A DNA stretch of 38,414 bases from contig JAUIFV010000027.1 of the NCBI GenBank assembly GCA_030430155.1, positions 1 to 38,414 on the forward strand, in the 5' to 3' direction. This document shows, piece after piece, positions 1 to 38,414 of the stretch (the stretch's first letter is position 1; every line of letters begins with the position of its first letter). The stretch comes from Gammaproteobacteria bacterium. Lineage in GTDB: Bacteria > Pseudomonadota > Gammaproteobacteria > Xanthomonadales > SZUA-5. A program made the translations under genes and the position numbers. The notes beneath the pieces are model-generated. The model did not search any database. It worked only from the letters and a program-made list of their open reading frames with translations, and was not told the DNA's origin.

Positions 1-109
1 CTTGGGGTGGGATTGTTCAGCCCATCCATGGGCTTCACCCTCCGCCGCGCTACGGGCTGCGCTCAGCGCTGTGCGCTGTGCTCGCGCCGATCCGTTCCGG
101 ACGAATCGG

Positions 110-181
110 TCGAACCCACGGTGGTATCGCTACCACGCCGGTTTTCAAGACCGGTGCATTCAACCGCTCTGCCACCCCTCC
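110..181 (-). tRNA. tRNA-Ser(TGA), 5' part only; breaks off in the T-loop
   Basis: Reading the minus strand from 181, the acceptor 5' strand GGAGGGG, a class II D-arm, an anticodon stem-loop CCGGT-CTTGAAA-ACCGG (anticodon TGA), a long variable arm (GTGGTAGCGATACCAC) and the 5' T-stem GTGGG plus TTCGA are all present. After TTCGA the sequence does not give the expected CCCAC T-stem strand or the CCCCTCC acceptor strand; instead an imperfect palindrome (about 88-111) follows. A short stretch AATCCCACCCC, matching the missing T-arm strand, occurs on the same strand at about 3-13 but then diverges from the acceptor sequence. The gene is probably an interrupted or decayed copy, not a functional tRNA. 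Confidence 0.75.
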
Positions 182-223
182 GAAGGGCGCGAAGGATAAC
201 CCAAAGGCTGGTGCGTCGTCGCT

Positions 224-380
224 AGTGTGGTGAACCGCTATTACGTTGACTTTATTTCCGCGTCTTTTTCCCTGAATGCGGCGTTGCTCGTCGTCACCAT
301 AGCCCTGCTATGCCTCCTCCTCGCGCCTTGCCTCAGGAAAAAATCCATCGGAACTAAACGTAATAGCGGTTTACCACACT
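224..380. repeat. 157-bp palindromic (MITE-like) element, copy 1
   Basis: The two ends (about 223-247 and 357-381) form an inverted repeat matching at 23 of 25 positions, beginning AGTGTGGT. The centre (about 258-350) is an imperfect hairpin with a perfect apical stem CATAGC-CCT-GCTATG. The same core and the same outer terminal repeat recur at 4841-5270. No transposase is encoded, so a non-autonomous element or a structured intergenic repeat are both possible. Confidence 0.75.
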
Positions 381-397
381 TGCCGAGGCCCGGGGCC

Positions 398-988
398 CTA
401 CTCCTTCTCCTCCTCCAACTGTGTCGGCCCGCCCACGGCCTGATCGTAGTTGGCCTGCACGTACTGGTTGATCAGCGTAGATTCGCGAGCCAGCATCGCG
501 TTGTCGGCACCGCCGACGCTCCAGGCGCCGGCCATGGCCGCGGCGTGCTGATAGAACTCGGGGTCGGCGATGATCTCGCCGCTGTCGGCATCGCTGAAGC
601 GCACTCGCATCAGTATGGCGGACTTGCCGGCGAATGCGCCGGCGAAGAAGCGCTTGCCGCCACCGATGAAGCGAATCTTCTCTATCCGCGGTTCGATCCG
701 CAGGGTCCGCGGCGGATCGTTGCTCGGCGCCTGCTGGTTCCAGGATTCCAAGGTGCTGCCCAGATCGCGCTGCAGATGCTCCTCCAGCTTGGCCACTGCC
801 TTGCGGTTGCCCTTGTTCTTGGCATAGGTCTCAGGAACCTCGATGGGCAGCAACTCGAAGCGATCGAAGCTGGCGAAAGCCGATTGCGGCGGCGGGTTGC
901 TGGCCGAGCTGGGTTCGATCTTCTCCGCCATCGCGGCGTTGCCCAACGCACCTATCAACAGAGTTACAAGCTTTGCAAACCTCCACAT
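398..988 (-). CDS. exported protein of unknown function, DUF4410-like
   Basis: A protein of 196 residues whose start is set at the ATG at 988, where GGGGAGAGG lies just upstream and the product begins with a typical signal peptide (MWRFAKLVTLLIGALGNAAMA); the open frame continues further upstream but without such features. The mature part contains a G-rich segment (IGGGKRFFAGAFAGKSAILMR) followed by a strand pattern 'VRFSDADSGEIIADPEFYQ'. This resembles small periplasmic or lipoprotein families of the DUF4410/DUF3313 kind, a weak similarity judged by eye. There is no lipobox Cys. The gene is transcribed divergently from the diguanylate cyclase at 1189 and shares a roughly 200-bp upstream region with it. 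The function is unknown. Confidence 0.75.
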   Translation of the reverse strand: MWRFAKLVTLLIGALGNAAMAEKIEPSSASNPPPQSAFASFDRFELLPIEVPETYAKNKGNRKAVAKLEEHLQRDLGSTLESWNQQAPSNDPPRTLRIEPRIEKIRFIGGGKRFFAGAFAGKSAILMRVRFSDADSGEIIADPEFYQHAAAMAGAWSVGGADNAMLARESTLINQYVQANYDQAVGGPTQLEEEKE

Positions 989-1188
989 CGGCCTCTCCCC
1001 GTGCTCGATAGACGACAACCGAAAGTCTGCACCGAAGTTGCTCGCGGCGCACGCCCCCGAAAACCGCAATCGTCGCTGCTAGTTGGAAACCAAGCGTTAC
1101 TTCGATCCTCAGATTCCGTTACATCTGCGCGCTCCAGTAGGCCACCACCGGGCGTAAGCTTGGGGCGCACACAGGGGGAACTGGTCGG

Positions 1189-3039
1189 GTGGCAACAGCC
1201 GCGCGGTTCTGGACATTGCTGGCGATGAACGACGGCGGCCGAAGCCGGTTGCATGGGATGCTGCGGCTGGCGGTCTGGGCGCTCCTTGCCATGGCCAGCA
1301 GCACACCGCTGCTTGCGGCCGTCCAACTGGTCGCCGACCGAGACGAATACAATTTGGCGGCGCAGGTGGATGTGCTGGCCGATCCGAGCGCGCAGGTCGA
1401 CCTGGAGCAGGCGCGAGGCTCAGCCGACTGGGCGCCGATCAACGGCCGCTCGCCGGTCTTCGGATTTGCCACCGGCGCCTACTGGTTCCGCACCAGCGTC
1501 GTCCATGCCGGCCATGACGAACAGCGCTGGGTCTGGCTGCTGCCCTATGCGCTGCTGGACCATATCGAGCTGCATGTGATTCGTGCCGACGGCTCCATCG
1601 AGATCCGTCGCTCTGGCGATCGCCTGCCATTTGACAGTCGCGACCTCAAACATCGCCACTTCAACTTTCTGATTGATATCGCCGCCGGTGAACGCGTGGA
1701 GCTGCTGCTGCGGGTGCGGACCGAAAGCTCGCTACAGGCCCCACAGCTGCTGATCACCCGTTCGGCATTCTTCGCCCGCACCCACGAAGCGCAGGCCGGT
1801 ATGGGCCTGTACTACGGCATATTGCTGGCCCTGCTGCTGTTCAATCTGATCATCTACTTGAGCCTGCGCGAACCCGCCTTTGGTTGGTACGTCGTCTATG
1901 TGTGCAGTTTCGGCATGGCCCAGCTGAACCTCAATGGGCTTGCCTTCGAATACCTGTGGCCGCAGTCGCCACTGTGGGCCAACTGGGCGGTGCCGCTGAC
2001 CATCGCGGTCGGGCAAACCAGTATGGCTCTGTTCGCGAGGACCTTTCTGGACTTGCGCAAGCGCAGGCCCATCCTGCACCGCATTTTTGCTGCCTTTATC
2101 GCCTTTCAGCTGTTGATGCTGGCTGCCACGCCAGTCATCGGCTACAGAGCCGCAATTCTGATTGAGACCGCCGGCGTGCTGTTCATCGCACTGTTGATCC
2201 TGACGGCGGCGGTGCTGGTGATGCGTGACGGCTTTCGTCCTGCGCGCTACTTTCTACTCGCCTGGTCAATACTGCTGCTGGGCGCGGTGACCTATGCGCT
2301 GGTCTCTTTTGGCGTCCTACCCAAAGTGTTCCTGACCGAATACGGCATACAAATCGGTTCTGCGCTGGAAATGACCCTGCTTTCATTTGCCCTGGCCTTT
2401 CGCATCCGCGATCTGGAGCAGGAGAAGCAACGTCTGATGCAGCACAGTCGAGATCAGCTGGAAACGCAGGTCGCCGAGCGCACCCGCGATCTCAATCAGG
2501 CCTTGGACAAGCTCGGTACCTTGAACCAGCGCCTGCACGAGCACAGTCTGCGCGACGGGCTGACCGGCGCCTACAACCGGCGCTTCCTGGAACAGAGTCT
2601 GCCCGCAATGCTGGCCAACTGCGCCGAGTCCGAGCAGCCGCTGGCGCTGCTGATCGTCGATCTGGATCACTTCAAGCAGATCAATGATCGCCACGGCCAT
2701 CTGGTAGGCGACGATTGTTTGCGCGCGGTGTCCGCCCTGCTGCAGGGGCAGCTGCGCAACGATAGCGAGAAGCTGGTGCGCTGGGGCGGCGAGGAGTTCG
2801 TGGTGCTGCTACCGGGTAGCGATCGCGCCGCCGCCGTCGAGCGTGCCGAGCAGATGCGCGCCGAGCTGGCCAGCCATCCCAGCGTAGTCGAAGACTGCCA
2901 TGTCCCGTTGCGGGCGAGCATCGGCGTTGCCTGCGCCGCAGCCAACCAAAGCGGTAATCCCGAAGCGCTGCTGCAAGCGGCAGATCAAGCCCTCTACGAG
3001 GCTAAGCGCAGCGGTCGAAATCGGGTGGTACTGGGTTAA
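1189..3039 (+). CDS. 7TMR-DISM sensor diguanylate cyclase (GGEEF)
   Basis: A 616-residue membrane receptor that should make cyclic di-GMP from two GTP. The order is: signal segment (about 24-44), periplasmic 7TMR-DISMED2-like sensor (about 45-190), seven-helix 7TMR-DISM membrane block (about 203-395), a coiled coil ending in ERTRDLNQALDKL, then a GGDEF domain (about 455-615). The active site reads GGEEF at 533-537, with the upstream DLDHFKQINDRHGH motif intact, so catalysis is expected. The RxxD inhibitory site is absent (NDSE at that place), so product feedback is probably lacking. The start is GTG at 1189, preceded by AGGGGGAA at good spacing; an ATG at 1225 is an alternative. The ligand for the DISMED2 domain cannot be read from sequence. 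Confidence 0.92.
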   Translation: MATAARFWTLLAMNDGGRSRLHGMLRLAVWALLAMASSTPLLAAVQLVADRDEYNLAAQVDVLADPSAQVDLEQARGSADWAPINGRSPVFGFATGAYWFRTSVVHAGHDEQRWVWLLPYALLDHIELHVIRADGSIEIRRSGDRLPFDSRDLKHRHFNFLIDIAAGERVELLLRVRTESSLQAPQLLITRSAFFARTHEAQAGMGLYYGILLALLLFNLIIYLSLREPAFGWYVVYVCSFGMAQLNLNGLAFEYLWPQSPLWANWAVPLTIAVGQTSMALFARTFLDLRKRRPILHRIFAAFIAFQLLMLAATPVIGYRAAILIETAGVLFIALLILTAAVLVMRDGFRPARYFLLAWSILLLGAVTYALVSFGVLPKVFLTEYGIQIGSALEMTLLSFALAFRIRDLEQEKQRLMQHSRDQLETQVAERTRDLNQALDKLGTLNQRLHEHSLRDGLTGAYNRRFLEQSLPAMLANCAESEQPLALLIVDLDHFKQINDRHGHLVGDDCLRAVSALLQGQLRNDSEKLVRWGGEEFVVLLPGSDRAAAVERAEQMRAELASHPSVVEDCHVPLRASIGVACAAANQSGNPEALLQAADQALYEAKRSGRNRVVLG

Positions 3040-3090
3040 GCCAAGCATGTACTAGTTCCATAGCAACCGAATGACCTGCAGTTGGCTGAA

Positions 3091-3213
3091 GTGTCGGCTT
3101 CTGCCTTGTTGCGCTACCCAACGCGCGCTAGGGCGGGCGACTTCCCGCTGGGTTGGGACGTGGATGAGATCAGCGTGCTGGCCTGTGGCCTGGTCAAGGA
3201 TGGCTTCGAGTAG
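3091..3213 (+). CDS. possible small ORF, 40 aa (unrecognised)
   Basis: A short frame from GTG 3091 (or TTG 3082) to TAG 3211 encodes a protein-like sequence ending ...GDFPLGWDVDEISVLACGLVKDGFE. It sits between the diguanylate cyclase and a strong intrinsic terminator that begins about 40 bp past its stop, which would give that terminator a gene to serve. There is no clear ribosome binding site. It may equally be a remnant of a longer, decayed gene, and no family is recognised. Confidence 0.3.
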   Translation: MSASALLRYPTRARAGDFPLGWDVDEISVLACGLVKDGFE

Positions 3214-3254
3214 CAGCATCGGTCAGGCTGCCTGTTGAGTCGGGCAGCCGCCAC

Positions 3255-3282
3255 ACAAACGGGGCCGCTTGGCCCCGTTTGT
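3255..3282 (+). terminator. rho-independent terminator
   Basis: A perfect 12-bp stem (ACAAACGGGGCC paired with GGCCCCGTTTGT) with a GCTT tetraloop, followed by TCTT on the plus strand. It lies downstream of the diguanylate cyclase and the small ORF. Confidence 0.7.
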
Positions 3283-3327
3283 TCTTGTGGCCATCGCCAC
3301 TGCGACCATCTGTGCCCGTCGCGCCTC

Positions 3328-3511
3328 CTAGCCCACATATTTCATGAGTGTTCGTAGCGAGGGCGTTGGAGAGCTGCTGTGGTGCGGTCCGCGGACTGGA
3401 GACCGATGAAGGCGTACTTGAACAGTACGTCGAGTCGATCGTAGGGAGCAGATCGCGCCACAGCGGCTCTCCGGCGGCCGCAGTAGAAGACTCATGAAAT
3501 ATGTGGGCTAG
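3328..3511. repeat. 184-bp palindromic intergenic repeat with perfect 22-bp ends
   Basis: The segments 3328-3349 and 3490-3511 are exact reverse complements. Inside, GCTGTGGTGCGGTC (about 3374) can pair with GATCGCGCCACAGC (about 3451), giving a long stem. The inner part, especially 3443-3486, is closely related to 19113-19155, so this is a repeat family. The right end overlaps the open frame upstream of the S41 peptidase start. No coding content is seen. Confidence 0.7.
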
Positions 3512-3533
3512 CTGGCATGCCACGGAGAGCGTG

Positions 3534-4850
3534 ATGACGAAGCTGTATCGAGTATTTGCTGGGCTGGCGCTGCTGGTCGCCGTACAGTTGCCAGCCAAAG
3601 ATGAGCCACCGGTCGATGCCGCTTTTGGCAAGTCCGCTGCGGCCGAGTTGGGGCAACTGCTGGAAGCCACCTATCTGTATCCGCAGATCGGCCGGCGCTA
3701 CAGCGAAGCTTTGAAGGCGCAGTCCTTCGCCGAGATCGGCTCGCTGACCGAGCTTGCCCATCAACTGGAAGGCACGCTGCGCCAGGTGCACAACGACGCC
3801 CATCTACGGGTAATGACCAGCAACGGCGGCGCCAGCGGCGCAGTCAGGCGCAGCATCAGCGGCGGACGCGCCGTGGGCAGAACCCAGCGTTTGGGCGATC
3901 GCGTTGCCTACCTGGAACTGCTCGGCCTGCCGGGTGACCAGTCGGCGCAGCAGGCCATGGCCGACTTTCTGGACAGCCAGCGCGGCGCGGAGGCGCTGAT
4001 CATCGATGCCCGGCGCTGCCCTGGCGGCGGTCTACCGGTGATCGACGTGCTGGCTTCACGCCTGTACGCCGAGCCGCGACACTTGCTCAACATGGAGATG
4101 CGCGCCGATGCCGACGCCGGATTGCAGGCCGATTTCGACGCGTTGAGCAGCCTGCGCAGGGTTTCTACCGACCCTGACCGGGTGCGTTGGGAGCACTGGG
4201 CCACGCCGAACGCCAGCCCAGCCGACCGCGCCTGGAGCGAGGTCCCGGTCTATCTGCTCACCGATTTCACCGCCTCGGCCTGCGAACACCTGGCGCTGGC
4301 TTTGAAATCCACCGGCCGTGCCACGCTGGTCGGCAAGACCACCCGCGGGGCGGGTCATTTCGGCAGTCTGCAGGACTTCGCCGACGGCAGGCTGCACGTA
4401 TTCCTTCCGGTCGGACGCACCTTCGATCCCGCGACCGGTGAGGACTGGGAAGGCAGCGGCGTGGATCCGGACGAGGCGGTGCCCGCCGCCGACGCGCTGG
4501 CCCACGCACTGACACTGTTTGGTGCTGACCCCGCTCTGGCGCAGAGCGTTGCGGCCGCCGCGCCCACTCCATCGGTTGCCGTGCGCGAGCAGAATCCGCG
4601 CGGCCGCAGCTACGGTATCGGCATGCTGCCCCCGCGCGGCGGCGAGACCTCGCTGGAGATCCTGCAGATCCGTCCCGACGGCCCGGCCGCCGCTGCCGGT
4701 CTGCGCTCCGGCGACCACATCGTCAGCATCAACGGCACCGCGGTAGCCGAACTCGATGCCGCCGCCATCGGCCAGGCAATGCGCGGCTCACCGCTGCAAC
4801 TCAGCTACCGGCGCGGCGACGCACAGAGCGATGTGACGTTAGTGTGGTGA
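3534..4850 (+). CDS. S41-family (IRBP/C-terminal-processing-like) peptidase with C-terminal PDZ
   Basis: A 438-residue exported protein. The ATG at 3534 is chosen because GGAGAG precedes it and a signal peptide follows (MTKLYRVFAGLALLVAVQLPA); the frame is open further upstream only through the palindromic repeat. After a helical N-terminal IRBP-like domain comes an S41 core: GDRVAYLELLGLPG, ALIIDARRCPGGGLPVIDVLASRLY, and YLLTDFTASACEHLALALKSTGRATLVGKTT in pieces along the chain, with the Ser of TASACE at the nucleophile place and the family's WEGSGVDPD ending. A PDZ domain (about the last 85 residues) follows the protease core, the reverse of classical Prc/CtpA order. Substrates are presumably periplasmic. 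The last codons and the stop lie inside the terminal repeat of the downstream repeat element. Confidence 0.85.
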   Translation: MTKLYRVFAGLALLVAVQLPAKDEPPVDAAFGKSAAAELGQLLEATYLYPQIGRRYSEALKAQSFAEIGSLTELAHQLEGTLRQVHNDAHLRVMTSNGGASGAVRRSISGGRAVGRTQRLGDRVAYLELLGLPGDQSAQQAMADFLDSQRGAEALIIDARRCPGGGLPVIDVLASRLYAEPRHLLNMEMRADADAGLQADFDALSSLRRVSTDPDRVRWEHWATPNASPADRAWSEVPVYLLTDFTASACEHLALALKSTGRATLVGKTTRGAGHFGSLQDFADGRLHVFLPVGRTFDPATGEDWEGSGVDPDEAVPAADALAHALTLFGADPALAQSVAAAAPTPSVAVREQNPRGRSYGIGMLPPRGGETSLEILQIRPDGPAAAAGLRSGDHIVSINGTAVAELDAAAIGQAMRGSPLQLSYRRGDAQSDVTLVW

Positions 4851-5270
4851 CCCAAAAGCAACCTGGGACTCCCTGAATAACTCACGTGGCCGCGACGGCA
4901 CCTGAGAAGTTCGCCAGTAAGGCGGGCGTCGCAGGTCATAGCCTGCGCTCTGGGCAAGACGTCCAACGCAGCTGGCGGGCTTCTCAGGTGCTGTCCCGAA
5001 GGGTTGCGGCCCAAATCGTCTGCTGCGGCGTTGCAGCCCTCGGGCATAGAATGACTATGCCTTTCGGGACTGCGCCTACCAGCAGACGATTTGGACTCGC
5101 AACGCGGCTCGCGTGAGTTATTCAGGGAGTCCCTTGCACACACCGCGTCTTTTTCCCTGAATGCGGCGTTGCTCGTCGTCGCCATAGCGCTGCTATGCCA
5201 CCTCCTCGCGCCTTGCCTCAGGAAAAAATCCACCGGTTGTTCGTACAACTTACTTCTGGGTCACCACACT
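4841..5270. repeat. MITE-like element copy 2, interrupted by another palindrome
   Basis: The ends AGTGTGGTGACCCA (4841-4854) and TGGGTCACCACACT (5257-5270) are perfect inverted repeats matching the ends of the 224-380 element. The core hairpin at 5143-5236 is nearly identical to 258-350 of copy 1. Between the left end and the core sits a separate 269-bp palindrome (4865-5133), so one element appears inserted in another. The left end overlaps the last ten bases of the S41 peptidase gene. Confidence 0.75.
4865..5133. repeat. 269-bp nested palindromic element (cloverleaf-like)
   Basis: Perfect 22-bp terminal inverted repeats (4865-4886 / 5112-5133, beginning GGGACTCCCTGAATAACTC) enclose two long internal perfect stems: GCACCTGAGAAG 4898-4909 with 4980-4991, and CAAATCGTCTGCTG 5012-5025 with 5080-5093. 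Small apical hairpins (GCAGG...CCTGC; GCATAG...CTATGC) cap them. The result is a three-way or cloverleaf fold. No protein is encoded. It could be a non-autonomous mobile element or a structured RNA. Confidence 0.7.
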
Positions 5271-5357
5271 AGGTTCGAGTAGGCGGTCCAACCGCTGCCT
5301 CGGTCCGGTGCCCAGGGCACAACAAGGGCGACCGACACGCGAGGTTGTCGCTGTGCT

Positions 5358-5392
5358 GGGCCCTGGGCCCTGAGCCCTGAGCCCTGTGCCCT
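5358..5392. repeat. heptanucleotide array, 5 copies of GRGCCCT-type unit
   Basis: Five consecutive heptamers (GGGCCCT, GGGCCCT, GAGCCCT, GAGCCCT, GTGCCCT) in the region upstream of the acyltransferase gene. The same unit forms larger arrays at 13833-14205. Confidence 0.85.
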
Positions 5393-5471
5393 TTGACCGT
5401 TGATTCCAAGCCCGACGCAAATCGCATCGAGCGGATAAACTACAGCGCCCGACCCCGCTCCGAGCCCCGTC

Positions 5472-6389
5472 TTGACCCAACTCCCCGTTTGGCTACGGCT
5501 GCCCATTGCCGCGCTGATCGTCGCGCTGAACATACTGCTGCTGGTGCCGCCGGTATTGGTACTGGCGGTGATCAAGGCGGTGCTGCCGATTGCGCCGCTG
5601 CGCCGGTTGATCAATACGCTGCTGATGGCGATATCGGAGACCTGGATTGCCGTCAACAGCGCGATGATCGACTGGTTCACCGAAACCCGCATCGTGGTCG
5701 ACTGCGAGGTCGAACTGAACCGCCACGGCCACTATCTGGTGCTCGCCAACCACCAGAGCTGGGTGGATATCCCGATCCTTCAGAAGGTGTTCAATCGGCG
5801 CATTCCGCTGCTGCGCTTCTTCCTCAAGAGCCAGCTGTTCTGGGTGCCGCTGCTGGGCCTCGCCTGGTGGGCGCTGGATTTCCCGTTCATGAAGCGCTAC
5901 ACCCAGGCCCAGATCAAGAAGAATCCGAAGCTGGCCGGGCGCGACATCAAGGCCACGCGCAAGGCCTGCGCCAAGTTCAAGGACATCCCTGTCGCGGTGA
6001 TGAACTTTGTCGAAGGCACCCGTTACACCGATGCCAAACACGCCAAACTGGGCGGCGACTACCGCCATCTGCTGCGACCCAAGGCGGGCGGTGTGGCCTT
6101 CGTCCTCGACGCCATGGGCGATGCGCTGGATGCGGTGCTGGACGTCACCGTGGTCTATCCACACGGGCGCCCGACGCTACTCGACCTGTTCGCCAACCGG
6201 GTGCCAGCCGTGCACATCCACATCCAGCAGCAGGCCATTCCGGAGGTCGCTGCAGGACAACGCGACAAGCCCAGCGCCGCGGCTCTGGCCGCCGTGCGAG
6301 ACTGGGTCAACACGCTATGGAAAGAAAAGGACGAACGCATCGCGAACATCCTGGATGCCGCAGAGCAATGCAACAAGCGCAGCGCTTAA
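5472..6389 (+). CDS. YihG-type lysophospholipid acyltransferase
   Basis: A 305-residue inner-membrane acyltransferase of the PlsC superfamily, closest in layout to E. coli YihG/YihG-like 1-acyl-glycerol-3-phosphate acyltransferases. An N-terminal hydrophobic segment (about 4-40) anchors it. Motif I is NHQSWVDIPIL (HX4D), motif III is FVEGTRYT, and a PKAGG segment follows, all expected for acyl transfer from acyl-ACP or acyl-CoA to a lysophospholipid. The start is TTG at 5472, at the point where the membrane segment begins; no strong ribosome binding site is visible. The downstream kinase gene begins 29 bp after the stop, so the two may be cotranscribed. Confidence 0.88.
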   Translation: MTQLPVWLRLPIAALIVALNILLLVPPVLVLAVIKAVLPIAPLRRLINTLLMAISETWIAVNSAMIDWFTETRIVVDCEVELNRHGHYLVLANHQSWVDIPILQKVFNRRIPLLRFFLKSQLFWVPLLGLAWWALDFPFMKRYTQAQIKKNPKLAGRDIKATRKACAKFKDIPVAVMNFVEGTRYTDAKHAKLGGDYRHLLRPKAGGVAFVLDAMGDALDAVLDVTVVYPHGRPTLLDLFANRVPAVHIHIQQQAIPEVAAGQRDKPSAAALAAVRDWVNTLWKEKDERIANILDAAEQCNKRSA

Positions 6390-6418
6390 AGTTCAAGGCG
6401 AAGGCAGGAGCACATTGA

Positions 6419-8353
6419 TTGTCACCCTACCCCACCATCACCGGCTTTGAATTCACCGCGCTGATCGGCCGCGGCGGAATGGCGACCATCTATGCCGCGC
6501 GTCAGCTGGGACTGAATCGGGACGTCGCCATCAAGGTTGTCGAGGTCAACGGCGCCGATGCCGCGCAGTACATGCAGCGCTTGGAGAACGAGGCGCAGAG
6601 TCTGGCCCAACTGCGTCATCCGGGCATCGTCGGGCTGTACCAGTACGGCCGCACCAATGAGGGGGCGATGTACTACGTGATGCCGCTGCTGGACGGCGGC
6701 GATCTGTCGCAGCGCAAGCGACCGCTGGCCGAGGACGCGGTGGTGGCGCTGCTCGATCAGCTGCTCGATGCCCTGCAGCACGCCCACCGCGCGGGCATCG
6801 TGCACCGCGACATCAAGCCGGAGAACATACTCTTCGACACCGAGCAGCGGCCGCTGCTGGCCGACTTCGGCGCCGCGCAGCGCGCCACGCCGTCGCGTTT
6901 GACCGAGGCCGGCATGGCCATCGGCAGCGCCGGCTACATGAGCCCGGAACAGGCCCGCGGTCGGCTGGTCGACGCGCGCTCGGATCTGTACAGCGTCGGC
7001 GTCCTGGCTTTCGAGCTGCTGGTCGGTCGGCTGCCATTCGAGGGCCCGGATGCGCTGTCCATTGCCCTGGCCCAGGTCGAACAGCAGCCGGCGCCGTTGC
7101 CAGACCATCTCAGCCACTGGCAGCGCTACTTCGAGCGCGCACTGGCGCTGGATCCTCAGCAGCGATTCGATAGTGCCGCACAGATGCGCAGCGCACTGGG
7201 CGAGCTGCACACGCGGCAGAGCCCGAGCGCGCCCTCCGAACCCGCATCGACGAAGTCCACAAGAGCCACCGACGGCATCTCGCGCTGGCGGGCGATAGCG
7301 ATGATCGCGCTTGCTTTGATCATCGCCGGCGCTGGACTGCTGGCCTGGCTGCGCGACGATGAGTCCGAGCGGCTCGCGCAGATCGCCGCTTTCATCGACG
7401 CCGGTCAGCTGGTGCAGCCCGAAGGCGCCAATGCGCTGGCGCTGCTGGCTGACTTTGAAGAGCGTGACGATGAGCCCATCGTCGCGCTGCGACAGCGCTT
7501 GATCAGCGCGGCCTGGGCGCCGCTGCAGGCGCCCTTGGCCAGCGGCGACTGGGTCGGCTTGGCGCCGCAGCTGCGCCGCTGGCAACGAATCGTCGAAACC
7601 CTGCAAGGCGGCAGCGAAGCGGCGGTGATCGCGCAGCGCAAGAATCTGGTCGAGACGCTAGGCCCAGCAATGCAGCAGGCGCTGGCGCGCTTTGATCGCA
7701 ACGCCGCCGAAGCACTGTTGATGCTGCTCGATGACCTGCAGCCGGTCCCAGTGGAGCTTGCCGAGCTGCTCACCCGCCTGCGCCAGCTGCCGGCAGTCGG
7801 CGGGCAATTCAGCGATGCCAACGGGCCGCCGCTGGTGCTGCTGCGCGCGCCGGGTCAGCGCGATCCAGGCCTGGCGATGATGAACGCGGCCCTGGATGAA
7901 TCGCTCTATGAGCGCTATGCGGTCAATACCGGTCGAAGCGTGCGCCAGTGTGACGACGCACCGCCCGGAGCGCGCGGCTGCATCTCGCTCGAGGAAGGCG
8001 AAGCGCTTGCGCGCTGGCTGAGCACGCAGACCGGGCACGGCTATCGCTTGCCCGAGCTGGACGAGCTGCGCGCATACGCTACGCACATCGCCACCAGCAC
8101 TGCACATGCCTGGTCGGACACCTGCCAGGAGGTCACGGTCACCACCAAGCCTAACGCCGCCAAGCGCGCCTGGGGCGGCATCAAGAAGGTGTTTGGCGGC
8201 CAGGGAGCGCAACCCATCGTGCGACGTCATTGCCAGGGCCATTGGCTGATGCATCTGGACGGCAGCGCCGAAAGCGTTGCCCGCAGCGCTGCTGCCGCGG
8301 ACACCTCGCTGGTGCTAATGCGCGACATCGCACCGACCGATGCGCTGCAATAG
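6419..8353 (+). CDS. membrane Ser/Thr protein kinase with C-terminal FGE-like domain
   Basis: A 644-residue PknB-like kinase. The cytoplasmic kinase domain (about 9-255) has the glycine loop GRGGMATIY, the VAIK lysine (K39), HRDIKPEN (H129-D131), DFG (149-151) and GYMSPEQA, so it should be catalytically active. A single membrane helix at about 281-301 leads to a periplasmic part of roughly 340 residues. Its last 170 residues (LYERYAVNTGRS..., YRLPELDELRAYA, then VLMRD) resemble the formylglycine-generating-enzyme/sulfatase-modifying fold that ends several bacterial kinases, though it looks degenerate. The start is TTG at 6419 with AGGAG 8 bp upstream. Substrates are unknown. The extracytoplasmic half probably acts as a sensor or scaffold, not an enzyme (inference). 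Confidence 0.9.
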   Translation: MSPYPTITGFEFTALIGRGGMATIYAARQLGLNRDVAIKVVEVNGADAAQYMQRLENEAQSLAQLRHPGIVGLYQYGRTNEGAMYYVMPLLDGGDLSQRKRPLAEDAVVALLDQLLDALQHAHRAGIVHRDIKPENILFDTEQRPLLADFGAAQRATPSRLTEAGMAIGSAGYMSPEQARGRLVDARSDLYSVGVLAFELLVGRLPFEGPDALSIALAQVEQQPAPLPDHLSHWQRYFERALALDPQQRFDSAAQMRSALGELHTRQSPSAPSEPASTKSTRATDGISRWRAIAMIALALIIAGAGLLAWLRDDESERLAQIAAFIDAGQLVQPEGANALALLADFEERDDEPIVALRQRLISAAWAPLQAPLASGDWVGLAPQLRRWQRIVETLQGGSEAAVIAQRKNLVETLGPAMQQALARFDRNAAEALLMLLDDLQPVPVELAELLTRLRQLPAVGGQFSDANGPPLVLLRAPGQRDPGLAMMNAALDESLYERYAVNTGRSVRQCDDAPPGARGCISLEEGEALARWLSTQTGHGYRLPELDELRAYATHIATSTAHAWSDTCQEVTVTTKPNAAKRAWGGIKKVFGGQGAQPIVRRHCQGHWLMHLDGSAESVARSAAAADTSLVLMRDIAPTDALQ

Positions 8354-8437
8354 CTTGGCTCCGTGGCCGCTTGCGCTAGACTGTATGCGCTGCATTGCGG
8401 CGCTGTCATGCTCATCTAGTGCCAAAGGGGCCAACGC

Positions 8438-10600
8438 TTGAACCGCGACCGCACCCGGATCAGCCGCGTCTCCACCGGGAACCACTGGCGCCAGCTTGCC
8501 GTGGTCTGGGTGCTCTGCTTGGCGCCGGGTTGGCTCGCTGCCCAGGACCAAGCCGATCTGGGCAACTCGAGCAGCACAGAAAGCTCCACGCTGCCACGCC
8601 ATCCGCTGGAGCGTCAGGCGCTGGTCGATCCGCAGGGCGCGCTGGACGCGCTGCCCGCGCTGATCAGAGCCGCGCAAGCATCCGAGAAACCGCGTCAAGT
8701 GGCGCTGCTGGAGCTGGCCAGAGCGAACGCCTGCCGCGTGCTGGCCGACTGGAATTGCCAGCAGGATGCCGGCGCTGCGGCTGCGCAGTGGGGCGCGAGA
8801 GCCGAAGATCCGATCGTGCAGGCGCGCGGCCACATCGCCGACGCCAGGGCCAGCATGGCGCTGCAGGACTACACCCGCGGCGAGCAGCAAATGGCCCAGG
8901 CCGAGGTGCTGCTCAAGGCGCATCCGCAGCCGGAGCTCTCTGCCGATGTGGATCTGGGCTATTCATCAATGAGCTACAGCCTGGGCAAGCACGCGCTGGC
9001 CGCGGAGTACGCCGCCCGCGGACTGACCCACCTGCCGCCTGACGAAGGGCTGCCGATGCGGGTCCGGCTGATGCGCAATCTGGCCCGCTCGCTGGCGCGC
9101 ACCGGGCAGATCGATCGCGCCCGTGACACGCTGGCCGAGGCGGTCGCGACTTCCGAGCGCTTTGTCGACCCCAAGCTCAGTGCCGAGCTGTACTTGGAGA
9201 CCGCGCGACTGGCGCGCATGGACAACGACATCCAGACCCAGCGCGTTAACGGTCACAAGGTGCTGGCCCTGAGCAGTCAACTCGAGAACACCCAGCTGCG
9301 CGGGCTGGGCCTGGAAGTACTGGGGCTGGCCGAATTGGACGCCGGAAATCTCAGCCAGGCGCTGCAACATTTGCGCACCAGCCATGCCGAGTTCAAACAG
9401 CTGGGATTGGCTAGAGACGAGCTGCGGGTTGGCCGCCAGCTGCTTACCGCGCTGGTCGAAGACGATCCCCGCCACCCCGAAGCGGCCGAGCTGATGCTGC
9501 ACATGATCGAGTTGGACGAAGGGGTGATCGCGGCCGACCGTGCGCGTGCCGCCGAAGATTTCGAGGCGCGACTGAAGTATGCCGAGCAGCAGAACGAACT
9601 GCTGCGACTGGAGAGCGAGGCCAAGCTGGCCGAAGAACGCGCGCGCAGCCTGCGCGAGCAAAATCGGCTGAGCAACGCGCTGGTCGCGTTGAGTACACTC
9701 AGCCTGCTCGCCCTCACCGGCTTTCTGCTGCTGCAGCGCCGCTCCAGCCGGCGCCTGACCCAGGCGCTGCAGGCCAAGCTGCAAAGCCAGTCCCAGGCTG
9801 GTGAGCTGTTGAACTTGAGCGCCGGATTCGTCTGCCTGCACGACCCGGACGGCAAGCTGCTGATGGTCAATCCGGCGGTCTCCGAGGCCTTGGGCAAACC
9901 CAGTGACGATCTGGTTGGACGCTCAGTACTGGATTTCATCCGCGGCGCCGGCAAGCGCGAATGGGAGCAGTATCTGCAGGAGATCCGCAGCGAGGGCCAG
10001 GTCGAAGGCACGGTTAGCCTGGAGCTCCCGGAGGTCGGTCAGCGCCACTGGCGCTTTACCAGTCGCATGTCGCCTGCGGATCTGCCCAGCAGCTATGTGA
10101 TCGGTCACGCGGTGGACGTCACCGAGCAGATTGAGCAGGCCCGGGCCCTGCGCGAACAGAGTCTGCGCGACGAGTTGACCGGCAGTTTCAATCGGCGCTA
10201 CCTGGAGATCTTCGAGCGCCGCCATGGCAGTGAAGGCAGTTGGGCGGTGATCAATATCGATCTGGATCATTTCAAGCAGATCAACGATACCCACGGTCAC
10301 GAGCATGGCGATCAAGTCCTTAAACGACAGGCGGAGTTCTTCAAGGAGCGCCTGATCAGCGGCGACGCGGTGGTACGCGTGGGCGGCGACGAATTCGTGC
10401 TGTTACTCAGCCACGCCGACCAGCAGGCACAGGAGCGAACTCTGGATCTGCTCTTGCAGGACCGCGGATCCTCGCCCTGCGCGTACTCCATAGGCAGCGC
10501 GCTGCGCCGTCCCGGCGAGGAACTCAGCGCCACTCTGGCGCGGGCCGATGCGGCCATGTATGAGGGACGAGTACAGCGACGTGCTGGCAGCGGCGGCTAG
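8438..10600 (+). CDS. TPR-PAS-GGDEF diguanylate cyclase
   Basis: A 720-residue protein with a signal peptide (LAVVWVLCLAPGWLAA), a periplasmic helical TPR-like region (about 50-370), a coiled coil, one membrane helix (about 418-436), a PAS domain (about 450-570: GFVCLHDPDGKLLMVNPAVSEALG), and a GGDEF domain with intact GGDEF at 649-653 and DLDHFKQINDTHGH. It should make cyclic di-GMP. The RxxD inhibitory site is not conserved (ISGD). The start is TTG at 8438 with AAAGGGG just upstream. The gene follows the kinase by 84 bp on the same strand and converges on the minus-strand gene ending at 10618, 17 bp away. Confidence 0.9.
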   Translation: MNRDRTRISRVSTGNHWRQLAVVWVLCLAPGWLAAQDQADLGNSSSTESSTLPRHPLERQALVDPQGALDALPALIRAAQASEKPRQVALLELARANACRVLADWNCQQDAGAAAAQWGARAEDPIVQARGHIADARASMALQDYTRGEQQMAQAEVLLKAHPQPELSADVDLGYSSMSYSLGKHALAAEYAARGLTHLPPDEGLPMRVRLMRNLARSLARTGQIDRARDTLAEAVATSERFVDPKLSAELYLETARLARMDNDIQTQRVNGHKVLALSSQLENTQLRGLGLEVLGLAELDAGNLSQALQHLRTSHAEFKQLGLARDELRVGRQLLTALVEDDPRHPEAAELMLHMIELDEGVIAADRARAAEDFEARLKYAEQQNELLRLESEAKLAEERARSLREQNRLSNALVALSTLSLLALTGFLLLQRRSSRRLTQALQAKLQSQSQAGELLNLSAGFVCLHDPDGKLLMVNPAVSEALGKPSDDLVGRSVLDFIRGAGKREWEQYLQEIRSEGQVEGTVSLELPEVGQRHWRFTSRMSPADLPSSYVIGHAVDVTEQIEQARALREQSLRDELTGSFNRRYLEIFERRHGSEGSWAVINIDLDHFKQINDTHGHEHGDQVLKRQAEFFKERLISGDAVVRVGGDEFVLLLSHADQQAQERTLDLLLQDRGSSPCAYSIGSALRRPGEELSATLARADAAMYEGRVQRRAGSGG

Positions 10601-10617
10601 CCGATCGGCCCAGGCAC

Positions 10618-11484
10618 TCAGCGCAGCTGCAATGCCCACTGGGCGATGGCCTGGCTGATCTCGAACTGCCACTGCGGGGTCAATCGGCGTAACGCGGTGG
10701 GCAAATCGATGCCTGGCGGGCAGCCGAACTGGGCGCAGGTGTATAGCGTCCACACGCCTTCACTGCCACAGCTGTGGGTCCGGGCGCAGGCAATCCAGTC
10801 GGCCGCGTTGACCAAGGCCAGCTCGATATCGGCCTGCACCGGCACGCGAACGCCGAGAAAGATCTGCTCCAACGGCAGTTGGCTTTGCATCAGCTGGAAA
10901 CGCAGCGCTGCGTACAGCAGACGGGAGTCCACGGAGGACCGCAATAGCCGCTCGGATTGCCGCATCGCTGCCTCTCGCCCTTGCTGCGCCGCCACCGTTT
11001 CCGGCACCTGCAAGCGCCAGTTTTGCGCGGCTGGAAGATCGGCATCCAGGGGCTGCAGGCTGGCTCGACTCAGTCCAGTACAGCGTCGCTGCAGGCGATC
11101 CAGCCAGGGTCTACGGTTGGGATCCAGATCCACCCGTGGACTGGCGGCATCCGGTCGATGGACCAGCGCGCAGGCGCTGCGCACTTCCTCGTGCGCGGTC
11201 ACTCGCAGCAGATCCGAATCCAGACTGCGCGCCTGCAGGCGTTGCAAAGCGCTGGGGTAGTCGTGGGACAGGCGCAAGTCGGCGACCTGCAGGGCGTCAC
11301 CGGAAAGCTCCAAGGGGCCGACGGCGATGGGCGTATCTGATCCGATTGGGACATCAGCCGCGACCCGGGTGGCGTTCTGACTCAACGGTGCAACGGCGTT
11401 CGACCAGGAGCGCAGTCCAGCCCAGCCCAGGAGACCGAGCAAAACCGCAATCGCGGCCGCAAGCACCAACCGGCTAGCCATCAT
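10618..11484 (-). CDS. membrane-anchored periplasmic protein, unknown (paralogue of next gene)
   Basis: About 289 residues from the ATGATG at 11484/11481, which overlaps the stop of the upstream gene and leads directly into a hydrophobic anchor (MASRLVLAAAIAVLLGLLGW). The frame is open far upstream but that part is low-complexity and overlaps the other gene. The C-terminal third has a Cys-rich pattern (DWIACARTHSC...YTCAQFGC) and ends QAIAQW; the same pattern closes the upstream gene (DWRQCARFAAC...RVCAMHGC... QAIADW). The two are therefore tandem paralogues, probably translationally coupled and possibly with periplasmic disulfides. No family is recognised. Confidence 0.75.
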   Translation of the reverse strand: MMASRLVLAAAIAVLLGLLGWAGLRSWSNAVAPLSQNATRVAADVPIGSDTPIAVGPLELSGDALQVADLRLSHDYPSALQRLQARSLDSDLLRVTAHEEVRSACALVHRPDAASPRVDLDPNRRPWLDRLQRRCTGLSRASLQPLDADLPAAQNWRLQVPETVAAQQGREAAMRQSERLLRSSVDSRLLYAALRFQLMQSQLPLEQIFLGVRVPVQADIELALVNAADWIACARTHSCGSEGVWTLYTCAQFGCPPGIDLPTALRRLTPQWQFEISQAIAQWALQLR

Positions 11485-12295
11485 CCACCCAGCGCGGCAA
11501 CCAGTCGGCAATCGCCTGCGCCGATTCGAAATCGCGGGGCGAAAGCGCGGCGTGCCACGCGCCCAACAGATCCTCGTCGCCGCGACAGCCGTGCATGGCG
11601 CAGACCCGAACGGTGAGCAGACTGTCGGGCCCGCAGGCGGCAAAGCGCGCACACTGCCGCCAGTCGATCACCACTTCGATCAGCTGTTGTGCCTCGGCCG
11701 GCAGCAGACGCCGCTGATCGGCAAAGATCTGCGCCTGCGGCAGCGCATCCAGACGATAGGCCTGCCACCAGCTACGGCGCAGTGCTTGCGGATCACGTGC
11801 TGCCCGCAACTCGGCCAAGGCCTGCTCGGCGCTCAGCGCCGTTGGCGGCACCTGCAGGACCACATCCCAGCTGTATTCGGGGACAAACATGGACGGCACC
11901 GCCCAGCCGCTGCAGCGGCGCTGCAACTCGTCGACGAAGCGATCGCGGCGCCAGTCCGGCGCGTCGCGCCCGTCCATCTGCAGCAGCTGCGGCACTCGGC
12001 AACTCTGATCGATCAACGCGCGCAGCTGACGACGGCTCAAGCGCCGATCTTCATCATCCTGGGCGCGGTAGTCAACGACGGCTGCACGCAGTTCCTGGGC
12101 ATGCAAAACGCCGTAGACGCCACTTATGGAAGGTACCGATATCGGTTTGGGCGCGACGGTCTCGGACACGCGCAGTGACTGCACCGCTTCCATGCGCACG
12201 GCGGGTCGATGCACTAGCAACAGGGCGACGATCGCGACTATCGCCGCGGCCAACAGCAGCGGTGCGCTGGATTGCCTGAGCGCGCCCTTATGCAC
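11474..12295 (-). CDS. membrane-anchored periplasmic protein, unknown (paralogue of previous gene)
   Basis: About 273 residues when started at GTG 12295, where GAGGAG lies 5 bp upstream; a GTG at 12313 is an alternative. A single N-terminal membrane helix (APLLLAAAIVAIVALLLV) is followed by a charged, helix-rich periplasmic domain with the same four-Cys C-terminal block as its downstream neighbour. It overlaps that neighbour by 11 bp. The upstream 150 bp contain heptamer repeats and an inverted repeat, so this pair is probably a separate unit from the PIN gene. The function is unknown; nothing points to a catalytic site. Confidence 0.75.
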   Translation of the reverse strand: MHKGALRQSSAPLLLAAAIVAIVALLLVHRPAVRMEAVQSLRVSETVAPKPISVPSISGVYGVLHAQELRAAVVDYRAQDDEDRRLSRRQLRALIDQSCRVPQLLQMDGRDAPDWRRDRFVDELQRRCSGWAVPSMFVPEYSWDVVLQVPPTALSAEQALAELRAARDPQALRRSWWQAYRLDALPQAQIFADQRRLLPAEAQQLIEVVIDWRQCARFAACGPDSLLTVRVCAMHGCRGDEDLLGAWHAALSPRDFESAQAIADWLPRWVDDG

Positions 12296-12362
12296 GGAGA
12301 CTCCTCGCCTCACAACTAGCCCAAACTACCCAGTCTGAGCCCCGGCGGCAAGTTTCACCTTA

Positions 12363-12442
12363 GGGCCCAGGGCCCATGGCACAGGGCCCAGCTGCGGCCG
12401 GCGGCGATCGCTCTGAGCAATGGGCCCAGAGCCCTGTGCCAT
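12363..12442. repeat. partial heptamer array and 12-bp inverted repeat after the PIN gene
   Basis: GGGCCCA units at 12363, 12370, 12384 and 12422 belong to the window's heptamer family. ATGGCACAGGGC (12376-12387) and GCCCTGTGCCAT (12431-12442) form a perfect 12-bp inverted repeat ending 2 bp from the PIN gene stop. It may slow or end transcription there, but no U-tract follows. Confidence 0.55.
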
Positions 12443-12444
12443 CG

Positions 12445-12936
12445 CTAAAAACCCGCGATTGCGCGTGAACGGCGACGCTGCACCAGTTCCGCTTCCAACT
12501 TGTCTATTGCCGCCGGCGGCATGCCGCTCCACTGCGCGGGGCTGAGCACGGCGAACAAACCGCGACGGCGGCAGGGTTTGGCCAGCTTGAGCAGGTCGCG
12601 ATCCTTACTGATCAGCGCGGTCACCGGAACGGCCGCGGCCAGCTCGAGAAACTTCTGATCGTCCTTATCGCGGCAGCGCGGCAGGGCGGGATCGACATCT
12701 GCGGGCATGGCGAAGTCCAGCATCGATTCAGCAAAGGCGGCGGCCAGCTCCTCCTGCCGCTGCGCGCTCAATCCCCACAGCGTGTAGCCGATTACGCGGC
12801 GCCATTCTTCGCTGGTGGCCGCGCTGCGATAGGCGTGACAGCTGCCGTCGTTCAACGCCTGCGCTAGATTGGCGGTGCTGGGATCTTTGAACAGCAACAG
12901 ATCCAGACAGACATTGGTGTCCAGCACCAGCGCCAC
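12445..12936 (-). CDS. PIN-domain putative nuclease (COG1569-like)
   Basis: About 163 residues from GTG at 12936, which puts the first strand of the PIN fold (VALVLDTNVCLDLLLF) at the N-terminus. Acidic residues of the PIN site are visible: D in LDTN, E in SEEWRR, D in CRDKDDQKFLELA and D in ISKDRDLL. The layout matches the COG1569 family often labelled 'putative toxin, PIN family'. No antitoxin-like small gene adjoins it: the upstream neighbour is a phosphoribosyltransferase 16 bp away. A toxin role is therefore unproven, and RNA cleavage in a stand-alone role is as likely. The start is not certain because the frame is open into the upstream gene. Confidence 0.78.
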   Translation of the reverse strand: MALVLDTNVCLDLLLFKDPSTANLAQALNDGSCHAYRSAATSEEWRRVIGYTLWGLSAQRQEELAAAFAESMLDFAMPADVDPALPRCRDKDDQKFLELAAAVPVTALISKDRDLLKLAKPCRRRGLFAVLSPAQWSGMPPAAIDKLEAELVQRRRSRAIAGF

Positions 12937-12952
12937 CGCTCGCTTGCCGGAT

Positions 12953-13504
12953 TCAGTCTCTGGCGGGTCGGAACAGATCAATCTCGAACACCGGCTCAAA
13001 TGGCGGCACGCGGCATTCGACCACATCACCGGGCGCCAGCTGCAGCACCAGCCCGGCGATATCGGCACGCAGCGGCAGCCGCGCCACCCGCCGGTCGACC
13101 AGCACCGCGGTGCGAATGGGATCGGCGTGACAGCTGCGCAGGAACTCCAGCACCCGGGCCAGCGAGTGGCCCTGGTACAGCACGTCGTCGATCACCACCA
13201 CCTGCTGCCCTTTGAGCGCGTCCGGCTCCAGCGCAGGCGCCTGCAAGTCGGTATCGGGATGGAGCAGGTGTAGGTCATCGCTGTAACGCTTGACCTGCAG
13301 ATCCAGCCGCCTGATCTGCAGCGCGTGATTGAGCTGGGCGAGCCTGGCCGCAATCATCTCCGCCAGCGGCGCACCGCGCCGGATCACGCCGACCAGCCAC
13401 AGCGGGCTGGCGTGATCGATCTGGCTGTAGACGCTGCGCGCCATCGCTTCGATCACCGGCTGCAGGTCATCGCTGCTGTAAAGGCGATACTTTTCCCCGT
13501 CCAT
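12953..13504 (-). CDS. PyrR/HPRT-type phosphoribosyltransferase
   Basis: A 183-residue type I phosphoribosyltransferase from ATG 13504, preceded by AGGGGAA. The PRPP loop is VVVIDDVLYQGHSLARVL, and the hood-side segment LVDRRVARLPLRADIAGL resembles PyrR and hypoxanthine phosphoribosyltransferases. It should use PRPP with a purine or pyrimidine base. Which base cannot be told here, and no attenuator or pyr gene lies nearby to argue for a PyrR regulatory role. It is flanked at 16-bp distances by the small membrane protein upstream and the PIN gene downstream, so the three probably form one transcript. Confidence 0.85.
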   Translation of the reverse strand: MDGEKYRLYSSDDLQPVIEAMARSVYSQIDHASPLWLVGVIRRGAPLAEMIAARLAQLNHALQIRRLDLQVKRYSDDLHLLHPDTDLQAPALEPDALKGQQVVVIDDVLYQGHSLARVLEFLRSCHADPIRTAVLVDRRVARLPLRADIAGLVLQLAPGDVVECRVPPFEPVFEIDLFRPARD

Positions 13505-13520
13505 GGCTTCCCCTGAGCGC

Positions 13521-13793
13521 TTATCCGAACAGGCCGCCGAGTGCGCTGGCAATCGCCTCGACGATGGTCAGAAAGCCTTCGACGATGGCCTCAAAAATGC
13601 CAACGAAGACTTCGAGCACATTGGCGCCAGCGACGATCACCGGAACGGCCAGCGCGCCTAGCGATACGACGACGAAACTGACTGCCATCAACTCCAAGCC
13701 GGCGATAACCAGATAGACCACTGACACGATCAAGGCGATCGCGCACACCGAGTTGAACAGCCGAATCGTCAGCGAGCGGTTGCTTTTGTCCAT
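13521..13793 (-). CDS. small membrane protein, 90 aa, unknown
   Basis: A 90-residue protein with two hydrophobic helices (about 12-36 and 38-60), then a third amphipathic, Ile/Val-rich segment (VFVGIFEAIVEGFLTIVEAIASALGGLFG). The N-terminal KSNRSLTIR is basic, favouring a cytoplasmic N-terminus. It ends 16 bp before the phosphoribosyltransferase start. No family is recognised; the C-terminal amphipathic segment could be membrane-active, but this is speculation. Confidence 0.65.
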   Translation of the reverse strand: MDKSNRSLTIRLFNSVCAIALIVSVVYLVIAGLELMAVSFVVVSLGALAVPVIVAGANVLEVFVGIFEAIVEGFLTIVEAIASALGGLFG

Positions 13794-13832
13794 GGCTTGG
13801 AACTGTAGCGCAATCTCAGGCGACGCGCTTGA

Positions 13833-14205
13833 GGGCTCAGGGCTCAGGGCTCAGGGCCCAGAAGGTCAAGAGCGCGAGGCCGAGGGCCGAGGGCACAGGG
13901 CCCAGAAGATCAGGGGCGCGGGGGCCGAGGGCCCAGGGCTCAGGGCTCAGGGCCCAGAAGATCAGGGGCGCGGGGGCCGAGGGCCCAGGGCTCAGACGGG
14001 CAAGAGCGTGCGGCGGCTGACGCTTGTGCGCTCTGAACGTGAAGCTCAGGAGCCAAGAGTGCGGGCAAGATGCCCGCGGTCCAGAGCACGCCGGATCCAG
14101 CTTTCCTGGGCCCTGGGCCCTGGGCCCTGAGCCCTAAGCCCTGAGCCCTGAGCCCTGAGCCCTGTGCCCTGTGCCCTGTGCCCTGAGCCCTGAGCCCTAA
14201 GCCCT
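13833..14205. repeat. opposed heptamer arrays with central REP-like hairpin
   Basis: The 415-bp gap between two minus-strand genes is filled with repeats. On the left, GGGCTCA/GGGCCCA heptamers (13833-13994) include a 45-bp segment duplicated at 13898 and 13950 (period 52 bp). On the right, 14 successive heptamers of type GRGCCCT run from 14108 to 14205. The two arrays carry the same heptamer in opposite orientation, so they can pair across about 110 bp. Between them is a REP-like hairpin (14061-14077). An apparent ORF on the plus strand here is only repeat translation. Confidence 0.9.
14061..14077. repeat. REP-like hairpin, copy 1
   Basis: GCGGGCAAGATGCCCGC is a 7-bp stem with a 3-nt loop, embedded in the context AGGAGCCAAGAG...GGTCC. 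Related copies lie at 23475, 32781 and 37260. Confidence 0.7.
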
Positions 14206-14209
14206 CACG

Positions 14210-15481
14210 CTAGCCCAACTCCTCCGGCTCGACCACCCAAACCCGCACCTTGCGCACCACGTTGTCATTGACCTGCTCGATACGCATCCGATAGCTGTCT
14301 ACGGTCAACTCGGTACCCTCGGTGGGCAGATCCTCCAACACGCTGACGATCAACCCGCTGAAGGTGCGCGCCAGGTCGGTGGGCAGATCCCACTCCAGGC
14401 GGCGATTGAGGCTGTGTACCGGGATCCGTCCGTCGACCACCACTTCGCCGTTGGGTTCATGGTGTATGCGGCGGGTGTCTTCACCTGGCGTGGTGGTGAA
14501 ATCGCCAACGATCTCCTCGAGTATGTCGGCGACGGTGATCAGGCCGACCAGATCGCCGTACTCATCCACCACCAGCGCCATACGCCGCTGCTGGCGCTGG
14601 AACTGCAGCAGTTGTTGCGGCAGACGGGTGCTGTCGGGGATGAAATAGGGCTTGCGCATGTGGCGTTCGATCAGCGCATGATCGATTTGCGTTGCCTGGC
14701 GCAGGTTGACCAGTTCGCGCAGATTGAGCGTACCCAGGACCTGGCTGACGTTCCCGCGATAGACCAGCGCGCGGCTGTAGGGAAAGCTTGCCAGGGCCTC
14801 GGCGATGTCCTCATCGCTGTCATCCATGTCGATGCCGGAAATCTCGCTGCGCGGGACCATGATGTCCTCTACCCGCGCCTCCTCCAGGGCGAGAATGTTG
14901 AGCAGCATGCGCCGATGCCCGTGCGGTATCAGCCCACCGCCTTCTTCCAGCAGGGTGCGCAACTCGGCCTGCGATAGCGCCTGGTCGCTGCTCTCGCTGC
15001 GCTTGTAACCGACCAGACGCAGCACTAATCCGGCGGCCATGTTGATCACCCGCACCACCGGATACAGCGTGCGCAGCATCGGATACAGAACGTATGAGGC
15101 CGGCAATGCCACTCGTTCGGGCTTGAAGGCGGCCAGCGTCTTCGGCGCGACCTCGGCAAAGATCAGCACCACCGCAGTCAGCACGACGGTGGCAACCAGC
15201 GGTCCGTACTCGCCAAATAGCCGCACAAAAGCGAAGCCGCTGATCATTGAGGCGAGGATATTGACGAAGTTGTTGCCGAGCAGAATCAGACCGATCAGGC
15301 GATCCGGGTGTTCCAGCAGCTTTTGCGCCAGTATCGCGCCGCGGTTGCCCTCGCGGGCCAAATGCAGCACGCGATAACGGTTGATCGCCATCAGCGCCGT
15401 TTCCGAGCCTGAGAAAAAGGCCGAACACAGCAGCAGTACGAACAGCGAACCGAACAGCAGACTTAAGGGAATGTCATCCAT
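14210..15481 (-). CDS. CorB/YfjD-type CNNM-CBS membrane protein (HlyC/CorC family)
   Basis: A 423-residue inner-membrane protein. The N-terminal CNNM (DUF21) block has four hydrophobic helices with SAFFSGSETALMAINRYR and a later FAEVAPKTLAAF signature. A CBS pair (about 205-335: VEDIMVPRSEISGIDMD ... RRMALVVDEYGDLVGLIT) and a C-terminal CorC_HlyC domain (about 345-420) follow. This is the layout of E. coli YfjD/CorB, linked to Mg2+/Co2+ efflux or magnesium resistance; the family name 'hemolysin C' is misleading. The length is normal. The stop lies 4 bp from the end of the heptamer array. The ATG start has no strong ribosome binding site. Confidence 0.9.
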   Translation of the reverse strand: MDDIPLSLLFGSLFVLLLCSAFFSGSETALMAINRYRVLHLAREGNRGAILAQKLLEHPDRLIGLILLGNNFVNILASMISGFAFVRLFGEYGPLVATVVLTAVVLIFAEVAPKTLAAFKPERVALPASYVLYPMLRTLYPVVRVINMAAGLVLRLVGYKRSESSDQALSQAELRTLLEEGGGLIPHGHRRMLLNILALEEARVEDIMVPRSEISGIDMDDSDEDIAEALASFPYSRALVYRGNVSQVLGTLNLRELVNLRQATQIDHALIERHMRKPYFIPDSTRLPQQLLQFQRQQRRMALVVDEYGDLVGLITVADILEEIVGDFTTTPGEDTRRIHHEPNGEVVVDGRIPVHSLNRRLEWDLPTDLARTFSGLIVSVLEDLPTEGTELTVDSYRMRIEQVNDNVVRKVRVWVVEPEELG

Positions 15482-15587
15482 GGCGCGCGGCGCAGCTTAC
15501 ACGATCGCTGGTGCCGCGGTGAAAAAGTTGAGCGTTTGCAGACGAAATGGGTTAAGGCAATTCAAGCGGCAGTCGCAGTTGTGGGCG

Positions 15588-15618
15588 AAAAAAAACCGGG
15601 TGGGATCACCCCACCCGG
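15588..15618 (-). terminator. rho-independent terminator of the cold-shock gene
   Basis: On the minus strand a perfect 9-bp stem (CCGGGTGGG / CCCACCCGG, 5-nt loop, 15596-15618) is followed by eight Ts. It lies 25 bp after the stop of the cold-shock gene. Confidence 0.92.
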
Positions 15619-15643
15619 CTTGAACGTAGGCTATGCCCGCGCA

Positions 15644-15853
15644 CTAGGCCGCGGTCACGTCCTCCGCCTGCGGGCCCTTCTGGCCCTGGGTCACGCGGAA
15701 GGTGACGGTCTGGCCCTCAGAGAGGGTACGGAAACCCGTGCCGGTGATGGCGCGGAAGTGCACGAATACATCCGGACCGTCGGCACGGCTGATGAAACCA
15801 AAGCCCTTGGCTTCGTTAAACCACTTGACGGTACCGGTCTCCCGATCAGACAT
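15644..15853 (-). CDS. CspA-family cold-shock protein
   Basis: A 69-residue single-domain OB-fold nucleic-acid chaperone. [15 protein letters not shown] carries RNP1 (KGFGFI), and VFVHF is RNP2. The start is ATG 15853, with GGAG 8 bp upstream; the frame runs further upstream but the family begins here. It binds single-stranded RNA/DNA and melts mRNA structure. The 230-bp non-coding stretch upstream, with a T-rich run in the likely leader, fits the long leaders of csp genes, but no cold box was identified with certainty. A strong terminator follows, so it is probably monocistronic. Confidence 0.95.
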
Positions 15854-16086
15854 GGAACTCACTCCAAACAGTTGCAAAAAAAGCTCACGACCAACCCGGA
15901 GGCCAGCCATCGTTCACTGGGATGCAAGGGAGCGAGTAACACGATGAAGCGGATCAAAGATCGGCGCTGCATCAAGTCACAATGGCAGCGACCGTGCAAA
16001 CACAGTGTCGGTAGCGTAGCAGAAGGAAAAAGTCATTGCGATGACATTCAGGCACGTTTCGATTCGTTGCCAAAGTTGCACCGAAT

Positions 16087-18198
16087 TCAGCCGCTTGCCG
16101 CCTCCACCCATACCTGCAGGCCGTTCAAGGCAGCGTTGCCGGTGGGCTTGTCCAGCGCTTGGCCGTCACTCAAGTCGTTGTAGCTGACTCCAGGATCTAC
16201 TACCGCCAGCGACTGCTCGGTTCCTTGCTGCCGGTGACCGTATCCGTGCGGCAAGCAGACGACCCCGGGCAGGAGCTCGTCACGCTGGCGCACACGGGTC
16301 CGCACGCTGCCCACCGCCGAGCGGATCTGCACCCAGTCGCCGTCGCTCAAATCACGCTGGCGCAGGTCGTCGCCGTGCATCCACAGATCGTGGCGCGGGG
16401 CACCTTTGCGCAGCCGCGGCAGGTTGTGCATCCAGGAGTTGTTGTCGCGGACCTCGCGGCGACCAATCAGGCTCAGGGCGGCACTGCCGGTGCAGGCGAC
16501 CGACTGCTCGTAATCGGCCAGGGCATCCAGCAACAGCGGCGGAGCACATTGGATCTTGCCGTCCGGGTGTTGAATCAATTCACCCAAACAGGGCTCCAAG
16601 GGGCCCAGATCGACGCCGTGCGGTTGGGCCAGCAGCTGTTCCACCGTCAAACCGCTGCTGCCGCTGCGCAGCATCAAGTCAATCAGCTGACGGGGTGCCG
16701 GCGTTGGCTGAAAGGGCTTGTCCGCCGCCGCGGCGATGGCGCCGGCCAGACCATTGAAGATCTCCCAGTCGCCCCGTTGGTCATCGGCACGGGCGGCAAC
16801 GGCGGCGTTCAGCCGCGCCACTCGCCGCACCGCAAAGGCGTTGAAGACTAGATCATAGTGATCCTGAGTCAGCGCCGACGCCGGCGGCAGGATCAGATCG
16901 GCATGGCGGGTGGTCTCGTTTCGGTAGATATCGATAGAGACCATGAAATCCAACCCGGCCAGCGCGCGATCCAGGCGGTCGCCTTGTGGCGTGGACAGCA
17001 CCGGGTTGCCGGCCACGGTGAGCAGGGCGCGAATCTGTCCCTCGCCGGGCGTTTCGATCTCCTCGGCTAGCGCGGCCACCGGCAGCTCACCGGCGAACTC
17101 GGACAGCCCCCGGACGCGCGAGCGCCAGCGATCCCGAGCGCCGCGCGAGGTCGATGGACCGATCACCGGTGCCGCGGCGCGATTGGGCAGCACGCCGCCG
17201 GGGCTATCAAGCTGTCCGGTATACAGATTGATCAGCTGTATCAACCACTGACACAGACTGCCGTGGCGCTGGGTGGACAGCCCCATGCGACCGTAGACTG
17301 CGCTGCTCGGCGCGGCGTACAGCCCAGCCGCCAACGCTGCGATCCGATCGACGTCTACTCCGCCACTGTCCAGAGGCTTGGCGGCCATCGCCAGTACCGC
17401 CTCGATCGCTGCATCCCAGCTCTGCAGATGCTCGCGCAGGGCGCTGGGCCGTGGCGGTCCGCAGCGGGTCAGCGCGGCCAGCAGACGGATCAACAGCCCG
17501 GCATCGGCACCAGGTCGGATGGCGATGTGCTCGCTGGCCAGCGCGGCGGTTTCGGTCCGCCTCGGATCAACCACCACCAGGCGCCCGCGTTTGACCAGCT
17601 TCTTCAGCCGATCGCGCACGCCTGGCGCGGTCATCAGACTGCCGTTGGAGGCCACCGGGTTGGCGCCCAGCATGAGCAGGAAGTCGGTGCGATCGATATC
17701 GGGGATGGGGATGATGAATTGGTGCCCGTACATCTGCGCGGCGACCAGCTGATGTGGCCATTGATCCACCGATGAAGCCGAGTAGACGTTCTGCGTCTTC
17801 AGCAGCCGCAGCAGCGCCGGCGCGTAGGCGAAATGACCGAAGTGATGAACGGTGGGATTGCCCAGATAGGCGCCGACCGCGTTGTTGCCGTGTTCGGCCT
17901 GGATCTGCGCCAGACGCTCTCCGGCCCACTTGAGTGCCTCGTCCCAGTCGATCTCTTCCCAGCGATCGCCCACCCGCCGCAGCGGTCGACGCAGGCGCTC
18001 GGGGTCGGCCTCCAGATCCTCCATTGCGGTGCCCTTGGGGCAGATGTGGCCGGCACTGAAGGGGTCGTCGGGATCGCCGCGGGCGCTGACCAGCCGACCC
18101 TGCTCGAATTCCAGCCGCAATCCGCAGATCGCCTCACACAGCGGACAAGCGCGAAAGCGGGTCCCGGTCAAACCGCCCAGGGGCGCGGAAGTACTCAT
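16087..18198 (-). CDS. molybdopterin oxidoreductase (DMSO-reductase/formate dehydrogenase superfamily)
   Basis: A 703-residue protein with an N-terminal [4Fe-4S] site (C18, C21, C25, C53: CPLCEAIC...CPKG) and the three Mo-bisMGD domains of the DMSO-reductase superfamily (e.g. LLMLGANPVASNG, VVDPRRTETAALA, LIQLINLYTGQLDSPGG, ADLILPPAS, and a C-terminal MoeA-like barrel with PHGYGHR). At the place of the metal-ligating residue the sequence is SASSVDQWP (142-148), with no Cys or Sec, so Ser or Asp may be the ligand. There is no Tat signal, implying a cytoplasmic enzyme. No dedicated electron-transfer subunit adjoins it; the trhA gene lies 46 bp upstream on the same strand. The substrate is unknown. 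RBS AGAGGTG precedes the ATG. Confidence 0.9.
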   Translation of the reverse strand: MSTSAPLGGLTGTRFRACPLCEAICGLRLEFEQGRLVSARGDPDDPFSAGHICPKGTAMEDLEADPERLRRPLRRVGDRWEEIDWDEALKWAGERLAQIQAEHGNNAVGAYLGNPTVHHFGHFAYAPALLRLLKTQNVYSASSVDQWPHQLVAAQMYGHQFIIPIPDIDRTDFLLMLGANPVASNGSLMTAPGVRDRLKKLVKRGRLVVVDPRRTETAALASEHIAIRPGADAGLLIRLLAALTRCGPPRPSALREHLQSWDAAIEAVLAMAAKPLDSGGVDVDRIAALAAGLYAAPSSAVYGRMGLSTQRHGSLCQWLIQLINLYTGQLDSPGGVLPNRAAAPVIGPSTSRGARDRWRSRVRGLSEFAGELPVAALAEEIETPGEGQIRALLTVAGNPVLSTPQGDRLDRALAGLDFMVSIDIYRNETTRHADLILPPASALTQDHYDLVFNAFAVRRVARLNAAVAARADDQRGDWEIFNGLAGAIAAAADKPFQPTPAPRQLIDLMLRSGSSGLTVEQLLAQPHGVDLGPLEPCLGELIQHPDGKIQCAPPLLLDALADYEQSVACTGSAALSLIGRREVRDNNSWMHNLPRLRKGAPRHDLWMHGDDLRQRDLSDGDWVQIRSAVGSVRTRVRQRDELLPGVVCLPHGYGHRQQGTEQSLAVVDPGVSYNDLSDGQALDKPTGNAALNGLQVWVEAASG

Positions 18199-18244
18199 CT
18201 TTCACCTCTAGGAACAGCCCGAACAGCGCACGATCGGCTCCGGG

Positions 18245-18892
18245 CTAACCCCAAAGCACCTGTTGGCTGACCGCCACGAAGTGCATCGTGCTGCCGCCAA
18301 GTACGAACAAATGCCAGATTCCGTGCGCGTAGCGCAACTTGGGCCGGTGATAGAACCAGGTGCCCGCGGTGTAGCACACGCCACCGCCGATCAACCAGAC
18401 CAGCGTCCAGGTCGGCAGCGATTCCACCAGCGGACCGATGGCAATCACTACCAGCCAACCCATGGCGATATAGATCATCGTCGACAGCCGTGGGAAGCGA
18501 CCGGTGAAGTAGAGCTTGAAGATCACCCCGATCACCGCGAAGGCCCAGATCAGCCCGAACAGGGTCCAACCCCAGCCGCCGCGCAAACCGATCAGGGTAA
18601 AGGGCGTGTAGGTGCCGGCGATCAAGATGAAGATGGCGCAGTGATCGAGCACCTTCAGCCGCGCCTTGATGTGTTCGTGGTGGAAGGCGTGATACAGCGT
18701 GGAGGCGGTGTACATCAGGATCAGCGAGGCCACGAAAACGCTGGAAGCGACGATTTTCCAGGAATCGCCAAACACGGCTGCAAGGGTGATCAGTACCGCG
18801 CCGCCGGCAATGCTGGCAAACGCTCCAGCGCCGTGGGTGAGCGCGTTGAACAGCTCTTCGCGCATCTCCTGTGCACGATGGGTATCGCTCAT
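18245..18892 (-). CDS. trhA: TrhA/hemolysin III-family seven-helix membrane protein
   Basis: A 215-residue protein of the PAQR/hemolysin III family (E. coli YqfA/TrhA). Seven hydrophobic helices are evident, with the conserved patterns FNALTHGAGA, STLYHAFHH, DHCAIFILIAGTYTPF and HGIWHLFVLGGSTMHF that carry the zinc-site Ser, His and Asp residues. In E. coli this protein influences membrane energetics and fatty-acid composition; the 'hemolysin' name is historical. The gene starts at ATG 18892 and is followed after 46 bp by the molybdopterin oxidoreductase, so cotranscription is possible but a functional link is not obvious. Confidence 0.92.
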   Translation of the reverse strand: MSDTHRAQEMREELFNALTHGAGAFASIAGGAVLITLAAVFGDSWKIVASSVFVASLILMYTASTLYHAFHHEHIKARLKVLDHCAIFILIAGTYTPFTLIGLRGGWGWTLFGLIWAFAVIGVIFKLYFTGRFPRLSTMIYIAMGWLVVIAIGPLVESLPTWTLVWLIGGGVCYTAGTWFYHRPKLRYAHGIWHLFVLGGSTMHFVAVSQQVLWG

Positions 18893-19020
18893 GATCTATC
18901 CGCCTTGACGCTACGAGTGCCTCCCAGCCAATTCAGCATACACGGTCAAATTGACGCTGGCCTGTACGGCAGGCCCGCATGTCTCATAGCTGTCCGCTGC
19001 GAGGGCACCCCCGTATCAAC

Positions 19021-19157
19021 ACGTAGGGCGTGGTGTGGTGCGGCGCGTGGACTGGAAGACCGCGTCGGCGTTTGGGCCCAGTAGCGGAGGAGCATCACGT
19101 CAAGCGGCCTGCAGGGAGCAGACCGCAGCACAGCGGCTCTGCGCGGCCGCAGTAGTA
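19021..19157. repeat. palindromic intergenic repeat, second copy of the 3328-3511 family
   Basis: The left half (TGGTGTGGTGCGG...GACTGGAAGACC) and the right half (AGGGAGCAGACCGCAGCACAGCGGCTCTGCGCGGCCGCAGTAG, 19113-19155, read in pieces) align with 3370-3410 and 3443-3486. The flanking 22-bp terminal repeat of the first copy is not present here, so the common unit is the inner part. The rest of the 281-bp gap (18893-19173) shows no gene. Confidence 0.6.
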
Positions 19158-19173
19158 ACTCAACATAGACGGG

Positions 19174-20331
19174 TCAAGGCAGTTCGAGGTTTTTGCGCAG
19201 GCTCCAACCGTTGGCCTTGAGCCCCTCCTGCGCCGCCTCGGAGACCTCGCCGCTGACCCAGATCAGCTTGGCGCTGCCGAGCATGTCGGGCCGTTCGGCG
19301 AACTCGGCGAACGGCTTGGTCCAGCTCAAGTGCTCTACCGGCAGCAGCACCACGACGCGGTTGCCGCGGGTGCGAAAGGTCGGCGCCTGGCGCTGCACAT
19401 TGAATGCGGCGATCGGATCGTTGCGGTCGGCAAAGGCGCCAGCCCAGCGCAGCTGGGTGATCAGCATGCGGATTTCGGCCTCGGATTCGGCCGCCACGCC
19501 CAGCATCACCATGGCGTCGGCGCCGGGCGTGGGTCCCAACTCGGCTTGCGCCTGCAGCCATTGCAGCGCCAAGGTCGGGGAAATGTAGGGATTGCCAAAG
19601 AAGCGCTCGCTGGCGCGATAGGCCACGCCCATCTTCATCATCGCCTCAATGCCCTCGCTACGCAGCACTGCTGGAGAGCTGCGCCAAAGCCGCTCGTCGA
19701 CGGCAATCTCCGGGGCTTCCGGCGCCTTGACCGCCGCCAGTAAGGCCTCGGCCAACGCCTCATCCTCGACCATCGCCGCGACCAATCGATCCAGCCGCGC
19801 GCGAAGCTGCGGGTGGGTGCTGTAGGGGTCGATGTGCAGGCGCTCGCTCAGCGCCCGCAGGGTCGGGTTGTAGCGCTCCGACAGCGCCTTCTCCAGCATC
19901 GGTCGCTGCAGAGCGATCAGATTCTTTACCAGCTGATCTTCGCGGGACCGGAAAAAACGCGCCGGTCCGCGGCCGCGCATACCTTCGGTACGGCTGTCGT
20001 GGATAGGCTCGATGTGCTTGATCTTGGCCAGTCGTTCGGCCAACTCTGGCGTAGACTCCAGGTCCAGCAGCCTCGTCAGCGCGGCCTCTTCGGCAATCCG
20101 CAGGTTGAGCGTTTCCACACCCTCGACCAAATACTTGCCGGTGCCGTTGCTGACTTCGAATTGGGCCAGGAAATCGCGCACCTGTACCGGCTCAGCGATG
20201 CGGATCCCATCCGGCAATGCGTCGATGCCGGCAATATCCGCCAGGGCCAGCGCGGGTTCGTCCTGCGCTGATGCCAGTGTGGAACAGACGATCATCACGG
20301 CGGCAATCAGGGCTTTGGTAGTCCGGTTCAC
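19174..20331 (-). CDS. exported protein of unknown function, 385 aa
   Basis: A secreted or periplasmic protein with a signal peptide (KALIAAVMIVCSTLASAQ) and a largely helical mature chain rich in Glu, Arg, Ala and Leu. Recognisable landmarks are few: GTGKYLVEGVETLNLRI near residue 64, a basic stretch RGRGPARFFRSREDQ near 119-133, and a C-terminal region (LGPTPGADAMVMLGVAAES, then LPVEHLSWTKPFAEFAERPDM). I do not recognise a family. The start is GTG at 20331 without a clear ribosome binding site. It is divergent from phaZ and shares a 194-bp intergenic region with it that contains a dyad element, so joint regulation with phaZ is conceivable. Confidence 0.75.
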   Translation of the reverse strand: MNRTTKALIAAVMIVCSTLASAQDEPALALADIAGIDALPDGIRIAEPVQVRDFLAQFEVSNGTGKYLVEGVETLNLRIAEEAALTRLLDLESTPELAERLAKIKHIEPIHDSRTEGMRGRGPARFFRSREDQLVKNLIALQRPMLEKALSERYNPTLRALSERLHIDPYSTHPQLRARLDRLVAAMVEDEALAEALLAAVKAPEAPEIAVDERLWRSSPAVLRSEGIEAMMKMGVAYRASERFFGNPYISPTLALQWLQAQAELGPTPGADAMVMLGVAAESEAEIRMLITQLRWAGAFADRNDPIAAFNVQRQAPTFRTRGNRVVVLLPVEHLSWTKPFAEFAERPDMLGSAKLIWVSGEVSEAAQEGLKANGWSLRKNLELP

Positions 20332-20413
20332 GGCGACTCTGCAGTCAGTTGATCAGCTCCGGAGTATACGAAGCGATGCTGGTGCAGGGGTGAAGCGACG
20401 TTCACGAACAGCC

Positions 20414-20493
20414 TGTTGCAATGCAGCGTAAAGACGCCTATTCATCAATAATCACGCTGTTTGCATTGCAACATGATCTGCAGGTCTTACTAT
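20414..20493 (+). promoter_or_regulatory. candidate phaZ promoter with TGCAATGCA dyad (possible PhaR site)
   Basis: TGTTGCAATGCA (20414-20425) and TGCATTGCAACA (20462-20473) are exact reverse complements, each containing the near-palindrome TGCAATGCA. The right copy overlaps a -35-like TTGCAA (20466-20471), with TACTAT (20488-20493) 16 bp further on and the phaZ ATG 32 bp beyond. TGC-rich dyads of this kind are reported targets of the PHA-responsive repressor PhaR; the assignment here is inference. Confidence 0.45.
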
Positions 20494-20525
20494 GCCCACA
20501 GCGCTTGCGATGATTGGGAGTACCG

Positions 20526-21770
20526 ATGCTATATCAGCTGCACGAGCTGCAACGCTCCATGCTCAGCCCGATGGTGGCCTGGTCCGAGGCCAACGCCAAG
20601 ATGCTCACCGCACCGAACAGCTGGCTATCCCATCTGCCCGGTGCCAGCCGCTGGGCGGCCGGTTTTGAGCTCTTTCATCGCATCGGCAAGGACTACGAAA
20701 AGCCGGAGTTCGGGATCCGCTCGGTGCATGCCCACGGTCACGAGCTGCCCATAGTCGAGATCCCGGTCGCCACCAAGCCCTTCTGCAAGCTGATCCGCTT
20801 CAAGCGCTACAGCGACGACGCCAAGGTCATTGCCGATCTCAAGGACGATCCAACCGTACTGGTGGTGGCCGCGCTCTCCGGACACCACAGCACCCTGCTG
20901 CGCGACACCGTGCGCACCCTGCTGCGCGACCACAAGGTCTTTGTCACCGACTGGATCGACGCGCGCATGGTGCCGCTCGACCAGGGCGCCTTCCACCTCG
21001 ACGACTACGTGAGCTATGTGCAGGAGTTCATTCGCCTGATCGGGGCAAAGAATCTGCACGTGATCAGCGTCTGCCAGCCCACCGTGCCGGTGCTGGCAGC
21101 GATCTCGCTGATGGCCGCCAACGGCGAGACCATTCCGCGCTCAATGACCATGATGGGCGGGCCCATCGACCCCCGGCGCAGCCCGACCAAGGTCAACGAC
21201 CTGGCCACCACCAAACCGCTGTCCTGGTTCGAATCCAACGTCATTCACGAAGTGCCCGAACGCTATCCGGGCGCCGGCCGCAAGGTCTATCCCGGTTTCC
21301 TGCAGCACGCCGGCTTCCTGGCCATGAACCCCAGCCGTCATTTCAGCTCGCACTGGGACTTCTACAAGGATCTGATCCGTGGCGATCTCGACGACGCCGA
21401 ATCACATCGGCGCTTCTACGACGAGTACAACGCGGTGCTGGACATGCCGGCCGACTACTACCTGGACACCATCCGCACAGTGTTCCAGCAGCACCTGTTG
21501 CCGCGCGGCCTATGGGATGTAGCCGGTGAGCGGGTGCGACCGGAGGCCATCCTGGACAGCTCATTGCTGACCATCGAGGGCGAACTGGACGATATCTCCG
21601 GCCTAGGTCAGACCCAGGCCGCGCACAACCTTTGCAGCGGCATAGCGCCAGCGCGCAAGCACCACTACGAGGTCCAGGGCGCCGGCCACTACGGCATCTT
21701 CAGCGGCCGTCGCTGGCGGGAGATGGTGTATCCGCAGGTGCGGCAGTTCATTCGGGACAGTCAGGGCTGA
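20526..21770 (+). CDS. phaZ: intracellular polyhydroxyalkanoate depolymerase (PhaZ, class I)
   Basis: A 414-residue alpha/beta-hydrolase-type depolymerase that degrades native short-chain PHA granules to hydroxyacids. The nucleophile elbow is VISVCQPTVP with Cys183 counted from the ATG at 20526, matching the Cys of Ralstonia PhaZ1; the C-terminal GAGHYGIFSGRRWR supplies the His. Blocks typical of the family include LSGHHSTLLRDTVRTLL, VTDWIDARMVPL and the substrate-side MMGGPIDPRRSPT. GGGAG lies 6 bp upstream of the chosen ATG, which adds nothing foreign to the family N-terminus (MLYQLHELQRSML). The final codons and the stop are the first unit of a GGGCTGA repeat array. Confidence 0.93.
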   Translation: MLYQLHELQRSMLSPMVAWSEANAKMLTAPNSWLSHLPGASRWAAGFELFHRIGKDYEKPEFGIRSVHAHGHELPIVEIPVATKPFCKLIRFKRYSDDAKVIADLKDDPTVLVVAALSGHHSTLLRDTVRTLLRDHKVFVTDWIDARMVPLDQGAFHLDDYVSYVQEFIRLIGAKNLHVISVCQPTVPVLAAISLMAANGETIPRSMTMMGGPIDPRRSPTKVNDLATTKPLSWFESNVIHEVPERYPGAGRKVYPGFLQHAGFLAMNPSRHFSSHWDFYKDLIRGDLDDAESHRRFYDEYNAVLDMPADYYLDTIRTVFQQHLLPRGLWDVAGERVRPEAILDSSLLTIEGELDDISGLGQTQAAHNLCSGIAPARKHHYEVQGAGHYGIFSGRRWREMVYPQVRQFIRDSQG

Positions 21771-21826
21771 GGGCTGAGGGCTGAGGGCTGAGGGCTGAGG
21801 GCTGAGGGCTGAGGGCTGAGGGCTGA
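21764..21826. repeat. GGGCTGA heptamer array, 9 perfect copies
   Basis: Nine uninterrupted GGGCTGA units. The TGA of the first unit is the stop codon of phaZ, and the array ends 10 bp before the stop of the convergent membrane-protein gene. Confidence 0.95.
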
Positions 21827-21835
21827 GCGGGATGA

Positions 21836-22243
21836 TCAGTCGCCGACTGGCGTTTCGCTGCGGTTAGCCAACCTAAGCCCGCTGAGTACCACCAGTACGC
21901 CCAACGCGACCCAATCCGCCTTCACCACGCGACGCAGCTCAGTGTTCAGCGGATCGCTTTGGGCGGCGAGCAGCAGGAAGCTCAGCACGCTGATCCATCC
22001 GGTGACCAGGGCCAGATCCCGGTAGTTGGGACGGAACAGGGCCAACAGCATCACCCCGGCGACCAGGGCGAAAAGGACCCCGCGATGGCGCAGAAGCAGG
22101 GTCAGTTCGGGACCCTGCACCGCGATGCCGTACAGCCGCTGCAGTGCATCCCCACCAAGCACCGCCGTGATCGGCGCAGCGTGGATCAAGGCCAGGGCGA
22201 TCAGACCAACGGCCCACAGGCTGTCTTGCCAGCGCCCGGTCAT
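21836..22243 (-). CDS. four-helix membrane protein, 135 aa, unknown
   Basis: A small integral membrane protein with four hydrophobic segments (about 10-30, 53-72, 76-95, 108-127) joined by short loops such as FRPNYRDLALVTGW. Its ATG overlaps the TGA of the upstream regulator gene in an ATGA arrangement, so translation is coupled. Small proteins of this shape are often found as uncharacterised ORFs in proteobacterial genomes. I do not assign a function; association with the upstream MmyB-like regulator suggests that it is that regulator's target or partner. Confidence 0.72.
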   Translation of the reverse strand: MTGRWQDSLWAVGLIALALIHAAPITAVLGGDALQRLYGIAVQGPELTLLLRHRGVLFALVAGVMLLALFRPNYRDLALVTGWISVLSFLLLAAQSDPLNTELRRVVKADWVALGVLVVLSGLRLANRSETPVGD

Positions 22244-23064
22244 GACCCAAAGGCCTTCAGCGTCGCAGCCGTTTGCTCATCAGCGGGCAGATAGGTCTCG
22301 ATGTGCAGCTCCTGCAGGGTGGCATCCAGCGGGCTGCCGAAGCTGGTCAGCAGGGTGATGAAGCTCAGACGCGCATCGCCCAGGCGCAGATGCACCGGCA
22401 GCATCGGACCCTCCTCACCCAGCGTATCGACGACCGACAATCCAGCCACCCCGGCAAAGCTGAGCAATCGGTCCAGCAGCCGCTGGCGCTCGGCGCCCGG
22501 CGCCAGCGCCAGTTCCCGGCGCAGACGCAGCAGCAGATGCCCAGCCACCTGTCGCCAATTGACGATTAGCGGGCGCAGCTGCTCGGGATCGACGACGCTG
22601 AGCAGCAGATTGTCCTGCGCCTGAGCGCGGACTCCCGCCGCTGCAGCCGCGGCGTCGGCCAGGGCCTGCGCGGCGCGATTGCGCTGCAGCACATTCCAAC
22701 AGCGGTCGGTGACCAGCGCCGGATTGGGCTCCAAGCTGGCCAGATAGGCGTCGATCACCGCCCGCGCCGGCGCCATTGCCGGATCCAGCAGCGGACGACG
22801 CCCGTAGATGGCCGCATAGCCCGCGGCGGTGAGCATCTGGTTGCGCTGCTCCAGCGATAGCCCCAGCACCTGGCCCAGGTGCAGCACCATCTCCCGACTG
22901 GGCCTGGAGCGCCCGGTTTCCAAAAAACTCAGGTGTCTGGAGCTGATCTCCGCTTGACTGGCCAAATTCAGCTGGCTGAGCCGCTGCTGCAATCGAAACT
23001 CGCGCAAGATGCCGGCAAATGGCGGTCGCTGACGGATTGGGGCGGCGATAGCGGTGCTGTTCAT
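22240..23064 (-). CDS. XRE-type HTH regulator with MmyB-like ligand-binding domain
   Basis: A 274-residue transcription factor. Residues about 16-75 form a Cro/C1-type helix-turn-helix (LREFRLQQRLSQLNLASQAEISSRHLSFLETGRSRPSREM, read in pieces). The remaining 195 residues match the MmyB-like C-terminal domain (LEPNPALVTDRCWNVL...; FAGVAGLSVVDTLGE; LHLRLGDARLSFITLLTSFGSPLDATLQELHIETYLPAD, read in pieces), a PAS-like fold known to bind fatty acids in some members. It follows the DUF2834 gene by 9 bp and overlaps the membrane-protein gene, so the three form an operon and self-regulation is likely. Confidence 0.88.
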   Translation of the reverse strand: MNSTAIAAPIRQRPPFAGILREFRLQQRLSQLNLASQAEISSRHLSFLETGRSRPSREMVLHLGQVLGLSLEQRNQMLTAAGYAAIYGRRPLLDPAMAPARAVIDAYLASLEPNPALVTDRCWNVLQRNRAAQALADAAAAAAGVRAQAQDNLLLSVVDPEQLRPLIVNWRQVAGHLLLRLRRELALAPGAERQRLLDRLLSFAGVAGLSVVDTLGEEGPMLPVHLRLGDARLSFITLLTSFGSPLDATLQELHIETYLPADEQTAATLKAFGS

Positions 23065-23073
23065 GACCTGAGC

Positions 23074-23370
23074 CTACTCCGGGCTGGAACTGCGATACAG
23101 ATAGGCCGGCAGGGCGCAGGACAGGCCAACGCACAGATTCAGCACGACAAACGGCCACAGCGGCGGCCCACTTGGACGCCGAGTGGCCATGAAGCACCAG
23201 AACACCACCGAGGAAATGATCAAATCGGCGCTGAAGCCCGCACTGGCGCCGTTGACCAGCAGCGCCGGCACAAACCCCACTGCGCTGCCGCCGGCGGCGA
23301 AATACTGGGCGAAAAACGCCAGCGGCACCAACGCGCCGATTATCGCCAGTATCAAATAGGCCGTTCTCAT
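23074..23370 (-). CDS. DUF2834 membrane protein
   Basis: A 98-residue membrane protein from ATG 23370, preceded by AAGGAGA at ideal spacing. It shows three hydrophobic helices and the DUF2834 pattern: YLILAIIGALVPLAFF near the N-terminus, a central SADLIISSVVFWCFM segment and a closing VGLSCALPAYLYRS. The molecular role of DUF2834 proteins is unknown. It is the first gene of the three-gene operon with the MmyB-like regulator and the four-helix membrane protein, so it may sense or respond to the same signal as the regulator (inference). Confidence 0.82.
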   Translation of the reverse strand: MRTAYLILAIIGALVPLAFFAQYFAAGGSAVGFVPALLVNGASAGFSADLIISSVVFWCFMATRRPSGPPLWPFVVLNLCVGLSCALPAYLYRSSSPE

Positions 23371-23474
23371 CGCTGTCTCCTTGCATGGTTCATGAGGAGA
23401 TGGTGCGGGGCGCACGACGGCATTCCAATTACCTGTGAGGTAAGTCAAAGCGCGCCCACCCAAGACAACAGCAT

Positions 23475-23491
23475 GCGGGCAAGATGCCCGC
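23475..23491. repeat. REP-like hairpin, copy 2
   Basis: GCGGGCAAGATGCCCGC, identical to copy 1, with CAGCAT before it and GGTCCC after it. It ends 6 bp before the stop of the glycosyltransferase gene. Confidence 0.7.
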
Positions 23492-23496
23492 GGTCC

Positions 23497-24735
23497 CTAT
23501 CCGGCCTTCTTTGCCACCAGACCTTCCAATACTTCCAGCATGCGCCGAGCCAGCGTCGGACGGGCATAGCGCTGGGCCGCCGCCAGGCCCGCCGCGGCGC
23601 AGCGCTGAGCCAGTCCAGACTCGCCGGCGAAGCGCTGCAGGGCCTCGCGCATGGCAAGGACGTTCTCGGGCGGCACGCAGATGCCGCAGCCTTCGCGCTC
23701 AACGATGGCCGCCGACTCGCCGGCCACGCCGTGCAGCAGCGGTATCCCCATCGCCATCGCCTCGAAGATCTTCGACGGAATCACCGTCTCGAACACCGGC
23801 GTCTTGCGCAGATGGACGATGCTCACGTCCAGCAGCGACCAATAGCGAACGATCTGATCCTTGCTCACCGTGTCGACGAAAATGACGTTGTTCAAAGCCA
23901 TCGCCGCCGCGCGCTGCTGCAGCGCGCTCTTCTCCGCCCCGTCGCCGACCAGCAGCAACCGAAACGGGCGCCCGTCAGCCATCTTCGGCTGCCGATGAGC
24001 CAGCTCCAGCAGGCTGTCCAAGCGATGAGCCATGCCGTGGGTACCGATGTAGCCGGCGACAAAGCAGCCGTCCAGCTGAAACTCGGCGACCAGGTCTGGG
24101 TCCTTGGCGCCAGGCGCAAACCGCTGCAGATCAACCCCATTGGTGATCACGCTGATCTTCTCGCCGGTGATACCGCGCTCGACCAGATGGCGTTTGAAGG
24201 ACTCGGTGACCGAGACGATGTGCGCGGCGCGCCGGTACAAAAACCACTCCACTTTCTCCAGCGCGGTGATGAAGCGCGATTGGCGCATCGCGCCGACCGC
24301 CTTGATCGACTCCGGCCACAGATCGCGCAGCTCGAACACGAAGGGACGCCGCCGTAGTGCACCCACAAACCACGCCGCGCAGGCGGTGAAAAACTGCGGC
24401 GAGGTGCCGACGACCGCGTCGATGCCGCGCACCCACAGCGCTGCGATGGCGGCGCTGAACATGAAGCTGAGGTAGTCCAGCGTGCGCCGGGCGAAACCGG
24501 CATTGGCGGTGATGTAGGTCCATACCCGTATCACCTCGATGCCGTCGATCTGCTCGCGCTGCCAGAGCCGGTTGCGGTAGCCGTCAAAGACCTTGCCGGT
24601 TGGGAAGTTCGGCGCCCCGGTGATCACCGTGACCCTTGCCCCTGCGGCGACCCATTCACGCGCGTGCTCGAAGGTCCGGCTGGCCGGCGCGTTGACTTCG
24701 GGCGGGAAATTGTCGGTCAGAAACAGGATATGCAT
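23497..24735 (-). CDS. GT4 glycosyltransferase, WbuB/WcaI-like
   Basis: A 412-residue GT-B glycosyltransferase of family 4. The N-terminal Rossmann half begins MHILFLTDNFPPEVNAPASR, with the family's ITGAPNFPTGKVFDGY. The C-terminal half has VAGYIGTHGMAH and the donor-binding stretch VFETVIPSKIFEAMAMGIPLL, which carries the EX7E-type acid. It probably adds a sugar (often a deoxyamino sugar in WbuB relatives) to a lipid-linked or membrane glycan; donor and acceptor cannot be read. It is the last gene of a minus-strand group with a heparinase-like lyase and a bi-domain dehydrogenase, a combination common in exopolysaccharide or O-antigen loci. Confidence 0.88.
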   Translation of the reverse strand: MHILFLTDNFPPEVNAPASRTFEHAREWVAAGARVTVITGAPNFPTGKVFDGYRNRLWQREQIDGIEVIRVWTYITANAGFARRTLDYLSFMFSAAIAALWVRGIDAVVGTSPQFFTACAAWFVGALRRRPFVFELRDLWPESIKAVGAMRQSRFITALEKVEWFLYRRAAHIVSVTESFKRHLVERGITGEKISVITNGVDLQRFAPGAKDPDLVAEFQLDGCFVAGYIGTHGMAHRLDSLLELAHRQPKMADGRPFRLLLVGDGAEKSALQQRAAAMALNNVIFVDTVSKDQIVRYWSLLDVSIVHLRKTPVFETVIPSKIFEAMAMGIPLLHGVAGESAAIVEREGCGICVPPENVLAMREALQRFAGESGLAQRCAAAGLAAAQRYARPTLARRMLEVLEGLVAKKAG

Positions 24736-24791
24736 GCGCTATGGCGAAGGGTGGTCAGCCGGCCGGGGGCGCGAGTATCTCAGGACCGGGC

Positions 24792-26411
24792 TCACCAGCG
24801 TAGGGTCAGTGTCGCGCTAGCGCACCGCGGGTCGATCTGCAAGACCAGCGTTTGCGCCGCTTGCCGCTGGCCGAATCCCGGCTGATAGCTGTCTTCCTGC
24901 ATCGCCACTGCACCGTCGGCAGCGTACTCAATGGTCCGCCCATCCGGCAGCGCGACTACGCCGTCGGCCTGTACCCGCGATGCCGGATGCAGGTGGAAAT
25001 GCGCTGCCGCCTGGATAAACGACCCGCTGAGCTGGTCGCTGATCTGCAGGCCGTGCTCGTCGAGGCGCCAGCGACGTTGGTGTATCACTGCGCCGGGCAG
25101 GCGGCGGTAGCCGTCATGGGCGCATTCGACGACGATCGCGCCGTCCTCGCAGGTGATCTTCAATCCCTGCGGTCGCGCGCGGCGGGCCACCCGGAAGCCG
25201 CTCCAGACTTCAGACGAGTCCTCACCGTCGACCACCACGCAGTTGTGCGCCGCGCTGCCCCGCTGCCGCACTCGCTCGGCGTCGCTGCCGTAGCGATCGA
25301 TGCCACTGTTGACCAGAATGCGCTGGCCGCGCAGCGACAGCTCGAAGCTCAAGCTGTCGGCGTGGGCATGGCCGGGCAGATAGTCCGGTCCGATCGGGGC
25401 CGCGTCGATCAGCAACAGCGCCTCGCCCAGCTGCAGCCGCAGATAGCCCGACGCGGCCAGTCGCTCCAGCGGCTCGGCCGGCGCAGGCGCTGGAACGGCG
25501 AGGCGATCAGCATAGTCGTGCAGAGCCGCCGGGCTCGGCGCCACCCCGGCCACCGAATCGTTGAAGTGGCTGACCTCACCGTCCGGGTGGCACATCAAGG
25601 CCAGCCAGCGGCGCATGGACGCCGCCCGATCTCGCCATCCCCGCACGGTTTGCGCAGCAATACAGTCAGGGTAGACCTGGGCCAGGTTGATCAGATCGAG
25701 CAGATCCTCCAGAGCCAGCGCGTGATACATCGGGCTGCGTTCGAAATGCCCGCCATCAGCCAGGATCTGTACGTCCAATTCGCGAGCGATCAGCGTCAGC
25801 CCGGTCTGCAGCCAGCGCTGCGCCTCAGCGGAGTCGAAATAGCAACCGGCAAAGACCAGCGCCTTGGCGTTGCTGTACAGGTGATTGCCAAGCAGATGGT
25901 GCTCCAGACGGCGCCGGAGATGACGCACCTGGATCGCCAGCGACTGTTGCGCCGCCGCGTCCAGCTCGCCGCCGCCACCAGTCCACTTGATCCAGTTGAC
26001 GATGCGCAGCGAGGTCGGATAAGGCTCCCAGCCGACCCCCGCCACAGGCGGATTCTCCGTCACCCAGCGCGCGATCAGCGCCGCGTGCCAGTCCCGCCTG
26101 GAGGTCGAGTCCAGCGCATTGAGATCGTCGAAATAGTGCAGGTTGTAGCGCAGCAGATAGCTCAACCCCGGCGCCTGCCAACCGCCCACCGCATCCAGAT
26201 CAATCGTCTCGTTGAGCAGTCGGAACTGGGTCGAACCCACCAGCGAAGGCTTGCGCGCCGCTGGCACCACCCACTCTCCTGTCGTCGACCGCAGCGATGG
26301 CGCTGGACCCAACCGCGGTCGCGGCTTGTATAGCCGAAACCAGATTCGCCCGAAGATCTGGATCGGGCGCAGGTAGCGGACGGTGTGGAAGAGGCGGAGG
26401 AGGGGGGGCAT
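24792..26411 (-). CDS. heparinase II/III-family protein
   Basis: A 539-residue protein with an N-terminal alpha/alpha toroid (WEPYPTSLRIVNWIKW, GNHLYSNAKALVFAGCYF, GGHFERSPMYHALALEDLL) and a C-terminal beta-sandwich (PGHAHADSLSFELSLRGQRILVNSG, read in pieces, and AHNCVVVDGEDSSEVW). The Asn/His/Tyr residues expected for a beta-elimination lyase are present (NH, MYH, HAHAD). There is no signal peptide. Such proteins in polysaccharide biosynthesis loci may epimerise or process uronic-acid-containing chains; whether this one is lytic is open. It starts 56 bp upstream of the glycosyltransferase start, so the two are probably cotranscribed. Confidence 0.87.
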   Translation of the reverse strand: MPPLLRLFHTVRYLRPIQIFGRIWFRLYKPRPRLGPAPSLRSTTGEWVVPAARKPSLVGSTQFRLLNETIDLDAVGGWQAPGLSYLLRYNLHYFDDLNALDSTSRRDWHAALIARWVTENPPVAGVGWEPYPTSLRIVNWIKWTGGGGELDAAAQQSLAIQVRHLRRRLEHHLLGNHLYSNAKALVFAGCYFDSAEAQRWLQTGLTLIARELDVQILADGGHFERSPMYHALALEDLLDLINLAQVYPDCIAAQTVRGWRDRAASMRRWLALMCHPDGEVSHFNDSVAGVAPSPAALHDYADRLAVPAPAPAEPLERLAASGYLRLQLGEALLLIDAAPIGPDYLPGHAHADSLSFELSLRGQRILVNSGIDRYGSDAERVRQRGSAAHNCVVVDGEDSSEVWSGFRVARRARPQGLKITCEDGAIVVECAHDGYRRLPGAVIHQRRWRLDEHGLQISDQLSGSFIQAAAHFHLHPASRVQADGVVALPDGRTIEYAADGAVAMQEDSYQPGFGQRQAAQTLVLQIDPRCASATLTLRW

Positions 26412-26422
26412 AGGGGGTTTGG

Positions 26423-26639
26423 TTTTACGTTTTACGTTTTACGTTTTACGTTTTACGTTTTACGAGGATGAAAAGCGGTAGTCCCGGCATGTTGCAAACT
26501 TAGTCTTGCATTGGTTTCTAGCCTTGGCTTTGGCTTTGGCTTTGGCTTCTAAACGTAAAACCTAAAACGTAAAACCTAAAACGTCTTTGCTTTGGCTTCT
26601 AAACGTAAAACCTAAAACGTAAAACGTAAAACGTCTTCG
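26423..26639. repeat. TTTTACG heptamer array facing a CGTAAAA duplicated block
   Basis: Six perfect TTTTACG units run from 26423 to 26464. The complementary unit (CGTAAAA, some as CCTAAAA) fills two tandem 50-bp blocks, 26540-26589 and 26590-26639, each beginning with a CTTTGGCTTC stretch. A TGGCTT run (about 26524-26548) precedes them. The two sides can pair. The 230-bp gap between genes holds nothing else, and it is strikingly AT-rich against the GC-rich background. Confidence 0.9.
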
Positions 26640-26641
26640 CC

Positions 26642-28768
26642 CTACCCCATCTCTATCGCTCGCTCGCTAACCTCAAAAATCTCCTCCGCCGCAATCGGCG
26701 ACGGCTCGCCGGCCGAGATCGCGTTGACGTAGGCTGCCGCGCAGGCGGCTTGTCCCTTGTCCTGTCGCCACAGCCGCTGTTTGCTGAAGCCGCTCCAGCC
26801 GTGGCCGCGCAGGATGCGGAAGTTGTCCAGCTGCAGCATACGTCCGGCGCAGCTGACTTCGATGCGTTCCTTGGCCACGGCGCGGTGGCCGTTGGCCAGG
26901 TAGTGGATGCTGCTGATCGATCCATCCGCGTGGGCGAGCTGGATCATCACCGTGTCCGCGCAGCCGCCGTCCATCGCCACCCGCTGCGCGTCAGTGATCG
27001 GATGGCCGGCCAGATCACGCGCCAGGTCGATGAAATGACAGGCCTCGCCGATGATCCGACCGCCGCCGATGGCGCGATCCTGGGTCCAGTGATCGGCGGG
27101 GATGGCACCGGCGTTGACCTGCATGCTGATCGCGCGGGGCGCACTCAGCGTGGCCAGCAGGCTGTGCATCTTGCGCACCTGCGGCGCAAAGCGGCGGTTG
27201 AATCCCACCATCAGCAGCGGCGGCCGTCGCTGCGCCTCCGCCGCGCGGCTTTGGGCCTCGGCCAGACCGCTGCGGATCTGCTCCAGCTCATTCGGATTCA
27301 GACAAAGCGGCTTCTCCACGAATACGTGCTTGCCTCGCTGCAGCGCCTCGATCACGTAGCGGGCGTGGCTGTCGTGGCGGGTGGCAATCACCACCGTATC
27401 GATCTCGTCATCGGCGATGGTCGCCGAGGCGTCGGTGGCGGAACGGACAAAGCCATGCTTGGCGGCGAAATGCGCCGCCGACACGCCGGCCTGGCTGACC
27501 AGGGTTTGCAGCTGCGCACCGGCGGCGGCGAAAGCCGGAATCAGCACGCGGCTGGCGTAGTTGCCGGCACCGATGACGCCGATACGCGGCTTGCGCTCGC
27601 CGGAGGCGGGCACCGGCTTCGCTGTCGCTACGGCGACCACATTTGCCACGCGCGCCGAGGCGGCAGCGGCGTAGCGCAGCAGGATGCCCAGCGACGGCGC
27701 CTTGCCGGCCAGCAGGTCATAGGCCTCGGCCGCCTGCTGCAGCTCAAAACGATGCGAAACCAGCGCCTCGGACTGCAAGGCGCCGACCGCGAACATGTCA
27801 AGTACCGCCTCGAAGTTGCGCTGCTCGGTCCAGCGCACCAGGCCGACCGGATAGTCGTGACCGTGCTCCTCATAGTCCGGGTCATAACGCCCCGGCCCGT
27901 AGGAGCAGCTGGCCTGGAAGCTCAGCTCTTTTTCGTAGAAATCCGCCCTGGACAGCTCCAATCCGGTGACTCCGACCAGCACGATGCGGCCGCGCTTGCG
28001 ACACATGGTCGCGGCCTGGTGGACCGGCTCGCTGCTGGAGGTCGACGCGGTGATCAGCACCGCGTCGACGCCACGACCGCGCGAAAAGCGCTCGGCCAGC
28101 GGCAGCGGATCGACTTTGGACAGATCGGCGGTCTGCGCGCCGAAGCGCTCGGCCAGCGCCAGCCGTTCCGGATCGAAGTCCAGTCCCAGCACCCGGCAAC
28201 CCTGAGCCCGCAGCAGCTGCACGGTGAGCAGGCCGATCAAGCCGAGCCCGGAAACCACCACGCACTCGCCCAGAGTGGGCGCTGCCAGGCGTATCCCCTG
28301 CAGACCGATCGCAGCCAAAACCGTGAAAGCTGCCGCTTCGTCCTCCACGCCATCGGGAATCTTCGCGCACAGATTCTTCGGCACGCACACCACCTCGGCA
28401 TGCTTGCCATTGCTGACGACCCGGTCGCCCGGCTCGAAGCCCTCTACACCCTCGCCTACTTCAACCACGACACCGACGTTGCAATAGCCCAGCGCCAGCG
28501 GCTGATCGAGCTTGCTGCGCACCGCCTCAATGGTCGGCATCAAGCCGTCGGTGCGCACCTTGTCCAGCACCATGCGCACCTTGTCCGGCTGCTGGCGGGC
28601 CTTGGCAATCCAGCCGGCGCGGCCGAAATCCACCATCATCCGCTCGGTACCGGCCGACACCAGGGTCGTGCGGGTATGAATGAGCAGGTGACCCGGTAGC
28701 ACCTGCGGGCTGGGCACCTCGGCCAGCGTGGTCTCTCCGTTGGCCAGGTTCTGCAGGATCTGCTTCAT
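26642..28768 (-). CDS. bi-domain oxidoreductase: MDR alcohol dehydrogenase fused to Gfo/Idh/MocA
   Basis: A 708-residue fusion. Residues about 1-370 are a medium-chain dehydrogenase (SAGTERMMVDFGRAGW, LGYCNVGVVVEVG, GDRVVSNGKHAE, NAD loop GLGLIGLLTVQLL). Residues about 390-705 are a Gfo/Idh/MocA oxidoreductase (IGVIGAGNYASRVLIPAF, DTVVIATRHDSHA, EKPLCLNPNE). This fused type is regularly found in cell-surface polysaccharide loci, where it probably oxidises or reduces a sugar nucleotide or polyol; the substrate is not known. It leads the minus-strand polysaccharide group and is separated from the lyase by the TTTTACG repeats. It starts at ATG 28768, downstream of the lasso-cluster terminator, so it needs its own promoter. 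Confidence 0.9.
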   Translation of the reverse strand: MKQILQNLANGETTLAEVPSPQVLPGHLLIHTRTTLVSAGTERMMVDFGRAGWIAKARQQPDKVRMVLDKVRTDGLMPTIEAVRSKLDQPLALGYCNVGVVVEVGEGVEGFEPGDRVVSNGKHAEVVCVPKNLCAKIPDGVEDEAAAFTVLAAIGLQGIRLAAPTLGECVVVSGLGLIGLLTVQLLRAQGCRVLGLDFDPERLALAERFGAQTADLSKVDPLPLAERFSRGRGVDAVLITASTSSSEPVHQAATMCRKRGRIVLVGVTGLELSRADFYEKELSFQASCSYGPGRYDPDYEEHGHDYPVGLVRWTEQRNFEAVLDMFAVGALQSEALVSHRFELQQAAEAYDLLAGKAPSLGILLRYAAAASARVANVVAVATAKPVPASGERKPRIGVIGAGNYASRVLIPAFAAAGAQLQTLVSQAGVSAAHFAAKHGFVRSATDASATIADDEIDTVVIATRHDSHARYVIEALQRGKHVFVEKPLCLNPNELEQIRSGLAEAQSRAAEAQRRPPLLMVGFNRRFAPQVRKMHSLLATLSAPRAISMQVNAGAIPADHWTQDRAIGGGRIIGEACHFIDLARDLAGHPITDAQRVAMDGGCADTVMIQLAHADGSISSIHYLANGHRAVAKERIEVSCAGRMLQLDNFRILRGHGWSGFSKQRLWRQDKGQAACAAAYVNAISAGEPSPIAAEEIFEVSERAIEMG

Positions 28769-28836
28769 TGAAACTCCGCCAGTACGATCGCCGCCATTAT
28801 CGACTACGGTCGGCGCAGACGACGGTTGATCCGGGC

Positions 28837-28862
28837 AAAAAAAAGCGCAGCCGAAGCTGCGC
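28837..28862 (-). terminator. rho-independent terminator after the lasso precursor
   Basis: On the minus strand GCGCAGC-TTCG-GCTGCGC (28845-28862) is followed by eight Ts (28837-28844). It begins 26 bp after the stop of the precursor gene and closes the lasso operon. Confidence 0.92.
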
Positions 28863-28888
28863 CCTTGTTGCGTAGCATGGACGACCGC

Positions 28889-29050
28889 TTAGGAGGCGAC
28901 CGGTCCCTGCTCCTGCAGCGTCATCGGTCCGATCGGAACCAGACGCTCGGTGGGAAACACCGGCGGTCCGGATTCAGTCGCGCGCACCGACAATTCCTCC
29001 AGCTTGGGGGTTTGCCATGCTTTGCGCGCTTGCGTGCCTTGGTTGGCCAT
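28889..29050 (-). CDS. predicted lasso peptide precursor (53 aa)
   Basis: A short gene translating to 53 residues. The leader (about 1-26) contains WQTPKLEEL, a Trp-for-Tyr version of the YxxPxL motif bound by B1/PqqD-type proteins, and Thr25 at the -2 position required by many B2 peptidases. Cleavage after Glu26 would release a 27-residue core beginning SGPPVFPTE, with Glu at core position 9, fitting a 9-membered N-to-side-chain macrolactam. An 8-membered Gly1-Glu8 ring is possible if cleavage is one residue later. The tail begins with the only core Arg (R36) and ends in a C-terminal Ser53, the residue phosphorylated in paeninodin. It lies 56 bp after the cyclase gene and just before a terminator. 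It has no clear ribosome binding site, and the function is inferred from motif and context. Confidence 0.78.
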   Translation of the reverse strand: MANQGTQARKAWQTPKLEELSVRATESGPPVFPTERLVPIGPMTLQEQGPVAS

Positions 29051-29106
29051 AGGAGTTCAGACCCACTAAAAGATGCGCTAAAGACTACCTTAGGCGGGCC
29101 TCGCCC

Positions 29107-30996
29107 TCAAGCCGGACCTACCGGCGTTTCCAGGTCCATATCGGCCAGCGCCTGGGCATAGCCGATCAGCCACTCGGCGTTGGCCAGCAGCACCCAGGCC
29201 AGACCGGCGTCCGTGCCGTCCAGTCGGCCGCAGACGCGCTGCAATCGTTCACGATCCAACAGTCCTTGGCGGTCGCTGCCGGGGTCCAGACAGCGCAATT
29301 GGGCAAGCACGCTGTCGCGATCGCGGGAGGCGGAGGTGGACTGCTGCAGATACCCGGCCAGACCGCTTTCGTGTTTGCTCAATGACCAGATCGCATCCCC
29401 GCGCCAGTATTCGGCACAGGCGCGTCGGAACAGGTAGCGGGAATGGCCGTCACGGAGGTAGTACTCGCCCGGCAGGCTCAAGCACAGCTCCAACACATCC
29501 CGGTCCAGCAGCGGATAGCTGTAGCTGATGCCGTGCCGTTTGCCGTGGCAGTACCAGGATTCCATGCGCTGGCTGAGGTAGCCATCGGACAAGCGCCAAA
29601 GCTGACCCTGGCGAACGCTGAGAGCGATGGCCAGCGACCAGCGCGCATTGCGCTTGAAGGGGTGCCGTTGACGCAGCATCGCTGAGGCCAGCCCTTCGAT
29701 GCTGCTGGACGACCGCAGCCGAGCTGCGAAGGGACCGAGCAATTCGCGCCGCGCTCGGCGCAGCAGCGAACCCAATCCGGGCCGCCCGCGGCCGCCGCGA
29801 TTGACCGTCAACAGGCGCAATAGGGCGATCCAGCGGCCGCGCAGTAGCAGTTCGGGCGCCAGCCCCAAGCCCTGGTGACTGGCGACCTCGTCGCCGCCCC
29901 AGCCGGAGATCAGATGGCTGACCCCGTCAGCCTGGGCCTGGACCTGCACGTGCTGCTCCAGCGCCATCGACTCCCAGGGCAATCGCGGATCAACGCTGGC
30001 GGTTTGGCTCTGTGCACGGCCCGCTTCGATCGCCTGCGGATCCAGGAAAGTCACCGGGATCTGCTCGGCATCAACCAGCCGATTGAGCTGACGCAGCTCG
30101 CTGGCGTTCTCGGCGACCACCGAACTCGGCGTCCAGGAGTAGAAGGTCGGGAGCGCCGCACTGCTGTCGCGCTGCCGCCAGAGCATCGCGGCCAGGGTCG
30201 AACAGTCCATACCGCCACTCAGATGACAGCCGACCCGTCCGGCGACAGCGGTCCGTCTGCCGATCGCGGTCTGGACGCGTTGCTGCAGCGCTGCCGCGGC
30301 CTGATCCGCCGATAGCGCCTTGGACTGCGCGATCCGCTGCGGATCCCAATAACGCGCCGCGCTCTGCTCGGCGCCCCGCCACTGCCGCCAGCAGCCCGGC
30401 TCCACGCTGCAAACGCCATCGATCAGCGTCCGGCCGGGCTGCGGCGCCCCGCTACCGCCGGCATACAGGCGCCGGTGCGCCTGGCTCAGATCCAGGCTGG
30501 GCGCGTCCCCGCACATCGCCAGCAACGCGCGCAGCTCGGATGCAAACGTGACTCCGGCCCTGCCCTGCGAGTAGTACAGCGGCCGCGCGCCGACCACGTC
30601 ACGCGCCAACACCAGACGCCGCTGGCGCGGACACCACAGCGCGCAGGCGAAATCGCCACGCAGCCAGTCCCAGGTCTGCTCGGCATAGCCCAGAAAGCAG
30701 CTCAGGATCAGTTCGGCGGCGTTCGCCTCGGACGACAGCCTAACGCCGACAGCGCTGAGCTTTTCACCCAACTCGTCGACGTTGTCGATGCGCGCGTCTG
30801 CGGCGCAATACCAGTCCTGGATGTGTGCAAAGCCGGTCGGATCGGTAGGCCAGTGGCGCAGCGCGACGACAGTGCCCTGCCCTTCCGAGCTGCGCGCCAG
30901 GTCCAGCACCGGCAGATCACTCAGCGCGCGTAGTCCGCGGTCGATGCGGGGCTGCAGATCGTCGGATTGACCGGCAAATCCGATGATCGTACTCAC
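29107..30996 (-). CDS. lasso peptide cyclase (asparagine-synthetase-like, C protein)
   Basis: A 629-residue asparagine-synthetase-fold enzyme. The N-terminal half keeps the Ntn glutaminase fold but starts MSTIIGFAG, lacking the catalytic Cys2 of AsnB, so it cannot hydrolyse glutamine. The synthetase half keeps the ATP pyrophosphatase loop SGGMDCS (260-266) and GWGGDE. This combination is the signature of lasso cyclases, which adenylate a Glu/Asp side chain and join it to the core's N-terminus. Its GTG start overlaps the B2 stop (GTGA), and the precursor follows after 56 bp. A role as a general amidotransferase in polysaccharide assembly is the main alternative but is disfavoured by the B1/B2 neighbours. 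Confidence 0.88.
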   Translation of the reverse strand: MSTIIGFAGQSDDLQPRIDRGLRALSDLPVLDLARSSEGQGTVVALRHWPTDPTGFAHIQDWYCAADARIDNVDELGEKLSAVGVRLSSEANAAELILSCFLGYAEQTWDWLRGDFACALWCPRQRRLVLARDVVGARPLYYSQGRAGVTFASELRALLAMCGDAPSLDLSQAHRRLYAGGSGAPQPGRTLIDGVCSVEPGCWRQWRGAEQSAARYWDPQRIAQSKALSADQAAAALQQRVQTAIGRRTAVAGRVGCHLSGGMDCSTLAAMLWRQRDSSAALPTFYSWTPSSVVAENASELRQLNRLVDAEQIPVTFLDPQAIEAGRAQSQTASVDPRLPWESMALEQHVQVQAQADGVSHLISGWGGDEVASHQGLGLAPELLLRGRWIALLRLLTVNRGGRGRPGLGSLLRRARRELLGPFAARLRSSSSIEGLASAMLRQRHPFKRNARWSLAIALSVRQGQLWRLSDGYLSQRMESWYCHGKRHGISYSYPLLDRDVLELCLSLPGEYYLRDGHSRYLFRRACAEYWRGDAIWSLSKHESGLAGYLQQSTSASRDRDSVLAQLRCLDPGSDRQGLLDRERLQRVCGRLDGTDAGLAWVLLANAEWLIGYAQALADMDLETPVGPA

Positions 30997-31442
30997 GCTG
31001 TAGCCTCACTGCGTTGCCGGCTCAAACAGGCCACCGACAGGTATTCGCGATGCATAGGCGCTCCGCTGACCACGCGCTGGCCGCAAACCACCCAGGCGTG
31101 GGCGCGCATGCCAGAGGTAGGCGCGGCCGCATTGGCCAAGCGCCGTGCACCCAGATGCAGCAGCGGCCGATAGCCGCGACGGGACAGCATTGCCATCGTC
31201 GCCAACGCCTGCGGCAGGCAGTCCGCACGCCAGAACACCCGTCGCGCCAAGCCGGCGATATGGCGCTGGATTCTGGCCACTTCCGGGCCCTCCTCAAGAT
31301 CCTCAGCCTGCAACGCCTGGGCACGCTTCAAGCCGGCCAAACGCATCCACCAGCGCATCGGCAGCAAGCACAGCAGGCGAGCCCAAAGCAGCGCCAACAG
31401 CGCTTCGGCGAGCAGCCTTGGGCTGATCCGACTATCCGCCAT
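30993..31442 (-). CDS. lasso peptide B2 leader peptidase (transglutaminase-like)
   Basis: A 149-residue protein of the Transglut_core3/B2 family. The nucleophile Cys75 lies in RADCLPQALA and His115 in AHAWV, spaced as in McjB and B2 proteins. The usual acidic third residue after the HAWV strand is not evident (VVSG there), a variation seen in split B2 proteins. It should cut the precursor leader after the Thr(-2) position, with the separate PqqD-like protein supplying leader recognition. It overlaps the HprK-like gene upstream by 11 bp and the cyclase gene downstream by 3 bp, so the three are tightly coupled. Confidence 0.88.
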   Translation of the reverse strand: MADSRISPRLLAEALLALLWARLLCLLPMRWWMRLAGLKRAQALQAEDLEEGPEVARIQRHIAGLARRVFWRADCLPQALATMAMLSRRGYRPLLHLGARRLANAAAPTSGMRAHAWVVCGQRVVSGAPMHREYLSVACLSRQRSEATA

Positions 31443-32343
31443 CGATCTGCTCCGCCCAGGCCAAGCCGCTCAGGCGCTCGGCTAGCGCATCGCCCAGGCG
31501 GGCCAGGAAATCGACCCCAGTCGGCAACATCGGTCGCGCATAGCTCAACACCGGAGCCCCAGTCGCCAAGCGCATCAGCTGCGCAGCCACACCGTCCACG
31601 CCATCCTGGCTGACGATCAGCGCGCGCAGGCGCTGGGTGCCGCGCAAGCTGACAAGCTCGGTCCTGGTCGCGCCCGGGCGATAGGCCGGCAGCAAGACCG
31701 CGCCGACCGGCAGTGCCTCGCCATGCACGCTCCGGGTAGCCAGATAGGATTTGGGTATGCCGGTCCGAACTGTAGTCGCTGAAGCCGCCCCATCCATTTG
31801 ATACAACGCGTCGGGCCACAGCTCATGCGCCTGGCTGCCGGGCAGCGCAAGCAGTCCGCTAGCCCCTTTGACCAGCGCCACGCCATGATCCGATAGCAGA
31901 CCCGCCCCGCGCTGCACCAGGGCGGCTGCGGCGACCGATTTGCCGCTGCCGCCTGGGCCCGCGATCAGCACCGCTCGACCACGCCAGGACACCGCGCTGG
32001 CACGCAGCCAGCACTGCCCCAACATCGCCAGCGCCTGGCGGACTCCGCTGCGAATGAAGTAGTGGGCGAACTGATCCGCCTCGCCCCAGACCTCGCAGCG
32101 CAAGTGTTCAGCATGCCTCTGCATCTGCCACTCCAGCTGGCCGGGGAGCGTCCAGCTACGGCTACCGTCGGCGGCCACGGCAGTACCGGCCAGCGCGGCC
32201 TCATCGGCTCGGCTAGACGTACGCTGGGACCGGAATTGCACGTCGATGCATGGGCCGGAACTGCGCTCTGCGGACATCGGCAGCGTGGGCAGGGCAATGG
32301 CTGACTCGATGCGGCAGCCGTAGGCGTCGTAACGGCTAGCCAT
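31432..32343 (-). CDS. HprK-like kinase 1 (candidate lasso-precursor kinase)
   Basis: A 303-residue protein related to HPr kinase and to the precursor kinases of paeninodin-type clusters. The Walker A loop GPGGSGKS (129-136) follows VLIA. The next strand reads LLSDHGVALV, where HPr kinases and the second kinase of this cluster have an Asp pair. An ELWPDALYQM segment and a KSYLATR stretch follow in family order. It lies between the PqqD-like B1 gene and B2, the place occupied by precursor kinases in known clusters, and probably phosphorylates the C-terminal Ser of the precursor (inference). The Asp-to-His change raises doubt about activity or suggests altered chemistry. Confidence 0.82.
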   Translation of the reverse strand: MASRYDAYGCRIESAIALPTLPMSAERSSGPCIDVQFRSQRTSSRADEAALAGTAVAADGSRSWTLPGQLEWQMQRHAEHLRCEVWGEADQFAHYFIRSGVRQALAMLGQCWLRASAVSWRGRAVLIAGPGGSGKSVAAAALVQRGAGLLSDHGVALVKGASGLLALPGSQAHELWPDALYQMDGAASATTVRTGIPKSYLATRSVHGEALPVGAVLLPAYRPGATRTELVSLRGTQRLRALIVSQDGVDGVAAQLMRLATGAPVLSYARPMLPTGVDFLARLGDALAERLSGLAWAEQIDGG

Positions 32344-32355
32344 CGATGCCGCTGA

Positions 32356-32652
32356 TCAACTGTCGGCGGGGGGCTGGCTCTGATTCAGCAGACCCGCTTT
32401 GAGCAATTCGCTGCAAAAAGCCATCACTTCGGCCCGGCAGCGTTCCGGTGCAACGTCGTACTCGGCGACCAAACGATCCACCAATTCCTCGACACTGCAC
32501 GGGCGCTCGCACAGATCCCAAATCCGCCGACCCACCTCACCGCTGCCAAAATAGCGATTCTGGTCCATGCTGAGCAGCACCAACTCGTCATCCAGCGAGG
32601 CGCTGAGGATGTCGTTGTCACGTACCAGCGGGGTCTGCGCGCTAAGCTCCAT
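32356..32652 (-). CDS. PqqD-family leader-binding protein (RRE, lasso B1)
   Basis: A 98-residue winged-helix PqqD-like protein, started at ATG 32652 where the family begins (MELSAQTPLVRDNDILSASL); the frame extends upstream without family features. The beta-strand LVLLSMDQNRYFG and the helices IWDLCERPCSVEELVDRLVAEYDV (in two parts), then CSELLKAGLL are typical. It should bind the precursor leader and hand it to B2 and the cyclase. It ends 12 bp before the HprK-like gene. A 163-bp gap upstream, holding a REP-like hairpin, separates it from the sulfotransferase. Confidence 0.87.
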   Translation of the reverse strand: MELSAQTPLVRDNDILSASLDDELVLLSMDQNRYFGSGEVGRRIWDLCERPCSVEELVDRLVAEYDVAPERCRAEVMAFCSELLKAGLLNQSQPPADS

Positions 32653-32780
32653 GCCGAATTCTGTGTTTGCCGTGGCTTGTCCGGCGCTGATGATGACTGC
32701 TTGAACGGGCGCTAGGCAACTGCGGTGTCGGATCATCGACCTGAAGTCGGTGCGACGGGCAGATCAGGAGCCAAGAGCAT

Positions 32781-32797
32781 GCCGGCAGGATGCCGGC
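32781..32797. repeat. REP-like hairpin, copy 3
   Basis: GCCGGCAGGATGCCGGC, with the context AGGAGCCAAGAGCAT before it as in copy 1 and GCTCCTCA after it. It lies in the only sizeable gap inside the lasso operon, between the sulfotransferase and the PqqD-like gene, where it may alter mRNA stability or expression ratio. Confidence 0.7.
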
Positions 32798-32815
32798 GCT
32801 CCTCAGTTCAACGCC

Positions 32816-33640
32816 TTAGCAGTAGCCCATCTTGCGCATCGTTTGCCCATGCGCCTGGAGCAGCCTGTCGGCCAATTCGGGGGCAAGCTCGTCCCGCCAA
32901 CGCCCGACCCGACCGGCGACAAAGAATCGTCGTCCAGCGGGCGCCTCGGCAAAACCGTGGGTGGATTCCAACGCCGCAGCCTGCTCAAAACGCGTCGCCT
33001 CTATGGCTCGCGCCAGCCGATGCTCGCACGGCTCCAGCCGCAGGTGCCTAACGAGTCTGGTGAATGCCTGATGCGGACTGTCGTGCAAGTCCTCATAGCG
33101 CAGCACCAGCAATTTCTCCGATTCCAACCCCAACCAGGAACGCAAATGCTCAGACCAGCTCCCGGTGTACACCGGCACGTCAGGACCGATGCCGCGGTCG
33201 TAGAGGGGCAAACGATGCCCGGAGTCATTCAGCCAGCTCACCGCGGTCTGCTGATCTACGCCGGCGAAAGCGGCGTAGGACAGCGCCACGTCGCGGGGGT
33301 CTCGAACGATCAGCACGAGGCGATTGTCCACCGCTTGCGGCAGCCAGCATACGCCGCCGTCCACTGCAGCGGCATGCGTCTTCCAGCAGCGCTGGTCTGG
33401 CCCGCTGGTGATCGCCCTTTGCAAGGCGATCGGATGCAGCTGCGCCAGCTCCTCACGGCTCAAATCAGCGCTATCGATGCCCAGATGGCGATCGATCAGC
33501 TGTCGTGCCGCCGGGTTCCCGGTGGGCAGCAGATCGTCCAAGCCGACGGCTGAGCCATCTGCCAGATAGCTGCTCAGAAACCAGCGCAGCCAGGTATTGC
33601 CGGACTTGGGATAGGACGCCAGCCACCAGGCCTGCTTCAT
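32816..33640 (-). CDS. PAPS-dependent sulfotransferase
   Basis: A 274-residue cytosolic-type sulfotransferase. SYPKSGNTWLR near the N-terminus is the 5'-phosphosulfate loop, and IVRDPRDVALSYAAF in the middle is the 3'-phosphate-binding strand; the C-terminal FFVAGRVGRWRDEL corresponds to the RxGxxGxW motif in changed form. It should move sulfate from PAPS to a hydroxyl or amine. Its ATG overlaps the stop of the second kinase gene (ATGA), placing it in the lasso operon. The predicted core has no Tyr, so Ser or Thr would be the peptide targets; a non-peptide substrate is possible. Confidence 0.87.
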   Translation of the reverse strand: MKQAWWLASYPKSGNTWLRWFLSSYLADGSAVGLDDLLPTGNPAARQLIDRHLGIDSADLSREELAQLHPIALQRAITSGPDQRCWKTHAAAVDGGVCWLPQAVDNRLVLIVRDPRDVALSYAAFAGVDQQTAVSWLNDSGHRLPLYDRGIGPDVPVYTGSWSEHLRSWLGLESEKLLVLRYEDLHDSPHQAFTRLVRHLRLEPCEHRLARAIEATRFEQAAALESTHGFAEAPAGRRFFVAGRVGRWRDELAPELADRLLQAHGQTMRKMGYC

Positions 33641-34560
33641 GGCAGACAGCTGTCAGAAAGCAGCCGCTGCTGCAGCTGAGCAGCGCTGGCGCTCAGCCGC
33701 TGCAAATCTCGGGGTCGATGCAAGCGATAGATCGGCACCAGCTCGAGCAGCGCCATCAGATGCTCGGCAATCGCCTTCTCGTCCACCAGCAGCGCCGCCA
33801 TTGCCGGTCTATACAGGCTGGCTCGCCACTGAGCCAGCCCGTCCAGGCCGCGCAGCCGTTGCACACCAACGCCGACCTGATCGCCTGCGTCTTCCAGAAC
33901 CACCAACGCGGACAACCGATGAGGCTGCTGCGGCGCGGCCGACTGGGGAAGGTAGAACTTGTCCCGTCCGCTGAGCTCCTGCGCAAGACCCGCTGGGCTA
34001 TGGCCAAACTGATCGAGGGCGTCGGACCAAAGCTTGAGTCGGGCCAGACCCGGATCGATCCGCACCGATTCGCCGTCAGCGCGCAGCGGCGCGATATCGT
34101 CACTGAGCAAGGCGCCGGCAAACTGGCGTAGCCACTGACCGGCCATGGTCGACTTCCCCGCGCCGCTGGCACCGGTGAAGGCAATTACCCCGCCGCCGGC
34201 GCTGACTGCCGACAGGTGATGCGGAAAGCGCCCACGCAGATACAGCGCCGCCGCCAGCCCGCTGCCGAGCAGATAGGGACGCATCTGTGCCCACTCGGCA
34301 TCCTGCATGGCAACACCGATGCGGTCGCGCTCCACCGCAAGACCGCCGACTTGCGGAATCCAAAGCTCGATTCCGCCCTCGCAAGGCCGCAAGCCCATGC
34401 CCTCGTCCACCCGTTCGCTCATCGGCGCGAAGCGATCCAGCGACTCGGTTTCGACGCGCAGGAACTCATCGGCCGCCGTCGCCGGCTGCAACTCGGGCAT
34501 TGGATGCTCGGATTCGATATCCAGTCCAAACACCCGATAGTGATGCAGCGGTTCGCTCAT
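33637..34560 (-). CDS. HprK-like kinase 2
   Basis: A 307-residue HprK-related kinase with Walker A GASGAGKS (about 129-136), followed by LLSDDIAPL with the Asp pair intact, and later LKLWSDALDQF and KFYLPQSAA at the same relative places as in kinase 1. The N-terminal half (YRVFGLDIESEHPMPEL) matches the start of kinase 1 (YDAYGCRIESAIALPTL), so the two are paralogues. It overlaps both neighbours by ATGA junctions (arginine methyltransferase upstream, sulfotransferase downstream). Having two such kinases in one lasso operon is unusual; this one looks catalytically complete. Confidence 0.83.
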   Translation of the reverse strand: MSEPLHHYRVFGLDIESEHPMPELQPATAADEFLRVETESLDRFAPMSERVDEGMGLRPCEGGIELWIPQVGGLAVERDRIGVAMQDAEWAQMRPYLLGSGLAAALYLRGRFPHHLSAVSAGGGVIAFTGASGAGKSTMAGQWLRQFAGALLSDDIAPLRADGESVRIDPGLARLKLWSDALDQFGHSPAGLAQELSGRDKFYLPQSAAPQQPHRLSALVVLEDAGDQVGVGVQRLRGLDGLAQWRASLYRPAMAALLVDEKAIAEHLMALLELVPIYRLHRPRDLQRLSASAAQLQQRLLSDSCLP

Positions 34561-35762
34561 CCGGGCAGGCGCGCCGCACGCAGCTTCGGGTCGCTAGCGC
34601 CCAGCGCACATTCGAAGCGCCAGCGCTCCCCTGCGCTGACCGGCACCGGCTGCGGCAGCAGATACAGCGGATGGCGCCAATGGTTGTCGGCACGGGGCTG
34701 CTGCGGATCGGTGTCGATGTGTTGGTTGTCGCTGAGCTGCAGATCGAACCACAGCAGCAACCCGGCCACAGCTCCGCCTCTGGCCATTTCCACTTCGCAG
34801 CGCACCGCACCGGGCCGCCCCTGGGGCTGGGTCAGGTCGATACGGCACAGGCGCTGTGCCGGACCGAGTGCCGTCATCTGGCCGGCCAGGGTGGCGGTGA
34901 TCAGGCGCTGTGGCAGCGGCGCCGGCTCGAAGTTGGCCAAGGCGCTGAAGTCGAATCCATACTCCGTCGCCCAATCCTCCAGGCTGGTCGCGTCAAAGGA
35001 TGGCTGCCGACCAGCGTTCTCGATCAGGGCAACCGGTGCCGCCCAGATCTGCAGCTGCGACGGCAGCACCCTGGCGCCCGGTTTGAGAAAGCGCTTCATC
35101 GCGTCCGCCGTCGACTCAATCACCTGCTCGCCCAATGGGTCGTCGCCGATGATCTCGGCCACCAGCAGATCGGCGCGCTCGGGCAACTGCAACGATGTGG
35201 AATGTCCGCGCAGCACGGTGATCCGGTCCGCCATGTTGTTGTCGGCGATCAACCGCTCGGCCGCCGCCGCCACCCGCGTTGCCTCGATCGCGTAGACCCG
35301 GCGCGCCCCGGCCCGCGCCGCCGCCATCGCCAGAATGCCAGTGCCGGTGCCCAGATCGACGACCACATCGTCGCGCCTGACCGTCTCCGCGATCGCTCGC
35401 AGATAGCTTTGGGTGCGCACCCGATCATTGAGCATCGCCGCGTGGATGCCGGCGCCATCGAACCCCGACCCGTCCAGCGCCCGCGCGTCGGAAGCCTCCG
35501 GCACCAGCGCGCCCGCCTCCACCAGTGCGCGGATGGTCTCAGTCAGCTGCATCCACTCGCCCACTCCGGTCAGCGAACGGCGCAGCCTGGCAAGCGCCTC
35601 GCGCACGCTGCAAGGGTGGCGAAAGGCATCCAGCGCCGCCAGCGTGTGCGTGCCGCCGTATCGGGTCGGTCCGGCTACCTGCAGCGCAAATCGATCGGCG
35701 GCCTCGCAGCGCACGCGCAGACCTGGAGCGATCACCAGCGGGGCGTCGGCGTCGAAGCTCAT
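34557..35762 (-). CDS. PRMT-type arginine methyltransferase with PqqD-like N-terminal domain
   Basis: A 401-residue protein. Residues about 100-401 follow the protein arginine methyltransferase layout: the YxxML-like HAAMLNDRVRTQSYLRAI, the SAM loop VVVDLGTGTGILAMAAARAG (133-152), a double-E loop AEIIGDDPLGE with E203 and E212 spaced as in PRMTs, and an HW loop (NHWRHPLYLLPQPVPVSAGE near 360). Residues about 20-90 (ALDAFRHPCSVREALARL ... TETIRALVEAGALVPE) look like a PqqD/RRE winged helix. The fusion suggests recognition of a peptide leader and methylation of an Arg; the lasso core has a single Arg at position 10 (inference). It ends in an ATGA overlap with kinase 2 and starts 6 bp after the upstream methyltransferase. 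Confidence 0.82.
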   Translation of the reverse strand: MSFDADAPLVIAPGLRVRCEAADRFALQVAGPTRYGGTHTLAALDAFRHPCSVREALARLRRSLTGVGEWMQLTETIRALVEAGALVPEASDARALDGSGFDGAGIHAAMLNDRVRTQSYLRAIAETVRRDDVVVDLGTGTGILAMAAARAGARRVYAIEATRVAAAAERLIADNNMADRITVLRGHSTSLQLPERADLLVAEIIGDDPLGEQVIESTADAMKRFLKPGARVLPSQLQIWAAPVALIENAGRQPSFDATSLEDWATEYGFDFSALANFEPAPLPQRLITATLAGQMTALGPAQRLCRIDLTQPQGRPGAVRCEVEMARGGAVAGLLLWFDLQLSDNQHIDTDPQQPRADNHWRHPLYLLPQPVPVSAGERWRFECALGASDPKLRAARLPG

Positions 35763-35768
35763 CGGGGC

Positions 35769-36371
35769 CTAGCGAGTTTGCGGAATGTAGGTACGCACCA
35801 ACCGGTCCAGCTCCGCACTGTCGCAACGCTCAGGCGTCCCCACCGCCCACAGATCGAAATAAGGTGCCTTGCGCTGAATCACCGTCGAGGAACCGTAGCG
35901 AGCCAGAAGCAGACTCATCTTCAAGGTCTTGGCGGTGAACCCACAGTGATGCGCCATGTAGTGGTTGCCCTCGGCAATGGCCCCGCGGAAGCCGTAGACG
36001 ATGTCGACGGCAGCGCAGTTGCTGCCCGGCGTAACCTCCTCGGTGAGCTTGTCCGCGACGATCAGCTCGGCGACCGACTGCAGGTCGGGACAGGTGATTA
36101 CAAAGAATCCATTCGGCTTGAGCACCCGCTTGAACTCCGCCAGCGCCTTGGGCACCTGGTGGGCGTAGAGGTGCTCGATGTTGTGGCTGGAATAGAGCGC
36201 CTCAAACTGCCCATCGTCCACCGCCGACATGTCGTCGATGGAACTGACGATATCGGCACCGCTGTCCGGATCGATATCCAGCCGCACTTCAGTCCACTGC
36301 GGGTGGCGAATGCCGATCGTGGTCTGGTCAGCACGAGCGTCGCCGCAGCCGACGTGTAAGAACTTGGGCAT
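35769..36371 (-). CDS. class I SAM-dependent methyltransferase
   Basis: A 200-residue methyltransferase from ATG 36371, where the family begins (MPKFLHVGCGDARADQT); the frame is open upstream but runs into the promoter of the divergent gene. The SAM loop is LHVGCGDA, the acidic strand end is VRLDIDPDSGADIV, and YSSHNIEHLYAHQVPKAL with GFFVITCPDL completes the fold. It is probably the first gene of the main lasso run, since the next gene upstream (36459) is divergent. The substrate is unknown; O- or N-methylation of the peptide or of a sugar are both possible. Confidence 0.85.
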   Translation of the reverse strand: MPKFLHVGCGDARADQTTIGIRHPQWTEVRLDIDPDSGADIVSSIDDMSAVDDGQFEALYSSHNIEHLYAHQVPKALAEFKRVLKPNGFFVITCPDLQSVAELIVADKLTEEVTPGSNCAAVDIVYGFRGAIAEGNHYMAHHCGFTAKTLKMSLLLARYGSSTVIQRKAPYFDLWAVGTPERCDSAELDRLVRTYIPQTR

Positions 36372-36458
36372 ATCAGGGCCTCGGCGCGAGCTGCGGATGA
36401 GTAGTGATCGAAGGTCTAAGATATCAGGCATCCACGCGGCCCAACGACACCACTGCGA
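36372..36458. promoter_or_regulatory. divergent intergenic region, likely promoter of the lasso operon
   Basis: These 87 bp separate the divergent starts at 36371 (-) and 36459 (+). Any promoter that drives the main lasso run as a unit should lie here. I see no confident -35/-10 pair and no clear operator. Confidence 0.4.
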
Positions 36459-37217
36459 ATGCGTCCGACCCCTTTCCACGCCGTCTATCATTTGTTCGCG
36501 GTCAATCATTGGCAGGCCATCGTGCGCGAGCAGCTGGGCCTGCTGCTGCCGCACGCCTCGCTGGCCACGCTGAGGGTCACTCTGGCGACGCCGCCAGTGC
36601 CGGCGATGACCTCGCTCAGCGGCAGGACGGTGGGATTTGGTGCCGATGCATTCGCCAACCGCCTGCACGCCATAGTTGCTGAACTTAAGCCCGACGCGGG
36701 GCCGGAGCTGACGGTCGAGGTCGTTGATGCTGGTCAGTTCGAGCACCCTGCGATGCTGGCGGTTGAATCACTGGCGAAGCACGGCGACGATCCGGTGCTG
36801 TACTGCCACGGCAAAGGGGTCAGCTACAGACCGCCTCAGCCGCAGATGGAGCGGTGGCGGCAGCACCTGAACACGCTGCTGCGCGATGCACCGAGCTGGG
36901 TGGAACGACTGAAGACTGAAGCCATCGACGCCGTCGGTCCCTGCCTGCTGGACCACGCTGAGTACGGCGTCAGCTTCTACGCCGGCAACTTCTGGCTGGC
37001 CAGGGCCGGCTATTTGCGCAATCTGCCCGACTACGCCGACTTCCTGCGAGCCCCACCAGCCGGTTGGCCACCGGCGCAGAGTCGTTTTCTGGCCGAGGTG
37101 GCAATCAATCGCGGAGGCACGATGCGTGGGATCGCCATTGATGGACGGCGCTACTCAATGGCGGACATCCGCGAGAATGATGGCGCAGACGACGCCGCAG
37201 CGCACCGGCAGGGCTGA
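36459..37217 (+). CDS. glycosyltransferase-like protein, unknown specificity
   Basis: A 252-residue protein of the type found as uncharacterised glycosyltransferases in surface-polysaccharide clusters. YCHGKGVSY (about 117) and FYAGNFWLARAGYLRNLP (about 173-190) are its most distinctive blocks, resembling the 'K-G' and 'GNfWwa' motifs of WavE/GT-A-like proteins. It is the only plus-strand gene in the right part, divergent from the methyltransferase with an 87-bp shared upstream region, and convergent with the TylF-like gene. Whether it glycosylates the lasso product is unknown. Assignment to a GT family is tentative. Confidence 0.62.
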   Translation: MRPTPFHAVYHLFAVNHWQAIVREQLGLLLPHASLATLRVTLATPPVPAMTSLSGRTVGFGADAFANRLHAIVAELKPDAGPELTVEVVDAGQFEHPAMLAVESLAKHGDDPVLYCHGKGVSYRPPQPQMERWRQHLNTLLRDAPSWVERLKTEAIDAVGPCLLDHAEYGVSFYAGNFWLARAGYLRNLPDYADFLRAPPAGWPPAQSRFLAEVAINRGGTMRGIAIDGRRYSMADIRENDGADDAAAHRQG

Positions 37218-37259
37218 AGGAGCAACGGGCACTCAGCGGGCAACAGGTGCGAAAAGCAT

Positions 37260-37276
37260 GCCGGCAAGATGCCGGC
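37260..37276. repeat. REP-like hairpin, copy 4
   Basis: GCCGGCAAGATGCCGGC, with AAGCAT before it and GCTCCCAT after it. It sits between the convergent ends of the glycosyltransferase-like gene and the TylF-like gene, where a hairpin could act on both transcripts. Confidence 0.7.
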
Positions 37277-37314
37277 GCTCCCATAACAGATCCCACAATC
37301 CGCAGCGACGTCGT

Positions 37315-38169
37315 CTATATCGCCGTGTCTTCCGGCTCGGCGCGCCTGCGCCAATAGACCCCGGTCCAGTCGATCTCCTGCAGCGGCTCGACGATGCCGT
37401 TCTGGTGGCGAAAATCTTCGACCGCTCGGCGACAGCCGGGCAAAGCATAGTCGTCGATGATGCAATAGCCTCCCACGGCGAGCTTGGGATACAGAGCCCT
37501 CAGCGCGTCCATGGTGGAGCCGTACATATCGCCGTCCAGCCGGATCAGGGCGAACTCCCTAACTGGCAGGGCCGGCAGAGTGTCGGCAAACCAACCTTCA
37601 ACGAATACGACCTGTTGGTCCAACAGTCCGTATTTGGCAAAGTTTGCTTCAACGGTCGCCCGGTCCACTGCCAGCTCAGCGTAGGTGTGCAGATCGTCGC
37701 CAGCGTCTGCCGGATATCGGGTAGTGTCGGGTGGCGGCAGGCCGCGGAACGAATCGGCAACGTACACACGACGATCAGTAACGGCATGCGCTGCGAGCAC
37801 CGCGCGCATGAATATACTGGCCCCACCGCGCCACACGCCGGTCTCAATCAGATCGCCGGGGATGCGGTCTCTAAGTACGCTCTCCAAGCACTGCTGAAGA
37901 TTGTCCAGGCGCCGAAGGCCAATCATGGTGTCAGCCAGTCCGGGCCAGATGCGGCCCTCGTCACGTGCCTGTGCCGACACCTGAGGCGACCTGACGATTT
38001 GCATGTTGCGGCGCTTCAGCACGCGCCGCAGCTGTCTCAACGCCCAGCGCTTGAGCCGATTGCCAACCTGGTCGGGATCCACAGGCCGAGCGGGCTCCGG
38101 CCACAAGCGATAGCACAAAGTCTGCTTTATCAGATCCAGGTAACGTTGCTCTGACGTTGGCGTTGGCAC
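37315..38169 (-). CDS. TylF/macrocin O-methyltransferase-like protein
   Basis: A 284-residue SAM-dependent methyltransferase of the TylF family. GTG 38169 is chosen because the family start (EQRYLDLIKQTLCYRLW) follows at once; the frame is open upstream but overlaps the sulfotransferase. Family blocks are MIGLRRLDNLQQCLESVL, DLIETGVWRGGASIFMRAVL, VYVADSFRGLPPPD, RLDGDMYGSTMDAL and GGYCIIDDYALPGCRRAV. The metal-binding acids in DGDMY and DDY are present. Relatives O-methylate sugars of antibiotics and other small molecules; the substrate here could be a sugar or the peptide. It lies 23 bp after the partial sulfotransferase gene and may be cotranscribed with it. Confidence 0.88.
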   Translation of the reverse strand: MPTPTSEQRYLDLIKQTLCYRLWPEPARPVDPDQVGNRLKRWALRQLRRVLKRRNMQIVRSPQVSAQARDEGRIWPGLADTMIGLRRLDNLQQCLESVLRDRIPGDLIETGVWRGGASIFMRAVLAAHAVTDRRVYVADSFRGLPPPDTTRYPADAGDDLHTYAELAVDRATVEANFAKYGLLDQQVVFVEGWFADTLPALPVREFALIRLDGDMYGSTMDALRALYPKLAVGGYCIIDDYALPGCRRAVEDFRHQNGIVEPLQEIDWTGVYWRRRAEPEDTAI

Positions 38170-38192
38170 GCTTGCCGGCCTCTGGTGCCCAG

Positions 38193-38414
38193 TTAATCGA
38201 CAGCGTAGCCGAGCCGCTGCATGGTCTGGGCGAACTCGCCTTCGATGCGCTGCGCCTGGGCGTCGCTGAGCTGGTCGACCCAACCTCCGGCGGTCCCGGA
38301 GCGGAAGAATCTAGTCGAGCGATCCGGGCGCTCGGCAAAGCCATGGATCTGCTCAGCTTCGGCCAGTCGGTCGAAGCGGCAGCGCTCTACGGCGGAACGC
38401 AGCTGCCCAGTGCC
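38193..38414 (-). CDS. sulfotransferase, C-terminal part (cut by window edge)
   Basis: The last 73 codons of a gene whose start lies beyond 38414. HGFAERPDRSTRFFRSGTAGG (in pieces HGFAERPDRST and RFFRSGTAGGW) with WVDQLSDAQAQRIEGEFAQTM is the C-terminal PAPS-binding end of a sulfotransferase and parallels the ending of the complete sulfotransferase at 32816 (HGFAEAPAGRRFFVAGRVGRW). The RxGxxGxW signature is better kept here (RSGTAGGW). It is the second sulfotransferase of the cluster and shows that the locus continues to the right. Confidence 0.85.
   Translation of the reverse strand, partial: GTGQLRSAVERCRFDRLAEAEQIHGFAERPDRSTRFFRSGTAGGWVDQLSDAQAQRIEGEFAQTMQRLGYAVD

Follow-up and report, generated by a model that had tools for sequence, protein, structure and literature searches.

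A probable kinase-type lasso peptide operon encoding an RRE-PRMT fusion methyltransferase in a gammaproteobacterial contig

The window, that is, the whole stretch of DNA that was analysed, is an entire contig of 38,414 nt, and nothing past position 38414 was directly readable. Its minus strand carries an operon (positions 28889-36371, Table 1) comprising the genes for a lasso precursor, the cyclase C, the leader peptidase B2, the kinase K1, the discrete RRE protein B1, the sulfotransferase ST1, the kinase K2, an RRE-PRMT methyltransferase and a class I methyltransferase. All the genes named in the original prediction were found, including those for the PRMT, the sulfotransferase, the TylF-type methyltransferase and the second sulfotransferase, and six gene junctions, rather than the seven counted at first, overlapped or were no longer than 12 bp: C/B2 (-4), B2/K1 (-11), K1/B1 (+12), ST1/K2 (-4), K2/PRMT (-4) and PRMT/class I methyltransferase (+6). 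B1 and ST1 are separated by a gap of at least 79 bp containing a palindromic repeat, for which three matches were found in the window when 0.01 were expected. The open reading frame of B1 runs to 32736, a start at 32652 being more likely, and the class I methyltransferase probably starts at about 36371 and not at 36746.

Table 1. Features of the lasso peptide operon and its surroundings.
Feature	Position	Strand	Remarks
Intrinsic terminator	28837..28862	-	GCGCAGC-TTCG-GCTGCGC + T8; directly after the precursor gene, at the operon end
Lasso precursor gene	28889..29050	-	53 aa; leader MANQGTQARKAWQTPKLEELSVRATE, core SGPPVFPTERLVPIGPMTLQEQGPVAS; NF033524 (paeninodin family lasso peptide)
Predicted 27-residue core	28892..28972	-	predicted from leader spacing; putative Ser1-Glu9 isopeptide ring, Arg10, Ser27
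Lasso cyclase C	29107..30996	-	GTG start; PF00733, GATase_7; closest NCBIfam model: lasso isopeptide cyclase
Lasso leader peptidase B2	30993..31442	-	NF033537, 71.3 bits (cut-off 33)
K1, HprK-like, probably degenerate	31432..32343	-	catalytic His to Arg, second Asp to His
B1, discrete RRE (PqqD fold)	32356..32652	-	PF05402, NF033536
Palindromic repeat (REP-like)	32777..32797	-	between B1 and ST1; further copies at 37256-37276 and 23471-23491
Sulfotransferase ST1	32816..33640	-	PF00685, E 1e-20
K2, HprK-like lasso kinase	33637..34560	-	His-Lys-Asp-Asp intact
RRE-PRMT fusion methyltransferase	34557..35762	-	401 aa; PRMT_C PF22528 + PrmA
PRMT catalytic and beta-barrel domain	34593..35450	-	both loops intact (double-E, AEIIGDDPLGE; NHW)
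RRE domain of the PRMT	35487..35762	-	residues 1-92 (~90 residues); profile and Foldseek
Class I methyltransferase (MPKFLHVGCGD...)	35769..36371	-	first operon gene; PF08241, E 2e-8
Divergent gene, glycosyltransferase-like by eye	36459..37217	+	no Pfam match; cluster membership uncertain
TylF-type methyltransferase	37315..38168	-	PF05711, E 2e-104; GTG start probably near 38168
Second sulfotransferase	38193..38414	-	C-terminal 73 aa, cut by contig end; missing N-terminus probably C114:1-596

The 53-nt region of this strong terminator folds at -21.1 kcal/mol (z -2.3 against shuffles); the terminator was absent from the output of the consensus scan, probably because G-U and A-U pairs absorb the T run. 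The consensus promoter scan gave no match above chance. Beyond the terminator, directly downstream of the operon, lie genes of polysaccharide type (bi-domain oxidoreductase, heparinase-like and GT4). At the other end, the TylF and second sulfotransferase genes do adjoin the operon, as had been stated, but they are probably part of another lasso cluster, located on contig C114 of the same genome, which seems to adjoin the present contig.

Comparison of C with the lasso cyclase model gave an E-value of 2e-47 and 162 bits, below the curated cut-off of 525 bits; the N-terminal cysteine of a true amidotransferase is missing and the SGGMDC nucleotide motif is present. Alignment of B2 proteins showed that the cysteine and the histidine are conserved, with no conservation of a third triad residue across the B2 set. 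B1 scored 73.6 bits against NF033536 (cut-off 80). A B1 RRE, a transglutaminase-like B2 peptidase and an Asn-synthase-like cyclase are thus all present together. A B2-like locus on contig C95 had no lasso genes beside it and was set aside.

The precursor matched NF033524 with an E-value of 7.5e-6 and 25.6 bits, just below the curated cut-off of 27. It has the features of a lasso precursor, namely a leader motif (W(-15)xxPxL), Thr(-2) and an Asp or Glu at core positions 7-9 (here Glu9), and it ends in serine (...GPVAS). The spacing of W(-15), P(-12) and T(-2) is identical in five other precursors (L027, L135, L136, L137 and L138), and among these six W-type precursors an acidic residue is located at core position 7-9 in all and a C-terminal serine in five. 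Related loci have matching precursors with the same leader spacing. Asn-synthase-like, PqqD-like and HprK-like proteins are also known from XrtA/exosortase loci; on a reading of that kind, the present cyclase and B2 would serve polysaccharide assembly and the 53-codon reading frame would be due to chance. This alternative is largely refuted and we consider it highly improbable: C scored 94 bits against the XrtA amidotransferase model TIGR03108 (cut-off 817) and 162 against the lasso model, the match to TIGR04352 (HprK_rel_A) reached 28 bits for a cut-off of 200, B2 exceeded its lasso cut-off, the precursor matched its family, and the related loci have matching precursors. The assignment to a lasso cluster holds. 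Because the six W-type precursors share their leader spacing and five of them end in serine, we assign the operon to the proteobacterial kinase (paeninodin/Syan-like) type; the best explanation as a whole, a complete lasso peptide operon of this type with the tailoring pathway set out below, has a probability of roughly 0.7. The paeninodin-like type, the 27-residue core, the many tailoring enzymes and the lack of an ABC exporter in view within the 38,414-nt contig agree with what had been predicted.

Both kinases gave only weak Pfam and NCBIfam matches, but both aligned with kinases of other lasso clusters. K1 lacks two of the four catalytic residues. The residues retained by K2 (HKDD) are important in BsfK (PMC10368454). 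In an alignment of 29 lasso-cluster kinases, K1 was the sole one with both changes, and the substitution of His by Arg was found in three, each from a two-kinase cluster. K2 is closest to the kinase of L136, a lasso cluster with a serine-ending precursor; the kinase tree contains many long branches, and the His-to-Arg kinases may or may not form one clade in it. A search of K2 against PDB sequences returned P-loop noise only, and a search of plasmid DNA for the ST1-K2 pair gave no match.

The sulfotransferases of lasso clusters L094 and L027 are 34% and 32% identical to ST1, respectively, and kinase-sulfotransferase pairs recur in both of these clusters. A literature search for sulfotransferases in lasso clusters yielded only a remark on a putative gene in Firmicutes clusters. 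PRMT-like genes were found in about 18 lasso loci, and they lie beside lasso cyclases in Acidobacteriota, Myxococcota, Rokubacteria, Chloroflexota and Pseudomonadota. The full combination had been thought to be without known parallel, but C114 also carries a set of two kinases, a sulfotransferase, a PRMT-like protein and lasso genes, as does a Chloroflexi MAG (L094). What distinguishes the present cluster is that its PRMT begins with an RRE and has kept its active site intact, which the original prediction had overlooked.

We consider this RRE-PRMT the most novel part of the cluster. Its profile matches were to PRMT7, PRMT6 and PRMT1 (E about 1e-49), and Foldseek comparison of its predicted structure (AF2, pLDDT 84.8) matched PRMT7 with an E-value of 2e-24. 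The SAM motif, the double-E loop, the THW loop (with Asn as the first residue) and the C-terminal beta barrel are all present. Comparison of the RRE with the lasso B1 profile by hhalign gave 94% and a score of 42.7, against 16.8 for the best of 100 shuffles, and its top Foldseek matches were TigE, MccB, ThcOx, TruD, TbiB1 and PqqD. The protein belongs to a clade of 17 rows (99% SH-aLRT) that includes thioamitide loci as well as a further pair of lasso operons (L030 and L043).

The polysaccharide-type genes directly downstream would fit a lasso cluster of the ordinary kinase type with C-terminal phosphorylation only, whose PRMT, sulfotransferase and methyltransferase serve either the polysaccharide locus next to it or some cellular protein. 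Stand-alone RRE-PRMT genes also occur in related genomes (L027 18510-19649, L029, L032 and L033), so the enzyme may have another substrate. We nevertheless judge this reading quite unlikely, given that the terminator stands between the operon and the polysaccharide genes, that ST1 and the PRMT each overlap K2 by 4 bp, that kinase-sulfotransferase pairs and PRMT-like genes recur in lasso loci, and that an RRE would be useless to a PRMT in polysaccharide synthesis.

The core contains a single arginine, Arg10, the first residue past the predicted ring, and no histidine. The cores of L030 and L043 also have arginine, so that it was found in 3/3 lasso clusters with an RRE-PRMT and in about 7/20 others, a difference that in so small a sample (n=3) reached p of about 0.07. 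The target might instead be a leader arginine, the ring acid (as for aspartimide-forming enzymes) or the C-terminal carboxylate. Thioamitide relatives of the RRE-PRMT act on histidine, deletion of TsaG abolishing the bis-N-methylation of a histidine (PMC8153245), and the shorter PRMT-like proteins beside lasso cyclases of several phyla, in which the double-E loop is mostly lost, adjoin cores without arginine. In the present enzyme, however, the double-E loop keeps its two acidic residues and the NHW loop is retained as well, whereas the double-E loop is lost in the thioamitide relatives (TTDIVGND.LD), and the core offers one arginine and no histidine; a target other than the core arginine is in our view unlikely.

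The analysis shows the gene content, the limits of the operon, the family of the precursor, the folds of the RRE and the PRMT, and the state of the catalytic residues. In the pathway that we infer, with all its modifications and sites, B1 would bind the WxxPxL leader and K2 would phosphorylate the C-terminal Ser27 on the linear precursor, like PadeK and SyanK, possibly with K1 as a degenerate partner; BsfK phosphorylates Ser3, and such kinases can pick other serines (PMC10368454); Ser1, Thr8 and Thr18 are further residues of the core that might be phosphorylated. The RRE-PRMT would recognise that leader with an RRE of its own and N-methylate Arg10, and ST1 may sulfate a Ser or Thr hydroxyl. 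B2 would then cleave after Glu(-1), and C would close the nine-residue Ser1-Glu9 macrolactam around the tail; the core less one water has a calculated monoisotopic mass of 2785.447 Da.

We tentatively propose, as a joint claim that may well prove wrong in part, that the RRE-PRMT installs methylarginine in a lasso peptide that is also phosphorylated and sulfated, that it represents a RiPP methyltransferase family common to lasso peptides and thioamitides, and that a second PRMT-like family, its active site altered, tailors lasso peptides in several phyla, where it is widespread and so far undescribed. A literature search for lasso peptides with PRMT or methylarginine found no relevant report, and a review of June 2026 (PMC13352647) includes neither sulfation nor the arginine methylation predicted here for the single residue Arg10 in its list of lasso modifications. 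A leader-binding domain that can be recognised as such would tie PRMTs, best known from eukaryotic chromatin, to natural products of peptide origin. The fusion suggests how the thioamitide methyltransferases locate their substrate, and it offers a genome-mining handle that spans two RiPP classes.

Comparison with paeninodin/Syan-type clusters (PadeK, ThcoK, SyanK) showed the same A, B1, B2 and C genes, HprK-like kinase and serine-ending core, and the present precursor matches the paeninodin family model; the present cluster differs in the addition of the RRE-PRMT, the sulfotransferase, the degenerate second kinase and the class I methyltransferase, and in having no ABC exporter in view. The bsf cluster of Bradymonas shares the kinase catalytic residues and the discrete B1 and B2, but it has no PRMT or sulfotransferase, its Ser3 is phosphorylated and Ile is located at position -2; its YxxPxL spacing (-17 to -12) matches the second cluster, on C114 (PMC10368454). 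Among methyltransferases, the LihM/TceM-type O-methyltransferases and StspM also tailor lasso peptides but belong to other families (PIMT and C-terminal carboxyl methyltransferases) without the RRE-PRMT architecture. The eukaryotic PRMT1, PRMT6 and PRMT7 have the same fold, double-E loop and HW loop, whereas the present PRMT is fused to an RRE and encoded in a RiPP operon. TsaG of thiostreptamide S4 and related thioamitide methyltransferases share both the RRE-PRMT architecture and the clade, and differ in their thioamitide pathway, the loss of the double-E loop and their histidine substrate.

The 53-codon open reading frame at the end of the operon is, on its sequence, a real lasso precursor, and the lasso identity of the cluster is near certain. 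The NCBI paeninodin-family model matched it slightly below the cut-off (E 7.5e-6) and also matched three related precursors, that of L136 above the cut-off. We compared it with five W-type precursors adjoining cyclases in other genomes of the taxonomic order to which the window belongs. Trp -15, Pro -12, Thr -2 and an acidic residue at core position 7-9 were present in all six, and a C-terminal Ser in five. This common leader spacing and core acid fix the cut site and predict a 27-residue core, the length originally proposed, with a Ser1-Glu9 ring.

The source draft genome comprises 5.06 Mb in 287 contigs, of which the window is one entire contig, C243. Six junctions of the operon overlap or lie within 12 bp, rather than the seven first counted, while the gap between ST1 (first sulfotransferase) and B1 (discrete RRE) contains one copy of a palindromic repeat. 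The stem and eight T after the precursor indicate that the operon ends there and thus that the genes downstream (oxidoreductase, heparinase-like, glycosyltransferase) form a separate unit. Glycan (exopolysaccharide-type) clusters often adjoin lasso clusters of this type (L080, L105, L138, L139, L026 and the window).

Features of the window and of compared loci (L-numbers)
Feature	Locus	Position	Details
Lasso operon	window	36371 to 28889 (minus)	MT, PRMT, K2, ST1, B1, K1, B2, C, A
Terminator	window	26 bases past precursor stop codon	GCGCAGC-TTCG-GCTGCGC, then eight T
REP-like palindrome	window	32777-32797, 37256-37276, 23471-23491	GCCGGCATCCTGCCGGCATGC; three intergenic copies
Glycan cluster	window	23497-28768
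Closely similar repeat pair	window	227-400, 5091-5282	both encode SFSLNAALLVV..ALLC.LLAPCLRKKS
Oxidoreductase	window	16087-18198	16 kb from PRMT
Precursor, leader/core start	window		WQTPKLEELSVRATE/SGPPVFPTE
Precursor, leader/core start	L027		WEKPELAELPIGRTA/SGATTDVYE
Precursor, leader/core start	L138		WQQPKLGQLYLKHTK/GGPVVGPGE
Precursor, leader/core start	L137		WTTPVIKQLRLKQTQ/SGKPHTHE
Precursor, leader/core start	L136		WQTPELQTLDVRQTL/TADLPGDE
Precursor, leader/core start	L135		WVRPQLKEHDIEETL/SGPVGGDTE
RRE-PRMT clade lasso locus	L030 (same genus as window)		A-K-B1-C-PRMT-GT4-NTF
RRE-PRMT clade lasso locus	L043 (Polyangiaceae)		C-A-K-PRMT; core AGKKSNSEASKRPRN
Stand-alone RRE-PRMT	L041	9872-11167	adjoins gap-pgk-tpi-secG
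Stand-alone RRE-PRMT	L042	4636-5862	adjoins gap-pgk-tpi-secG
Stand-alone RRE-PRMT	L032	9797-11029	adjoins molybdopterin oxidoreductase
Stand-alone RRE-PRMT	L033	9467-10672	adjoins molybdopterin oxidoreductase
Contig C114	L026	1-14586	second lasso set: B1 (7709-7999), PRMT-like, K, B2, C
Precursor, leader/core	C114	3238-3408	YEAPRVIEIGQIGATLQ/GARMSTNLDGGFSMTAMGGTVGLTTAF

In an hmmsearch, a profile built from the window PRMT plus 13 relatives matched PRMT7, PRMT6 and PRMT1 (E 1e-49 to 1e-44), the AlphaFold model matched PRMT structures, and both the double-E loop (AEIIGDDPLGE) and HW were found. Residues 1-92 are, by profile and model, a RiPP recognition element (RRE). Profile comparison with lasso B1 gave a probability of 94% and a score of 42.7; 100 column shuffles reached at most 16.8, and other stretches of the protein scored about 10. 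The domain model (pLDDT 90) had weak (E 0.002 and up) yet coherent PDB matches to TigE, MccB, ThcOx, TruD, TbiB1, PqqD, MibB, TfuB1 and PbtF, and nearly all of the top 30 or so were RiPP or PQQ enzymes of the same fold.

The three lasso clusters with an intact RRE-PRMT all had an Arg in the core, compared with about 7/20 other lasso cores, a suggestive association (p about 0.07, hand-computed, n=3). The sole Arg of the window core is residue 10, and the chances that it is methylated appear about even.

A tree of 82 relatives placed the window PRMT inside a 17-row clade (99% SH-aLRT, quick method) that included five actinobacterial proteins, the lasso loci L030 and L043, and stand-alone RRE-PRMT genes. 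The annotated actinobacterial loci encode a phosphotransferase, HopA1-like protein, flavoprotein decarboxylase, YcaO, TfuA, PhyH oxygenase and C1 peptidase, a gene set that identifies them as thioamitide clusters. Deletion of the corresponding gene, tsaG, abolished histidine bis-N-methylation in thiostreptamide S4 (PMC8153245). The thioamitide (TsaG-type) histidine methyltransferases of L045, L047, L048, L049, L054 and L059 (Streptomyces, Nonomuraea) are RRE-PRMT fusions, which may explain their substrate recognition; the thioamitide members of the clade have lost the double-E loop, whereas its lasso members keep it. Stand-alone genes occupy a conserved site in L041 and L042 (Polyangiaceae, Labilithrix), with no lasso cluster directly at the gene, and adjoin an oxidoreductase resembling that of the window in two relatives, L032 and L033.

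PRMT relatives were collected by scanning 84,980 species genomes; of the best 80, about 18 had a lasso-type cyclase within 10 kb, usually with B1, kinase, nucleotidyltransferase and YxxPxL precursor; from cluster and genome sizes, we infer a chance share well under 1%. The short PRMT-like proteins at lasso loci are without the RRE and mostly without the second Glu and HW loop, and several loci have a core without Arg, so these proteins must act differently from core-Arg methylation. Such loci occur in many phyla (L058, L063, L066, L070, L074, L079, L080, L094, L097, L104, L105, L107 and L111) beside lasso cyclases, kinases and nucleotidyltransferases, the double-E loop being mostly altered. 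We found no published account of this group in the literature searched.

PadeK, ThcoK and SyanK phosphorylate the linear precursor at its C-terminal Ser and require His-Lys-Asp-Asp (PMC9266682, PMC8498205), while BsfK phosphorylates Ser3 and needs H148, G163, K169, S170, D186 and D187 (PMC10368454). An alignment of 29 lasso-locus kinases showed that His, Lys, Ser and both Asp residues are intact in K2, and that K1 alone combines His to Arg with second Asp to His; His to Arg recurs in L026_599 and L094_202, each one half of a two-kinase cluster. Phosphorylation of Ser27 is therefore assigned as the likely role of K2, with K1 as a putative degenerate partner.

Another complete lasso set lies on contig C114 of this draft genome, with an OGT-like enzyme, a His-to-Arg kinase (two kinases in all), a sulfotransferase and a nucleotidyltransferase. 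The contig begins within a sulfotransferase without C-terminus, and the window ends within one without N-terminus; aligned to full-length relatives, one piece follows the other with a gap of roughly 5-9 residues, and no further unpaired fragment of this family is present in the genome. C243 and C114 thus probably adjoin, graded only likely because their ends share no sequence overlap, and two lasso clusters would probably lie side by side. The TylF-type methyltransferase and second sulfotransferase, originally described as adjoining the operon, do stand beside it, but would then belong to the C114 cluster.

The kinase-type lasso cluster is an already known type, and sulfotransferase genes were noted earlier in Firmicutes lasso clusters (PMC8498205); sulfation of the window peptide is plausible. 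The parts consulted of a June 2026 review list neither Arg methylation nor sulfation among lasso modifications (PMC13352647), and PRMT is not named among the many fusions that an RRE survey from 2025 mentions (PMC12710340).
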